Assembly: GCA_943736015.1 (NCBI GenBank)
Contig: OX031060.1
Coordinates: forward strand, 4,973,501 to 5,037,500
Source: Tridacna crocea
Lineage: Eukaryota > Mollusca > Bivalvia > Cardiida > Cardiidae
Reading direction: 5' to 3'
DNA: 64,000 nt
Both the position numbers and the translations under genes were made by a program. The notes beneath the pieces were generated by a model that was not told the origin of the DNA, did no database searches, and was given only the letters and a program-made list of their open reading frames with translations. This document shows positions 1 to 64,000 of the stretch, one piece after another; positions within the stretch are counted from its first letter, which is position 1; each line of letters opens with the position of its first letter.

Positions 1-923
1 CTGATAGAAATCAACAAGTTGAGTAAGAACACTTTCTCAGTAAAAGTTTCCAGTGACAGAACTACCTTTCGGGACTGGAATTTGAAGGACTGGACCTTTC
101 GAATCAAAGAATATCGCATACAACATGCGATTTGATGTTTTGCAACGGCGCGCAATGACAGGTCTGTCGCCCTCAGATGAAACCCAAACCTTATTTTTAG
201 CCTTAGAATCGGGTTGAAAATGGTAGATCCAGGTTTCTTCACCTGTAACTAACTCTTCCAAACGACGTGGGTCACATTGATCATATTTTTCTATAACTTG
301 CGATGCAAGTCTAACCCCTATTTGTTTCTGCTCGTCAGTGAGCAAATGGGGCACCCAGCGCGCGCAGATCTTAGGTAGCCCAAGTCGTTCACGTAAGATC
401 TTCAAAACACTTGATGAATGAATGCCACTTAATTCTTCTATCTCTTGCACGGTATAACGTGCGTCTTCCTCAATTAACGTTTTCACAGTAGCAACATACT
501 TTTCCGTCAAAACGGAAACTGGCCTACCCACCCGAGGGTCATTTTCAATTGACTCCCGACCATCATTAAAATGACGTATCCACTTGCAAATTGTATCATA
601 TTTTAAAGTACCATTCCCATAAATTTTTTTGCAAATCAGCATGAATTTCTGTTGGAAGAAACCCGAGCTGTGCTCGAATCTTACATTATACCCTCTGTTC
701 AGAGATTTTTCCATCCATATTGAACGCTATATTTTACTATAGTGTATAAAACCACGTGTTGAACATACCCAGCGCAGCGGGCACACGGACCTTGTGCCCC
801 GCATACCGTGACACCGTTCGTGAGAGGAATGATTGCGCAAGTTCTGTGTAAAAAAATCATGCAACTTCATAATCGCGTTAAAAAGTTATGGGCTTACTCT
901 ACGAACTTAAAAAGTGTCCCTCG
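1..923 (-). mobile_element. mariner-type DNA transposon, runs off the left edge
   Basis: This is the 5' part of a minus-strand mariner element. Its right-hand terminus on the plus strand reads AAAAAGTGTCCCTCG followed by TA at 924-925, which fits a mariner terminal inverted repeat next to the TA target. The transposase remnant at 37-714 reads leftward and continues past its stop to base 1, so the other terminus lies outside the window. About 200 bases of leader separate the terminus from the transposase start. Confidence 0.75.
37..714 (-). pseudogene. mariner transposase, broken
   Basis: The 225-residue reading frame begins at an ATG and has the layout of a mariner transposase (cut-and-paste enzyme acting at the element ends). 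Residues 45-65 form the first helix-turn-helix block ending in a GRP motif. A second helix-turn-helix lies near residues 88-108, followed by the conserved block ARWVPHLLT (118-126). The first catalytic aspartate, normally in TGDETW, is glutamate here (TGEETW, 157-162). The frame ends at a TGA (37-39), but the same frame stays open on the far side to the window edge and still looks mariner-like, so this is an in-frame nonsense mutation. The remaining catalytic acids would lie off the edge. It is almost certainly inactive. Confidence 0.85.
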
Positions 924-1010
924 TAACTGCAGTTGTGAAAATTATATTTATTCAGCTGTATAAAGCCTTGTAACCGATTGACAGCTTGCAGATTTAAAAT
1001 TAAGGTGATT

Positions 1011-2290
1011 ATACCCCCCAAAACTCTTTTTGGGGGGTATATAGGAGTCAGCTTGTCTGTCGGTTCGTCGGTCCGTCCATCTGTCCGTCCGTCCGTCGGT
1101 CTGTAGCTTTTTGTCCGCTCTATTTCTCATAAACTACTGGACGAATTTTATTCAAACTTCACAGGTAAACTTAGTATTAAGCAGAGATGTGCATATGAAA
1201 TGTTGGTTATGGTTCATTGATTTTTCACTGAGTTATGGCCCTTTCATGAAATTTCTTGTCCGCTCTTTTTCTCATCAACTGTTGGACAGATTTGGTTCAA
1301 ACTACACAAATAGACTCAGTATTAAGCAGAGATGTGCATATCCTATTTTGGTTATGGTTTATTTAAGTTTCATGGAGTTATGGCCCTTTGATGATTCTGG
1401 ACCAATTTCTTTTTCATACTTGAATTTTGTCCGGAGCATATCTCCAAAACTATACTAGCTTGGGTTATGAAATTTCATGGGTAGATAGCTGGCTGGATAG
1501 ATCTCACCAAAGGGGGAGTGCAGTGCACAGGAATCATAACTCCTGCTCGCTTAATTTTTGAGTTATTGCCCTTTGTCGTTTTAATACTTGAATTTGGTCC
1601 GGTGAATATCTCCAAAATTATACTAGCTAGGGTTATGAAATTTCATGGCTGGATAGATCTCATCAAGGGGGAGTGCAGTGCACAGGAATCATAACTCCTG
1701 CTCCCTTAATTTGTGAGTTATTGCCCTTTGTTGTTTTTCATACTTGAATTTTGTCCGGAGCGTATCTCCAAAACTATACTAGCTAGGGTTATGAAATTTC
1801 ATGGATGGATAGATCTTATCAAGGGGGAGTGCATTGCACAGGAATCATAACTCTTGCTTGCTTAATTTTTGAGTTATTGCCCTTTGTCGTTTTTCATACT
1901 TGAATTTTGTCCGGAGCGTATCTCCAAAACTATGCTAGCTAGGGTTATGAAATTTCATGGATGGATAGATCTTATCAAGGGGGAGTGCATTGCACAGGAA
2001 TCATAACTCTTGCTCGCTTAATTTTTGAGTTATTGCCCTTTGTCGTTTTTCATACTTGAATTTTGTCCGGAGCGTATCTCCAAAACTATGCTAGCTAGGG
2101 TTATGAAATTTCATGGATGGATAGATCTTATCAAGGGGGAGTGCATTGCACAGGAATCATAACTCTTGCTCGCTTAATTTTTGAGTTATTGCCCTTTGTC
2201 GTTTTTCATACTTGAATTTTGTCCGGTGTATGCCCCAGCTTAATAACTTGTGGTAAGACGGGCGTATCTTGCGACAATTTGCCGCTCTTG
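1011..2290 (+). mobile_element. palindrome-ended tandem-repeat element, class III (HINE-like)
   Basis: The left end is a near-perfect palindrome at about 1010-1042 (ATACCCCCCAAAA and its complement TTTTTGGGGGGTAT). A GTCC/GTCT-rich stretch follows, then tandem repeats, and the element ends at GCTCTTG before TT. The same order (5' palindrome, GTCC microsatellite, tandem core, TCTTG-type end between T residues) occurs in other elements in this window. It resembles Helentron-associated non-autonomous elements (HINEs). The class assignment is inferred, since no Rep/helicase gene is present. Confidence 0.5.
1123..2226 (+). repeat. tandem array: 146-bp units, then 156-bp units
   Basis: Two diverged units about 146 bp apart (starting near 1125 and 1271) are followed by five units that begin with TCTCCAAAA at 1441, 1609, 1765, 1921 and 2077. 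The last three spacings are exactly 156 bp. The later units are nearly identical, so that part of the array expanded recently. Short reading frames through it are not conserved genes. Confidence 0.9.
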
Positions 2291-2511
2291 TTCAACTCTT
2301 ACTTTTGTGCTCAACCATTCTGCATTCTGTGACAAAGACCTGTTTGGTGGCAAGGAGCTGTTGGGGGTATGATAACGTTGAGTGATAGCTCTAGTTTGGA
2401 TTTGCATGACCACACATATAAGATGGGTTTTTTGTTTTTTGTTATGAATGAGTTGTTGTTTTGATTGTTTGATCTTTGAAAAAAAAAAAAAAGGATTTGC
2501 GTGATTGACAA

Positions 2512-2601
2512 CTGGCTACCAGCATTTTCTCCTTTTCCCTCAATGATTTCTAAAGCTTTCCTTCTTAAGGTCGTTAAAAGTCGGGATTGTGTGGTAAAGG
2601 G
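2512..2601. mobile_element. TTAA MITE family A, right half
   Basis: The sequence from the centre of the family hairpin (CCAGCATTTTCTCCTTTTCC) to the terminal GTGGTAAAGGG plus TTAA (2602-2605) is present. The left half is missing and is replaced by an A-rich stretch. Confidence 0.7.
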
Positions 2602-2723
2602 TTAAACCAAGCCAATACAGACCTGTCCAAAATTTTGTCATCTGGTATATAGCTAAATCATCTTTCAGCACATATTGTATGTAAGTCTTTTACTCATTAC
2701 CATATAATTTGATAAGTCTTTAA

Positions 2724-2844
2724 CTCATTACCATATAATTTCCATATTTAACACCCGAAGGAAAAGAATTGAAAACTTAATTCCCACAATTTCAAAAGTC
2801 CTTTGCCTTGGAGTCATTGAAACTGAAGATTGTGAGGTAAAGGG
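2724..2844. mobile_element. TTAA MITE family A, short internally deleted copy
   Basis: It is flanked by TTAA at 2720-2723 and 2845-2848. The termini CTCATTACC and GGTAAAGGG are inverted. It is 121 bp against about 220 bp for full copies, because the central hairpin is deleted. Confidence 0.7.
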
Positions 2845-3212
2845 TTAACTTTGTGAAAATGATATCTTTAGCATACTTTTTGGTTTGAACTCTTTACTTG
2901 ATGCTTTCTAATACCAGATAATAATATATCAGACATATTAAGTCTATACCAGACATTGAAATTTCGGTCTTGTCCAAAGCAAAAGTAATGTATATGTGGA
3001 TATATATGTGTGTCAAAAAATAAACAAATTACTGATTACAGACATTTTGCGCCAGAAAATGTTTGTGAATTCAATACACTCGTTATTGAGTGGTATAAAT
3101 TTGAGAAAAGAAGAGTTTGCAAAATTTTCAAATTTGCAAAATCGTAAAGAAATTCCACAATGCAAAAATTTCCACTCATACAGTATTTGCAGATGTGAAA
3201 TTTGACTTTATT

Positions 3213-4983
3213 AGCTCACCTGAGCAGGAAGTGCTAAGGTGAGGTATTGTGATCTGTCATTGTCAGGTGTCCATCTGTCTGTCCGTCCACAATTCCTTTC
3301 AACATCTTCTTGTCCTAAACCAGAGGGCCAGTCATGTTGAAACCTGGCAGGAATGTTCCTTGGTTGAAGCTCTATCAAAGTTGTAAAAACAATTTAATTA
3401 ACCCATTAACTCTGGTTGCATTGGCAACAAAAAAGGGAAAATTTACAACATCTTTAAGAATCTTCTTGTCTGAAACCAAATAGCCCAGAGGTTTGATTTT
3501 TAGTATGTAGTATCTTTTAGTAGTCCTCTACCAAGTTTGTTCAAATGATGCCCCTGGGGTCAAAAATCACCCCGCCCAAGGGGTCACATATTTGAACATA
3601 GGAACAAAGAAGGAAAACTTTAAAACTCTTCTTCTCTGAAACTGGAAGGCGTGGAGCTATGATGTTTGGCATCTAGCATCTCTTAGTGGACCTCTACTAA
3701 GTTTATTCATATGATGCCCCTGGGGTCAAAACTGGCTTGGCTTTGGGGGCCACATGTTCGAACATAGGAACAAAGAAGGAAAACTATAAAATTCTTCTTG
3801 TCTGAAACTGGAAGGTGCAGAGCTTTGATGTTTGGCATCCAGCATCTCCTAGTGGACCTCTACCAATTTTGACCGCAAGATACCCCTAGGGTTACTACCG
3901 TTCCAGCCCTGAAGTGAAGGTCACAAGTTTGAATGTAGGAACAAAGAAGGAAAACTTTAAAATTCCTCCACTTCAAAACAGGAAGATGTGGAATTTTGAT
4001 ATTTGATATGTAGCAATTTCTTGTGGACTCTTCCAAATTTGTTTAAGTGATGCTGTTGGGGTCAAAATTGGCCCTGCCGTGGGGGTCACAAGTTAGAAGA
4101 AAGGAACAGAGAAGGAAAAATTTACAAAATTATTCTTTTCTAAAACTTGAAGGCATAGAGCTTTGTTGTTTGGTATGAAGTGAATCTGCTCTAAGTTTGT
4201 AAGCCCACCTAAGTTCAAAATTAGGTCACCTGGGGTCATAAACTAGGTATCCAGGTCAAATTAAAGTAGTTCCTTGAGGTCACTCTAGAGGCCACATTTA
4301 GTGCTCAAATGACCTAAAATTTGGTAAGAATAATTGTCAAGATAAAATATCGGATGGGTATGGATTTGGGTCACCCGGGACCATAAACTAGGTCTATATA
4401 TCAAATTAAAGTTGTACCTTGTGGGCACTCTAGAGGCCACATTTATTGCTCAATTGACTTGAAAATAAATCAGAATGTCTGTCTTGATAAAATCTCACAT
4501 GAGCATGAATTTAGGTCATGTGGGGATGTAAACTAGGACACTAGGTCAAACTAAAGGAATATCTTGTGGGTACTGTAGAGCCCACATTTATCATTCCATT
4601 GGTTATAAAATTGGTTAAAATGTTTGTCCTGATGAAATCTAGGATGGGTTCAGAATTGGGTAACCTGGGGTCATAAACTAGGTCACTTGGTCAAATTTAA
4701 GAAATACCTTGTGGGCACTGTAGAGGCCATATTTGTTGCTCAATTAACTTGAAAACTTTTCACAATGTTTGTCTTGATAACATTTCAGATCAGTTCTAAA
4801 TTGGGTCATGTTGGTGATAAATTAGGTAACTAGGTCAACTTATGGAAATTCCTTGCGGACGCTCTAGAGGCCACATTTTAGGCTCGAATGACCTAACAAT
4901 TTGTCAGAAATTTAATTATACATGTGGAGTGAATTTTGCCTATTGAATCCGGTGAGCGACCCAGGGCCATCATGACCTCTTGT
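3213..4983 (+). mobile_element. palindrome-ended tandem-repeat element, class I, complete
   Basis: It starts with the class I palindrome AGCTCACCTGAGCA...TGCTAAGGTGAG after TT and is followed by GTCTGTCCGTCC. It ends with GGTGAGCG, which is complementary to the start, then a decayed hairpin (AGGGCCATCATGACCT) and CTTG before TT. The core has two different arrays: about 167-bp units (roughly 3470-4100) and about 145-bp units (GCCACATTTA-type blocks at 4291, 4436, 4581, 4726 and 4870). No coding potential was seen. Confidence 0.65.
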
Positions 4984-5047
4984 TTACATGATGTGATTTG
5001 TCTCTGGAAGGGAAAGCTTTGTGGGAAATGGAGAAAATGCTGGTTAG

Positions 5048-6047
5048 ACCAGGCGTCCATTAGGGCCAGGACAATACGCGGATAGCATGCGGACAACGAA
5101 TTTAATATTCGGCAAAGCCTCCGCATGTACCTGATGGTTTCTTATTTTTGTCCTAGATGCTTCCGCATGATTCGTACCCTTCTGGATCGGCAATTTTGTC
5201 CGCGTCGAAATTTTGATCGAGAGCAAAATTTGGACGCGGAAATGAATTTCGTTACACCTTTAGCATCTTGTCCACGTGGTTGTCAGGACATCCCGAGTCT
5301 TCCGCATATATTCCCGAAAGCTACAGCGACGCGGACAGCTTGCGGACACTAAGAGGAATCGATACAGAAGGTTCGCGGAACCTTTCCTGAACATTCAGAG
5401 CGGTTGCTGTATACTCTTTAAACATGGGGAACATGTCACATGATTTTCGTATCTAGGCAGCCTAAGGGCCTTACAATATCAAAATCAGTGCTCTATCACT
5501 TGCAGTTTGACTTTAGACAGGTCAGACGTGTTTTTAATCTCTCCTGCACACAATATGCCGAAACAAAAAAGAAAAACCAAAAGTCGACGATGGAAAAAAT
5601 AGGCAACTGGAGTTTGTGGTAGTTTTAGTTCTTGCTTGTCTAGAGCGACGTTATTTTCTCTGATACACTGCTAATTAGTCGATTTCAGTCCGTGGAATAA
5701 GAGATCCAAGCTCCGTTGTATAAATTATGAATGCAACCTCTGCCTTTCCTTACCGTCTCCGCCTAGTGTCGTGCACTGAAACTGGTTCTCCCAAACATTT
5801 CCTGATGTAATCCTAAACGTGTCCGCGTTGTCCTGAAACGATCCGCTTTCACGCCTGAACATTCGGTACCATTCCGAATTGTTTACGCGGACAATCCTAA
5901 GCATGCTAGCAAGAAGTCCGCGGACAGTCCGGGGATAAACACATTTCAGTACTGAATCTATATTTTCTCAAAGGAATGTATGCCGAAATGAATTTATTCT
6001 TACTGCGAATCTTCCTTGTCCCCTCCGCGTCTTAGTGGATGCCAGGC
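5048..6047. mobile_element. 1000-bp non-autonomous element with inverted ends
   Basis: The left end ACCAGGCGTCCATTAGG and the complement of the right end GCCTGGCATCCACTAAG match at about 13 of 17 positions. It is flanked by TTAG (5044-5047) and ATTAG (6048-6052), consistent with a 4-5-bp target duplication. Inside, many short GCGGAC/CCGCG motifs recur in both orientations, unlike the AT-rich surroundings. No transposase was seen. The superfamily is unknown. Confidence 0.55.
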
Positions 6048-6138
6048 ATTAGAAGCTATGTATCGTATGAATAAATTTTGTGAAGGCGGTGAAATATTGT
6101 GAAACATAATTCATAGAATTTTTTTACTTTTATTTTAG

Positions 6139-6243
6139 GTGACTGGAGAAGGGGAGTTAAGATATGCAGAAAAATCAAAACTGGTGGTCGCTTCTTTTTT
6201 CAGCATACTTTTTGTTTGGTTGGTTTTTGTGCTGTATTTAAAG
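6139..6243 (+). CDS. candidate isolated exon encoding a membrane helix
   Basis: A 105-nt open segment sits between a good acceptor (pyrimidine tract, then TTTTAG) and a good donor (AAAG/GTATGTT). It encodes 35 residues: a polar start with TGEGELRYAEKSK, then a hydrophobic stretch of about 20 residues (LVVASFFSILFVWLVFVLYL) typical of a transmembrane segment. It is a whole number of codons with phase 0 at both ends. I do not recognise the family, and I found no partner exon. It may belong to a gene upstream of the IAP gene, or be a chance open segment with splice-like edges. Confidence 0.3.
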
Positions 6244-6342
6244 GTATGTTTATGCATAACTTTTCCTAGTACTTTAATTGTTCATGTTGCATTTGAACCA
6301 CATTCTAAAGGAGCAAATAGTAAAACATAGTATAACTATTAT

Positions 6343-6567
6343 CCCTTTACTCCATAGATACTCATTTCTATGCATTGGTTGTAGGAGCCTTTGGAAAACA
6401 TTGTGGCAAAAAGTGAAATTGCTCGTGACGAGCAATTTCACCTTTTGCCGCAATGTTTTCTAAACTATCAAAAGGTGTCATATACACATAAGAAACCGCT
6501 TAATCCTTGCTGTTGTTTAGAGTCAGTTAGAGAGAGATACCATAGAAATGCCTTATGGGGGAAAGGG
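6343..6567. mobile_element. TTAA MITE family B
   Basis: The left flank is TTAT (a mutated TTAA) and the right flank is TTAA (6568-6571). The termini are CCCTTTACTCC and GGGGAAAGGG. The central hairpin arms read GAAAACATTGTGGCAAAA and its complement around GTGAAATTGCTCGTGACGAG. A second copy in the opposite orientation lies at 63423-63643. Confidence 0.8.
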
Positions 6568-6745
6568 TTAACTAGATGAAATTGTAACCTTGTCCAAATC
6601 GAGTAAGATTCAAATGATGGACATATTTCTCTGAAAGGGTAGGAAACACTATTGCAAAAAGGAGAAAGACCCAAATGAAGAATTCTATCATATTACTCCA
6701 AGCACGTGCATTTCATGGTGCAGACCTTGCTTTAAATTAAAAGAG

Positions 6746-6905
6746 TAAATGAAAAAGTTTGTGGTGAAATGAGAAAATGCTGGTAACCAGTTTTTTTCTT
6801 TCTTGCAATGTTTTCTACTTCTTAAAAACCAAAAAATATCTTTTGAGCGACACAGAATTTGTTGTCTGCAAACGCTGCCAATTCAGTGGAGTCTAATTTT
6901 AACCA
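6746..6905. mobile_element. TTAA MITE family A, decayed
   Basis: The family hairpin core (GAGAAAATGCTGGTAACCAG) and the right-arm landmarks (TTGTTGTCTGCAAACGCT) are recognisable. Neither end is intact. Confidence 0.5.
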
Positions 6906-7144
6906 GTACTACTATTCCCACTACCCTCATTCCCTTGTCCAGACTGGCCACTAGCTCCACCATTCCCTTCCATCTTCCCTTGGCCAGTTATCTTAACTTT
7001 GTTGAGTTAAACTCACTGCGATGGCCACCTGTGCACTCATTTACATGTCAGCAAGGTTAGCTACCTCATCAGCAGTCTTGCACTGCTTTTCATAAAAAAT
7101 GTTTTCAAGTCAACATTGCATATGATTAAAAGTTGGTCACATAT

Positions 7145-7855
7145 CAAAAACCAAAAGTCATAGTCGTCAGCTATCCTGGATGGCTCAGTCCACCTTCGGA
7201 AGTAGATTCATAGGTGGGTGTTTAACTGATGAAAACTCTCAACTGCTTCCAGTTTACTTGACCTAAACTTCTGCCCAAATGTCTCCTCAGATAGGTCATA
7301 CTTATGTAACAAAGATTCCTTTAAAAGTCATATAGGTAGTGTTGTCAATAGGCATTAATGCATAAACATCCAATGCCTTACCCTTAAGCAAGGCACTCAG
7401 CTAGATTGCTCATTTTCTCTTATCTAACCCCTGTGCAGTGGTATACATCTCAAATGGCTTTATACAGCTATCCATCTCATCAGGCACCTCATCAAAGGGA
7501 GGAATCTTAAGCCATCAGGGGGCATACAGCATACAGGTGCCTGATTGATTACCACTGCCCCTTTCCCAGTTAACTCTAGCTTCTCTAACTGAAACCTCCT
7601 GTCTCTGTCTCTGTCTCTTTCTCTCTCACTTTCTTCTGCCTCTAACCTCCTCTCCTTCTCTCTTTCTTCTGTCTCTATTTTATGTCTCTTCTCTCTCTCT
7701 TTTCTATCCTTCTCTCTTTTAAGGGCATCTTTCTCTCATTCAAGGGCTCTCTCATCCCTTAACCTATCCTGCTTATGCTTCACTTAGGCTTGTAGGTCCT
7801 TTCCCTCAAGGCCAAAAGTCTTACCTGCTTCCACCAACTTTGTAATGTCGGCCAT
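7145..7855 (-). pseudogene. Gag of an LTR retrotransposon, decayed
   Basis: Read leftward from an ATG at 7855, the sequence begins MADITKLVEAGK. It then has a long charged coiled-coil-like stretch rich in K, R and E, seen on the plus strand as the CT-rich tract at about 7590-7760. Next comes a block with PPFDEVPDEMDSC and LSALLKGKALDVY, which matches the Gag of Ty3/Gypsy-type elements in many invertebrates. Several stops and a frameshift break it. It lies just downstream of a primer-binding site and LTR on the same strand, which confirms Gag by position. The pol genes are absent. Confidence 0.7.
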
Positions 7856-7965
7856 AGTGACAACACCACTAACTTCATGTAAGGGATGATAGACAATAGT
7901 ATTAATAAAATTAATTATACTATGATCAAATCAACCACTGGTGGCTTTACTATCACATTAAAACA

Positions 7966-7997
7966 CGCACACACACACACCCACACACACACACACA
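7966..7997. repeat. (CA)n microsatellite
   Basis: Thirty-two bases of nearly uninterrupted CA repeats lie in the leader of the minus-strand LTR retrotransposon. Confidence 0.9.
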
Positions 7998-8176
7998 AAT
8001 ACCGGTACTGGCAGAACTGAATATAAATAAAAGACATATATAGGTTGAAGTAGTAATATAAATGTCAAATCAAAGGGGAAGTTTACCTGACATTAATATT
8101 AAGATATTACCAGAATAAGGTTAATTTTCCCAGGGAAATTTTAAACATGTCCAGATCTATCCAAACCAGTCTCGTG

Positions 8177-8192
8177 CAAATTCTGACACCAA
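8177..8192 (-). promoter_or_regulatory. primer-binding site of the minus-strand LTR element
   Basis: On the minus strand, TTTGGTGTCAGAATTTGC lies immediately inside the LTR. TGGTGTCAGAA is the usual primer-binding core complementary to the 3' end of tRNA-Leu. Its position between LTR and Gag supports the call. Confidence 0.6.
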
Positions 8193-8193
8193 A

Positions 8194-8819
8194 TGTCACA
8201 AGATGACCGAGCCTTGTTTGGATACAACTAATTGACTACTACACAGTATGTATACTATACACACAACACAATAATGAAATAGTAATATATATTTATAAAT
8301 ATAAAAATCAATGTTCAAATAATGATGAAAACACGGGTAGGAGGGCTCTGTCAAAACAAAGAAAGTGCTCATTACAAATTCCCCAGCGGGTAAAGACTAA
8401 TGCTACTGCAGAGCGTTCTTCAACACAAATGGTGTCAATTGTAGGAAAACTAAACAATCATACAATACATAAGGAAGTATCAATCAAATGAATGAAATGG
8501 TATCCGTCCCCTGAGTCTTCTAAGAAGGGTGTAACCGCCTCCAAATGTACTTGTCAATAGCATGCACACAAAGGAGCAACCTGGGCCTAACTTTCCTAGT
8601 AAACTCGATGGTTCTTAGCTACAGATGACATAATATGACTTCATCCTATGCTACATATGACATAATATATCCCGCTCCTATATTGCCAGACTAACAACTC
8701 TACGTCAAGGATACACCCTCTCTACTTGGAACCAGTAACTGTTACAATACCAGTCTCAAAAGATAACAAATGTTTTCTAAGAATTCCACTTGCTTGCGGC
8801 CCAGCAACAAGTGTTCACA
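8194..8819 (-). mobile_element. 5' LTR of the minus-strand retrotransposon
   Basis: On the minus strand this 626-bp block begins TGTGAAC and ends TTGTGACA, giving the TG...CA boundary, and abuts the primer-binding site. No second copy is in the window, so the other LTR and pol have been lost. Confidence 0.55.
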
Positions 8820-8848
8820 TAATAATGACTGCAGACCAACACCCTTAA

Positions 8849-9069
8849 CCCTTTACCACACAATCCCTGGTTTTTATGACCCTAAAATAGAAGCCTTGTG
8901 AAAACATTGTGGGAAAAGGAGAAAATGCTGGTCAGCAACATTTTCTCCTTTTCCCTCAATGTTTTCTACCCTGCTGGATATCAAGTTCAATTTTTGAGTT
9001 TCATTCAATTTTTCGTCTGCAAGTGCTTTCAATTTGGGCCAGTCTAAAATATTGTCGTTTGGTAACGAG
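8849..9069. mobile_element. TTAA MITE family A, full length
   Basis: It is flanked by TTAA at 8845-8848 and 9070-9073. At 221 bp it has inverted ends CCCTTTACC and GGTAACGAG, and the central hairpin GAAAACATTGTGGGAAAAGG with its complementary arm. Confidence 0.85.
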
Positions 9070-9073
9070 TTAA

Positions 9074-9377
9074 TAAGGCAGGATGAAAAGCTGCCTACGA
9101 GCCGTGTTCACTGAGCATGGTCATTGAGAAAGCATGACGCATGCTTGTCACAACCATGCTAGGTGAGCACTTACAAGTAAAAAATCACATGCGCTCAACG
9201 ACCTAAAAGAAACATTGACCCTGAATATTGGTCTCACCCTACACTCACCTTATGCCTGGTAAATATAGAGCCAATACCAAATTAAAAGATAGAATTGAAA
9301 TGTTTACTCTGTAGTACAAAACCAGAGAAGAAACAGCCAAGCAAAGCAAAGGCAAGGCTGCAGACAAGCATTTTAAA
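9074..9377 (+). other. 5' flank of the IAP gene
   Basis: About 300 bases lie between a MITE and the start codon. I see no TATA box at a persuasive place and no clear splice acceptor, so the transcription start is undetermined. Confidence 0.3.
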
Positions 9378-11250
9378 ATGGAGTCAATATCAGCAGAAAC
9401 TTTATGTTCAAGTAACCAAGAGCAAGGGATCAGAATCAAGACGTTCAGAGATAACAATTCCTCCATAGCGGAGACTAAAAGAATTGAACATGGTTCAGAA
9501 GATTTAGAGGATCCCATCAAAAAACACCCAGACTGTGGCATAACAGGTGACCAGACAAAGGGAAAAGAATTTTGTACACTTAGCTTGGAACATAATAATT
9601 CTCAGGTAATAAGCTCTGGTCAAAATGTTGCATATGGTTCAGAGAGTAATATTCATCCAAATGAAAGTTTAAAAACAGATGAAGCAACAGAAAATATCAC
9701 CAATGACTGGAATGAAGACTCAAGTGCAAGGAAAACGTTATTTTCATGTTGCCAACATCTAGATATCAAAGAGAACAGACCCAGAATGAATCTTTTGCCC
9801 ATGGCTCAAACTAAAGATCCAGAAGATGGCATGACAGATGACAGGGATGTCATCAAAGTACTTTCAGCTTGTGATATGCCAGCTGACAACACACAAGCAA
9901 AAGATTTCTGTACAATTTCCTTCAATGAAAGCACATTCTTATTTATCACCTGTAGTCAATATGAGAGGGATGATGCAAGTGGTATATTGGAGGATAAAGA
10001 ACAAAGTGAAAGTGTACCAACAGATGGAGAAAGAGAGAATTGTAATAGGTGCACTGGACATGAAATTGAAATAAATAATTTAAGTGATAACATGATTGTT
10101 GACAACAAACATCAAAAAGAAGACTGTCTGTTCACAAGTGCTGGCATACAGAAAGCAGTTGAAAATCAAACTGAAGAAGCTGATGCAAGAGTATGGAAGA
10201 TCATTCACAGAAAAGATTCAGCTTTTAATTCCTTAAATGACAATGGCAGTTCAACTGATGAATCATTTGATCAGAATGAGATAGAAGACAATGTTATTGA
10301 GAGAAAAGAGAATGACAAAACTATTTGTGATGGTGTTTTTGGCAGTCAAGGGCTGATTTTACAATGGGAAGATACACAAATATCCAACGAAATAGAAGAA
10401 TTCAGACGAATGGGTAACCGACTCGGAGAATCTGACAAAACAAGCAGCATGTGCCAAGATATTTCAATTATTTTGCAAGATACAAAGCCTGACAGTGGAG
10501 TGATTTTAGCTGAGTTCAGTAGATTTTATGGGCCACATGGAGGTAGGGATGACCAGCATGTATTGCGTTACAAGATATTAGATCATAAACCAGTGAAATC
10601 CCTGAAAAGCCAGTCAAAATCACTTCCTGTGGAAAATCTTCAAATCAGGGACACTCAGTCAAGAGAAAAATTAAGCTGTGAGAAACAGAAAAAGGACAAG
10701 TATACATATATGCATAAAGTCTTACATCATGTATCATTTTTACCAGTTCCAAACCTTGAGATAGCTGTTTTCAGGAATGAAAGTGCCAAGTTCTTTGCAC
10801 CAGTACTAGATATTGTGAACCTGATAGCAGATGGAAACGACCCTGGTCCACAAGTTACCATGCAATACGAGCTCCTGAGGATATACAGTCTCCGAAATTA
10901 TCCAAAGGACAACAAACCATTTCTGATACATTTTGCTAAAGCAGGATTTTACTATGCGGCAGAAGGGGACGAGGTCATTTGCTATTGTTGTGGGCTGCGC
11001 AGGCAGTCATGGTTAGTGACAGATGTACCATATAGGATTCACCAGAGAATCAACCCCAACTGCAAATTTCTCACCAGGAATTCTGAGTTTAATGTGCCAA
11101 TTGTCTACACTGGTACAACGAAAAATCTGGACACGCTAGACAAACTTTTAGTACGGCTTGAAGAAGAGAACAAATCTGCGCAAGCGACAACAGATGCAGA
11201 GGGTGGGGATGAATTATCGGAATATGTTCCACCTCAGGCTTTGTCTGGAG
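9378..11250 (+). CDS. IAP-like multi-BIR protein, exon 1 (low-complexity N-terminus plus BIR 1)
   Basis: Exon 1 gives 624 codons plus one base, ending at the donor GGAG/GTAAGA. The start ATG sits in AAAATGG, a good context. Residues 1 to about 490 are polar, acidic and apparently disordered, with three loose repeats (near residues 58, 170 and 242; e.g. GKEFCTLSLE and AKDFCTISFN). Residues about 497-570 form a BIR domain: KAGFYYAAEGDEVICYCC, then W, then H-x6-C. The zinc ligands C535, C538, H555 and C562 have the canonical C-x2-C-x16-H-x6-C spacing. BIR domains bind caspases or partner proteins in apoptosis and innate immunity. Exons 2-5 continue it in phase to at least 745 codons. No RING, UBA or CARD is seen in the window, so the 3' end is missing and the exact family member is open. 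Confidence 0.85.
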
Positions 11251-11367
11251 GTAAGACATAGTATACTTTTCTAACTCATTGGTAATCTGTTACCAATAGT
11301 GATTTTTGTAGAAAATAGAGATATTTGTAGAAAATGTCAAGTTGTTAATTAAAAATACTGAACTTAA

Positions 11368-11460
11368 ACCATTACCACACAATTCTGAAGTTTAATGATT
11401 AGAAGAGAAAAATCTTTGGAAATCATTGTTAGAGAAGACGAAAATACTGGTTACTGTAAA
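11368..11460. mobile_element. TTAA MITE family A, left half
   Basis: TTAA (11364-11367) is followed by ACCATTACCACACAATTC and the first hairpin arm. The copy stops where a class I palindrome begins at 11471. Confidence 0.6.
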
Positions 11461-11470
11461 GAGCTTTTTA

Positions 11471-11530
11471 AGCTCACCTGAGCAGTAAGTGCTTGAGGTA
11501 AGCTTTTGTGATTATTCTGTGTCATTTGTG
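11471..11530 (+). mobile_element. class I palindrome-ended element, isolated 5' end
   Basis: The class I palindrome (AGCTCACCTGAGCAG...TGCTTGAGGTAAGCT) occurs with only a few tens of bases of element after it. The GTCC tract and tandem core are absent. It lies where the right half of the adjoining MITE should be. Confidence 0.55.
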
Positions 11531-11572
11531 CATTTTGTTGATTATTATGATTTTTCTCATCTTGTTCAACCC

Positions 11573-11760
11573 TTAATTACCCAATTCCAATTTTCAACAA
11601 CCCTTAAAAAGTACCCTTTTGAAATGGTTATGGGAAAAGAAGAAAATGCTGGTAACCAGCATTTTCTCCTTTTTCTACATTGTTTTCTTCCCTTCCTGAA
11701 ATAAGTTCTAATTTTTTAACTATACTTATTTTGTTGTCTGCAAATTCTTTCCATGTGATA
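11573..11760. mobile_element. TTAA MITE family A, decayed copy in intron 1
   Basis: It has an intact central hairpin (AGAAAATGCTGGTAACCAGC) and right-arm landmarks (GTTGTCTGCAAATTC). Both termini are mutated. It lies head to tail with the next copy. Confidence 0.65.
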
Positions 11761-11769
11761 ATGACTTTA

Positions 11770-11989
11770 CCCTTTACCAAACAATCACTGGTTTTTACAA
11801 CCCTGAGATATAACCCTTTTGAAAACATTGTGGGAAAAGGAGAAAATGCTGGTAACCAACAGTTTTTCTTTTTCCCACAATATTTTCTACCATGTTGAAA
11901 AAAAAATCAACTTTTTAGTTACAATTATTTGATCACCTGCAAATGCTTTCCATTTGGACCTGTCCAAAATTTTGTTGATTGGTAAAGGG
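11770..11989. mobile_element. TTAA MITE family A, full length
   Basis: The left flank is TTTA (11766-11769, a mutated TTAA) and the right flank is TTAA (11990-11993). It is 220 bp with CCCTTTACC/GGTAAAGGG ends and the central hairpin. It ends 94 bases upstream of exon 2. Confidence 0.8.
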
Positions 11990-12083
11990 TTAAAATTTGT
12001 CATTCTGTAAAAAGATATTAAACTTTAATCTCAAATGTTTTACATATCATCCTAAATATTTTTTTTGGGGTTTCTTTCACCAG

Positions 12084-12209
12084 GTCTGAACAATCCAATG
12101 CACAGGCAGTATGTGTCTAGGACAGAGAGACTGTCAAGTTACGAAAGCTGGCCTGACAATTTGATTCAAACTCCAGAAATCATGGCAGATGCTGGGTTTT
12201 ACTACGCAG
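12084..12209 (+). CDS. IAP-like protein, exon 2 (first part of BIR 2)
   Basis: The acceptor is TTTCACCAG and the donor is GCAG/GTAAAT. The 126-nt exon is phase 1 at both ends, matching exon 1. It encodes the opening BIR segment: R-x2-R-L-S-S-Y-E-S-W-P, then QTPEIMADAGFYYA. The YESWP and GFYYAG landmarks are characteristic of BIR domains. The zinc-binding part is in exons 3 and 4. Confidence 0.85.
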
Positions 12210-12640
12210 GTAAATTGATTTTCGTTCTGTATTTCTACTGCAAATTTTGGTCTATTCTTAACAGAATGTATGCGATATTAACAACAGAAGATTACATAAG
12301 ATAAATCCTTTTTGTCTAGTAAATTTATGATATTGGAAAGACAGAAAGTCTTTTTTAGGGCGGGGATAGATTAGGCTTCATACGCTGGTAAAGTATTTTA
12401 TGGTCTACGGCCCCTAAATATCATATTAAAAGATGAAAGCTGCCGAGGTTAACTGAAAAGCAGTTTGAAAATGTCAATGTTACATGATTTTTACCTATGA
12501 GTGAGTGAGTTTACAGCCACAAACTCTCAAATTAAAAGATGGAAGCCGCAGGGATTGGCTAAATAGTCTTTATGTAAATGTCAATGAATTAGGAGTTGTA
12601 ATTCTTGATATAATTCTGAAAATAATTGAAGACCTATTTT

Positions 12641-13692
12641 AGCTCACCTGAGCACGAAGTGCTCAGAGTGAGCTATTTTGATAGTGCTGTGTCTGCCGTC
12701 CTTCGTGCGGCGTCCGGCGTCCATCGTCAGTCGTCTGTCGTCATCTTTTACCTTGTGTACGCTCAAGAGGCCATATTTTCAGTCCCATACCCATGAAACT
12801 AAGTCAGAATGTTTGCCTCGATGATATCTCGGACGTGTTCAAAAATGGGTCATGTTGGGTCAAAAACTAGGTAACGAGGTCAAATATTAGAAAAACCTTG
12901 TGTACGCTCTGGAGGCCAAAGTTTCATCAAAAACTCTTGAAAGTTGGTCAGAATGTTTGTCTTGATAATATCTTGGATGAGTTTGAAAATGGGTCATGTC
13001 AGGTCAAAAACTAAGTCACCAGGTCAAATGTTAGAAAAACCTTTTGTACGCTCTACAGGCCACATTTTTAGTCCAAAACTCTTGTAAGTTGGCCAAAATG
13101 TTTGTCTTGACAATATCTCGCACAAGTCTGAAAATGGGTCATGTTGCTTGAAAAACTAGGTTACCAGGTCAAATCTTAGAAAAACCCTTGTATACGCTCT
13201 GGATGCCACATTTTTAGTCCAACACTTTTGAAAATTGGTAAGAATCTTTGCCTTGATAATATCTTAAATGAGTTTGAAAATGGGTTATGATGGGTCAAAA
13301 ACTAGGTCAATAGGTCAAATGTTATAAAAACCTTGTGTATGCTCTGCAGGACACATTTTCAGTCTGATACTTGTGAAACTTGTTCATAATATTTGTCTTG
13401 GTGATACCTTGAATAGGTAATGTGGAGTCAAAAACTAGGTCACTGGGTCAAATATTGGAAAAACCTTGTGTAACTCTAGAAGCCACATTTTCTGCCTGAT
13501 TCTTGTTCAAACTTGGTCAGAATGTTTGTTTTGGTAATGTCTCAAAAGAGTTTGATAATGGGTAATTGTCGGGTCCAAAACTAGGTCACTTGGTCAAATC
13601 TTAGAAAAACCTTTTGTACGCTGTAGAGGCCACATTTTCAGCCCAATACTCATGAAATTTGGTCAGAATGTTCATCCTCGTGGCCCGCTTGT
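12641..13692 (+). mobile_element. class I palindrome-ended element with 145-bp array
   Basis: It opens with the palindrome AGCTCACCTGAGCACGAAGT...GTGAGCT after TTTT, followed by a GTCC/CGTC-rich tract. The core then has seven units keyed by CCTTGTGTACGCT at 12751, 12896, 13040, 13186, 13331, 13464 and 13610, mostly 144-146 bp apart. The 3' end is eroded: only CCCGCTTG before TT remains, without the inverted GGTGAGC or a hairpin. Confidence 0.65.
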
Positions 13693-14496
13693 TTTTCTAT
13701 GGCATCACTGAAAGATATTTTGTAACATTTTGTGATTTTGACACAGTAACAGCAGTATATGTTTGTGATGTGATTTGTGGTACCCTACAAAACAAATTTT
13801 TCCTTAGTCTGGTAGGTACACTGGAATCAGTTATCCGTCTGATGGTTAGAAGTCAGTGGCACATCCATAGGTACATGTACATGTGATGTATCATTGTTTA
13901 TGGAAGTTTTTACCTTTTTCTGCTGTGGTTTAAACTTTTACAAATTGTTAAATTCTTAACTTCTCAATTTTTTACATAGAAAAGTTCATTAGAATAATAG
14001 GATATCTTCTTGAGAGGACAGAAAACATATTGGTAAAGGAAAAAATGTTTATCACAAGCATTTTCTCCTTTCCCTCAATGTTTTCATAGGCTTTCTGTGT
14101 AAGTGTCATTAAATCTAGAGATTGTTTTTAAAACTTATAATGAACTTCCGTGCACCAAGGTTAATTGTATATACATTGTGCACTAAAAACAACTTTACAG
14201 TGTTTATCTCTTGAACAGTTACACCACCCCCCTCTTTAGATATGGTAATTTTTGTAATATATTGCATAATTTATTGAAACTATACAACTATGAACCAGTA
14301 ACTCTGGAGATGCAAGATGCACTTTGTCGATACTTGCCTATATGCATCAAAGATGCAATAAACTTCGATATTTTTATCAGCCTTTGTTATGCAAAATAAA
14401 TGAAATGTATAAGTCGAACAAATTGACATGAAATAAATGACCTCTATTACCATATATTACATGCTGGAATTGTTGTCCAAATTTAGCTTTGGTTAA
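13693..14496. other. no gene seen; one MITE hairpin remnant
   Basis: This is AT-rich intron sequence. A family A hairpin remnant lies at about 14030-14105 (AAGCATTTTCTCCTTTCCC followed by CAATGTTTTC). Nothing else is recognisable. Confidence 0.4.
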
Positions 14497-14714
14497 CCTA
14501 TTACCACACAATCCCTATTTGATGCCCCTAAGAAAGAAGCCTGAAGAAAACACTGTGGGAAAAGGAGAAAATGCTGGTGACCAGCATTTTCTGCTTTTCC
14601 CACACTGTTTTCTACTCTTCACAAAACAAATTTCAAATTTTCATTCACTTTTATTTTGTTACCTGCAAATGCTTTCAATTTGGACAAACCTAAAATTTTC
14701 TTTATGGTAATGAG
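14497..14714. mobile_element. TTAA MITE family A, full length
   Basis: It is flanked by TTAA at 14493-14496 and 14715-14718. At 218 bp it has CCTATTACC/GGTAATGAG ends and a strong central hairpin with GGTGACC at the tip. Confidence 0.85.
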
Positions 14715-14718
14715 TTAA

Positions 14719-15238
14719 TGTGGTCTGTATGCAGAACTATGTGCAAGTTTTTAACTCTTTAGGAGTGTCTTCAAAAAACACCTAGAATATCCGAAAAGAA
14801 CATTATTTTGTTGGTATAGGTTGCAAGTGACTTAGATCTAAGATACAATTTCTGTGCAATCTGATCTTGATCTATGCCATCCGCAAAAGCTTTTTGATTT
14901 TGGCTATGGTGCAGTAAGGGTCAAACCGGACATTTACCGTAAATAGAATTTCCGTACGATCTGATTATACCTGATGATTTAAATATTCACGTTTTAATTA
15001 TTCTTTGCATAAAGGTCAATTTCAGGTCAATTTATTTCAGTAATACATTTTTACAGAGTAATAATGATGCAGTTATTGCAGGATGAAAGCTGTTTTGTGT
15101 GTTTTGGCAAAGAAGTGATAGGTGTGGATCAAGATCACACTGCATGTTGGCTGCAATGTGATCATGATCTACACTGCCTGAAAAAGTTATCAAACTCAGG
15201 TACAGCACTGTAAGTGTTAGTGTGTTCAGAAAGGGTTT
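14719..15238. other. no gene seen
   Basis: This is intron sequence. Phrases such as CTGATCTTGATCTATGCC recur loosely here and again near 63290-63340 (CTGATCTTGATCTACTC), suggesting a further old dispersed repeat that I cannot define. Confidence 0.25.
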
Positions 15239-15241
15239 TCA

Positions 15242-15449
15242 CTCTTTACCAAACGACAAAATTTAGACTGGTCCAAATTGAGAGCACTCGCAGACAACAA
15301 AATAAACGTAATTCAAACACTGAAATTTGTTTCCAGCAGGGTAGAAAACATTGTGGGAAAAGGAGAAAATGCTGGTTACTTTTTCCCACAATGTTTTCAA
15401 AAGGCTTCTATCTCAGGGTTGTAAAAACCAGGGATTGTTTGGTAAAGGG
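15242..15449. mobile_element. TTAA MITE family A, inverted orientation
   Basis: The right flank is TTAA (15450-15453) and the left flank TTCA. The long arm with GCAGACAACAAAATAAACG comes first, so this copy is reversed relative to most others. The hairpin is slightly shortened at the tip. Confidence 0.75.
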
Positions 15450-15626
15450 TTAAGTCAAACTCTGTTGTAGTTAATGTTCATTTGTGATATGCATAATTGC
15501 TATCATAATTACCTTCCATATATATGTATATGCTAATTGGGTATTAAAAGTGTTGAGGTATTTGTCTAGGTCTGTAGAGTGGGCTTTTAAAAATTTCTTG
15601 AATGAAGTATCCTGTAGGGTTGGCAG

Positions 15627-15890
15627 GCCCGCATAGCTCATTTGGTAGAACGTAGGACTCATGATCGTGAGGGTGTTGGTTCAATTCCCACAGCTGGCCA
15701 TCTGAAATTGTAAATATTCTTTCTGATGAGATATTGGACCGAGGTCTTGTGTGATGGTGTGATAAAGAAGCAGGCATAACTTATAATGGGTTTTGTCCAC
15801 CATCTGCTCTATCCCCTGTAATAACAATACTAACAGCCTTCAGGAGGCATCGCCCAAATGGGAAACTGGTGGTGACGATGAATAAATGCA
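15627..15890 (+). mobile_element. tRNA-derived SINE
   Basis: The head has tRNA boxes: A box TAGCTCATTTGGTAGAAC and B box GGTTCAATTCC, with an anticodon-loop-like CTCATGA (CAT). The acceptor and anticodon stems no longer pair well, so it is not a working tRNA. A roughly 190-base tRNA-unrelated body follows. The 3' limit is uncertain. Confidence 0.6.
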
Positions 15891-16006
15891 AATTCAATCG
15901 ATCTGTCTTGTAGAGGAACTTGGCCTCATTTGTCTTATTTTACTCTTGTGTACTTTTGTGTGACATGGTTGTCATTACAAATTAGGTAATATTTTCTTTT
16001 TGAAAG

Positions 16007-16045
16007 GTTTTGGGGACTGCGTGAGATGTTACTATTGTGGAATTG
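16007..16045 (+). CDS. IAP-like protein, exon 3 (39-nt microexon with BIR 2 zinc ligands)
   Basis: The acceptor is TTTTTGAAAG and the donor is ATTG/GTGAGT. The exon is 39 nt with phase 1 at both ends. Joined to exon 2 it reads GFGDCVRCYYCGIG, the BIR core with the first two zinc cysteines (C-x2-C). Exon 4, which supplies the remaining ligands, is 35.8 kb downstream. Its exact fit to a conserved BIR block makes it credible despite its size. Confidence 0.8.
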
Positions 16046-16134
16046 GTGAGTTAGCATTTTACATATCAGTTGCCATGTCTATGTTGTATGCCTTTCTTGA
16101 AAGAAATAATTAATATTTGTGCATTGTATTTTAA

Positions 16135-16252
16135 CCCTTCACCAAACAGTCCTGGATTTTAACAACCCTAGGAAAGAAAGCCTTAGAAAAAAATTGTGGA
16201 AAAAAGGATAACAATGCTCATAAAAGCAATTTTTCCCTTTTCCACTTTTTTT
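16135..16252. mobile_element. TTAA MITE family A, left half
   Basis: TTAA (16131-16134) is followed by CCCTTCACCAAACAG and most of the central hairpin. It is cut by the class I palindrome at 16253. I did not find its other half. Confidence 0.7.
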
Positions 16253-17710
16253 AGCTCACCTAAGCACGAAGTGCTCAGAGGGAGCTATTGTGATCAATCA
16301 CCGTCATTCGGCGTCCGTCGTCCGTCCGTCCATCGTCCGTCCGTCGGTCGTCCGTTCACATTTCCTTGTTTACACTCTAGCATCATGAAATATCAACCAA
16401 TCAGCACCAGACTTGGTCAAAGTGTATATGACCATAAGATCTCGGATGAGTTCCATTATGGATTTAATCGGACTAGAATATCCGGAGTTATTTGCCTTTG
16501 AATTAAAGCAAATGCTATATTTCATTTTGTTTACACTCCAGCATCTACAAATATCAACCAATCAGAGCCAAACTTAGACAAAATATATATAACCATAAGA
16601 TCTCGGATGACTTTGATTATGGGTCTCATCGGATCAGAACGACCAGAGTTATTTGCCCTTGAATTAGAGAAATTGTTATATTTGACTTTGTTTTCACTCT
16701 AGCATCTGCAATTATTAACCAATCGACACCAAACTTGGACAAAATATACGTGACTATAAGATCTCGTATGAGTTTGATTATGGGTGTAATCGGACCAGAA
16801 CAACTGGAGTTATTTGCCCTTGAATACGAAAAATTGCTGTATTTCACTTTGTTTACACTCTAGCATCTACAAATATCAACCAAGTAGTTCCAAACTTGGT
16901 CAAAAGATATATGACTCTAAGATCTCAGACGAGTTCGATTATGGATGTAATCAGACCAGAACAACTGGAGTTATTTACCCTTAAATTAGAATATTTAGTC
17001 CAGAGCATATCTTTGTCATCTCCAGTCCAATTGACTTGCAACTTGGCAGTTTGTGTTTGTTGCAATAATACGGAGTGCAGTGTGAAAGAACCATTACTCT
17101 ACTTCATACTGTCTATGAGTTATTTCTCTTTGATTGAAATTTTTACAGCATTTTCTGCTTGTCTGGAATATATAACTTTGTCATCTACAGCCTGAACATC
17201 TTTAAATTTGACATGCATGATTGTTGAAATATTATGGAGTACATTGCACAAGAACCATAACTTCTTAGCACAAATTTTGAGTTATTCCGCCTTTGACCTT
17301 CATTTTTATAGCATGTCTTGCTTGTCCAGAGCAAAACTTTTTCATCTTAAGGAGGAATGACTTGAAATTTGGTATGCTTATTTGTTGCAATATTTGAAAG
17401 TGCAGTGCCTAAGAATTGTAACTGTACCTTGTGCTGTCTTTAAGTTATTTTCCTTTGAATGTCATTTTTACAGCATTTAGTGCCTGCCCTGAATATAACT
17501 GTCATCTTAAGTCAGAACGACTTCAAACTTGGTATGCATGTTTGTTGCAATATTATGCAGTACAGTGCGCAAGAACAATAACTCTACCTAGCGCGAAGTT
17601 TGAGTAATTCCACTTTGATTTTCATTTTTATAGTACTTCTTGCTTGTACGGAATGGATCTCCAAATTTTCAAGTTAAATTGCAACAATGTGCTGCTCTTG
17701 TTTCATTATC
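16253..17710 (+). mobile_element. class I palindrome-ended element with 161-bp arrays
   Basis: It begins AGCTCACCTAAGCACGAAGT...GGAGCT after TTT, then GTCCGTCCGTCC. Four units keyed by TTGTTTACACTC (16367, 16527, 16688, 16849) are about 161 bp apart. A second array keyed by GTTGCAATA (17059, 17223, 17384, 17544) follows with spacing of 160-164 bp. The end GCTGCTCTTG before TT resembles the end of the class III element at 2290. The second array occurs again at 23865-24541. Confidence 0.6.
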
Positions 17711-17744
17711 ATTTGGCCTTGAACCTTGTTATTTGGTATATACA

Positions 17745-18240
17745 TTTCCCTGTATACCATTCCGTAACCTTAGAAGCAAAAAAAAACAACACAACAATAT
17801 TTCATAGATTACAATTTGTAATTTGCCATAATTGTAACACACACTTGGGTAACCAAATGAATATTTTTTATACATAGTACTTCAGCAAAAATAGTAATTT
17901 CTTGTATCAGTCTTAATGAAATAACTGAAAAACAAAAGAAAACATTGGGAATAAAGAAAACGTCTAGGTTTGTTTGTTACCCAAAGCTGAATGACCGCTT
18001 CAATACATATAGTCCTTTTCCAGCTTATTCACGTGCTTCATGATTTTCTTATGTTACTCGCATTATACACGAGGGAAAATAATTTTCTCCTAATTCGTAC
18101 CTCAATCTTAGAAAATTATATTTCCCTGTATACCATTCCGTAACCTTAGAAACAAAAAGACAACACAACAATATTTCATAAATTACAATTTGTAATTTGC
18201 CATAATTGTAACACGCACGTGGGTAACCAAATGAAATGAA
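17745..18240 (+). repeat. pair of 118-bp direct repeats 376 bp apart
   Basis: The block beginning TTTCCCTGTATACCATTCCG at 17745 recurs at 18121 with few differences over about 118 bases. The spacer is AT-rich and non-coding. The pair could be a decayed terminal repeat or a local duplication. It lies just left of the recombinase and Maverick remnants. Confidence 0.7.
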
Positions 18241-18446
18241 AAGAATGGGCGTAGCAATGAACTATATGTACTGAATTTTTTATATGTTCCTGCCTGGAAC
18301 TGTACTATAACAATAACAACACACATGAAAAGAATTAATAGGGGCTATCTAGATTTTGTATCTCACTGAAACTGAGGTGGCCTAATTCACCTGTGTACAT
18401 GTACTTAATTTGACAAAATTCCAGAATTGAAAAAGAGTACCATTAC

Positions 18447-18591
18447 CGAAAGCCCATCTTTTCCACCGCATAAAACCATTTTCGTATTTACGACTTGTAT
18501 TCACGGCTCTTGACTTCTGCAATAAGTCTGGGAGAAGGTCCACCATGCCCGCCAGGTTTTCTGGAAGAACATCAATTTCTTTCTTATGAAC
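18447..18591 (-). pseudogene. tyrosine-recombinase N-terminal (SAM-like) exon fragment
   Basis: On the minus strand a 145-nt open segment runs from an acceptor (ATTTTTCCAG) to a donor (TTCG/GTAATG). It encodes LPENLAGMVDLLPDLL and then QKSRAVNTSRKYENGFMRW, which resembles the N-terminal core-binding domain of tyrosine recombinases in DIRS-like, Ngaro-like or Crypton-like elements. No catalytic half lies next to it. It is probably a leftover exon of a mobile or domesticated recombinase. Confidence 0.5.
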
Positions 18592-18664
18592 CTGGAAAAA
18601 TAATCATATTTAAAGGAAAAAAAATGAAGCAAAACCCGATACTTGTTTGTAAAAATACACTCAT

Positions 18665-19384
18665 TCACGACTTTGGAATGAGATAAATGCCCACTAAACA
18701 TTTTCGTTTTATGTGTAAATACTGCGAAACCGCTTTAGCATTCATAGTACCACTTACATGATCGCTATAAATATGGTTAATGTTTTTCAGGTCTTGCTGG
18801 AAATGATAGATGAAATTTGCGTTTTCTCTAATAGTTTGCCTCGGTAACCTGAAATAGTTTTGTGAAAGGTAAACGCAATCAACATTACTATGCCTTCCAC
18901 GAATGTAGTAGCACTCACACTTATTTTGCTTTTCTAAAAGTAAATCGTCAAAAATCATTAATTTTTTGTTTTCTGAACTTAGCTCTCGTGGGTCAGGTAC
19001 ATCTCCCGCAGTTTCAAAAAAACTACACTTTATATCCGATTTATTTTTTAACGTTTTTACCCATTCTTCAATCAAAGCTGTTGGTGATACTTTTGAATTC
19101 TGTATTTCATCTCGCAGTTTAAACAATCTTAAAATACCCTCTTTCGGTAGCCTTTCTTCAAAGGCTTTTTTAAGTATTCAATATTCCGGTCGAAAAAGAC
19201 TTTTGCCAAAAACACATAACTCGTTGTAGTCCAACCAACCCGGTCTAAGCAAAAGATTAAGTAGAAGAGTGATTTTACAACATCCTGATTTACCTACGAT
19301 TAACCCTCTGATACTGTTTGGTAAAAGAGGGTTATTAAATCACTCCGATACAGCTTCATTCCATGATAAATCAGTTACATTCAT
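18665..19384 (-). pseudogene. Maverick FtsK/HerA-type packaging ATPase, broken
   Basis: A leftward frame from an ATG near 19384 to the stop at 18665 matches the packaging ATPase of Mavericks. A Walker A-like segment (GKSGCCKIT) is degenerate at the glycine and threonine positions. A Walker B-like segment (LMIFDDLLL) is intact in the second half. Two in-frame stops interrupt it, one soon after the start and one between the Walker A region and the downstream open part (18665-19126). It lies head to head with the PLA2/integrase frame, as expected for a Maverick block. Confidence 0.75.
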
Positions 19385-19416
19385 CTTTTTATATAACTTT
19401 TTTTCTATTATATAAA

Positions 19417-20818
19417 ATGTATTGCGTTAAATGTAAAACAGTTACTGATACGAGTAACATAGAATATACTGTTAGTAAGAATAGAAGAAATATGAGACGA
19501 GGAAAATGTGTGGTTTGTGGAACAACTAAAACCCAGTTTATTAAGGCGCAGGAAGGAAAAAAGGGCGGGTCAGTTTTAAACAAAATGATTAACCATATGC
19601 CTTTCGAGATGCATATCCCAGGTCACAATTTTACGGGACCAGGCACTAACCTTACAAAAAGATTAAACCCCGATTTAACTTGGAAGAAATGGAGTAAACC
19701 AATCGACCGTGTTGATCATGCCGCCTATAACCATGACGTCTGTTATTTAAAACACGATGATACCAAAACTCGTAATGCTGTATGCGATAAAAATATGTTA
19801 GCAGAGCTAAAAGGTATTGAAAATCCCACTTTAAGAGAGAAAATGGAAAGAGGAATTGTGTCTACCTTAATTGGAACTAAGGCAAAGTTTTGGATGGGGG
19901 TTAAAAAAAAATTCAGCATGATAAATTTAGCAGAAGAATTACACAAGCCCGTAAAGAGAAAATTTAAGAAAAGGAGAGTCGAAGTAAATGGTATTGATAG
20001 GATTTGGGCTGCAGATTTAGTAGACATGCAGGCGTTTTCTAAATTTAACCGGGGCGTAAAATATCTTCTCGCTGTTATTGACATCTTTTCTAAATACGGA
20101 TGGTTGATACCATTAAAAGACAAAACGGGAAAGTCTGTCGCTAGAGTATTTTCAAGGAGAGAAAACCGGAGAAAATGTGGGTGGACAAGGGTAAAGACTT
20201 TTATAACAAGGAAGTTAAAGACTCGATCGAATTGTATTCTACCGAGAATGAAGAAAAATCGTGCGTAGTTGAAAGATGGATTAGAACAATGAAAGAAAAA
20301 ATGTGGAAATATTTTTCCGCTAACTCTACGAGCGTTTACATTAACGTGTTACAAGACCTTGTTAAAGAATATAATAACACGAGACATTCTTCTATTAAGA
20401 TGACGCCAGTAAATGCTAGTAAAAAGGAAAATGAAACTAAAGTTTGGAGAAATCTTTACCCCGATCATTTCGAAATAAGAGATACAAAACCTAAGTTTTC
20501 CGTTGGAGATAAAGTAAGAATAACTAAAAAGAAAAAGACTTTTGAGAAAGGTTATACTACTAGATGGACCGAAGAGGTTTTTACAGTTTCTGAGGTAAAA
20601 AATACGAAACCCGTAACGTATAAAATTAAAGACCTTAATGGGGAAGAAATACAAGGTACCTTTTATGAACCCGAGCTACAAAAAACGAGTCAGAAGTTGT
20701 ATAGGATAGAAAGAGTTATTGAAAAGGAAAAAATAAATCGTTAGTAAAGTGGAAAGGTTATTCCGATGAGTTTAATTCGTGGGTTGATAATAATGATATT
20801 GTAAACATTTTAGATTAA
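19417..20818 (+). pseudogene. Maverick zinc ribbon - PLA2-like - integrase - chromodomain frame, broken
   Basis: One reading frame first encodes a CxxC...CxxC zinc ribbon. A PLA2-like domain follows, with the calcium-loop-type GPGTNL and the catalytic HD pair in NHDVCY. The start of a retroviral-type integrase core comes next (first aspartate in WAADLVDM). A frameshift near 20160-20175 moves the rest into another frame that carries the second catalytic region (VDKGKDFYN) and the glutamate region (NEEKSCVVERW). A second frameshift near 20734 precedes a short chromodomain-like end (LVKWKGYSDEFNSWV), stopping at 20816-20818. Such integrases insert Mavericks, and PLA2-like domains occur in virion proteins of several DNA viruses. 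PLA2 and integrase in one frame may be native or the result of a lost stop. Confidence 0.8.
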
Positions 20819-20826
20819 TAAAAAAA

Positions 20827-21085
20827 AATGAGAAATATTGCAGTCGGAAACGTAATTTTACCGAATAGACCGTTAAACAATTTTGAATTGGAAAGCGCGG
20901 TAAAAAGATTAAAGATTCTTTCTTTTAGAGGGGTGTTTTTATGAAACACTCTACCGAAAAAGTGTAGAAAAAAGGAATGCGGTATATTAAACCTCGATGA
21001 CACGAGCGGTTCTGGTACGCATTGGGTTGCTTGGTATAAAAACGGTAAAACTAAAAATTACTTTGACAGTTATGGTATACAACTA
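20827..21085 (+). pseudogene. Maverick adenain-type cysteine protease, N-terminal fragment
   Basis: An ATG follows the integrase tail by nine bases. After one in-frame stop and a shift near 20940, the sequence contains GSGTHWVAWYKNGK and YFDSYG, the histidine and aspartate blocks of adenovirus-type processing proteases found in Mavericks. The glutamine/cysteine blocks are missing because the sequence breaks off at a junction with GTACTAGTACTA. Confidence 0.75.
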
Positions 21086-21189
21086 GTACTAGTACTATTA
21101 TCTATCTTACGGTGAAGCCACCATTAATATCAAGGCGAAGCCGCCGTGAAACGTGCGAAGCCGCAAACAAGGGAAATAACTTATCAATC

Positions 21190-22470
21190 AAGATTACTCT
21201 CCCATGAAATCCAAACTCAAAGCCAACATTCTGAGCTGATGCTCTATGTTTCCAAAAATTCCCTTCCCAGTCAAGCTAGGAACATAATCATCCTTCTTAG
21301 TTGGAAGATCTATCCAATCTTTTACGCTTGGTATGAAATTACTGTTGGGACAGAGAATAGGCGAGACAACTGCCGAACTCCACAGTGGGATAACTAATAC
21401 ACCCTTTGCTCTATCAAGCTCCATTTTTTGTAGAACTTTGTGTACCACTGGTATTGGAGGAACGAAAAGCCCAAATCTTTCTGTCCATTTTTCTGTAAAG
21501 GCATCAATACCACAAGATGAAGGATTCCAAAAACGCGAGTAAAACACACCACTTTGCGCTATACTGGAATGCAAACCAGTCAACTTCAAAAAAGCCGAAG
21601 CGAATCTGCAGCAAGTTAAATAAACCAAAGGAGATCCGCCAATCATCGCAATCGAGGATTTTAGAAAAGTACTGTGCCTTCTCATTCTGGGTTCTTGGGA
21701 CCCATTCTAAATCAAGTACGATAGATTTTCTCAAGCAAAAACGAAAAATATCAAGTGCAATACTTTGTTGCTCCTCATTCATAGATCCCGTTTTAACAAT
21801 GGAGGTAATACTTTGGTAATCTGAAAAACATTTTACCCAGTGTCCAGTCAAATAATGGGATAAAGATTGCATTACACGAAGAACAGCCACCAAGTTCCTG
21901 CCACGTCGAGGATTTAAAGGATTCTACGGTCCTCTGACCGTGAGATACCCCATTCGCCGTGCGTATTTCATATCCTGCGAAACCTGACCTACTTGCATCC
22001 GAAAAAACTATTTTCGAATAGGTATTGATAACAGCTCTGCTCAGAGAACCTAAGTTCACTCGCCAGAAATTTAATTGTTGTAAACTGTCTGACGATAGCT
22101 TTACATATGAATGCCAGCTAACTGCACCCGAAATGTCGATACTTAAATATTTTGTCATAATCTGTGATATGTGTCCGAGAACTACGGACATAGAAATAAT
22201 TTGACCTACAAAACTGGCCAATTGTCTGAGATGAACTCTTCTGTGTATTTTATTTGCATTAGTAATTTCAGAAATTGTTTCTAGCGCTTTGATCAACCTG
22301 AGCTCAGGTATGTAAATAGAACCGGTCCTTGAATCAATGCCTAGACCTAGAAATTCTAAGCTTTGAACAGGTACCCATATACATTTTGTTGCGTTAGGAA
22401 CTAAACCGGACAGCAGTAAATCATTTTTGATGCGTAACCCTATCTCTTTGGTTTTCTCGTAGGTCATCCC
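21190..22470 (-). pseudogene. DIRS/Ngaro-like RT (3' part) and RNase H, broken
   Basis: Read leftward, the frame has the RT thumb region (SLEFLGLGIDS, then RQLASFVGQIISM). An RNase H domain follows, with IVFSDASRSGFAGYE and the glutamate block TWQEL, and then a region with SRFWNPSS and IPLWSSA. That combination is typical of tyrosine-recombinase retrotransposons. Frameshifts near 21890 and 21600 split it into three frames. The RT active site is missing because the element is cut at about 22470, where a plus-strand LINE begins. Recombinase genes that could complete such an element occur only as separate fragments (18447-18591 and 58890-59860). Confidence 0.75.
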
Positions 22471-23860
22471 ATTCATTAAGAAGGGAGATAACTCTGACCC
22501 AAACAATTACAGAGGTATATCCCTCATAAGCTGCTTTTGTAAATTATTTATGTATATCCTGAATGAACGCGTAAAAAAATGGACTGTTGAAAACGATGTT
22601 ATAACGGACGCACAATTCGGCTTCAAATCAAATTACAGTACAGTAGATGCTGTCTTCCTACATATCGCTTTTATGGAAAAACAGTTACAAAATAAAAATA
22701 AACTATACTGTTGTTTTTTAGACTTTCATAAATGTTTTGATTCCATCTATCGAAATGCCCTATGGTGTAAACTTTTCAAAGCAGGGAATAATGGTAAACT
22801 GTTAGCCCATTTGCGTTCTATGTACGAAGACATAAAACTTTGTGTCAAACATTTGGGCAACATTTCTGATTTCTTACATTGTAATGTCGGATTGTTACAG
22901 GGAGAGATCAGCTCGCCGATCTTATTCTCTCTTTTCGTAAATGACATTGAGTTGTTCCTGCAGAATGAAAAAAATACAGGTTTAACAATTGACCAACTTA
23001 GCATATATTTATTACTCTTTGCAGATGACTCGGTTCTTATCTCAGAAACTGCTGACGGCTTACAAGATCTCTTAACTCATTACCAAACGACAATATTTCA
23101 GGCTTGTCCAAATCGAAAGCATTTGCAGACGACAAAATAAAAGTGACTGAAAATTTGAAATTTTGTTGTGAAGGGTAGAAAACATTGTGGGAAAAGGAGA
23201 AAATGCTGGTTTCTCCTTTTCCCACAGTGTTTTCAAAAGGCTTCTTTTCCAGGGGCGTCAAAAGTAGGTATTGTGTGGTAATGGGTTAAACAGATTTGAG
23301 CTATTTTGTAATAAATGGAAACTGACTGTTAACACCGACAAAACAAAAATTATGATGTTTAAAAATGGAGGCAATATTGCTAATGAAGCTACTTTCACTA
23401 ATTCAAACACTGGGATAGAGACCGTAAGATCATTTAACTATTTAGGGGTTGTTTTCGCTATTACCGGGTCATTCATAAATACCGTACAAACGTATGCAGG
23501 TAAAGCACTGCGCGTAATGAATGCATTACTGTCGATTACTAGAGGTAAAGATATCCCAATCAAAATTATGCTCTCTTTATTTGATTCTTTCGTATTGCCG
23601 ATCCTTACTTTCTCTAGTGAAGTGTGGGGGTTTACTAGAACTGAAATCGCCGAAAGGGTACATAAAAAGTTTTTAAAATTAATCTTAAATGTAAAACAAT
23701 CTACTAGTAACAGTGCGATATATGGAGAACTTAGTAGATTTCCATTGTCAATAAATGTCAAAATAAAAATTGTGAAATATTTTCTAAATCTCTATTGCAC
23801 AAAAAGAAATAATTGCATCCTTTTTACAGTTTTTAATAAAGTACAGCGAGAAAATGCAGA
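22471..23860 (+). pseudogene. LINE reverse transcriptase fragment, split by a MITE
   Basis: The frame opens with KKGDNSDPNNYRGISL, the usual LINE RT block. It then has a QFGF block, the LLQGEISSPILF block and the active site FADDSVLISE. A 210-bp TTAA MITE interrupts it at 23076-23285. After it, the same frame resumes with KWKLTVNTDKTKIM and continues through the thumb to about 23840. The ends are lost at both sides: the left joins the DIRS-like fragment and the right joins tandem repeats. I did not assign a clade. Confidence 0.8.
23076..23285. mobile_element. TTAA MITE family A inside the LINE coding frame
   Basis: It is flanked by TTAA at 23072-23075 and 23286-23289. The 210 bp between the two TTAA sites is the insertion. 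Removing it with one TTAA makes the LINE frame continuous across the site (DLL then NRFELF), which fixes the element boundaries to the base and proves TTAA duplication, as in piggyBac-type transposition. Confidence 0.92.
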
Positions 23861-23864
23861 CAGT

Positions 23865-24541
23865 CTGAATTTGGCATTTGTGTTTGTTGCAATAATGCAG
23901 AGTGCAGTGTGAAAGAACCATAACTCTACTTCATACTGTCTATTAGTTATTTGTCTTTGATTGTCATTTTTACAGCATTTTCTGCTCGTCTGGAATATAA
24001 TTATCTTTGTCATCTACAGCCTTAACATCTTCAAATTTGATATGCATGATTCTTGAAAATTTATGGAGTGCAGTGCACAAGAACCATATTTCTTCCTAGC
24101 TCAAATTTTGAGTTATTTCCCCTTTGAACTTCATTTTTATAGCATTTCTTGCTTCTCCAGAGCCAAACTTTGTCATCTTATATAGGAATGACATGAAATT
24201 TGGTATGATTATTTGTTGCAATATTTGGAAGTACAGTGCACAAGAATTGTAACTCTACCTTGTGCTGTCTTTGAGTTATTTCCCTTTGAATGTCATTGTT
24301 ACAGCATTTAATGCCCGTCCAGAATATAACTTTGTCATCTCAAGCCAGAACGACTTAAAACTTGGTATACATGTTTGTTGCAATATTACGTAGTACACTG
24401 CGCAAAAACAATAACTCTACCTAGGACAAATTTTGTGTTATTCCACTCTGATCTTCATTTTTACAGTATTGCTAGCTTGTATGGAAGGGAACTTCGAAGT
24501 CTCAAGTCAAATTGCGACAATTTGCTGCTCTTGTTTCATTA
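23865..24541 (+). repeat. 161-bp tandem array, second copy
   Basis: Units keyed by GTTGCAATA match the array at about 17040-17700 closely and in the same order, including the ending GCTGCTCTTG before TT. It starts directly after the LINE fragment, so the palindrome-bearing end is missing. Confidence 0.8.
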
Positions 24542-24558
24542 TCATTTGACCTTGAACC

Positions 24559-24890
24559 CAGTCGATAACATATTTTATGCACATTAAAAATAACACATAT
24601 TTCTTCTTCATTTAAAGACTTTTTTATCAATCCAACATTTACTTCAAACCTTTTTATCATATTCTTATCATTTAAAACTTTGAGTATATAGGGATTGCCC
24701 TGTAACTCTATAATGTCCTTTATGCGTATGAATATATCGCACATAATACTTCTTAAATCAATTCTTTTATTATCATTAGTGTATTCAAACTTTATTCAAT
24801 TTAAACAACTCCACTTTTATCATCTTTTAACACAGATATGCGCGCTAAATGACCAAATTGTCGATGCGCCATAAAACAACATTCATTCAT
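24559..24890 (+). mobile_element. 5'-truncated LINE 3' end with 17-bp target duplication
   Basis: The target TCATTTGACCTTGAACC occurs on both sides (24542-24558 and 24891-24907). The insert ends in ATTCATTCAT repeats after CGATGCGCCATAAAACAAC, the same 3' end as the large LINE at 50750-51011. It is therefore a short, truncated copy of that family, inserted by target-primed reverse transcription into tandem-repeat DNA. Confidence 0.85.
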
Positions 24891-24937
24891 TCATTTGACC
24901 TTGAACCTTGATATTTGGTATTTATCTTTATTTTAGA

Positions 24938-24979
24938 CATTTGCTGCTTGGTACTCAGGTGAGCGATGGTCCTCTTGTC
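24938..24979 (+). mobile_element. class I element 3' end
   Basis: GGTACTCAGGTGAGCGAT is the inverted counterpart of the class I 5' palindrome and is followed by GGTCCTCTTG. The first arm of the usual terminal hairpin is deleted. It is fused directly to a different array on its right. Confidence 0.65.
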
Positions 24980-25760
24980 TCATCAATAGCTTCAATCCTA
25001 TTGATTTTGAAAAAAATCCAACAAACAGTATGGATAAAGTAGCCATTTCAAGTTGAAAACTTTCTTTACTTGTTTACGCAATAAAGTCTGCATGCTTGGT
25101 CAGAATTTTATGAAACTGGCTCAGTTTGTTTATCTTATCAATAGCTTTAACCCTATTGATTTTAGAAAGAATCCAACAAACAGTATGGGAAAAGTAGCCA
25201 TTGCAAGTTTAAAATTTCCATTTCTTGTTTACGTGATAAAGTCTGTCTTCGTGGTCAGATTTCCCTTAAACTTGCAGAGTTTGTTTATCTTATCAGTATC
25301 TTCAACCCTACTGATTTTGAAAAACAAAACCAACAAACAGTATGGGAAGAGTAGCCTTTTCAAGTTGAATACTTTCTTTTCTTGTTTACGTGTTAAAGTT
25401 GCCATTTGAGATCAGATTTTCATGAAACTTGCATAGCTTGTTTACATCATCCCTAGCTTGAACCCTATCGATTTTGAACAAAATCCAACAAACAGTAGAG
25501 GAAAAGTAGCTAATTCAAGTTGAACATTTTCATTGCTTGTGTACATGATAAAATATAAATTTAGATGTATTGACATAATGAAGTCCTCATTTTTGGTTGG
25601 ATATTCATGAAACTTGCCCAGTCGCTTTGTCTTATCAGCAGCTGGAACCCCATTGATTTTGGGAAAAAAATCTGACAATCAGCATGGGAAAAGTAGTAAT
25701 TCAAAGTTGAAAACATTCAGAATATATGTGTTGTGTTGCTATAGAAATGCAATACAGCAT
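24980..25760 (+). repeat. about 155-bp tandem array, class II core
   Basis: Units carry TTGTTTACGCAATAAAGTC, then CTTATCAATAGCTT, then AACAGTATGGGAAAAGTAG. The same unit fills the complete class II element at 56083-57201. Neither terminus is present here. Confidence 0.8.
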
Positions 25761-26870
25761 TACAGGGTAATGGGGTGAATACAAGTTATTGCGTATGTCA
25801 TGTTACCTAACAAAATGCCTTCCTGTTGCTGGAGACATATGATAAAAAAAATTGAGAGATGACTGTTCCATCATTTAAGGATGGTATGACAAGTTATAAC
25901 ATAGTTTGGGCAGTTGTAATTCAAACCCAAGGTAGATGGTTATTGAATTTCATTGACATAACACCTCTTTAGAGAACGGAAATGCAGACAATTATCAAAT
26001 TTTGTTCAGAAGTAGGGAAAATGTCTCATAAACTGTCAAGCTGATGAGACAAACTTAAAAGCACAAAAAATTATCAAGAGCTTGTTTTAAGACGTATTTA
26101 ACGCTTAAATGAAGGGAAGAATAAGCTCAAAGGTGATGCAGTGGGTAAAAGAAAACAAATTGTTAATGACACCGTCATCAATAATATTAAGGATATCATT
26201 AAGGAAAACAGTTTGTTTGAATGCTGAGATGACAACTCAGCCATTGAACTATTACAATCATAGTTCTTACATATAACTTAAAAATGACAAAAGTATTTGC
26301 TTGATGGGTATAATGACTTCTTAGCAGTTGGAAGAAAGAGAGGCGGGTCACAAACTCCAAGTTATTCCTACGACAAGTTATGAAAGGCGGGGACATTTTC
26401 CATAATGTCAGAATAGTCACGGTTTACATAAATTGGTTATGGTTCTTTGATCCTGAAACAATACAATCAGCACTCTTCAAAAGCATGATTTTCCACCACC
26501 AGTGAAGCCACTTGTAAACAAAAGTGGAGAAAAAACACACCTTTATTATGTAACTTGACAGAAATGGGATGTTGCTGTTTCATGCTGTTTCAACAGGCAA
26601 ACTGACAACATTAAATAAATAAGTTTTAAATCTAACTGACATAGGGGTACATTTGACCAGTGGATGACCCGGCATCAATGGTGTGTGTTCAACATACAGA
26701 GATTACTTTGGAAAAGAACTTAATGCCACAGTGCAGGTGAATTGAAATAGATGATGTCATGGCATCAATGTCAAAGCAGACCTGCCCTGGGGATGGCTTC
26801 TGGTGATGTCTTGAATTGTCCATGAAACAATACTGGTACAAGATAAAGTAAAGAATTTTTCAAAGTATCT
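25761..26870. other. unassigned, no gene seen
   Basis: Short frames are broken by many stops in all directions. A phrase such as GTGATGCAGTGGGTAAAAGA hints at an old coding sequence, but I could not match it to a family. A T-run lies at about 26875-26895. Confidence 0.25.
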
Positions 26871-26930
26871 TAATTTTTTTTTTTTTTTTTTTTTTCTGTT
26901 TAAATATTTTTGGACAACCCTCGTGGAATT

Positions 26931-27190
26931 GTGCTTTACTGCTATGTATCATAGTGTACTGATGTATCATAGTGAACTGGATATTTCCTTCATATTTGCC
27001 ATAGTGCTGTGTATTCTTGTCTATTACAAGTACTGTACGCATTTATGTATGTAGTATTGTGCTTTACTGCTATTTATTATAGCGTCTTGATGTATCATAG
27101 TGTATGGGTATATGGATGATTTCTCTTATATTTGTTATAGTGCTATGTATTCTTATCTATTAGAAGTACTGTATGTATGAATGTATGTTT
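26931..27190 (+). repeat. tandem duplication, 128-bp unit, two copies
   Basis: GTGCTTTACTGCTAT at 26931 recurs at 27059, and the following 110-odd bases also align (CATAGTG, GTATTCTTGTCTATTA, AAGTACTGTA). The copies are diverged by roughly a tenth to a fifth. Confidence 0.8.
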
Positions 27191-27750
27191 TTTTAATGTA
27201 TAAGGGCTGTTCAGTTTATTTGAGAAAGTTTGTTGTAAAAGTAAAAATAGAAGACCAACAAAGATCATTTTAAGCATACATATCAAACAAGTTACCCCAT
27301 TCAAGTTTCATACAAATTCATGGAGAAATGCATTTTCAATATCATAACACTTGTAAATGTACATTACTCTGCTCTGGATGAGAAAAAATAATGTCAGCGT
27401 CATTACAAGTCAAGGGATTTGTGTACTTTTTCTACATAATCCCCTAGAAACCCAGCGCTTGCTCAATTTAAACATTTCTAGGTCCTGTGTGAGGAAATAC
27501 TTGCACAGAAAAACAAGACACACCTAAGTCATCCAATATGACACATGCTGGAACCTGCCAATTTGTATTCACCTTTGTCATGCACAATTAGCCAAGATGG
27601 ATGTGTTTGAAAGGTTTTGAAACTGTAAAATTTCTGTTAAGTTTATAATACCGGTATGACCATGCTAGTATAGGCAATATATTAGCTTGAAGTATCAATG
27701 AAAGTAGTTTGAACAACATAGTTCCTCAAATTTATTGAGTAGCCCTCGTT
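27191..27750. other. no gene seen; possible old mariner-like remnant
   Basis: AGGGCTGTTCAGTTTATTTG near 27205 and CTTTTTCTACATAATCCCC near 27427 resemble pieces of mariner-type elements. No transposase frame survives, so this stays a weak suggestion. Confidence 0.2.
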
Positions 27751-27751
27751 C

Positions 27752-27780
27752 GTATGTATGTATGTATGTATGTATGTGTA
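27752..27780. repeat. (GTAT)n microsatellite
   Basis: Seven GTAT/ATGT repeats lie just before a decayed minisatellite region. Confidence 0.9.
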
Positions 27781-28139
27781 CCCTATTTTGCTCAAATTTT
27801 GGCCTTTTCTGTTTCAAGGCTGGTATGACAAAGCCATGGAACACCAGAGCATAGCTACAGTATCTAAGATTTCAGTGGACAGTACACCAACTTATAAGTG
27901 TTTAAATGGGGCAGCAGGTCATAGCCATCGCTGTTGCATCAAATGTCATACCATTATTATCAGGAAAGATCATTATCATCAGTCACTGAAGATTCATGCA
28001 AATTGCCTTTTTTTTGGGACATTAAACCATGTCAGACAATTATGTATCGGTCACTAGACTATAGCCATTTCTATGGACTGAATTCATCATTATTTCGAAG
28101 GACACTGTAAACCATAAGTACCAGTTTTTATGGGATAAG

Positions 28140-28720
28140 ACCCAATTTCAACCAGTGATTCAATGGACACTGGAGCACTTCAACAATTTCTAGGGAACTC
28201 TACTTTCTACTCAGGATTCATGGGACAAGAAAACATTTCAACCCGTGATATATGGAATGATAGAACATTTCAAACCATGATTCATGAAACACTAGACCAT
28301 TTCCGCCAATGATTTGTGAAATTCTAGGGCATTTCTACCGTGGTTCATTGGACACTGGCAGATTTCAGCCAGTGAATCTTTGGACACTAGAGCATTTTAG
28401 CATCTTGTCTTAGAAAACTAGAGCATATCAACTCATGAAATCTTGAGACAATTGAGAATTTTGATCTGTGGTTGTTTGGACATTAGAGAACTACAAGCAG
28501 TGATGAATGGGACACTTAACTTTTCAAAAGTGATTCGTGTGAAACTATACCCTATGACTAGTGATTCCAGAACTGTGAGACCACTTAATCCAGTAATATG
28601 CAGACTTGTGGAGTACTCTAATGAACAATTAATGTAGCATAAGAGCATTTCGATCCAAAGGCACACTAACATTTCAACCAGTGATCTTATGATGGTAGAC
28701 TTCATCTTTCAATGATTAAG
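28140..28720 (+). repeat. degenerate 31-32-bp minisatellite
   Basis: A unit resembling GTGATTCATGGGACACTAGA-GCATTTCAACCA repeats. Landmarks at 28213, 28244, 28276, 28308, 28339, 28371, 28401, 28434, 28467, 28499 and 28529 are spaced 30-33 bases apart. Units differ from one another, so the array is old. Looser copies extend left towards 27900. Short frames across it have no protein signature. Confidence 0.75.
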
Positions 28721-29000
28721 CTGGACTGCAGACAGTGTTCATTAATGCTTGACAGGACTTTTCACCCTACTCGTCTATATGTTGTGTGACATTATAGGCA
28801 TTAATGCTCTGATGCATCACGTGATACCATAATATACGAATATAATGAATTCTGCCTACTGGTGTACTTAAAAAAATTACAGTACCGTATCTGAAGTACA
28901 CATACATCAAACCACTGCGTACATACATGTGTGCGTAAGAAATTTGTGGAACAACCATATCGTCTCTGTTTTGCCTGGTTGTATGTTCTTTCCAATGGTT

Positions 29001-29623
29001 GAGTGACATCAGGGATCGGCTAGGTCCTGTACTTGCAATACACCACTTGGCCCTAGGTTGGGCTAAACGGGAGTTCAGGAAGGCCCGTCCTGATGAATCG
29101 GCTGGTCATGCCTTGCCCTAAGACATCTTATATACTCTTTCTTTTACATCCTTTTCTCAATTAAATTTACCATCTTCTCCACATAATTATATCACATTCT
29201 TTTCAGGTATTATATTCCTTATTCAGTCCTAGAAGGCGGTGGCTCATTGGTCAATCGGGTGAAAGTTTTTTGGTATTTGACTGACATTTGTAACCTCTTT
29301 ATGATGGTCTAAGCTGCGGGAATGCATCTGTCCAGTCTAGCCCTTTCATACCGAGTATACCACTAATGTATCCCTGTCATGGTCTGCGAATGGGTTTTCC
29401 CCGGACCATGTCCCCTTGTTGGGCTCCGTGGCGGATGGGGAGCATCGGTGGTGAAACTTTTCACACAAACATGGCGTCTCAAAAAAGGCCAAGCTCAATG
29501 AAAGCAAGCGCCCTCTTTCAGACAGAGACTCTGAAACAGAACCTTCAATTTCTACCTCTTTTCACTCTCCACGTTTTATTGTCATTCAATCCCAAGATCC
29601 TTCGAAACCAGTCACAAAGCTCT
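29001..29623 (+). pseudogene. LINE 5' leader and ORF1 N-terminus
   Basis: A leader of about 430 bases has no long frame. A frame then reads KKAKLNESKRPLSDRDSE and, further on, FIVIQSQDPSKPVTKL, ending at the foldback insertion. Joining it to 35838 continues the frame (KLSPFKIEKQ), so this is the start of ORF1. The leader probably contains the internal promoter usual for full-length LINEs, but no motif was identified. Confidence 0.65.
29614..29623. repeat. target-site duplication of the foldback element, left
   Basis: ACAAAGCTCT occurs here and at 35828-35837, directly at both ends of the foldback element. Confidence 0.85.
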
Positions 29624-29660
29624 GTAGCAACCAGTTTTGCAATAAAAACGAGAATTGCAA

Positions 29661-32600
29661 TAAATTATTGCAAAACTCGTGGCGATGACAGAAACTTTAT
29701 TACATTTGACTTCACAACCAGTTTTTCAATGAAAACGAGAATTGCAATAAACTCTTTGTATGGACCATACTTGATCGTTTTCTAGTCAAAACCAAATGAA
29801 AATGCAATTTAATGTTCAATGGGACTATGTAAGACAGAAATTAAGTTACAGAAAGTGCGCTTCAAAGATCAGTAGGAACATTTCAGGCTAAACACTATTA
29901 ACGCTGAAATCGTTGGAAACCGTCATAAAGTCTATTAGATGACGTAAACAGCATGAAATTTGGATCGTTTCAGAAACAATATGTCTTAAACCAATATTTC
30001 AGTAAATTATTGCAAAACTCGTTGCGATGCCAGGAACTTTATTACATTTGACTTCACAACCAGTTTTGCAATAAAAACGAGAATTGCAACAAACTCATTA
30101 TATGGGCCATATTTGATCGTTTTCCAGTCAAAACCAAATCAAAATACAATTTACTGTGAAATGGGACTATGTAATACCTAAATTAAGTTACAGAAAGTGT
30201 CTTTCAAAGACCAGTAGTAACATTTCAGGCTAAATAATATTAAGGCTGAAATCATTGGAAACTGTCATAAAGTCTATTAGATAACGTAAACAGCATGAAA
30301 TTTGGATCGTTTCAGAAACAATATGTCTTAAACAAGTATTGCAGTAAATTATTGCAAAGCTGTTTGCGATGACAGGAACTTTATTACATTTGACTTCACA
30401 ACCAGTTTTGCAATAAAAACGAGAATTGCAAAAAAACTCATTATATGGACCATATTTGATCGTTTTCTAGTCAAAGCCAAATTCAAATACCATTTAATGT
30501 TAAATGGGACTATGTAAAACATAAATTACGTTACAGAAAGTGTGCTTCAAAGACCAATAGGAACATTTCAGGCTAAACAATATTAAGGCTGAAATCATTG
30601 GAAACTGTCATAAAGTCTATTAGATGACGTAAACAGCACGAAAGTTTGATCGTTTTAAGAACAAGATGTCTTAAACCAGTATTGCAGTAAATTATTGCAA
30701 AACTCGTTGCGATGACAGGAACTTTTTTACATTTGACTTCACAACCAGTTTTGCAATAAAAACGAGAATTGCAATAAACTCATTATATGGACCATATTTG
30801 ATCGTTTTCCAGGCCAAACCAAATTGAAATACAATTTAATGTTAAATGGAACTATGGAAGGTGAAAATTAAGGTACAGAAAGGGCGCTTCAAAGACAAAT
30901 AAGAAAATTTCAGGCTAAACACTATTAAGGCTCAATTCGCTGGAAACTGTCATAAAGTCAATTAGATGACGTAAACAGCATGCAATTTGGATCGTTTCAG
31001 AAACAATATGTCTGAAACCAGTATTTCAGTAAATTATTGCAAAACTCGTTGCGATGACAGGAATTTTATTACATTTGATTTCACAACCAGGTTTGCAATA
31101 AAAACTCATTAAATGGACCATATTCGATCGTTTTCTAGCCAAAACCAAATTCAAATGTTACAAAAATTAAAGTACAGAAGGTGTGCTTCAAAGACCAGTA
31201 GGAACATTTCAGGCTAAGGACTATTAAAGCTGAAATCGTTGGAAACTGTCATAAAGTCTATTAGATGACGTAAATAGCATGAAAGTTTGATCGATTATGA
31301 AACGATATGTCATAAACCAGTATTGCAGTAAATTATTCCAAAACTCGTTGCGATGATAGGAACTTTATTACATTTGACTTCACAACCAGTTTTGCAATAA
31401 AAACGAGAATTGCAACAGACTCAATATATTGACCATATTTGATCGTTTTCTAGTCAAAACCAAATTCAAATACAATTAAATGTTCAATGGGACTATGTAA
31501 GACAGAAATTAAGTTACAGAAAGTGCGCTTCAAAGATCAGTAGGAACATTTCAGGCTAAACACTATTAACGCTGAAATCGTTGGAAACCGTCATGAAGTC
31601 TATCAGATGACGTAAACTGCATGAAAGTGTGATCGTTTCAGAAACGATATGCCAAAAACCAGTATTGCAGTAAATTATTGCAAAACTCGTTGCGATGCCA
31701 GGAACTTTATTAAATTTGACTTCACAACTAGTTTTACAATGAAATCGAGAATTGCAACAAACTCATTATATGGACCATATTCGATCGTTTTGTAGTCAAA
31801 ACCAAATTCAAATACAATTTAATATTCAATGGGACTATGTAAGGCCTAAATTATCTTACAGAAAGTGCACTTCAAAGACCAGTAGTAACATTTCAGGCTA
31901 AACTTTTTTAAGGCTGAAATCATCGGAAACCGTCATAAAGTCTATTAGATGACGTAAACAGCATGGAATTTGGATCGTTTCAGAAACAATATGTCTTAAA
32001 CCAGTATTGCAGTAAATTATTGCAAAACTCGTTGCTATGACATGAACTTTATTACATTTGACTTCACAACCAGTTTTGCAATGAAAACGAGAATTGCAAC
32101 AAACTGATTATATGGACCATATTTGATCGTTTTCTAGTCAAAACCAAATTGAAATACAATTTAATGTTAAATGGGATTATGTAAGACCGAAATTAAGTTA
32201 CAGAAAGTGGGGTTTAAAGACCAATAGGAACATTTCACGCTAAGCACTATTCAGACTTAAAACATTGCAAACTGTCATAAACTGTATTAGATGACGTAAA
32301 CAGCACGAAATTTGGATCGTTCAGAAACAATATGTCTTAAACCAGTATTGCAGTAAATTATTGCAAAACTCGTTGCGATGACAGGAACTTTATTACATTT
32401 GACTTCACAACCAGTTTTGCAATAAAAACGAGAATTGAAAAAAACTGATTTTATGGACCATATTAATTTTGATCGTTTTCTAGGCAAAACCAAATTAAAA
32501 TACAATTTAATGTTAAATGGAACTATGTAAGGCGTAAATTAAGTTGCAGAAAGTGCGCTTCAAAGACCAGTAGGAACATTTTAGGCTAAACACTGTTAAG

Positions 32601-32990
32601 GCTGAAATCCTTGGAAACTGTCATAAAGTCTATTAGATGACGTAAACAGCATGAAATTTGGATCGTTTCAGAATCAAAATGTCTTAAACAGTATTGCAGT
32701 AAATTATTGCAAAACTCGTTGGGATGACAGGAACTTTATTACATTTGACTTCACAACCAGTTTTGCAATAAAAACGAGAACAGCAACAAACTCCTTAAAT
32801 GGACCATATTCGATCGTTTTCTAGTCAAAACCAAATTCAAATACACTTTAATGTTAAATGGGATTATGTAAGACCTAAATTAAGTTGCAGAAAGTGTGCT
32901 TCAAAGACCAATAGGAACACTTCAGGCTAAACACTAAAAAGGCTTAAATCATTGGGAACTGTCATAAGTCTATTACTTAACGTAAACAGC
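29661..32990 (+). repeat. 342-bp tandem array, left foldback arm
   Basis: TAAATTATTGCAAAACTCGT recurs at 29661, 30003, 30345, 30688, 31030, 31329, 31671, 32013, 32353 and 32700. Spacing is 340-347 bp, except one 299-bp unit with an internal deletion. Each unit also has GATGACGTAAACAGCATGAA and TTACATTTGACTTCACAACC. No coding content. Confidence 0.92.
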
Positions 32991-33033
32991 TTATTAGAAA
33001 AACAAACAGATAGAGAGAAAAAGAAGAAAAAAA

Positions 33034-33110
33034 TGCACTCCGTGGGATTTGAACCCATGACCTCGTGCGCAGACATTAAGGAATTGGTGCTCTACCGACT
33101 GCGCTTCAGG
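33034..33110 (-). pseudogene. tRNA-like sequence (decayed tRNA-Lys or SINE head)
   Basis: On the minus strand there is a clear B box (GGTTCAAATCCCACG) and an A box-like GCAGTCGGTAGAGC. The loop TCCTTAA would give a CTT anticodon (lysine). The acceptor and anticodon stems do not pair well, so I read it as a pseudogene or SINE head rather than a working tRNA. It lies at the inner edge of the left foldback arm. Confidence 0.5.
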
Positions 33111-33189
33111 GCAGTCACGAACGTAACGGTACCAGTAATATATATAAAGTCTTACAGATGTCTCCGAAGGTTTGTAAAATGCCCTCTTG

Positions 33190-33315
33190 GCGTAAGACAA
33201 TGCGATAACGTGCACAGGAGGTGAAAGTAGACACAAAGACAAGTTTGTAATATTCCACCTAGGCGTAAGACAATGCGATAACGTGCACAGAAGGTGAATT
33301 AGACATAAAGACAAG
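33190..33315 (+). repeat. 73-bp direct duplication
   Basis: GCGTAAGACAATGCGATAAC at about 33190 recurs 73 bases later, followed each time by GTGCACAG and AAAGACAAG. Confidence 0.8.
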
Positions 33316-33759
33316 AAAAAACATCAGTCATTGATCAATAACATGATCAGTGATAAATGATTTGATTTTTGTATGATAGATAAACAGCTGTAGGTAGTAT
33401 TTGCTTCGTTTGGGTATTAATTGAGGAACCATACTACTCAACTTTTGCTAAGCTTCAGAAGTTATTTTTTTGTTTATATTATTACAAGTATAAAACAGAT
33501 TTCTTTCCAATTTTTGAAAATTACGATTCAGCAATGTTTTGAGAAAGTCCCCCGACATGAATCCGTGTCGACTAATCCGTTACAACTCGTCCAGGTAGCA
33601 TGGGAAGCATACACCTGTATATTTTTCTGTTTTTGATGGTATTTGTTTACAAAAGTGACGTCATAGGGGTAGAGGTCTATAACAGGTCTTTTATAATTTC
33701 CGGCTTATCGTCATTAGTTGCTTACATTTCTTACACCTGTCACTTCGATATGGTGAATG

Positions 33760-34160
33760 CTAACATTGGGCGGCATTACGGAGAAGCAAAATTATGGAGA
33801 GCTGTAGGGATGGTACAGCAGGAGCCACACACAGCCAGGTTGGTGCGGCGCTTGATGTACACCACACCGTCATCAGCAGAGCCTAGGAGAGATGACGGCT
33901 ACACCCACCAGGAGGCATACTGGAGGTCCACAAAAGGTCACAACGCCAGTTCAGGATCGGTTTTTGGTTGTTCAGGCACGTCGTGCGAGGTTTTCGACAG
34001 AAACTTCTCTTCGAAATGACCTTCCTAATGCTGCGTGTTTCCACGCAGACGATACGTAGAAAGCTGCATAAAGGTAATTTGCGGTCGAGAAGCCCTTGCA
34101 TACGTATCCCCTTGAGGCAACGACATCGCCAGGCGAATGGACCAGGGAGCATGCACGGTG
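33760..34160 (+). pseudogene. Tc1-like transposase fragment in the foldback centre
   Basis: In one frame the sequence reads KVTTPVQDRFLVVQARRARF and in the next VSTQTIRRKLHKGNLRSR. These are the paired helix-turn-helix blocks of Tc1-type transposases (TTP-x-QDR, then S-x-QT-x-R-x-L). A frameshift separates them, and the DDE catalytic domain is absent. The 10-bp target duplication of the host element does not fit Tc1 (TA), so this is more likely a captured or nested fragment than the foldback element's own enzyme. Confidence 0.6.
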
Positions 34161-35827
34161 GAAATGTTCATACTGGTCTTTAAAGCGCACTTTCTGTAAC
34201 TTAATTTCGGTCTTACATAGTCCCGTTTAACATTAAATTGTATTTTAATTTGGTTTTGACTAGAAAACGATCAAGTATGGTCCATATAATGAGTTTGTTG
34301 CAATTCTCGTTTTTATTGCAAAACTGGTTGTGAAGTCAAATGTAATAAAATTCCTGTCATCGCCACGAGTTTTGCAATAATTTACTGCAATACTGGTTTA
34401 AGACATATCGTTTCTGAAACCATCCAAATTTCGTGCTGTTTACGTCATCTATTTGACTTTATGACAGTTTCCAACGATTTCAGCGTTAATAGCGTTTAGT
34501 CTGAAATGTTCCTACCGGTCTTTTAAGCGCACTTTCTGCAACTTAATTTCTGTCTTACATAGTCCCATTTAACATTAAATTGTACTTTAATTAAGAAATA
34601 ATCTTCTTTCTATCGTGGTATATCGTTCAATAAACCACGTTGTGAGTTATGAGGCGCAATGAATAACCCACTCGGGCTATCGCCCTCGTGGATTATTTAT
34701 TGCGCCTCATAACTCACAACTGTGGTTTATTGAACGATATACCACGATAGAAAGAAGATTATTTCGATTCTAACGTGACTAATTCTTAATGAAAGGAAAA
34801 CAAGTTCAAACTTAGAGTAAAAACGCGGATGAAGATTATGTTCCATTGAATAACTCACTCATTGAATGACGTCACTCGCTATAGGATGACGTCACTCTAC
34901 ATGGATTGTTGCAGATTTTACCACGTTTTCCTTGCACTGTGTTTATGGAGCCAAAGTCGCGTGTCATGTTAGAATTTGGTTTTGACTAGAAAACGATCGA
35001 ATATGGTCCATTTAATGAGTTTGTTTCAATTCTCGTTTTTATTGCAAAACTGGTTGTGGAGTCAAATGTGATAAAGTTCCTGTCATCGCAACGAGTTTTG
35101 CAATAATTTACTGCAGTACTGGTTTAAGACATTTTGTTTCTAAAACGATCCAAATTTCATGCTGTTTACGTCATCTAATAGACTTTATGACAGTTTCCAA
35201 CGATTTCAGCGTGAAAAGTCTTTAGCCTGAAATGTTCCTACTGGTCTTTGAAGCGCACTTTCTGCAACTTATTTAAGGTCTTACATAGTCCCATTTAACA
35301 TTAAATTGTATTTTAATTTGGTTTTGACTAGAAAACGATCAAATATGTACATATAATGAGTTTGTTGCAATTCTCGTTTTTATTGCAAAACTGGTTGTGA
35401 AGTCAATTGTAATAAAGTTCCTGGCATCGCAACGAGTTTTGCAATAATTTACTGCAATACTGGTTTAAGACATATCTTTTCTGAAACGATCCAAATTTCG
35501 TGGTGTTTACGTCATCTAATACACTTTATGACAGTTTCCAATGATTTCAACGTTAATAGTCTTAAGCCTGAAATGTTCCTACTGGTCTTTGAAGCACACT
35601 TTCTGCAACTTAATTTAGGTCTTACATAGTCCCATTTAACATTAAATTGTATTTGAATTTGTTTTTGACTGGAAAACGATCAAATATGGTCCATATAATG
35701 AGTTTATTGCAATTCTCGTTTTTATTGCAAAACTGGTTGTGAAGTCAAATGTAATAAAGTTCCTGTCATCGCAACGAGTTTTGCAATAATTTATTGCAAT
35801 TCTCGTTTTTATTGCAAAACTGTTTCT
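34161..35827 (-). repeat. 342-bp tandem array, right foldback arm (inverted)
   Basis: Units are the reverse complement of the left arm (e.g. CTCGTTTTTATTGCAAAACT and TTCATGCTGTTTACGTCATC). About four units are present, interrupted at 34592-34975 by a separate element. Confidence 0.9.
34592..34975. mobile_element. insertion in the right arm with a 169-bp hairpin
   Basis: The repeat unit is interrupted after TACTTTAATT and resumes at AATTTGGTTTTGAC. The first 169 bases (34596-34764) form a near-perfect hairpin with arms of about 70-80 bases, beginning AAATAATCTTCTTTCTATCG. The tail contains two TGACGTCA octamers (34866 and 34885). It looks like a MITE-type insertion with a possible AATT duplication. 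Confidence 0.65.
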
Positions 35828-35837
35828 ACAAAGCTCT

Positions 35838-37243
35838 CTCCATTTAAAATTGAAAAACAAATATCTAGCATCCTTGGAAATCCAAAATCTGTTTAAAAAA
35901 ACTGAAAGACCAGACTCTCCTTGTTGAATGTCTCACTAATCAACAAGCACTGAATCTTCTGAAAAACACGAAATTCTTTGATATATCTGTTAAATTTTTT
36001 CCACATCCTTCACTCAATTCTTGTAAAGGAGTAATAAGATGCAAAGAACTTGCATACTGCAACTCCTTACAAGAAATTAAAGACAACCTAAAACAACAAG
36101 GTGTATCCGATGTTAAACGGATGTCTGTACGCAGAGATGGAGAGCAGAGACTTACAAACACATACATTTTAACATTTTCTTCACCTGTTCTTCCAAACCC
36201 TATCAAGATAGGCTTTCAAGTAGTTAAAGTAGATGTGTATGTGCCGAACCCCTTGCGATGTTTTAAATGCCAGCGGTACGCCCATCACATCAGTAAATGT
36301 CCTAACCAAGAAACATGTTCTAAATGTGCTCATCAAGGACCTGACCGTGACAGCACTAGTTGTTCAAATCCTCCTCTTTGTATTAATTGTAAGTCTCAAC
36401 ACTCTACTTTTTCAAGAGAGTGTCCTGTATGGAAGGAAGAAAAAGAAATCATTTCCATTAAATACAATAATAATGTTAGGTTTCCAGAGGCAAGGAAAAT
36501 ATTTGAACAACGCAAGAAAACCTCTTCTGGTCCTAATTGTGCAAGGAAAATATTTGAACAACGCAAGAAAACCTCTTCTGGTCCTAGTTGTGCAGGTGTT
36601 GTTAGCTCGTCAACTGAAAAGGATGACTGCAGCACTTGTAAAATTCTCGCGAAAGTTCTACTTCAAATATTTCCTGATGTAGCTTCTGAGCTGATAGAAC
36701 TTCTCCCTCCATCCACCTTGTCCAAACTAATTCCTGACTCTCCATCTGCATCTAAAACAAACACAACCTCTTCGACATCCTCAAAACCCACAAACTCTCA
36801 AAATAGTTATTCTCAAAAACTTCAAAGCCATCTACACCTTCACAAAATTCTTCACGGAAAACTCCAAAGCCATTTACCTCTTCACAACCACCTCCTAAGA
36901 AACCAAAACCTCCATCTTCACAGTCTACAACAAAACCTAACCTCTCATCTAAGGATAACAATCCCAATCATACACCCCGACCTCCTAAAAGGTCTTCTTC
37001 TAAATCCAAACCACAATCTAGAGATACCCAAGGGTCTTGTGAAATCACAGTCAAAGTTAATGATCCTGTCCCTACCTCCAACAGATTTTCAGAGCTAGAG
37101 GACATGGATGCAGATGCTGAAAATCTGGAAGGTGAGGCTTCAGATTCAAAAGCCCCTATCTGGTCCACTTCCAAAGATCTTTGGAACAAGGATTTTCACG
37201 CCTGGCAATCATTCAAACCCGAGACATCTGTAATTAAATCTTA
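35838..37243 (+). pseudogene. LINE ORF1 (nucleic-acid-binding protein) with three zinc knuckles
   Basis: It continues ORF1 after the foldback element. An RRM-like region (GVIRCKELAYCNSLQEIKDN) is followed by three knuckles: CFKCQRYAHHISKC, CSKCAHQGPDRDSTSC and CINCKSQHSTFSREC. A 51-bp in-frame duplication (36490-36591, ARKIFEQRKK twice) follows, then a long S/T/P/Q-rich tail and an acidic end. An indel in an A-run near 35890 and a shift near 37000 break the frame. ORF1 proteins coat LINE RNA and assist target-primed insertion. Confidence 0.75.
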
Positions 37244-37259
37244 ACAAATCTATTTTAAA

Positions 37260-38462
37260 ATGCATTGGTTTATGGCCTCGTCTTTTACTTTAGTTTTTAT
37301 ACTTTCCTCATGCACTATTGATACCATAATCCAGTGGAATTGTCGAGGTCTGAAGTCAATCTTTGACGAACTTTCACTTTTAATCAATGATCACAAACCA
37401 GTTGCTGTTTGTCTGCAAGAAACCTTCCTTAAGCGGGAGGATGATATACTATCAAATATCATTCTGTTTACAACAAGATCTTTACCGAAGGTGAAAAAGC
37501 CAGAGGTGGTGTTTCTATTATTGTTAACAACAACATTCCTCACAAAGTTATCTCTTTAAATACAAACTTGCAAGCTGTTGCTGTCAGGTTATTTATACAC
37601 AGTGCTGTTGCACTGTGTTCTTTATATCTCCCCCCCATGCACACCTATCAATGAGACCAATCTGAATGATCTCATTTGCCAATTGCCATCCCTCTATATT
37701 CTTGCCGGGGACTTTAAAGGTCACAGTGTTATGTGGGGTTGCAATGACACCAACCAGAGAGGTCTACAGTTAGAGAACTTCTTTTCGAACAACTCTTTGT
37801 CTTTCATGAGTGATAACAAGTCCAAAACCTACTTGCATCCAGCAACTGGATCTTACTCTTCCATTGATCTAACATTATGCAGCCCAGTCTTACTTCCCAA
37901 TTTTACTTGGAAAGTGACTGAGGCTTTGTGTGGAAGTGATCACTTCCCCATTATCTTTTCATCTACACAACCGTCCAGCAGTGTACGACCGCAGAAATGG
38001 AAGCTTTCCAAAGCCAATTCGAATAAATTTGAAACCCTATGTGAACAGGCAATTACACATAATAAATTTGAAGATTGCGATAACCCTGCAAAACTTTTCA
38101 CTTCCCTATCAATTGATGCAGCTAAACAGTCCGTCCCTCAGACCTCGACAAACCCAAAACGTCCTGACAAGCCTTGGTACAATGATGATTGTAAACAGGC
38201 TGTCAGAGACAGAAAACAGGCCCTTAGAAAATTTAACCTCAGGCCTACTAAAGAAAATCTTAACTTATTCCGTATTTCCAGGGCAAAAACCCGTCGTACC
38301 ATTAGAGAAAATAAGCGCAAGGCCTGGAGACAATATGTCTCTAAGTTGAATAGTAGAACTACTACTAAAAAACCTGGGATATGATCAGAAAGATCAGTGG
38401 CAAAGGCCAGTCCCCTCTTAGTCACCTTGAAGTTAACAATACTTCGTTGGAATCTCCCCAGG
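37260..38462 (+). pseudogene. LINE ORF2, AP-type endonuclease domain
   Basis: The frame has the endonuclease landmarks in order: IIQWNCRGLKS, VAVCLQETF (catalytic Glu), LAGDFKGHSVMWG, YSSIDLTLCSP and GSDHFPI (catalytic Asp-His). A shift lies at about 37490-37590. The linker that follows ends at SLESPQD, where a Ty3/Gypsy element has inserted. The endonuclease nicks target DNA to prime reverse transcription. Confidence 0.8.
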
Positions 38463-38467
38463 ATATA
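38463..38467. repeat. Gypsy target-site duplication, left
   Basis: ATATA here and at 46377-46381 flanks the Ty3/Gypsy element. With one copy removed, the LINE frame reads through (SPQD then IADALAD). Confidence 0.75.
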
Positions 38468-39034
38468 TGTTACAATACGATGCTTCGGCACGTATATATT
38501 TTCTTCCTTGTCATTCAAAGATAAGGGTTGTTTACATCCGACAAGTCTGGATGACCGACGGATGACCATACCTGATGAGTCGGCACTTCAAGTTTAATAA
38601 GTTTGAACTTATGACGACCGGACAAGGACAAGTCACTGGCTTGGCCGGGGATGTGCTGATGAGCCTGACCTAATTGTCCAGCTAAACAGTCATGTGACTG
38701 GAACTGACCAATCAAGGTGCAAGTTTTGCAGGCTGCATCGCTTCTGGGAGGAGTTAGGTTGGTCAGATGGTTGTCACATGACTGAAATTGTACCAAGCTC
38801 GCACAGCAGAGGGCTCATCTTTGGCTTGAAACTTCTTTGTGGCTTCACTTTTAATTGACCACGCTAAATTTTGCTTTGGAAATAGAACTTTGGGTGCCAT
38901 CGATCAGTTTAGGACGAAAGAAATTTAAAGTGTCAAAAATCATTCTAAAATAAACTCAAAAAGAAACTTTACGTTGAGTTATTTATTTGCTGATAAACCG
39001 TTCGAAAATCCTGACAAGGACTTTAGAAGTACAA
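38468..39034 (+). repeat. Gypsy 5' LTR
   Basis: It starts TGTTACAATACG and ends AAGTACAA. It matches 45809-46375 with only a few substitutions. The first bases are TG here but TA in the 3' copy. Confidence 0.9.
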
Positions 39035-39055
39035 CACACACATGTACGCATATAA

Positions 39056-39076
39056 TTTTTGGTGCCGTGCCTGCAG
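39056..39076 (+). promoter_or_regulatory. probable Gypsy primer-binding site
   Basis: TTTGGTGCCGTGCCTGCAG lies about 22 bases inside the 5' LTR. TGG at the start suits pairing with a tRNA 3' CCA end, but I cannot name the tRNA and the offset from the LTR is unusual. Confidence 0.35.
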
Positions 39077-39287
39077 ATTTTAACCTGTTTTTAACTAACA
39101 GTTTAATTTAAAAGAACCTTAGTATCACGGACAACGAAACACAACGCGAAGGACAAAGGGACAAAAGAAGAACAAGACGGATAGACGAGAAAACGAGAAG
39201 AAGACATCTCAACAAAGGTACTTTTTAGCTTGTTCTTTTCTAGCCACTTGTTACTTACAGTATATTTGTACATTTCTGTTTAGAAAA

Positions 39288-40217
39288 ATGGCAGAGCAAC
39301 AAATTCAGGCTCTTACAGAAACTTTAAATGAGAATAACCAAATTTTGATGCAAAACTGTCAGAATTTAGACTTGAACTCACGAGTAGTGTCAGACAGTGC
39401 TAAAGCTATAGCACACACATTAGAATCCTTTGATCCTAGCCTGGACAGACGGACGGACAGCGGTAGAATACCGTTTAATATAAAAAACTTCGATGGTAAC
39501 CCACGAGACTTCGATTCATGGGTCAAGCAGGTAGAAAAACATGCTTTTCTCTACGACTGCAGCGACAAGCGAAAACAGCTTGTTGCGTATCAAACATGCA
39601 CCGGTTTGGTGTCAGACTACATAAAGAGATATTTAGAGTCTGAGGGGACGAAAACTTGGGCTAATCTAAAGGAAAATTTACAGTCAAGGTTTTCGCCTTT
39701 TATTGACAAACCGAAGGCGTTCGAACAACTGGTTAACATTAGACAAAAGAAAGATGAAGACGTACAATTCTTCGCAGTGCGATTATTAAGTCTGTCAGAA
39801 AGGGCTTACCCAGAACGTAACGCGGCGATCGATGAAATTGTAGAGTCTCAGTTACTAACCATATTTTTGTGTGGGTTGGCAGATACGTCAATCCGTGCAC
39901 AAGTAGAACGAACAATGCCGAAAACATTCGAAAAGGCATATAGAATCGCCCTTCGAGAACAAGGTATCGTGTATCGTTGTGCGATTAGAAACAAGGACAA
40001 ACCAGATAGGCTCGAACTAACGCAGAATAGAGACGAACAGCCCATGGAGGTCGACCACTCCAAAGGCAAAAATTACAAGTATTGCAACAAATGTAATAAG
40101 AGAGGCCACAGGATAAATGATCACGTAGACGGCTATAAGAAAAACCCAAAAGAAATTGAATGTTGGGGTTGTAAACAAAAGGGACACAGACAGTCAAATT
40201 GCCCCGCAAAAAAATAG
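39288..40217 (+). CDS. gag: Gypsy Gag
   Basis: This is an intact 309-residue frame. The capsid-like part includes FDGNPRDFDSWVKQVEKHA and QSRFSPFIDKPKAFEQLVNI, typical of Ty3/Gypsy Gag. Near the C-terminus are two knuckles: CNKCNKRGHRINDH, in which the last cysteine is histidine, and a canonical CWGCKQKGHRQSNC. The frame ends GCA AAA AAA TAG, where a -1 shift would lead into protease. It packages the element RNA in virus-like particles. It is the only long undamaged frame of the element. Confidence 0.85.
   Translation: MAEQQIQALTETLNENNQILMQNCQNLDLNSRVVSDSAKAIAHTLESFDPSLDRRTDSGRIPFNIKNFDGNPRDFDSWVKQVEKHAFLYDCSDKRKQLVAYQTCTGLVSDYIKRYLESEGTKTWANLKENLQSRFSPFIDKPKAFEQLVNIRQKKDEDVQFFAVRLLSLSERAYPERNAAIDEIVESQLLTIFLCGLADTSIRAQVERTMPKTFEKAYRIALREQGIVYRCAIRNKDKPDRLELTQNRDEQPMEVDHSKGKNYKYCNKCNKRGHRINDHVDGYKKNPKEIECWGCKQKGHRQSNCPAKK
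40208..40214 (+). promoter_or_regulatory. putative -1 ribosomal frameshift site
   Basis: The heptamer A AAA AAA, in the correct phase relative to Gag, lies immediately before the Gag stop (40215-40217). Slipping back one base enters the frame that encodes protease. I did not identify a downstream stem-loop. Confidence 0.55.
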
Positions 40218-43200
40218 GTAAAGTCGAGTATAACGAAGCCGAGACTCCGACAAATAAGAGCAACTTAAGAATAAATTTGACCGGAAACCCAAATTCTTGT
40301 TTAATTAAAGTTCAAAAGCAAAAAATTAGAAGTCTACTCGATACAGGTAGTGAAACTTGTTTGATATCTTTAAAATTTTATAAATCTTAAAAGGAAAAGC
40401 CTACGCTTAAAAAATGCGACGCACATTTAGAATCTGTAGAGGGGGGCGCATTAAAAACCGTAGGAAAGGTGAATTTAAATTTTGAAATTAAAGGCTTAAA
40501 ATTGAATTATGATTTCTTTGTAGTAGATGGCATAAATAGATGCATTATCTTAGGAGACAATTTTATGACTGACATGGGTGTAAGAATGTATTTTGATTTA
40601 GGTTTAATCAGAATCAAAGGCATTTACGTGCCCATGGTTTCAGACAAGCATGTAAGTACAGTAGTTAGATTAAACAGATCTATAACCATTCGACCGAATA
40701 CAACCTATATTCTTTGTGCTAAAGTAAAAAAGACAGAAAATTTTTCATTTGGAAAAGTATGTAATATTTCCTCCTTTTCTGATAATTTGGTCCGAGAAGA
40801 ACCAGGGCTGGTGGTAACAAACAGTGTAGTAAAATTGAATAGCTCACACAAAGTCCCTGTCGAAATAAAAAATTACACAAACAGACATATAAAATTGTGC
40901 AAAGGGTCAAAAAAGTCTTGAAAAATTTAGATGTTTTTGCTTTTAATGAGAAGGACATTGTACCTTCAAATCTAGTTTCTATGGATATAGTTTTAACAGA
41001 TGAAACACCTTTCAAAATTAAACCCTACAAAGCTTCTATCGAAGACCAGAAGGTAATAGACAAAACAGTCGATGAATGGTTAGAGGCTGGAATAATCTCT
41101 AGATGCAGAGATCCATACAGTTCTAGTGTAGTAGTAGTAGTAGGTAAGAAAGATGGTGATAAAAGAGTGTGTGTAGATTTCAGAAAATTAAATTCCGTAA
41201 CAAAAGCATACGTAATTAGACTACCATGCATAGATGAAATTTTGATGAAATTAGGCAAGGCCAAATTTATAAGTACTTTTGATTTGAAAAATGGATTTTT
41301 TAATGTTCCAATAGATCCAAATTCTCGTGAATACACAGGTTTTTCGACTCTGAAAGGATCTTATTGTTTTAACCGTGCACCTTTTGGGTTACGTAATAGT
41401 CCATCTTATTTTGTTGAATTAATGCAAAGAGCACAAGCAGGATTTGATGATTTTTGTTCATTTTACGTAGACGACATAATTGTTTGGTCAGAAACACTAG
41501 AAGAACACATCAGTCACATAAACAAACTATTTGAAAGACTAAGACATCACCAGTTGAAGTTAAAATTAAAGAAATGTCAATTCTTAAAAGCAGAATCTGA
41601 ACACTTAGGCTTTATTGTAACATCTTCAGGCGTAAAACCATGCCAAGACAAAGTTGAAGCCATTAGAACACTAGGTCCGCCAACGAATGTTAAAGAATGC
41701 AGAAGTTTTGTTGCATTATGCTCATATTATAGACGTTTTGTGCCAAATATCAGTAAACCAATTGTCGCACTAAGAAACATGCAAGATTTAAGTGGAGTGA
41801 AGAATGTCAGAAAGCTTTTGAATATGTGAAAGAAAGTTTAACTGTTATTCCGTTACTTTCATATCCTGACTTTAATAAAAAAATTCATTCTCTACACAGA
41901 TGCATCAGATTCAACAATAGGAGCTTGTTTAGTCCAAGAACAAGAGGAAAGTAGCAAAATTCTTGAGAAACCATTGTATTTCTTATCTCACAAATTAAGT
42001 CCAACACAATGTAGATGGAGCACAGTAGAAAAAGAATGCTATGCCATACATTATGCTTTAGAGAAATTACATCACTGGATTGGCTGTTCTCAAATACTAG
42101 TAAAAACTGATCATATGCCATTGAAATATCTACTGAATAGTCAATTTAAAAATAGAAAAATTGCTTCATGGGCTTTAACAATTGCCTCATACAACATTGA
42201 TATAGAATATCTTAAAGGTAAACAGAATGTTATTGCAGATTTATTAAGTCGTAGACCAAAAACGAATGACCGCAATGAACTTGACCAGGTGTCAACAGAC
42301 CATACAAACTTACAGGTAAATCTAATAAATACTAATCAGTTTGACCCATCAGAATTTATTAACTGTGATATACCTTTAGGCGATATTGAGGACAAACCGA
42401 CCCTAGATAAATTGGATACTAAGCATGAACAATCAAAAGATGAAAACATTATTTTACTTATGCAGAAGTTTGAAAGCGGCAAATTGACCAAAACACTTGA
42501 TAAAAATCTTACAGTCATGGATGGTATACTATATTTTATTTCTGATGTTGATGGATCCCCAAAATTAAGACTATACCTACCTGAACATTTGGTCGACGGA
42601 ATTATCAAAGAATACCACGAATTCTCACATTTAGGAATCGACAAAGTATATGATAGCATAAAACGCAAGTAGTATAACCCAAATTTGTATAAAAAGGTAA
42701 ATATACTGAACAATGTGTCACCTGCCAAGAACGCAATTTAAAGGCAATTAAACCTCCTATGGGAGAAATGGATAAAAAAAAAAGCAGCTGTAGACATAGT
42801 TGGTCCACTTCCAAGAACTCTGTTAAATAACGCATATATCTTACATTTTCATTGTCTATATAGCGCATGGATGATGTGCTTTGCAATACCAGATAAAAGT
42901 ACGGATACCGTATGTTCCATCTTGATTAATGAGGTTATAGCTCAGCACAGTACAATGCTATGCTTATTGAGTGATGATGGGAAAGAATTCTGCAATACAA
43001 AAATGAGTGAAACTCTCAAAGCTTTGAATATTAAGCATATTACGAGTAGCTTTTACTCTCCACAAAGTAATTGTGCCTGTGAAAGAACACACCAAACTTT
43101 AATGAATATTTTGAGCAAGAAAATAGAAGGTAATCCTGAAATTTGGGACTTGTATTTAAATCAAGCATGCGCAGCAATTAATTTTTCGGTTCATGAATCT

Positions 43201-43602
43201 TCGAAATTCTCTCCTTTCTTTTTACTATATGGAAGAGATCCAGTTTTGGCAATAGATAATATTTTGCGATGTAGAGAGCGATACAAAGGAGAAGACACAC
43301 ATAAATTAGCATTAGCAAAGCAACACGAATCCTTTATGTTAGTACACAAAAAATTACGTGAAGCAAAGAGACGTAGTGCACAAAGGTTTAATCAAGGCGC
43401 AAAAGAAACAGATTTTAAAGTGGGTGATCCAGTTTACTTGAAACAACATGCTAGAAAATCAAAGTTAGACAGAAAATGGCAAGGCTATTATCGTATTATA
43501 AAAGAAAAAAGTCCACTCACATATGTAATTCGCAATCAATTAGATGGTACCGTAAAAGAAACACATGCAAGGCATTTACGATTAGCAAAGATAGATGACT
43601 GA
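40209..43602 (+). pseudogene. pol: Gypsy Pol: protease, RT, RNase H, integrase (broken)
   Basis: In order: aspartic protease with SLLDTGSETC and CIILGDNFM; RT with PFGLRNSPSYF and the active site FYVDDIIVWS; RNase H with LYTDASDSTIGAC and the tail KQNVIADLLSRRP; an integrase zinc-binding part (HEFSHLGIDK, CVTCQ), core acids (VDIVGPLP, LSDDGKEF, NCACERTHQ) and a C-terminal GDPVYLKQ to HARHLRLAKI segment. Breaks: an in-frame TAA at 40388, a shift near 40900, shifts and stops at 41827-41880, and a stop and shift at 42670-42770. It was once a complete polyprotein. Confidence 0.88.
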
Positions 43603-44076
43603 AAAATAAATAAGCCCGAAAAAAGAAGACAGTTGCGTAAAACACGCTATGTTATCTCTCCACCAACAACAGATACAGATTCAGATACAGATAAACCTCC
43701 TCTTTCTAAATGAGTGAATATGAAAAAACAACACAGGTCTAGGACATCGAGCGAAGATGACATCCCACTTTTAGAATTAAGAAACCGTATTAAGGCCAGA
43801 AATCGTAGAATTAAACGTGAGAATGGTGAGAGCGAGATTAACAGTAGTTATAGTAGTAGTAGCGGTAGTAGTAGTAGTCCTGATAGTAGTTACAACAATT
43901 CAGACTTAGAAGATCCTAAATTAAACAGACATTCAGAATCTAGAATGGAAGACAATTCAGATACTGAAAGCTACTTTTCCGCAAATGATTTAGACGAAAA
44001 TTCTGAAATTATCAGGTCAGAACCTGAGCAAATGGAAGTAGACGAGGTTAAAGTTAGGAAACAGAAAAAGAAGTAA
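43603..44076 (+). pseudogene. Gypsy extension after integrase, Ser-rich and acidic
   Basis: After the integrase stop the sequence stays largely open. It encodes RRQLRKTRYVISPPTTDTDS and then a frame (43714-44076) with a basic start, a serine run encoded by an AGT/AGC microsatellite, and an acidic end with EQMEVDE. It may be the native C-terminus of Pol or a separate small protein. No domain was recognised. Confidence 0.5.
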
Positions 44077-44712
44077 GAAACATAAGCTCAAAAGGTTATT
44101 AGACGCTTTGTCTAATCTATTAAAATAAGTTGCGAGGCTTCAAAAGTTCTTTAGCCGATGGCGATAGGCTGAGGAATTGTAATTATTCGCTTGAGAATAA
44201 GTTTCGAATTTCGTGAAAAATTTGTTTGTTATGTGAAAATCAAATCAGTGAATTAAAGGCCAAAACAAAGGTCACCAGAGCAAACTGATGGTAGATTGAC
44301 ACAATTATCATGTATATAGCTAGTGAAGAATAGCAGGTCGCGATAGTTTGGGTAGTTTTATAACTTGTTGTGGACATACCTTCCACATATGTCAATTTGG
44401 CATCTCAACAGTAAATCGGACACTGTTTTTTTTAAAATTGGTTGTATCAATTGAAATGATACTGGAAAGCCAATGACAATGATAAGACTTGTAGATTGCA
44501 CGTATAGCAAATATGAGTATAATTCATATTAGGTGGTATGCGACACCTATCTACTGAAAAGGTCTTGTGTTCAGAATGTAAGGCAGGTTAAGTACCGTAC
44601 ATTTATGTATTAGACCGTATTTACATAGGTCACCTTGTATCTGAAATGGTATTAAGGATTCTTGATTGTTATTACGTATTTTAAAAAGGAATGATAAGAC
44701 TAGCAATGACAA

Positions 44713-45236
44713 ATGAAATTTGACTTTTATAATTTTACCAACTTCCGTGTTTGGGATAACATAACTAAACTTGACATAATTCAAAATAACACAATGATGT
44801 TACCGAAGAAACTCGACGACTTAGACGAGTTCCCGTTGAACACTTTATTAGATCACTTAGACAATCTAAGACTCATTGAAGAAATGACTTCACCGAAACA
44901 CTTTCCTATTTGGGGTTATTTGGTTATTATCATTTGTACTGGAATTGCTATTCTTATTCTTATATGTTGTATTTGGAAATACAAGCATTTACTGCTTGCG
45001 AAATTGTTAGGGTGGAATAGTAAAGTTTAGAAAAAGGCTAGAACAAGGGAACAAATAGCTAAAATGCCTGACAACGAACATTGTATTCAAAAAGAAGAAT
45101 CCAAAGGCGTGATGATAATGTCAACGTTACTCAAAGAAGAAGCTAAGGGAGGCATAAACGACGACCTTCACAGCAGCGAGCTATCGAGGAGTCAAGCTCA
45201 TCCTCTTTTGGACTCGCAGGCTATTGTTAAAGCATA
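44713..45236 (+). pseudogene. Gypsy third frame with one membrane segment (env-like remnant)
   Basis: The frame runs from an ATG at 44713 to a TAA at about 45236 with one internal TAG (45028-45030). It has an ectodomain-like part with leucine-rich heptad-like spacing, then a hydrophobic membrane helix (WGYLVIIICTGIAILILICC), a basic stop-transfer CIWKYKH and a polar tail. Its position between integrase and the polypurine tract, and the single helix near the C-terminus, match env-like genes of some Gypsy elements. The N-terminal receptor-type region is not recognisable, so Env is an inference from place and topology. Confidence 0.5.
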
Positions 45237-45389
45237 ACAAACAAAAGGCACTGAACACTATTGTATAACATTGTTTTATTTGGTCAGACACTACAAGCCA
45301 GCGCTTTGTTTAATCAAGTACCGACTAGGCACTTCCACATGTAACGTTACCACTTATGTGTTTGAGGATATTAGTACATCAGCTTATGG

Positions 45390-45545
45390 CACAACACAAT
45401 TGGTACAACTTATTGGTACAACTTTGTTGGTACAACATACTGGTACAACTTACTGGTACAACACTATTGGTACAGCTTATTGGTACAACGTAATTGGTAC
45501 AACTTACTGGTACAACGTAGATGGTACAACGCTATTGGTGCAAGA
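45390..45545 (+). repeat. 15-bp tandem repeat near the Gypsy 3' end
   Basis: The unit TTGGTACAACNTANT occurs about nine to ten times with small differences, forming a minisatellite in the element's non-coding 3' region. Confidence 0.9.
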
Positions 45546-45795
45546 CTGACGAAAACAAATGAACATTGTTATCTACAATAATGAACTTGATTATATTTTC
45601 ATTTAATGTGTTTAATTGTATTTTCGTGTATTCAAAGGTTGAGGTTTATTGTTAATCTAGTAATGATGACACACCAATCAACACTTAAATAAAATTCAAA
45701 AGAGAGAAAATGTTGAGCTACCTCTTTGAAAGATGTCGTTAAGGAGAGAAATTACATAGACACATAAGTTTAGTCTTTATGGTGATTTCCAAATT

Positions 45796-45808
45796 AGAAA
45801 GGGAGGTA
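45796..45808 (+). promoter_or_regulatory. Gypsy polypurine tract
   Basis: AGAAAGGGAGG lies directly before the 3' LTR, the usual primer for plus-strand DNA synthesis. Confidence 0.7.
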
Positions 45809-46376
45809 TATTACAATATGATGCTTCGGCACGTATATCTTTTCTACCTTGTCATTCAAAGATAAGGGTTGTTTACATCCGACAAGTCTGGATGACCGGC
45901 GGATGACCATACCTGATGAGTTGGCACTTCAAGTTTAATAAGTTTGAACTTATGACGACCGGACAAGGACAAGTCACTGGCTTGGCCGGGGATGTGCTGA
46001 TGAGCCTGACCTAATTGTCCAGCTAAACAGTCATGTGACTGGAACTGACCAATCAAGGTGCAAGTTTTGCAGGCTGCATCGCTTCTGGGAGGAGTTAGGT
46101 TGGTCAGATGGTTGTCACATGACTGAGATTGAACCAAGCGCGCACAGCAGAGGGCTCATCTTTGGCTTGAAACTTCTTTGTGGCTTCACTTTTAATTGAC
46201 CACGCTAAATTTTGCTTTGGAAATAGAACTTTGGGTGCCATCGATCAGTTTAGGACGAAAGAAATTTAAAGTGTCAAAAATCATTCTAAAATAAATTCAA
46301 AAAGAAACTTTACGTTGAGTTATTTATTTGCTGATAAGCCGTTCGAAAATCCTGACAAGGACTTTAGAAGTACAAA
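45809..46376 (+). repeat. Gypsy 3' LTR
   Basis: It is a near-identical copy of the 5' LTR. It starts TATTACAATATG, so the terminal TG has changed to TA. It is followed by the ATATA target duplication. Confidence 0.9.
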
Positions 46377-46381
46377 ATATA

Positions 46382-48231
46382 GCTGATGCTCTTGCTGACA
46401 CCTTTTGCAAAAAGTCTTCCTCTACAAACTATTCAGAAAGGTTTCAGAGGAATAAAGCTAGAGAAGAAAAGAAAAAGCTTAATTTCAAGTCTTCAAGTTC
46501 AGAGCATTATAATAAACTCTTCACTTTTAAAGAATTAAAATCTGCTCTGAATAAAGCTCACGATTCTTCTCCTGGCCCAGATAAAGTTCATTACCAGTTT
46601 TTAAAACACTTACCTTTTACTTCCCTCTCAGTTTTACTTGATGTTTTTAATGATATCTGGCAGTCAGGTGATTTTCCTGTATCCTGGCGTGAGGCACTTG
46701 TCATTCCTATCCCAAAACCTGGCAAAGGTGCTAGTGACCGGACTAACTATAGCTCTTACTAGTAACTGTTGTCTCTGCAAGACCCTAGAACGTATGGTCA
46801 ACGAAAGCCTTGTCTGGCTTTTAGAGAAGAAAAACCTCATAGTTGATGTACAGAGTGGATTTCGTCGCCAGCGTGGACCATGGATCATCTTGTCCGCTTT
46901 GTAACCTTTGTCAGAGAAGCCTTTATTAACAGACAGCATGTAGTATCTGTCTTTTTTTATCTTGAAAGCGCTTACGATACAACCTGGAAATACGGAATTC
47001 TTAAAGACTTGCATGACTTTGGTCTTCGAGGCCGTCTTCCTCTTTTTATTTCAGCCTTCTTGGATGAACGTCTTTTCCGCGTCCGAGTTGGTAATACTGT
47101 CTCGGGAGCCCGTGAACAGGAGATGGGTGTACCCCAAGGATGTATTCTATCTGTTACACTTTTCAGTGAAAAAATAAACAGTATAGTCAAAGCTATCTGT
47201 CCTGGTGTAGACTGTTCCCTCTATGTTGATGAATTCATTATATGTTTCAGATCTCGAAATATGAATATCATTGAGAGACAACTTCAGCAATGTCTCAACA
47301 AATTGCAAACATGGTCTGATGAAAATGGCGTCTGATTTTCAAAGTCCAAAACTAAGTGCATGCACCTCTGTAATTTACGAGATGTTCATCCAAATCCTGA
47401 ACTTTATTTGGACAAAACTAAAATTGAAGTCCTTTCTGAGTTTAAATTTCTTGGAGTCATCCTTGACAGAAAGCTTTCCTTCCTTCCTCACATCACTGCA
47501 CTTAAAAAGAAGTGCAAGAAGGCTCTTAATCTTCTTAAGGTTGTGGCTCATTCTGAATGGGGAGCAGACCGTAAAGTCCTCTTGCGGTTTTATCGGTCTT
47601 TAGTTCGCTCCAAGTTAGACTATGGATCTGTTGTATACGGATCGGCCCGTAAATCCTATCTGAAAATTCTCGATTCTTTACACCACGAAGGTCTGCGTCT
47701 TGTACTTGGAGCCTTTAGAACTTCTCCCATCAATAGCCTCTCACTTCAATATATTTTAAAACTTGAGTCGAATCGTTTTAATCCAACTCATAATGTTGTC
47801 TTTAAACCTGAGTATAAACGTCTTTTTGAAAGGAAACCAAGCGTTATTCCTCTATTTGGTATCCACATGGAGCCCATTGTGGATAACCTTGGCATAGACA
47901 CTGAGTCTATTACCAACTATAAAATCTCTGAAGTCCCTCCATGGACACTAAACAGTGTAGAATTCAGATTTGACCTTGCATCTGACAAAAAGTCTGTCAC
48001 GGATAGAATTGTATTTCATGCTAGATACAACGAGATAAAGGAGCATTATTTTTCCTTTAAACCCATCTATACAGATGGATCTAAAGAAGGCAATTCTGTA
48101 GCAGCTACCGCTGTTTATAGACAAAGGAGCTTTAAATGCGCCTTCCAAACAACTCTTCTATGTTCTCTGCTGAAATCAAAGCAATTGACCTTGCCTTTAA
48201 TCTAGTTGAAAGTTCTAATTCCAACCGTTTT
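46382..48231 (+). pseudogene. LINE ORF2, reverse transcriptase and start of RNase H
   Basis: After the Gypsy element the frame continues with IADALADTFCKKS and SSPGPDKVHYQFLKHLP. RT blocks follow: GVPQGCILS and LYVDEFIICF. The active-site second aspartate is glutamate (YVDE in place of YADD/YVDD), and the block around 46750-46900 is shifted. An RNase H start is present (IYTDGSKEGNSVAATAVY). The frame ends where a palindrome-ended element is inserted at 48232. The rest of RNase H is missing from the window. Confidence 0.85.
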
Positions 48232-49990
48232 TGAGTCGCCTGGTTGCAACGCAACCAGGCTCTCACTGTTATCATCCTGATCTATGGGGTGACGTAAGCA
48301 TACCTCCGGCCTTGTACTGCTTCCTGTCCCAAGTTCCGGTTTACGAGATAAAACATAGTTTTCTAATTATTCGGCGAACAACCCCGTTTTTTTTACAAAT
48401 GTGCCTTTGTGGTAATGAATATGCCTATAAACACTGAGCTGTTTAACGGTTCTAACCTTTGAAACAATCATTTCGTCCGCAACGGTACACATTAGCCTGT
48501 TGTTTACGCAGACATCATCTCTAAAAATAGTGCATATGTATATGTAAAAATAGCTGCCGTGAAATCAACAAGTCTGCGGACACGCTGAAAAACCTTCAAC
48601 TACAAGTGCCTTTTCTACGGCACGCTTGTACTTGTGGACAATTCTCAGTTAAATTTGTTTGATATTTACCCATTAGAAGTACACTCTAACTCTTAGAATC
48701 TGTCCCTAACTGCAAGTCTTATTTCAATTCAACTCTCAACCCATGATTGGACAGAGAAAGGCGATGTCGAGTTAACATGGAAGCTTTCAATGTTTTTTTT
48801 TTTCGACAGTAGGCTATTTTTTTAACAAATTTATAACAACTTGGAATGGTTGCATTGCCTCCTTAGACATTCTTACACGTTGCTTCTTCCCAGCTTTTTA
48901 ATATAGACTTTAGATACTTGGCACACCCATATTCTAGGTGCACCAGAGATCGTACATAGTGTATGCAATGTGCACGGTTCTAGGCTGTACCAAGTCATCG
49001 CTTTGCAGGTGCTTTCCGGAATGTAGCTTTGCGACAAATATTGATCTTGTAATCACGTGACATAAACATCATTTGCACCACGGAAATCTTTATAAATTTA
49101 CATATTTATGAATCAGTCGCTGAACCTGCCTTCACTTTCAGCGTACACCGACCTATGCAGAGAGAGTGGTTTGAGGTTTACTATGTTTAATTGTTTTCCG
49201 TTCATAAATACGGCCAAATTTGTTAAAGTCTGCTGTTATTTTTTTTCAATGAGTGATTAACCTAGATCTAGCATTTATCAAACAACAGTTTATTAGTGAG
49301 GGTGTTAGAACGCAAGGTGCTTTCGTAACTGCCAAAATCTGAATTTACACTACGCAGTTCTAACAACCAGCAATCTGAGAAATTGACTTTTTACTCCGCT
49401 ATGATTCAAATATAATAGAATAGATTAGTGTTAACCCACTCGAACAACAAGTTCTTTATTGGAGGGTTTGTAATCTTGTGAAGGGTTTTTTGTAAAGGGT
49501 AATAAAGCGAATCGCAAACATTTAATTTACATCAAAGCAATATACATGTAGACAATTTTCGATTGATGTGGAAGCACTAAATTAATCCCTAGGACGTTAT
49601 AAAATGCAGACAAAGATTAAAGGCTGATGATCATACTATTAGGTTATAGATTTTCTTGAGATGTAGCAGCACTTTCATAGAGTCCATTGCTAGTAAAAAC
49701 CTCAACCTGGACAACAACAAAAACAAATTCTTTCCAAAGGACAGATAGATTACCGAGTCAAATATTTGTTTGTGCTCCAAAGGCTAAAGTTCAGTCCAAT
49801 TATCATGAGACTGCCCGGCTGTTTGCCTCAATAATATTTTTCACAAAACTGAATATAGGTCACCTGGCGTTAAAAGAAAAAGCCTAAAGGTTGTCACTAG
49901 GTCAAATGAGACGAAACCGTAATAGAACTGTAGAATCCATATATTTATGTTCAGTCTAATACTCATGAAACTTTGTCAGACTGCTAAGAT
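48232..49990 (+). mobile_element. palindrome-ended element, class IV, within the LINE
   Basis: It opens with the perfect palindrome CCTGGTTGCAACGCAACCAG (48238-48258, completed by one further G) after TTTT. The interior has no clear gene. Near the right end, GTCACTAGGTCAAATGAG and CTAATACTCATGAAACTTTG match the 145-bp core unit of class I elements. The right end is not sharply defined. The LINE resumes near 49990, but part of its RNase H has been lost. Confidence 0.5.
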
Positions 49991-49994
49991 TAAC

Positions 49995-50475
49995 CATGGG
50001 CGAGTTGCAAAAGGGCATTTTTGGTCTAAAAGTATGTCACTAGATCCTATACCAGAAGATAATCTGGTTCCATACACTGGTTTTAAATCCTCCATTTTAA
50101 CACATATCCAATCTTCTTGGCAATCCCAGTGGGATGCTGATGTTTTTCAATAAACTGCATTCAGTTAAACCATCCCTTGGTGAATGGTATCCCGTTTACA
50201 GGTCCGTCCGTCGAGGAGAAGTGATAATTGCACGACTTCAAATTGGCCATTCACGGATCACACATTCCTGGCTCTTGACAAGAGATGATGCCCCTGAATG
50301 TATACCATGCAATGCAACCTTTTCTATAAAACATATCCTACTAGATTGCATTGACTTTCAGCCAGTTCATTCAAAATATTTCAACGTCGATAGTTTGAAA
50401 AATCTTTTTGATTCTGTCAGCGTTGAATCTATTATCGCTTTCATAAAGGAGATTGGCATTTACAATAAACTGTGA
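49995..50475 (+). pseudogene. LINE ORF2 C-terminus
   Basis: The region reads NLVPYTGFKSSILTHI, then LGEWYPVYRSVRRGEVIIAR. It ends with a Cys/His motif (CIPCNATFSIKHILLDC) before the stop near 50475. This terminal CCHC-type block is usual in I-group and related LINE ORF2 proteins. A frame change occurs near 50130-50150. Confidence 0.8.
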
Positions 50476-51011
50476 TATTTACTATTGAGTTTCTTACCCA
50501 TCTTTTTACAACATTCTTTACTTCATTAATATTCAGTTTGCATCTCCTTAATGGGAGGATTGGCTCTCTTGGAGACATCTTATCTCATTGGAGACAGGAC
50601 CATTATCTCATTGGAGAGTGTATTGATCCCATTGGAGGCTCCAATCTTTACCAGTTTTAACCTCATTTTCAAGGAAAAACAATATTATCAGTCTTACCTT
50701 TTAATCTAAAGCTTTGGAGTAGGCAGGGATGCCCAGGCACTCAGTATCATAAACTTTTTTTTTATCAAACCAGCATTGAGTTCAAACCTTTTTATCACAG
50801 TCTTAAATCTTATAATTTAAAACTTTTGAGTATATAGGGATTGCCCTGTAACTCGATGATGCCCTTTATGTATTAAATTTTCTTAATTCAATTCTTTTAT
50901 TGTCATTCAAACTTATTCAGTTTAAACAACTCCACGCTTATCATCTTTTAACATAGATATGCGCGCTAAATGACCAAAGCTGTCGATGCGCCATAAAACA
51001 ACATCCATTCA
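50476..51011 (+). mobile_element. LINE 3' untranslated region and tail
   Basis: It is non-coding and ends CGATGCGCCATAAAACAAC plus CATTCATTC repeats. The last 260 bases match the truncated copy at 24559-24890, proving the family boundary. Confidence 0.85.
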
Positions 51012-51543
51012 TTCTTTCCCATGATTCCTGTTAAACTCAGTGTATTGCCTACAGTCGGTGGTGTCTTGCTCTGTATCTAGCTGCATTAGAGAGAACAACT
51101 TTTGTACTATGAGCAAGTTATGGAAAGATATCAGTCCATCTCGGGACAGACTTTCAGAATATGAGCAAATGTTTTCAAAGATTGTTCTTATTTATATGTC
51201 GGTCGGCAATTTTGCAGGCAGGTGATAGCAGATATTTCCATGAACAAGTTATGGAGTGAAAGTGTCTGTTATATGTATGTCTAAAGTCTGAATTATGGTA
51301 TGATGTTGTATTGAAATGCATACATCAGTGAAACAATGGCAAATGGCAAAAAAAAAGCATTTGGCTCTTGGTCTGTACCTTGATTTGTGAGATAAATTTT
51401 ATCTTAATATGAATGAAAATATGCAACAAGCATTTTATTTGCTATTGGTATTCCATAGGAGCTGAAAAGAAGTTAGGCATTTCTGCATCATCTCCATCAA
51501 GGACCAGTCCAGTTTGACACCTGCATAACAGTTTTTTTTTTAA

Positions 51544-51743
51544 CCCTTTACCAAACAATCCCAGAGAGAGAAGTTGTTTGAAAACATTGTAGGAAAAGCA
51601 GAAAATAACCAGCATTTTCTCCTTTTCCCACAATGTTTTCTACCCTGCTGTAAACAAATTTCAATTCTTTAGCCACATTTGTTTTGCCGTCTGCAAGTGC
51701 TTTCAGTTTGGACAAGTCTAAGATTTTGTAGTTTGGTAAAGAG
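51544..51743. mobile_element. TTAA MITE family A, full length
   Basis: It is flanked by TTAA at 51540-51543 and 51744-51747. At 200 bp it has CCCTTTACC/GGTAAAGAG ends and a central hairpin with a short tip. It ends about 75 bases upstream of IAP exon 4. Confidence 0.85.
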
Positions 51744-51820
51744 TTAATATTCTATAATGTTGCTCTGTTGGTCTGTCGGCTGTTTCAATTCGGAATTTTA
51801 ATATCTTGATTTCATTTAAG

Positions 51821-51957
51821 AAATAAGACACTGGACAGCCGAGAACAATGTGTGGATAGAACATGCAAGACGGTCAAAACACTGCGCTTTCCTGAAACAA
51901 GAGAAAGGTCAAGAGTTTATCAACTTGGCTCATATGGCTAGCAAATACACACAGGAT
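51821..51957 (+). CDS. IAP-like protein, exon 4 (rest of BIR 2)
   Basis: The acceptor is TTCATTTAAG and the donor is GGAT/GTAAGT. The exon is 137 nt, entered in phase 1 and left in phase 0. It encodes HWTAENNVWIEHARRSKHC, the tryptophan, histidine and last cysteine of a BIR, followed by AFLKQEKGQEFINL. Joined to exon 3, the C-to-H spacing is 17 residues rather than the usual 16, so the exact acceptor may differ slightly. An alternative AG seven bases downstream would break the phase. Confidence 0.8.
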
Positions 51958-52299
51958 GTAAGTTGTTACTTTTTATTTTTGGACTTTTGCCAAACAGTCT
52001 AAGCCGAGGCGGTGTAGTAGCACATTTTGGTGGTATACAGGTTTCTTGTTGAGATCCCCAGCTCTGGGAATTTCTTTCCAAGGATTGATGACTGTCAATG
52101 GCAATGGATTCATTCTTTTCTCACCTTTGATTGTGATTTCAATGAAGGTTATGTGGGAAAGCAGCCAGTGGCTTGGAAATGTTGTGTGAAGTACTGGCTA
52201 TAGAAACTTAGAGAAAACATGTTTAGATGCATTTGTAGCATATTCAAATAGTGTTAAATCTTGTACAGTCATACAAACCAAATAGTCTTGCGTTTTACT

Positions 52300-52480
52300 G
52301 ATCCTGCAGATGAATGCTTTGGAAAACATTGTAGCACATTGAAAATAAAATGATGGTAACTGCCTAGTTCTCCTTTTTCCACATTTTTTTTCTTCTACCC
52401 ACTATTTTTTTGTTGAAAAAAAAAATAAAAATATGTATCAATATCTGAGTTAAATTTGAATTGTCTTAAATGGTTTGATT
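52300..52480. mobile_element. TTAA MITE family A, strongly decayed
   Basis: GGAAAACATTGTAGCACATTG and TTCTCCTTTTTCCAC recall the hairpin arms. The ends are lost. Confidence 0.4.
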
Positions 52481-52483
52481 TAA

Positions 52484-52702
52484 TCCGTTGCTACACAGCA
52501 AAATTTTAGACGTATAAAGATTGAACGCATTTCAGATAGCAATTTTGTAATAATAATTATAGTACAATATTTCTTTGATAGGGTAGAAAACTTTGTGGGA
52601 ACAGGAGAATAAGCTATTTACCTGCATTTTCTCCTTTTCCCTGAATGTGTCAAAAGGTTACTTCCTAAGGGTCATTGAAAGTGGTCATTGTGTGGTAAAG
52701 GG
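52484..52702. mobile_element. TTAA MITE family A, reversed, full length
   Basis: It is flanked by TTAA at 52480-52483 and 52703-52706. It is 219 bp. The end GTGTGGTAAAGGG is intact, while the opposite end is diverged (TCCGTTGCTAC). Confidence 0.75.
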
Positions 52703-53232
52703 TTAAGGAAAGAGGTAAATTTTGTTCTGTGTAAAAGAGCTAGATGCAGCCAGGAAAGGATACACAGTAATGTAGACCGCATATTAGATGCATCTTAAGT
52801 GATGATATTTGTATTACCAAGATTAAAAAAATACTGTCAGAAAAAGAGAAAATGCTTTCCTCACAATGTTTTGTACCCTATCATGGCCTATTTGGACCAA
52901 CTTCGAATTTTTCCGCCGATGAATTGAATCTGAAGAACTCAAGAAATTTGTTATTTAGGCATTTGTTGAGATATTTCTACTCAGAATCTGTTCAAATGAG
53001 CTGTGCTTTGTGAAAAAGGGGATTAATGCATCTGCGAAAAGTATCGACACAAATCAGTCTGCGCAGGCTGACCAGGGCCGAAACTTTTCGCTGTCAGACA
53101 ATTTGCAATATGTCAGTCTGTCGAAGGACCACTTTTCCTCCAGATTCAGTCATTCATTGGACTCAGTGCATTCTACGGATCCCCAATTATGTTATGACTT
53201 GGTTGGTATAATGGGACACAGAGTTGCATTAA

Positions 53233-53340
53233 CTCTTTACCAAACAATCCCTAGTTTTTACAACCCTGAGATAGACGCCTTTTGAAAACATTGTAGGAAA
53301 AGTAGAAAATGCTGCTAACTAGCATTTTGTCCTTTTTTTT
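53233..53340. mobile_element. TTAA MITE family A, left half next to exon 5
   Basis: TTAA (53229-53232), CTCTTTACCAAACAATCC and most of the hairpin are present. The copy breaks off in a T-run that forms the polypyrimidine tract of the exon 5 acceptor. Confidence 0.7.
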
Positions 53341-53384
53341 GCATAGCACAGATATTTTTTTTTTTTTTTTCTGTGTTACCTCAG

Positions 53385-53445
53385 GATGACGAGCAACCAG
53401 TTATTGTAGCATCCAATCCAGATGATAAAGAAACACCGAAAAATG
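53385..53445 (+). CDS. IAP-like protein, exon 5
   Basis: The acceptor has a 17-base T tract and then TGTTACCTCAG. The donor is AATG/GTAATA. The exon is 61 nt, entered in phase 0 as exon 4 requires and left in phase 1. It encodes DDEQPVIVASNPDDKETPKN, a polar acidic linker. No later exon with matching phase and a recognisable domain was found before the window ends. The downstream part (RING, UBA or more BIRs in relatives) should lie beyond. Confidence 0.65.
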
Positions 53446-53611
53446 GTAATATCATACTTTTACATTTACTATTACCACATAATCCCAAATTTTAAGTACA
53501 TTGGAAACCTGCATTTTCTCTTTATCCCTACTATGGTTTCTAACCTTTTGGAAACAAGTCTGGTCATTTGAACCACATTGAAATTGTCATCTGCAAAAGC
53601 TGTCAGTTAAC

Positions 53612-53694
53612 TATATACCATACAATCCGGACATTTAACGACCCTGAAAAAGAAAGCTTTGGACCAGTCTAACATTTTGTCATTTGGTAATGAG
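53612..53694. mobile_element. TTAA MITE family A, 83-bp deleted copy
   Basis: It is flanked by TTAA at 53608-53611 and 53695-53698. The ends are CTATATACC and GGTAATGAG, and the central hairpin is absent. Confidence 0.65.
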
Positions 53695-53734
53695 TTAAGG
53701 ACCAGTCTGAAATATTGTTATGTGGCAAAGAGGG

Positions 53735-53945
53735 GTCCTGATTGGCTTAGTGATAGGTAGTAGGATTCATGACATGGAGGTCCCCTGTGTTTTTTGTGGG
53801 AGTGTCCTAGAGTAAGACACTTCTGAGTGCTAGCCTAGTACTGATGAAACATAGGAAAAGCATGAACATTTGAGCTGTTGCCGTTATATGACCGAAATAA
53901 TGTGGAAAGTGATGTAAAACACCATTCAGTCAATTCATTGGTGTG
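53735..53945 (+). mobile_element. possible tRNA-derived SINE
   Basis: TGGCTTAGTGATAGGTAGTA and GGATTCATGACATGG resemble the head of the SINE at 15627 (A box and CAT loop). The B box is not clear. A body of about 150 bases ends in AACACCATTCAGTCAATTCA. Confidence 0.4.
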
Positions 53946-53957
53946 GTGAAGAGTTAA

Positions 53958-54045
53958 CCCTTTACCAAACAATCGATGGTTTTTATGGCCCTGAGATAGG
54001 AGCCTTTTAAAAACATGGTGGGAGGAGGAGAAAATGCTGGTAAGT
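53958..54045. mobile_element. TTAA MITE family A, left half
   Basis: TTAA (53954-53957) is followed by CCCTTTACCAAACAATCG and the first hairpin arm. It ends at GCTGGTAAG. Confidence 0.65.
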
Positions 54046-54059
54046 TTTCTACCTTGCTT

Positions 54060-54175
54060 CGGCCAGTGGAGCTAAAAACAAATTTTATACCTCTTCCCTA
54101 CTTTCTCAAATTTGAGGCTGCATCACGGAAAAATGGGGGCTTCATGTAAAAAATTGTTTTTAGCTCCACTGGCCG
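54060..54175. repeat. inverted pair of class II element ends
   Basis: CGGCCAGTGGAGCTAAAAAC (54060-54079) is the reverse complement of GTTTTTAGCTCCACTGGCCG (54156-54175). The two are separated by about 76 bases, so two class II 5' ends face each other. Confidence 0.8.
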
Positions 54176-54640
54176 AAAGCCAGCGAGCTATTGTCATGGC
54201 GTTGTGTCCGTCGTGCGTCCGTCCGTCCGTTCGTTCGTCCGTGCGTGCGTCCGTAAATTTTTTCTTTGAAAAACTTCTCCTCAGAAACTACTGACTGGAT
54301 TTTTACCAAATTTCACAGGAATGTTCCTTAGGTAGTCCTCTTTCAAATTCCTTCAAATAATTGTGTTCCATGAAGAATTCTGGTTGCCATGGCAACCAAA
54401 GTAAAAAACCTAAAAAAATCTCCTCCCAAACCGCTTATTGGATAGCATTATTATTTTGCAGGAATGTTTCTTAGATAGATGTCTACAGAATTCCTTAATA
54501 AAAAAAAAGATTCGTCAGAAAACATGGCTTTTATGGGAGACTCATTTTCCTTTTATGGTATAAAGTAAAATCTTTGAAAAATTTCTTCTCTCAAACTATT
54601 TGTTGGATTTAATTGTTGTATTGTAGCTTAGTTCCTATGG
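54162..54640 (+). mobile_element. class II palindrome-ended element, 5' part
   Basis: It starts AGCTCCACTGGCCGAAAGCC...GAGCT after TTTT, then GTCCGTCCGTTCGTTCGTCC. The core has phrases such as TCTCCTCAGAAACTACTGAC and CCTTAGGTAGTCC that recall other arrays here. It runs into a MITE at 54647, and its 3' end is not defined. Confidence 0.6.
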
Positions 54641-54646
54641 TGGTAA

Positions 54647-54868
54647 GTCTTTACCATACAATCCTGACTTTTAACTACCCTAAAGAAGAAGTCTTTGGAA
54701 AACACTCTTTGAAAAGGAGAAAATGCTGGTAATCAGCATTTTCTCCTTTTTACCTCAGTGTTTTCTACTCTATCAAAGAGAGAAATCATCATTTCATCAA
54801 TGTTTAATTTGTTGTCTGCAAATGCTTTCAGTTTGGTCACATCCCAAATTTTGTCGTTTGGTAAAGAG
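54647..54868. mobile_element. TTAA MITE family A, in duplicated block (copy 1)
   Basis: The left flank is GTAA and the right flank TTAA (54869-54872). The central hairpin with GGTAATCAGC at the tip is intact. Confidence 0.75.
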
Positions 54869-55190
54869 TTAAAGCTGGTTGCTTTACATAATCTGTAATC
54901 CTTTTCATATAAAACAGGAGAACCTCTGCTCTTTTATTAGTTCTGGTAAAGGTTTGTTGACCTACTGGTGACCTAGTATAAAGAGGGGGCAGGGCTTTAC
55001 TGTTGTGATAAGCCATTTTGTTATCCAATCAAAATGATCCTGCAACTTCAATAAAACAATTGCCACAATACATGCGTGTATTTTTAGCTCCACCGGCCGA
55101 AGGCCAGCGAGCTATTGTCATGGCGTTGTGTCTCGCAAACTATTTGTTGGATTTAATTGTTGTATTGCAGGTCAGTTCCTATGGTTGTAA

Positions 55191-55408
55191 GTCTTTACCA
55201 TACAATCCTGACTTTTAACAACCCTGAAGAAGTCTTTGGAAAACACTCTTGGAAAAGAAGAAAATGCTGATAATCAGCATTTTCTCCTTTTACCTCAGTG
55301 TTTTCTACTCTATCAAAGAGAGAAATCATCATTTCATCAATGTTCAATTTGTTCTATGCAAATGCTTTCAGTTTCGTCACATCCAAAATTTTGTTGTTTG
55401 GTAAAGAA
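55191..55408. mobile_element. TTAA MITE family A, in duplicated block (copy 2)
   Basis: Counterpart of the copy at 54647. The flanks are GTAA and TTAC, and the hairpin is intact. Confidence 0.75.
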
Positions 55409-55667
55409 TTACAGATGGTTGCTTTACATTATCTATAATCCTTTTCATATAAAACAAGAGAACTTGTACACTTTTATTAGTTCTGGTTAAGGTTTGTTGA
55501 CCTACTGGTGACCTAGTACAAAGAGGGACAGGGTTTTACTGTTGTGATAAGGCATTTTGTTATCCAATCAAACTGATCCTGCAACTTCAAGAAAACAATT
55601 GCCACAATACTGATTTTCTATATTTTGATGTTTCCCCACCCAAAATGGTTTGTAACAAGACCCTCTT

Positions 55668-55888
55668 TAACTTTAACCAGAAGACAAAATTTTTATAGCT
55701 GGTCATAATTGAAAGATGTTGCAGTCAACATAATAAATCTTCAAATTAGTAAAATTTGTATCAAAAAGGGTAGAAATCATTGCGTAAAACTAAGAAAATG
55801 CAGGTTACTGTTATTTTCTTCTTTTCTCACAATGTTTTTCACAGCTTTTTTTCTTTAGTGACCTAAAATGCAGGAATGAATGGTAATT
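55668..55888. mobile_element. TTAA MITE family A, reversed and decayed
   Basis: The left side has CTTTAACCAGAAGACAAAAT and the right side GGAATGAATGGTAATTG. Hairpin remnants AAGAAAATGCAGG and ATTTTCTTCTTTTC lie between. Confidence 0.45.
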
Positions 55889-56082
55889 GTTAAAAACTTC
55901 TCTTCACCATTACAGAAAAACTAGGCCTGTGGAGCGATACAGGCGCTCAAGCGCCTCTAGTTGATTATTTATGTGCTTTCTTTGCCTTTAGTTTTTCAGT
56001 ATATACATGTATATGTAATTTTCTTTTCTATCGGTATCTTTTTTTTTTCCACAATCATCAAATTCTTATTTCTTTATTTTTT

Positions 56083-57201
56083 AGCTCTACTGGTTGAAAG
56101 CCAGCAGAGCTTATGTCATGGTGTGGTTTCCATTGTCCGTCCGTCTGTCTGTCTGTCCGTCCGTTAGTCTTTTTCTTGTTTACACAATAAAATCTTCATT
56201 TCTGGTCAGATTTTCAGAAACTTACACAGTTTGTGTATCTCATAGATAGCTTTAACCCCATTGATTTTTGAAAAAATCCGACAAACGGTATGGGAAAAGT
56301 AGCCATTTCAAGTTCAGAATTTCTATTTCTTGTTTATGCGATAAAGTCTGTATTTCTGGTCAGATTTCCATGAAACTTGCAGAGTTTGTTTATCTTATCA
56401 ATAGTTTCAACCCTATTGATTTTGAAAAAAATTCCTACAAACAGTATGGGAAAAGTAGCCATTTCAAGTTGAAAACTTTCATTTCTTGTTTACGCAATAA
56501 AGTCTTTATTTTTGGTCAGATTTCCGTGAAACTTACACAGTTTTTTTTATCTCATCAATAGCTTTAACCCTATCTATTTTGAAAACATCTGACAAACAGT
56601 ATGGGAAAAGTGACCATTTCAAGTTTAAAATTTCCATTTCTTGTTTATTTGATAAAGACTTCATTTTTAGTCAGGTTTCCATGAAACTTGCAGAATTTAT
56701 TCATCTTATCAATAGCTTCAACCCTATCGATTTTGAAAAAAATCCAACAAAGAGTATGGGAAAAGTAGCCATTTCAAGTTGAAAAACTTTCATTTCTTGT
56801 TTACGCGATAAAGTCTTCATTTTTGGTCAGATTTCTGTGAAACTTGCACAGTTTGTTTATCTTATCAATAGCTTTAACCCTATCGATTTTGAAAAAAAAA
56901 TCTGACAAACAGTATGGGAAAAGAAGCCATTTGAAATTGAACAATTCCATTGCCTGTTTACATAATAAAGTATTTATTTGTGATCAGATTTTATTAATTT
57001 TTCAGCTTGTTTATCCCATCAATAGCTTTTTAACCCTGTTGAGTTTGAAAAAAAATCAACAAACAGTAATGGAAAAGTAGCCATTTTTAGTTGAAAATGT
57101 CAATTTTTATGTCTTTTTGCGTAATGAATTCCTATGTATGCTTTATTTAAAAGCAAACTCTTCGCCAGTAGAGCATATTCAGGCCCTTCAGGGCCTTCTA
57201 G
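56083..57201 (+). mobile_element. class II palindrome-ended element, complete, 155-bp array
   Basis: The 5' palindrome AGCTCTACTGGTTGAAAGCC...AGAGCT is followed by GTCCGTCCGTCTGTCTG. Six units keyed by CTTGTTTA start at 56175, 56329, 56485, 56640, 56796 and 56953. The 3' end is GCCAGTAGAGCA, the inverted counterpart of the start, then the hairpin AGGCCCTTCAGGGCCT and CTAG before TT. This is the best-preserved member in the window and defines both termini. Confidence 0.8.
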
Positions 57202-58270
57202 TTTTTTGGTTAGTGTCCCTGCCTTTCTATTTCATATTTGTGTTGGTATTCTTATGTAGATTGAAACAAGGGATGTTGGTTTTCCGGTCATACCGTTCTA
57301 GAGTTTTGAAAATAAAATTTAAACTTTGTTTTGGGGTTTTAGTCTTCATTAGTTTCATAATAGCAAATGATAATTATAACCCTTGGTAGGTTGAACACCG
57401 AATCACTTATCACAATCTTTTACATATTGTTTGATTGGTGGAAAATAACACAAATTGTATTCTCATGAGATGATTAAAAAAAAAAAAAAAAACATTATCA
57501 GTTTACTAAGTACAGATGATCTAATTTCTAAATTGCTTGCAGCATATTTGATTGCTATTATTACTTTTACTGCAATGTTTAATGCTTTGATGACATTGTA
57601 AATTACGCTTTGATGACATCGCAAATTAAGCTATTTTACTAAAGAAAAACATTGTTTAAAGGTTTATTGCCAAGATCATGTTTTTGACTGTCTGAAAATG
57701 CCAGTAAAAGAGAGAGCCAGATTAATTTGTTTTTTCACTTTTAATTTTTCTGTAGTACTGATGTTTTATTGAAGTTTATCAATAAAATACAATACATACA
57801 TGTATTGTCTAACCTGGATCTAAATGATCACCTTCCTCATGAACAAAAGCTGATCTAGATCATGTTCAGCTAGGAGACAGTTCCTGGACACTTTTTGTTC
57901 AAGGTCTAATTCCAAATAATTTCAATTATTTCATACTCAAATAAATAAACAAGATAGAGTGATAACAACAGTTTAATAAGCGTTAACGCAAATACTGTCA
58001 GGAAGAAACAGAGGATGTAAATATATAGGCGTGGAATGATTTGGCAGCTCTGAAGGACGATAAAAGGTTACACATGTAATGTCCTTGCATTGTGAAGATT
58101 CAGTCGAAAATAAGACATCCAGAGAACGAAAAGTAACTATTACGCTAGTAAATTTCCATTTGTAGAAGCAAAATTAAGTCACTACCAGGTACCCAGGAAG
58201 TGAGCTAGCTATTGCTCTACACGCGACTGATTTTTGCCGCTGCAAGAAATTTACACAAAATTTATCCCCC
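57202..58270. other. no gene seen
   Basis: AT-rich sequence with an A-run at 57475-57493. No splice-flanked open segment with a protein signature was found. Confidence 0.3.
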
Positions 58271-58276
58271 GAAAAA

Positions 58277-58806
58277 TTACTCGAGAGAAATATACTTTTC
58301 TATGACATCATTTAGGTAATCTAAATAAAATTCTAGACCTATCCTATTGAGGTAAATTCCATCGGGCCTAAAAAATGCTGTTTTAGCATCTATTTCGGGC
58401 TTGATAATGTCGGACTTACCCGACGAGCAAACTAACCTGTGGCATATTCTATTCACACGCCTACTCTTGATAGCATCGTATCCCCCAGAGGCTCCCACCA
58501 GGACCTGTCTCTAGAAAATATCCATCCAAGCTATGGTCGTCTGGGGAAAAGCCGCCCAAAGATAGGAAACCTCCGAGCGAATAACATCTTTGATTTCTAA
58601 GTTACCACCTAAGTGAATTATGATTAATTCGGGGCTGTTCAAGAACAACACTTTTGCCTCAACACTCCTCCTGAGACGGGTCTATCCGAGACCTCATACC
58701 CCTAACCACTCGATCGACTTGTTAGCTAAGCATAGATTTAGGGGTCCCTCTGTCGCTGGCATACACACCGGCCCAGTAAGGAATTGAGTCTCCAAGAATC
58801 CAAACC
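58277..58806 (-). pseudogene. SGNH-hydrolase-like protein of a tyrosine-recombinase element, broken
   Basis: Read leftward it has the GDS block (VWILGDSIPYWAG), a block like IIHLGG in the middle, and a C-terminal block RPDGIYLNRIGL. These are SGNH/GDSL esterase blocks, but the catalytic histidine of the last (D-x2-H) is tyrosine here. Stops and shifts interrupt the first half; the last 73 codons are open (58277-58498). It follows a tyrosine recombinase on the same strand, and SGNH-type genes are known from some Ngaro-like elements, which supports a mobile origin. Confidence 0.6.
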
Positions 58807-58889
58807 ACTTAAATGAAATAAAAATCAGTGAATATAAAATTGCATGTACACGATTAAAGATCATAAGATAAGAGATAAGCAGTTAAATG

Positions 58890-59860
58890 CGATTGTAGTT
58901 CCTATAGAAACCAGAAACCCATCGTCCAAGGAGCATAATAGCCTCCGACGAAACCCCCTGTATTGCTAAATCGGTTGCTCTTCCAATTCTAAAGCTATGT
59001 GTATGATACCTTCCTACAGTTTGTAGATTAGACGCAATAACACACTCTTCTAAGAATGCGGAGAATTGAGACCTAGTGACCGTGGATCCGCCACGATGTA
59101 CAAACAGCGGACCATTAACAGCTGGCCGTCAAGCTAGAAATTCATTCAGTGCCCATACTGGGCAGATCAACACATCTTGCTTTGGTAACTTAAGAGTGCA
59201 TTGTTTACCGTACTGATTTGTCTTGAAAAAGTGCAGACAGATAAAAACATGATTATTGGGGATAATGGACAATCTGATGCTGCCACTACCCTCTGATGCT
59301 CCAGATTTGAGGGAACGACTAGCTCACTTGCCCTAAAAAGCCCGAAATACGCTAAGGTAAACAAGGAGGTAAACAATGCCATCTCATAATCGTCATAAGC
59401 CACCTGTGGCAGGACGGGGCATATAGTTTCCCGATTTGAGGGAACGACTAGCTCACTTGCCCTATAAAGCCCAAAATACGCTAACGTAAACAAGGAGGTA
59501 AACAATGCCATCTCATAATCGTCATAAGCCACCTGTGGTAGGACGGAGCATATAGCTTCTAGGGAACATCTGTTAAGGGGGCCCGTGTATCTACTAATAA
59601 ACAACTTCTGCGACAGCCCTCAAGTAGCTTTCTTAAAACAAATATTTCAGTTAAATGGTCATGGCCATACAGCTTGTGAAAATAGTTTAGCTCTGCAAAG
59701 TAAGTAGTAATGGTTCTCGGGGATTTACCATTTTCAAAGCAGTATGCAATAAACAGAACTAGGTGCACACATGGTATTGGCCAGGTATTACTTAAACTAT
59801 AACTAGATCTAAATTTTGCGAAAGCCCTCTGTGCCACTACGTAGATCAGACGAGTATTTG
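58890..59860 (-). pseudogene. tyrosine recombinase of a DIRS/Ngaro/Crypton-like element, broken
   Basis: The N-terminal core-binding domain has SNTWPIPCVHLVLFIAYC and GKSPRTITTYFAELNYFH. The catalytic domain has the first arginine block LFTLAYFGLFRASELV and further on HTHSFRIGRATDLA (H-x2-R), then LLGRWVSGFYRNY, which supplies the GRW and a candidate nucleophile tyrosine. A 129-bp in-frame duplication (43 codons, starts 59304 and 59433) repeats the arginine block. Stops near 59130 and a frame change near 59560 break it. Such enzymes insert circular DNA by site-specific recombination. Confidence 0.75.
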
Positions 59861-60772
59861 GTGCAAAACTTCTGTGTCACAGGCTTTTGAAAGCTCTTTT
59901 TGCTAGCAAAATACCTTAAAAAAGTTTGAGCATTGTGTGAGTAAGTGATAGCTGCGGCACAAAAAGTAATCGGACTTGACCAATCCACACACTTTCAAGT
60001 CTTTCTTTGATGTTCGAGGCCATTTAAGTATTATTTAAATATGATGAGGAAGTCATCAGTCTATCTAGGGCTTTCTTAGAGTTCTTTAGTGAGTGAAACT
60101 ACTTTGTGTGGTATACACACTTCCAAAGTCACTGTCTGCTTTGCAACCTTACCATTGTTGAAACAATGATCAGCAGGCCCTCGTAAAGAACAATGTAAGT
60201 GTTCACAAAATCCAAAGATTAAGATGTGATGATTAAGATCAGATAAAGAATAGATTCTGCTGCAGAAGGGCCATGGATACGATCCATTAATTGCCAGCTA
60301 AACTTATTAAAATTGTGACTCTCACATGTAATCCTCTGGCAGTTCAAGACAACTGGGATACATCTAAAACTATTACTTGACAAAACAAAAAACTAAGTAC
60401 TCAACTTTATTTTTAGCTGGGCTGTTTTTGAAGAGAATTTCGAGGTGTTTTCATGGCCCTATTGTTGTTGCCTTGTTGTGAAATGTCTTTGATATTTTAT
60501 ACTATCCCTGTCATTACTGAAGATGTATACTTCAGAATAGTTGTTAACAACTTAAAGGAGACTAATTGTGAAGTACTTAAAGGAAAAATCATACAATAGG
60601 AGTAGGTATTAACTATTTTGAAACAGTGATGCCCCAGTTTTGACCAAGAATATTTACTAAAAATCAAGCAATGGCAGCCAAGGGTTAGCATCTCCATGTA
60701 GGGTCCGTGTGCAGGTTTCATTGTGGAAATTAAAATTCTTAATGATACACTATAAAGTTTTTTCAGCATGTT

Positions 60773-60803
<31 letters not shown>

Positions 60804-61430
60804 GATGTGTTCATTTCAATTTTATCAGATGCATTCATTATGCCTCTAGTAAGAGATATAATACATGAATATTTTTCTTCCTTTTTTAGCATGCAATAAT
60901 TATGAAATGTGTATGTGAAATTTCTTGAAAATGTAGGTGTAGAAATTGTGACTACCAGTTGTCATATAATATTATTTGACCATGAACCAAAATGAACCAA
61001 AATGTCAAGGAACTGTCTCACAAAATCTTACTTTGATTTCATCTTAAGAATCTGAAGGCAGTTTGCCTTTAAACTCATCACTCTTTACACATTGTTCAGG
61101 AATTTTCGCAAAGTGGTGATTCAGCCTCAAACCACCATGATAACTTGATCTACCTTGTTATTTGATATATTAGATATTTTCCTACAAAAGCAAATACTCA
61201 TATTGAAGCTTTGCCTTATTCACATTACATGCCAATGTTTCATGGCTACGACAAAATTCAAGGTACTGTAACTTACGTAGGTTTTTACAATTAGTTTAAC
61301 TAAATATCACATCCAATATGGGCTACCTTCAACAAAATAGGGCTTAAAATGAAACTTTGCCAGGGGATTTATTGATACCATATGATGCTGCTTGCTCAGT
61401 CCGATTTAGGCTAATGTTAAAGTTAATATA
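59861..61430. other. no gene seen; (TG)n microsatellite inside
   Basis: A TG repeat lies at about 60772-60804. Short frames show no recognisable domain or paired splice sites. Confidence 0.3.
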
Positions 61431-61439
61431 GCATTTAGT

Positions 61440-61560
61440 TAGAAAAATTTAGAATCAACAATAATTTTCCTCCTTTTCCCATTATGCTTTGTACCCTTTG
61501 AAAGAGAAATTTTATGTGTAAGATATAATTGCATTTGTCATCTGCAAATGCTTTCAAGGA
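61440..61560. mobile_element. TTAA MITE family A, right-half remnant
   Basis: TTTTCCTCCTTTTCCCATTATG and TTTGTCATCTGCAAATGCTTTC match the right half of the family. The ends are lost. Confidence 0.5.
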
Positions 61561-61604
61561 AACAATTCTTACTGGTAAAAAAATTTGATAAACTCAATGT
61601 CTGT

Positions 61605-63147
61605 CGTGCGTTGTCCACAATTTCTTTATTTAAAAATCTTCTCCTCCTAAACCGCTGGGCCAATCTTGATGAAACTTGACAGGGATGTTCCTTGGGTGAA
61701 GCTCTACCAAAGTTGTTCAAGATATTGAATTCCACTCATAACTCTGGTTGCCATGGCAACCAAAAGGAAAAAAAATAGCAAAATCTTTGAAAATCTTCTT
61801 CTCTGAAACTAGAAGGCGTAAAGCTTTGATATTTGGTATGTAATAATTCCTTGTGAACCTCTTCCAAGATTTTTCATATGATGTCCCTGGGTTCAAAACT
61901 GGCCCCATCCTGGGGGTCACAAGTTTGAAACATAGGAACAAAGAAGGAAAACTTCAAAATTCTTCTTTTCTGAAACTAGAAGGTACAAAGCTTTGATATT
62001 TGGTATGTAGCATCTCCTAGTAGACCTCTACCAAGATTGTTCATATGATGACCCTGGGGTCAAAACTGGCCCCGCGCCGGGGGTCACAAGTTTGAAACAT
62101 AGGAACAAGGAAGCAAAACTTTAAATTCTTCTTCTCTGAAACTAGAAGGTGCAGAGCTTTGATATTTGGTATGTAGCATCTCCTAGTAAACCTCTACCAA
62201 GTTTTATTCCATATGATGTCCCTGGGGTCAAAACTGGCCCCGCCCGGGGGTCTCAAGTTTAAAACATGGGAACAAGGAAAGAACAATTTAAAATTCTTCT
62301 TTTCTGAAAGTAGAAGGGACAGAGCTTTGATATTTGCAATGCAGCATCTCCTAGTGGACCTCTGCCAAGATTGTTCATATGATATCCCTTGGGTCACAAT
62401 TGGCCCAGCCCCGTGGGTCACAACTTTGAAACATAGAAATGAAGAAGGAAAACTTTAAAATTCTTCTAGTCTGAAACTAGGTGGTACAGAGCTTTGATAT
62501 TTTGTATGTAGCATCTCCCAGTGAACCTCTACCAAGATTGTTCATATGATGCCCCTTGGGTCAAAACTGGCCCCGCCCGGGGGTCACAAGTTTGAAACAT
62601 AGGAACAAAGAAGGAAAACTTTAAATTTCTTCTTCTCTGAGACTAGAAGATGTAGAGCTTTGATACTTGTTTAGTAGGATCTCCTAGTGGATTTCTACAA
62701 TGTTTGTTCATATGATGTCCCTGGGGTCAAAACTTGCCCTGCCTCGTGGGTCACAAGTTCGAAACATAGGAACAAAGAAGAAAAACTTGAGAATTTTTCT
62801 TCTCTGAAACTAGAAGACGTAGAGCTTTGATATTTGGGATGCAGCATCTCTTAGTGGACTTCTACAAAGTTTCTTCATACGATGCCCCTGGGGTCAAAAC
62901 TTGGCCTGCCCCAGGGGTCACAAGTTCGAAACATAGGAACAAAGAAGGAAAACTTTAAAATTCTACTTCTCTAAAACTAAAAGGTGTAGAGCTTTGATAT
63001 TTTGTAAGTAGCATCTCCTATTGGACCTCTACCAAGTTTTTTCTTAAGATGCCCCTGGGGTCAAAACTGGCCCTGTCCAGGGTTCACAAGTTTGATTTTA
63101 CAGCTTAGTACTCAGGTGAGCGATATAGGACCATTATGGTCCTCTTG
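61605..63147 (+). mobile_element. class I element, 5'-truncated, with eight 167-bp units
   Basis: It starts within the GTCTGTCG tract without a palindrome. Units keyed by TGAAACTAGAAGG start at 61804, 61971, 62137, 62305, 62472, 62638, 62805 and 62972, spaced 166-168 bp. The 3' end is complete: GTACTCAGGTGAGCGATAT, the hairpin AGGACCATTATGGTCCT, then CTTG before TT. This end defines the class I 3' terminus. Confidence 0.8.
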
Positions 63148-63148
63148 T

Positions 63149-63418
63149 TGTACATGGTGTTCAAAGGCCTTGTTCCTCCCAGTAGATAGAACTCTAAATT
63201 GTTTTGTAAAGGGTCAGATCAGGTGAAACTGCGTTTGATAGTGAAATTTCAGGGCCAAAGTTTCACTGACGATATCAGCCTTAGACTTCATGTTCTGTCT
63301 GATCTTGATCTACTCTATCTTGTGTCTGATCTTGGTACGTACTACTTTCAAAAAACATAAAAAAGTGCCTAGGGCTTTGAGTAGATGACATTGAGGAGAA
63401 GTGCGGTGTACAAGAACC
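63149..63418. other. no gene seen
   Basis: Short spacer with loosely repeated CTGATCTTGATCTACTC and CTGATCTTGGTACG phrases, similar to those near 14860-15180. Confidence 0.25.
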
Positions 63419-63422
63419 TTAA

Positions 63423-63643
63423 CCCTTTATCCCATAAGGCATTTCTATGATATCTCTAATTAACCCTAAATAACAGCAAGGATGAAGCCATTTCTTATGT
63501 GTATATGAGACCTTTTGAAAGCATAGAAAACATTGTGACAAAAGGTGAAATTGCTCGTCACGAGCAATTTCACCTTTTGCCACAATGTTTTCCAAAGGCT
63601 CCTACAAGCAATGCATAGAAATGAGTATCTATGGAGTAAAGGG
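63423..63643. mobile_element. TTAA MITE family B, full length
   Basis: It is flanked by TTAA at 63419-63422 and 63644-63647. The ends are CCCTTTATCCC and GGAGTAAAGGG. The central hairpin GAAAACATTGTGACAAAAGG...CACAATGTTTTC closes over GTCACGAGC. It is reversed relative to the copy at 6343. Confidence 0.85.
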
Positions 63644-63933
63644 TTAACTTCCTGTGTCTTTATTGAGGAGTTATTGTCCTTTTTTTCTTAACTTTAATTG
63701 CTAGGTCTATCGGTATGTGAGGGTCTTGGCCATCCCCCAACACACCTTACATATCAGTGTCAGTAAACATTTTGTTAGTAGTACATGTTTACAATATCGT
63801 TATGTTTCATTGTGTTAAAAATTTCAAAATCTTTTCTAATTCTACAATTTCCCCATTCCAGAATTTCAAGTTAAATAATTTATAATTGATATGGCAAAAT
63901 ATTGATCATGTCGTGACAACAAAGCTCTTTTTA

Positions 63934-64000
63934 AGCTCACCTGAGCACGAAGTGCTCATGGTGAGCTTTTTGTGATCGCCCAATGTCCGTCGTCCGTCTT
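63934..64000 (+). mobile_element. class I palindrome-ended element, 5' end at the window edge
   Basis: AGCTCACCTGAGCACGAAGT...GGTGAGCT is followed by GTCCGTCGTCCGTC and continues off the right edge. Confidence 0.75.

Follow-up and report, generated by a model that had tools for sequence, protein, structure and literature searches.

The window, a stretch of 64,000 nucleotides of contig OX031060.1 of the giant clam Tridacna crocea, contained an element of 6,208 bp (29623-35830) inserted within ORF1 of a LINE. The following features were assigned.

29471..29616, + strand: 5' piece of the LINE ORF1, the interrupted host copy, frameshifted near its own start
29617..29622, + strand: left target-site duplication AAGCTC, an exact 6-bp match to 35831-35836 with the tips set at TGTAG/CTACA
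29623..29714, + strand: left end, tip beginning TGTAGCAACCAGTTTTGC and 87-bp terminal unit with the hairpin CGAGAATTGCAATAAATTATTGCAAAACTCG
29715..32988, + strand: left arm, direct units of a 342-bp satellite, nine full and one partial
32989..34160, no strand: middle, with a tRNA-like stretch, a 73-bp duplication and a Tc1-like fragment
about 33030-33111: tRNA-like stretch of the middle, recognised by eye only and not called by ARAGORN or Rfam
33170-33315: 73-bp duplication of the middle
about 33764-34165: frameshifted Tc1-like transposase fragment of the middle
34161..34592, - strand: inner part of the right arm, inverted 342-bp units
34593..34972, no strand: secondary insert of 380 bp in the right arm, containing a long palindrome, with AATT directly on either side
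34973..35739, - strand: outer part of the right arm, inverted 342-bp units
35740..35830, - strand: right end, 87-bp terminal unit and tip, reading TGTAGAAACAGTTTTGC on the reverse strand
35831..35836, + strand: right target-site duplication AAGCTC, pairing with 29617-29622
35837..37098, + strand: 3' piece of the LINE ORF1, with an additional frameshift past NPKSV

Deletion of the element restored KPVTKL|SPFKIEKQIS in a single frame. The empty site was thus exact, as the earlier note had proposed for the joining of KL to SPFKIE. The ORF1 junction was spanned by 114 of the 120 relatives listed, and none of these 114 carried inserted residues. Named organisms among the 120 were Gigantopelta aegis, Haliotis cracherodii and the sea spider Nymphon striatum. 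In viral_contigs, 18 stretches fitted the ORF1 pattern and none was confirmed. Locus L016 was considered as an insertion at the same LINE site and dropped; its terminal flank bases were alike, yet tblastn detected no LINE in the 300-base flank.

The full units of the left arm measured 342, 342, 343, 342, 299, 342, 342, 341 and 346 bp. In the right arm, the 87-bp terminal unit was joined by three inverted units and a partial fourth; the 380-bp insert interrupted one of the three. These counts agree with an earlier description of ten direct units on the left and about four inverted units on the right. The special outermost 50 bp occurred in the window at the two ends only, also as described before, and the next best places had at least 11 mismatches. 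The right-end tip differed from the family tip by two changes. In the middle, the Tc1-like fragment matched HTH_Tnp_Tc3_2 in one of four pieces with an E-value of 5.2e-6 and 27.1 bits, which did not reach the curated cut-off of 31.5. Parts of this middle were also present in loci L009, L010, L011, L014 and L023 with approximately 84-94% identity.

The 10-mer ACAAAGCTCT was present at 29614-29623 and 35828-35837, and had been interpreted as a 10-bp target duplication. The repeat itself is real; the duplication is the 6-bp AAGCTC. The bounds 29623-35830 and the length of 6 bp follow from the other copies, which show the tip TGTAG..CTACA: nearly all start with TGTAGCAAC, finish with GTTGCTACA and are flanked by 6-bp duplications. 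The remaining 4 bp of the repeat belong to the tips and agree with the target by coincidence. The same 10-mer recurred at 63919 and, in complementary form, at 4157; of 20,000 pairs of positions drawn at random from the window, 7 had a match of at least 10 bp. An 8-bp duplication with GTAG tips, inferred from the window alone, was dropped on the evidence of the other copies.

Facing tip pairs were read at 32 places, with an exact 6-bp duplication in 28, 7 bp in two and none in two. Among the first 15 pairs, 14 had exactly 6 bp and one had 7 bp; the 17 further pairs comprised 14 with exactly 6 bp, one with 7 bp and two without duplication. The stretches were picked by good tip matches, so young copies are favoured in these counts. 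Two insertions, C3:1528238 and C16:30634624, have flanking sequence in common and may not be independent. Target sites were RAGCTY-like and centred on GC, which occupied positions 3-4 of the duplication in 25 of 29 cases; across the window, the GC dinucleotide has a frequency of 0.033. Target counts were not pooled by strand; even so, part of any symmetry beyond the GC core is a consequence of the arbitrary element orientation. A palindromic target pattern from strand-pooled counts was discarded, since pooling forces palindromy.

The family was dispersed over the genome. The exact 23-bp tip occurred 111 times (reversed-pattern control, 0), the 49-bp hairpin-bearing end with up to two mismatches 119 times (control, 0) and a 17-bp tip pattern 129 times (control, 1). 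Among the 100 tips listed, 29 facing pairs were less than 20 kb apart. The test named in the earlier note, whether these ends recur elsewhere facing inwards and flanked by a target duplication, gave many positive loci. As far as they were read, 9 of the 19 other long loci consisted purely of inverted 342-bp arrays around a common centre; the remaining long loci contain a middle or inserts. Arm length varied between copies. MITE-like versions of 66-251 bp have the same tips as the long elements. Three loci on three contigs (L017, L018 and L025) shared 98.7-99.1% identity in the 2 kb surrounding the centre, and their duplications all differ (CAGCCT, AAGGTA and ATGCTC). On other contigs, four database proteins run into the same end, starting at most one codon from the boundary, and their flanks looked unrelated by eye. 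DNA patterns of the 342-bp unit gave no matches in viral_contigs and in genome_contigs, and a search of the protein database with a second reading frame of the end gave no candidate.

Dozens of such mobile elements are present in the genome; they lack a gene for their enzyme and consist for the most part of two blocks of one satellite repeat that face each other. Both marks of a foldback element were found: tandem repeats make up the long inverted arms at the termini, and the scattered copies are precisely bounded and flanked by target duplications. The element is best read as a non-autonomous foldback DNA transposon, with arms that carry satellite arrays and an enzyme that would be supplied in trans (probability about 0.88). 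Both the other loci and the positions of the arrays support the earlier proposal of a mobile foldback family whose arms act as a travelling satellite. A molluscan origin is plausible. An ordinary satellite array, inverted by rearrangement inside the LINE, would also present arms of plain tandem repeats, and numerous tandem arrays lie in this window. This origin was rejected as having a negligible chance of being correct, because the 342-bp array matches listed (41 of 41) all lay within 12 kb on the inner side of a tip; the exact empty site, the identical ends at dozens of loci and the 6-bp duplications argue against it as well. An array occurring solely as ordinary satellite, which would have spoken against a mobile family, was absent among these 41 matches.

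The 342-bp unit reproduces the terminal sequence of the element, including three TTGCAA boxes. Across 356 internal units, divergence was 3.1% in the stretch corresponding to the end and 6.2% in the remainder. This conservation was equalled by 12 of 20,000 column permutations and by 11 of 342 rotations. As the units copy the element's own end with its three boxes, the arms probably act as arrays of enzyme-binding sites. Gene conversion with the ends could also keep the boxes conserved. Movement would be of the cut-and-paste type. An enzyme supplied in trans would cut at the TGTAG..CTACA tips, and the whole palindrome would be inserted at a GC-centred RAGCTY-like site with duplication of 6 bp. 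The arms would grow or shrink by slippage or unequal exchange, and each jump would deliver a ready-made satellite array to another place.

No transposase was recognised by eye among ORFs of at least 90 codons in the gaps of the long stretches, and none in the 13 of 40 short stretches at other tips that were checked for ORFs. No autonomous copy was found in the stretches fetched, which cover a minority of the family in full. The 6-bp duplications together with the TG..CA tips point to an integrase-like or Dada-like enzyme rather than to Mutator. A Mutator-like enzyme had been proposed from a 9-10-bp duplication, and a 10-bp repeat is indeed visible from the window alone. The architecture of long inverted tandem-repeat arms and variable middles is also shared with Tetris, Muta1 and Tm1. 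Tetris of Drosophila virilis, suggested to be a Mutator-type element, is a foldback transposon without coding capacity, carries approximately 220-bp tandem repeats in variable number in its arms, is a source of satellite arrays and has the MITE-like relative DAIBAM (PMC4079207, excerpts). It differs by a separate outer flanking domain, whereas the array here directly follows the 92-bp end, and by 8-10-bp duplications; the present elements duplicate 6 bp, have GC-centred targets and include many arms-only copies. Muta1 and other mosquito MULEs likewise have a palindromic motif at the terminus with tandem repeats behind it, and their non-autonomous copies show shortened arms and differing middles, but they have their own transposase, 12-bp repeats, 145-bp arms and 8-9-bp duplications (PMC5225508, excerpts). 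A Mutator-type foldback element is nevertheless very improbable here. None of the 32 pairs showed an 8-10-bp duplication, and the target preference is strong, whereas none is reported for Tm1 and Muta1.

An integrase-like DDE enzyme of the Ginger, GingerRoot, IS3EU and Polinton group is tentatively favoured as the mobiliser. The TG..CA tips, with TGTAG, fit the TGTNR termini of Ginger1 (PMC2836005), and 6-bp duplications occur in GingerRoot, usually in IS3EU, and in Polinton/Maverick (PMC10045372, excerpts). GingerRoot ends are mostly TA..TA and now and then TG..CA, so that the ends here are allowed for it; those of IS3EU are TA..TA, unlike the present ones (PMC10045372). However, Ginger1 and Ginger2 duplicate 4-5 bp (PMC2836005, PMC10045372), the 4-bp CCGG or CCGT duplication of Ginger1 is absent here, and no integrase gene was linked to TGTAG..CTACA tips. 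Ginger1/Ginger2 and GingerRoot/IS3EU also have autonomous members with transposase, and the excerpts describe no foldback or satellite-armed form of them (PMC2836005, PMC10045372). Polinton/Maverick carries a virus-like gene set, and none was seen by eye among the element-gap ORFs of at least 90 codons.

A Dada-, hAT- or P-like enzyme is unlikely. Dada duplications are 6-7 bp, with TAGCTC in some families, compared with 6 and rarely 7 bp here, and the sub-terminal GTGCAAT/ATTGCAC repeats of Dada-U1 resemble the TTGCAAT boxes. Dada, however, reportedly lacks terminal inverted repeats and resides in small-RNA genes; the elements here have inverted tips, for which the pairs were picked, and the window copy lies in a LINE ORF1. 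Duplications are about 8 bp in hAT and P, and 7 bp in Galileo. Galileo, of the P superfamily, shares long, internally repeated inverted ends, and its tandem repeats contain transposase-binding sites, but it uses a THAP/P-type transposase, to which no link was found here (PMC3688188, excerpts). An enzyme of some other class is somewhat unlikely.

A search of the open PMC literature found no published description of this element. In the Pacific oyster, Helitrons likewise spread satellite arrays in a bivalve genome, but these are rolling-circle elements, and inverted arrays with a 6-bp duplication are not described in the excerpts (PMC8268682). It is possible, if doubtful, that the family represents a mobile satellite complete in itself, with a body formed by one repeat as a giant and nearly perfect palindrome. 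Each unit would then be a spare copy of the element's enzyme-binding end, and an integrase-like enzyme would move the whole. If true, a foldback family would exist that belongs to neither the Mutator nor the P group; no precedent for this was found in the literature searched. The 6-bp duplications indicate that the foldback form is not limited to enzymes with longer duplications. How satellite DNA spreads to new places is a long-standing question, and with bodies that are mostly facing satellite blocks, every jump takes such a block to a new place. If the reading holds, every stage between a 66-bp MITE and a 10-kb mobile satellite is represented in a single genome. The satellite unit, the MITE-like elements that share its end sequence and the transposed palindromes all occur together in this genome, and their insertions can be dated, so that the passage from MITE to mobile satellite can be traced directly.

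The element copy in the window spanned positions 29623–35830. The earlier note had placed it at 29624–35827 between copies of a 10-bp target duplication. The inverted satellite arms were present and ACAAAGCTCT flanked both sides, but the boundaries shifted. TGTAG began nearly all listed tips, so the window tips include the T at 29623 and ACA at 35828–35830, and the real duplication shrinks to AAGCTC (6 bp). A chance match of at least 10 occurred in 7 of 20,000 random window position pairs with the same spacing and slack. The proposed build from 342-bp satellite units held for both arms, which opened with an 87-bp terminal unit (the 342-bp unit minus 255 bp) followed by full units. The longest ungapped pair between the inverted arms was 476 nt with 93% complementarity. 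The joint producing the 87-bp unit also forms a hairpin, with z of −2.6 at both ends; two internal stretches scored −1.5 and −1.3. Insertion inside a LINE ORF1 was likewise borne out. Joining the flanks left the frame open through the junction, with KPVTKL before and SPFKIEKQISSILGNPKSV after it. In an alignment of 120 listed of 453 protein relatives, 114 spanned the junction, none with inserted residues; KL preceded it in 86 and SPF followed in 106. The host LINE copy carried its own frameshifts on both sides of the insertion. Within the arms, further details were observed:

29715–30056 and 31383–31724, left-arm units L1 and L6: identical patch of 116 bp and eight minority variants in common, a sign of conversion or block duplication within the arm
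34593–34972, right arm: 380-bp insert with AATT on either side; by eye, a palindrome whose arms measure roughly 75–80 bp takes up about half of the insert

Further copies were sought in proteins and in the 1.05-Gb source assembly (31 contigs), where the window occupies C5:4973501–5037500. An open frame may run from a flank into an element end, and chance ORFs of gene callers can thus mark further insertions. Four proteins (P0121–P0124) among five candidates, whose contigs were 5.2 Mb, 2.7 Mb, 185 kb and 491 kb long, had starts that looked unrelated by eye, followed by the translated end at most one codon from the boundary; P0122 departed early from the unit. The first 160 bases of the element gave 758 first-look candidates in the genome, 40 of which were scored. 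The exact 23-bp tip TGTAGCAACCAGTTTTGCAATAA occurred 111 times (reversed control, 0) and the 49-bp hairpin end with at most two mismatches 119 times (60 forward, 59 reverse; control, 0). Among 100 listed of the 111 tips, 58 formed 29 facing pairs less than 20 kb apart, from 217 bp to 18 kb long. These counts suggest about sixty elements in the genome, a figure that misses ends with more changes. The 18-kb copy, on contig C13, held a nested LINE in its right arm (L012:708–6677) with an open stop-to-stop frame of 1,133 codons. In stretch L031, two tips of the same direction lay 1.1 kb apart; as arm sequence flanked one of them, two elements may be nested or arranged in tandem.

Target duplications were counted at loci picked from good tip matches. 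Twenty fetched stretches represented 19 loci; together with the window element, and counting the pair split over L011 and L012, both tips were read in 15 elements. The duplication was exactly 6 bp in 14 and 7 bp in L028. L014 was left out here, its apparent right end being an internal unit; its true end entered the later set. There, 17 further pairs showed exactly 6 bp in 14, 7 bp in one (the L014 element) and none in two, bringing the exact 6-bp cases to 28/32. In one pair without duplication the left flank resembled arm sequence by eye, so its tips may not be partners. C3:1528238 and C16:30634624, both among the 28, had flanking sequence in common and may be one event copied. Elements of 66–251 bp carried the same tips as the long copies:

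L032, 118 bp: exact duplication TAGCAA
L086, 240 bp: exact duplication CAGCAT
L042, 251 bp: 7-bp duplication GTGGCTA
L029, L030 (flanks in common), L041, L090 and L100 (only with the last tip base changed): 5/6 duplication positions match
L085: 4/6 match
L039 and L034: 3/6 match, which is no support

A lone 58-bp end between two GGGCTC (L048) appears to be what remained once the other parts of the element were lost. The 28 exact cases and the MITE L032 formed a target set of 29. G stood at position 3 in 28, C at position 4 in 26 and the two together in 25; GC accounts for 3.3% of dinucleotides in the window. All 25 GC-centred duplications had A before or T after GC (AGCT in six). Position 1 was a purine in 23/29 and position 6 a pyrimidine in 18/29. 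Together these counts give a RAGCTY-like target. Among single-end flanks, GC lay at the same place in 10 of 11 hand-picked cases, some of those left out lacking it (for example CACATC and AGGTCT).

Among long copies, unit counts per arm ranged from about 3 to 23 and often differed between the two arms, with some stretches including only part of an arm. Ten loci (L013, L016–L022, L024 and L025) had one centre in common, with 114–120 of 120 bases like L013 and a gap of 8–16 bp between the arms (BLAST). Within the sequence read, nine consisted of arms alone, although L016, L019 and L024 ran off the fetched stretch; L022 held a 1.6-kb insert. L015, also arms only, and L026 had junctions different from this centre. 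L017, L018 and L025 were 98.7–99.1% identical over the central 2 kb and their duplications differed, which marks them, on sequence, as recent moves. Six elements, including the window element, had in common parts of a middle that contains a 73-bp duplication and a degenerate Tc1-like piece; by its recurrence, this middle is inherited in part of the family. A Tc1 enzyme would give a 2-bp TA duplication, and the piece was therefore taken as a passenger. An internal-unit search gave 1,154 first-look candidates, 40 of them scored; all 41 resulting array matches, best matches only, lay at most 12 kb inside a tip, and stray arrays of lower identity may exist. The window contained other repeats and open frames, the paired arrays being alike by eye and perhaps other dispersed satellites:

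3487–4173 and 61781–63095: tandem arrays, about 166-bp unit
4224–4878 and 12750–13672: tandem arrays, 145-bp unit
17116–17630 and 23883–24470: tandem arrays, about 160-bp unit
24978–25552 and 56172–57097: tandem arrays, about 155-bp unit
45383–45543: array, 13-bp unit ATTGGTACAACTT
9315–11261: BIR domain in a 648-aa open frame
18665–20744: Polinton-like fragments (packaging-ATPase-like ORF and integrase-like stretch, both by eye) and, between them, an ORF whose domains are DUF5679 and phospholipase A2-like
59300–59559: 129-bp direct duplication within a minus-strand ORF resembling a tyrosine recombinase fragment (by eye)

Across 21 stretches, 356 internal units were compared; their 87-nt segment copying the end differed from the consensus at 3.1% versus 6.2% elsewhere. 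A contrast this strong arose in 12 of 20,000 permutations and in 11 of the 342 rotations, and the rotation with the strongest conservation was offset by 4 nt from the end copy. Within the three TTGCAA boxes, individual positions differed in 0–2.8%. Window units alone gave 3.4% versus 6.7%, reached by 22/20,000 permutations but 30/342 rotations. From the better-kept end copy we infer that the arms probably serve as arrays of enzyme-binding sites; alternatively, gene conversion by the ends could account for the same conservation.

No enzyme of the family was found: where the long stretches have gaps, ORFs of at least 90 codons, judged by eye, comprised a nested LINE and LINE- and Tc1-like pieces, with nothing integrase- or MULE-like. 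Forty short stretches at other tips held arrays, MITEs and remnants, and a few (L035, L040, L087, L088 and L102) left family sequence early; ORFs in 13 of the 40 showed no recognisable element gene by eye. Judged by tip sequence and duplication length, an integrase-like or Dada-like enzyme is more likely than one of the Mutator type. The window element belongs to a real foldback family. Its nearest counterpart, in architecture and in being tied to satellites, is Tetris of Drosophila virilis (PMC4079207); duplication length and target differ, and many copies here are almost wholly satellite.
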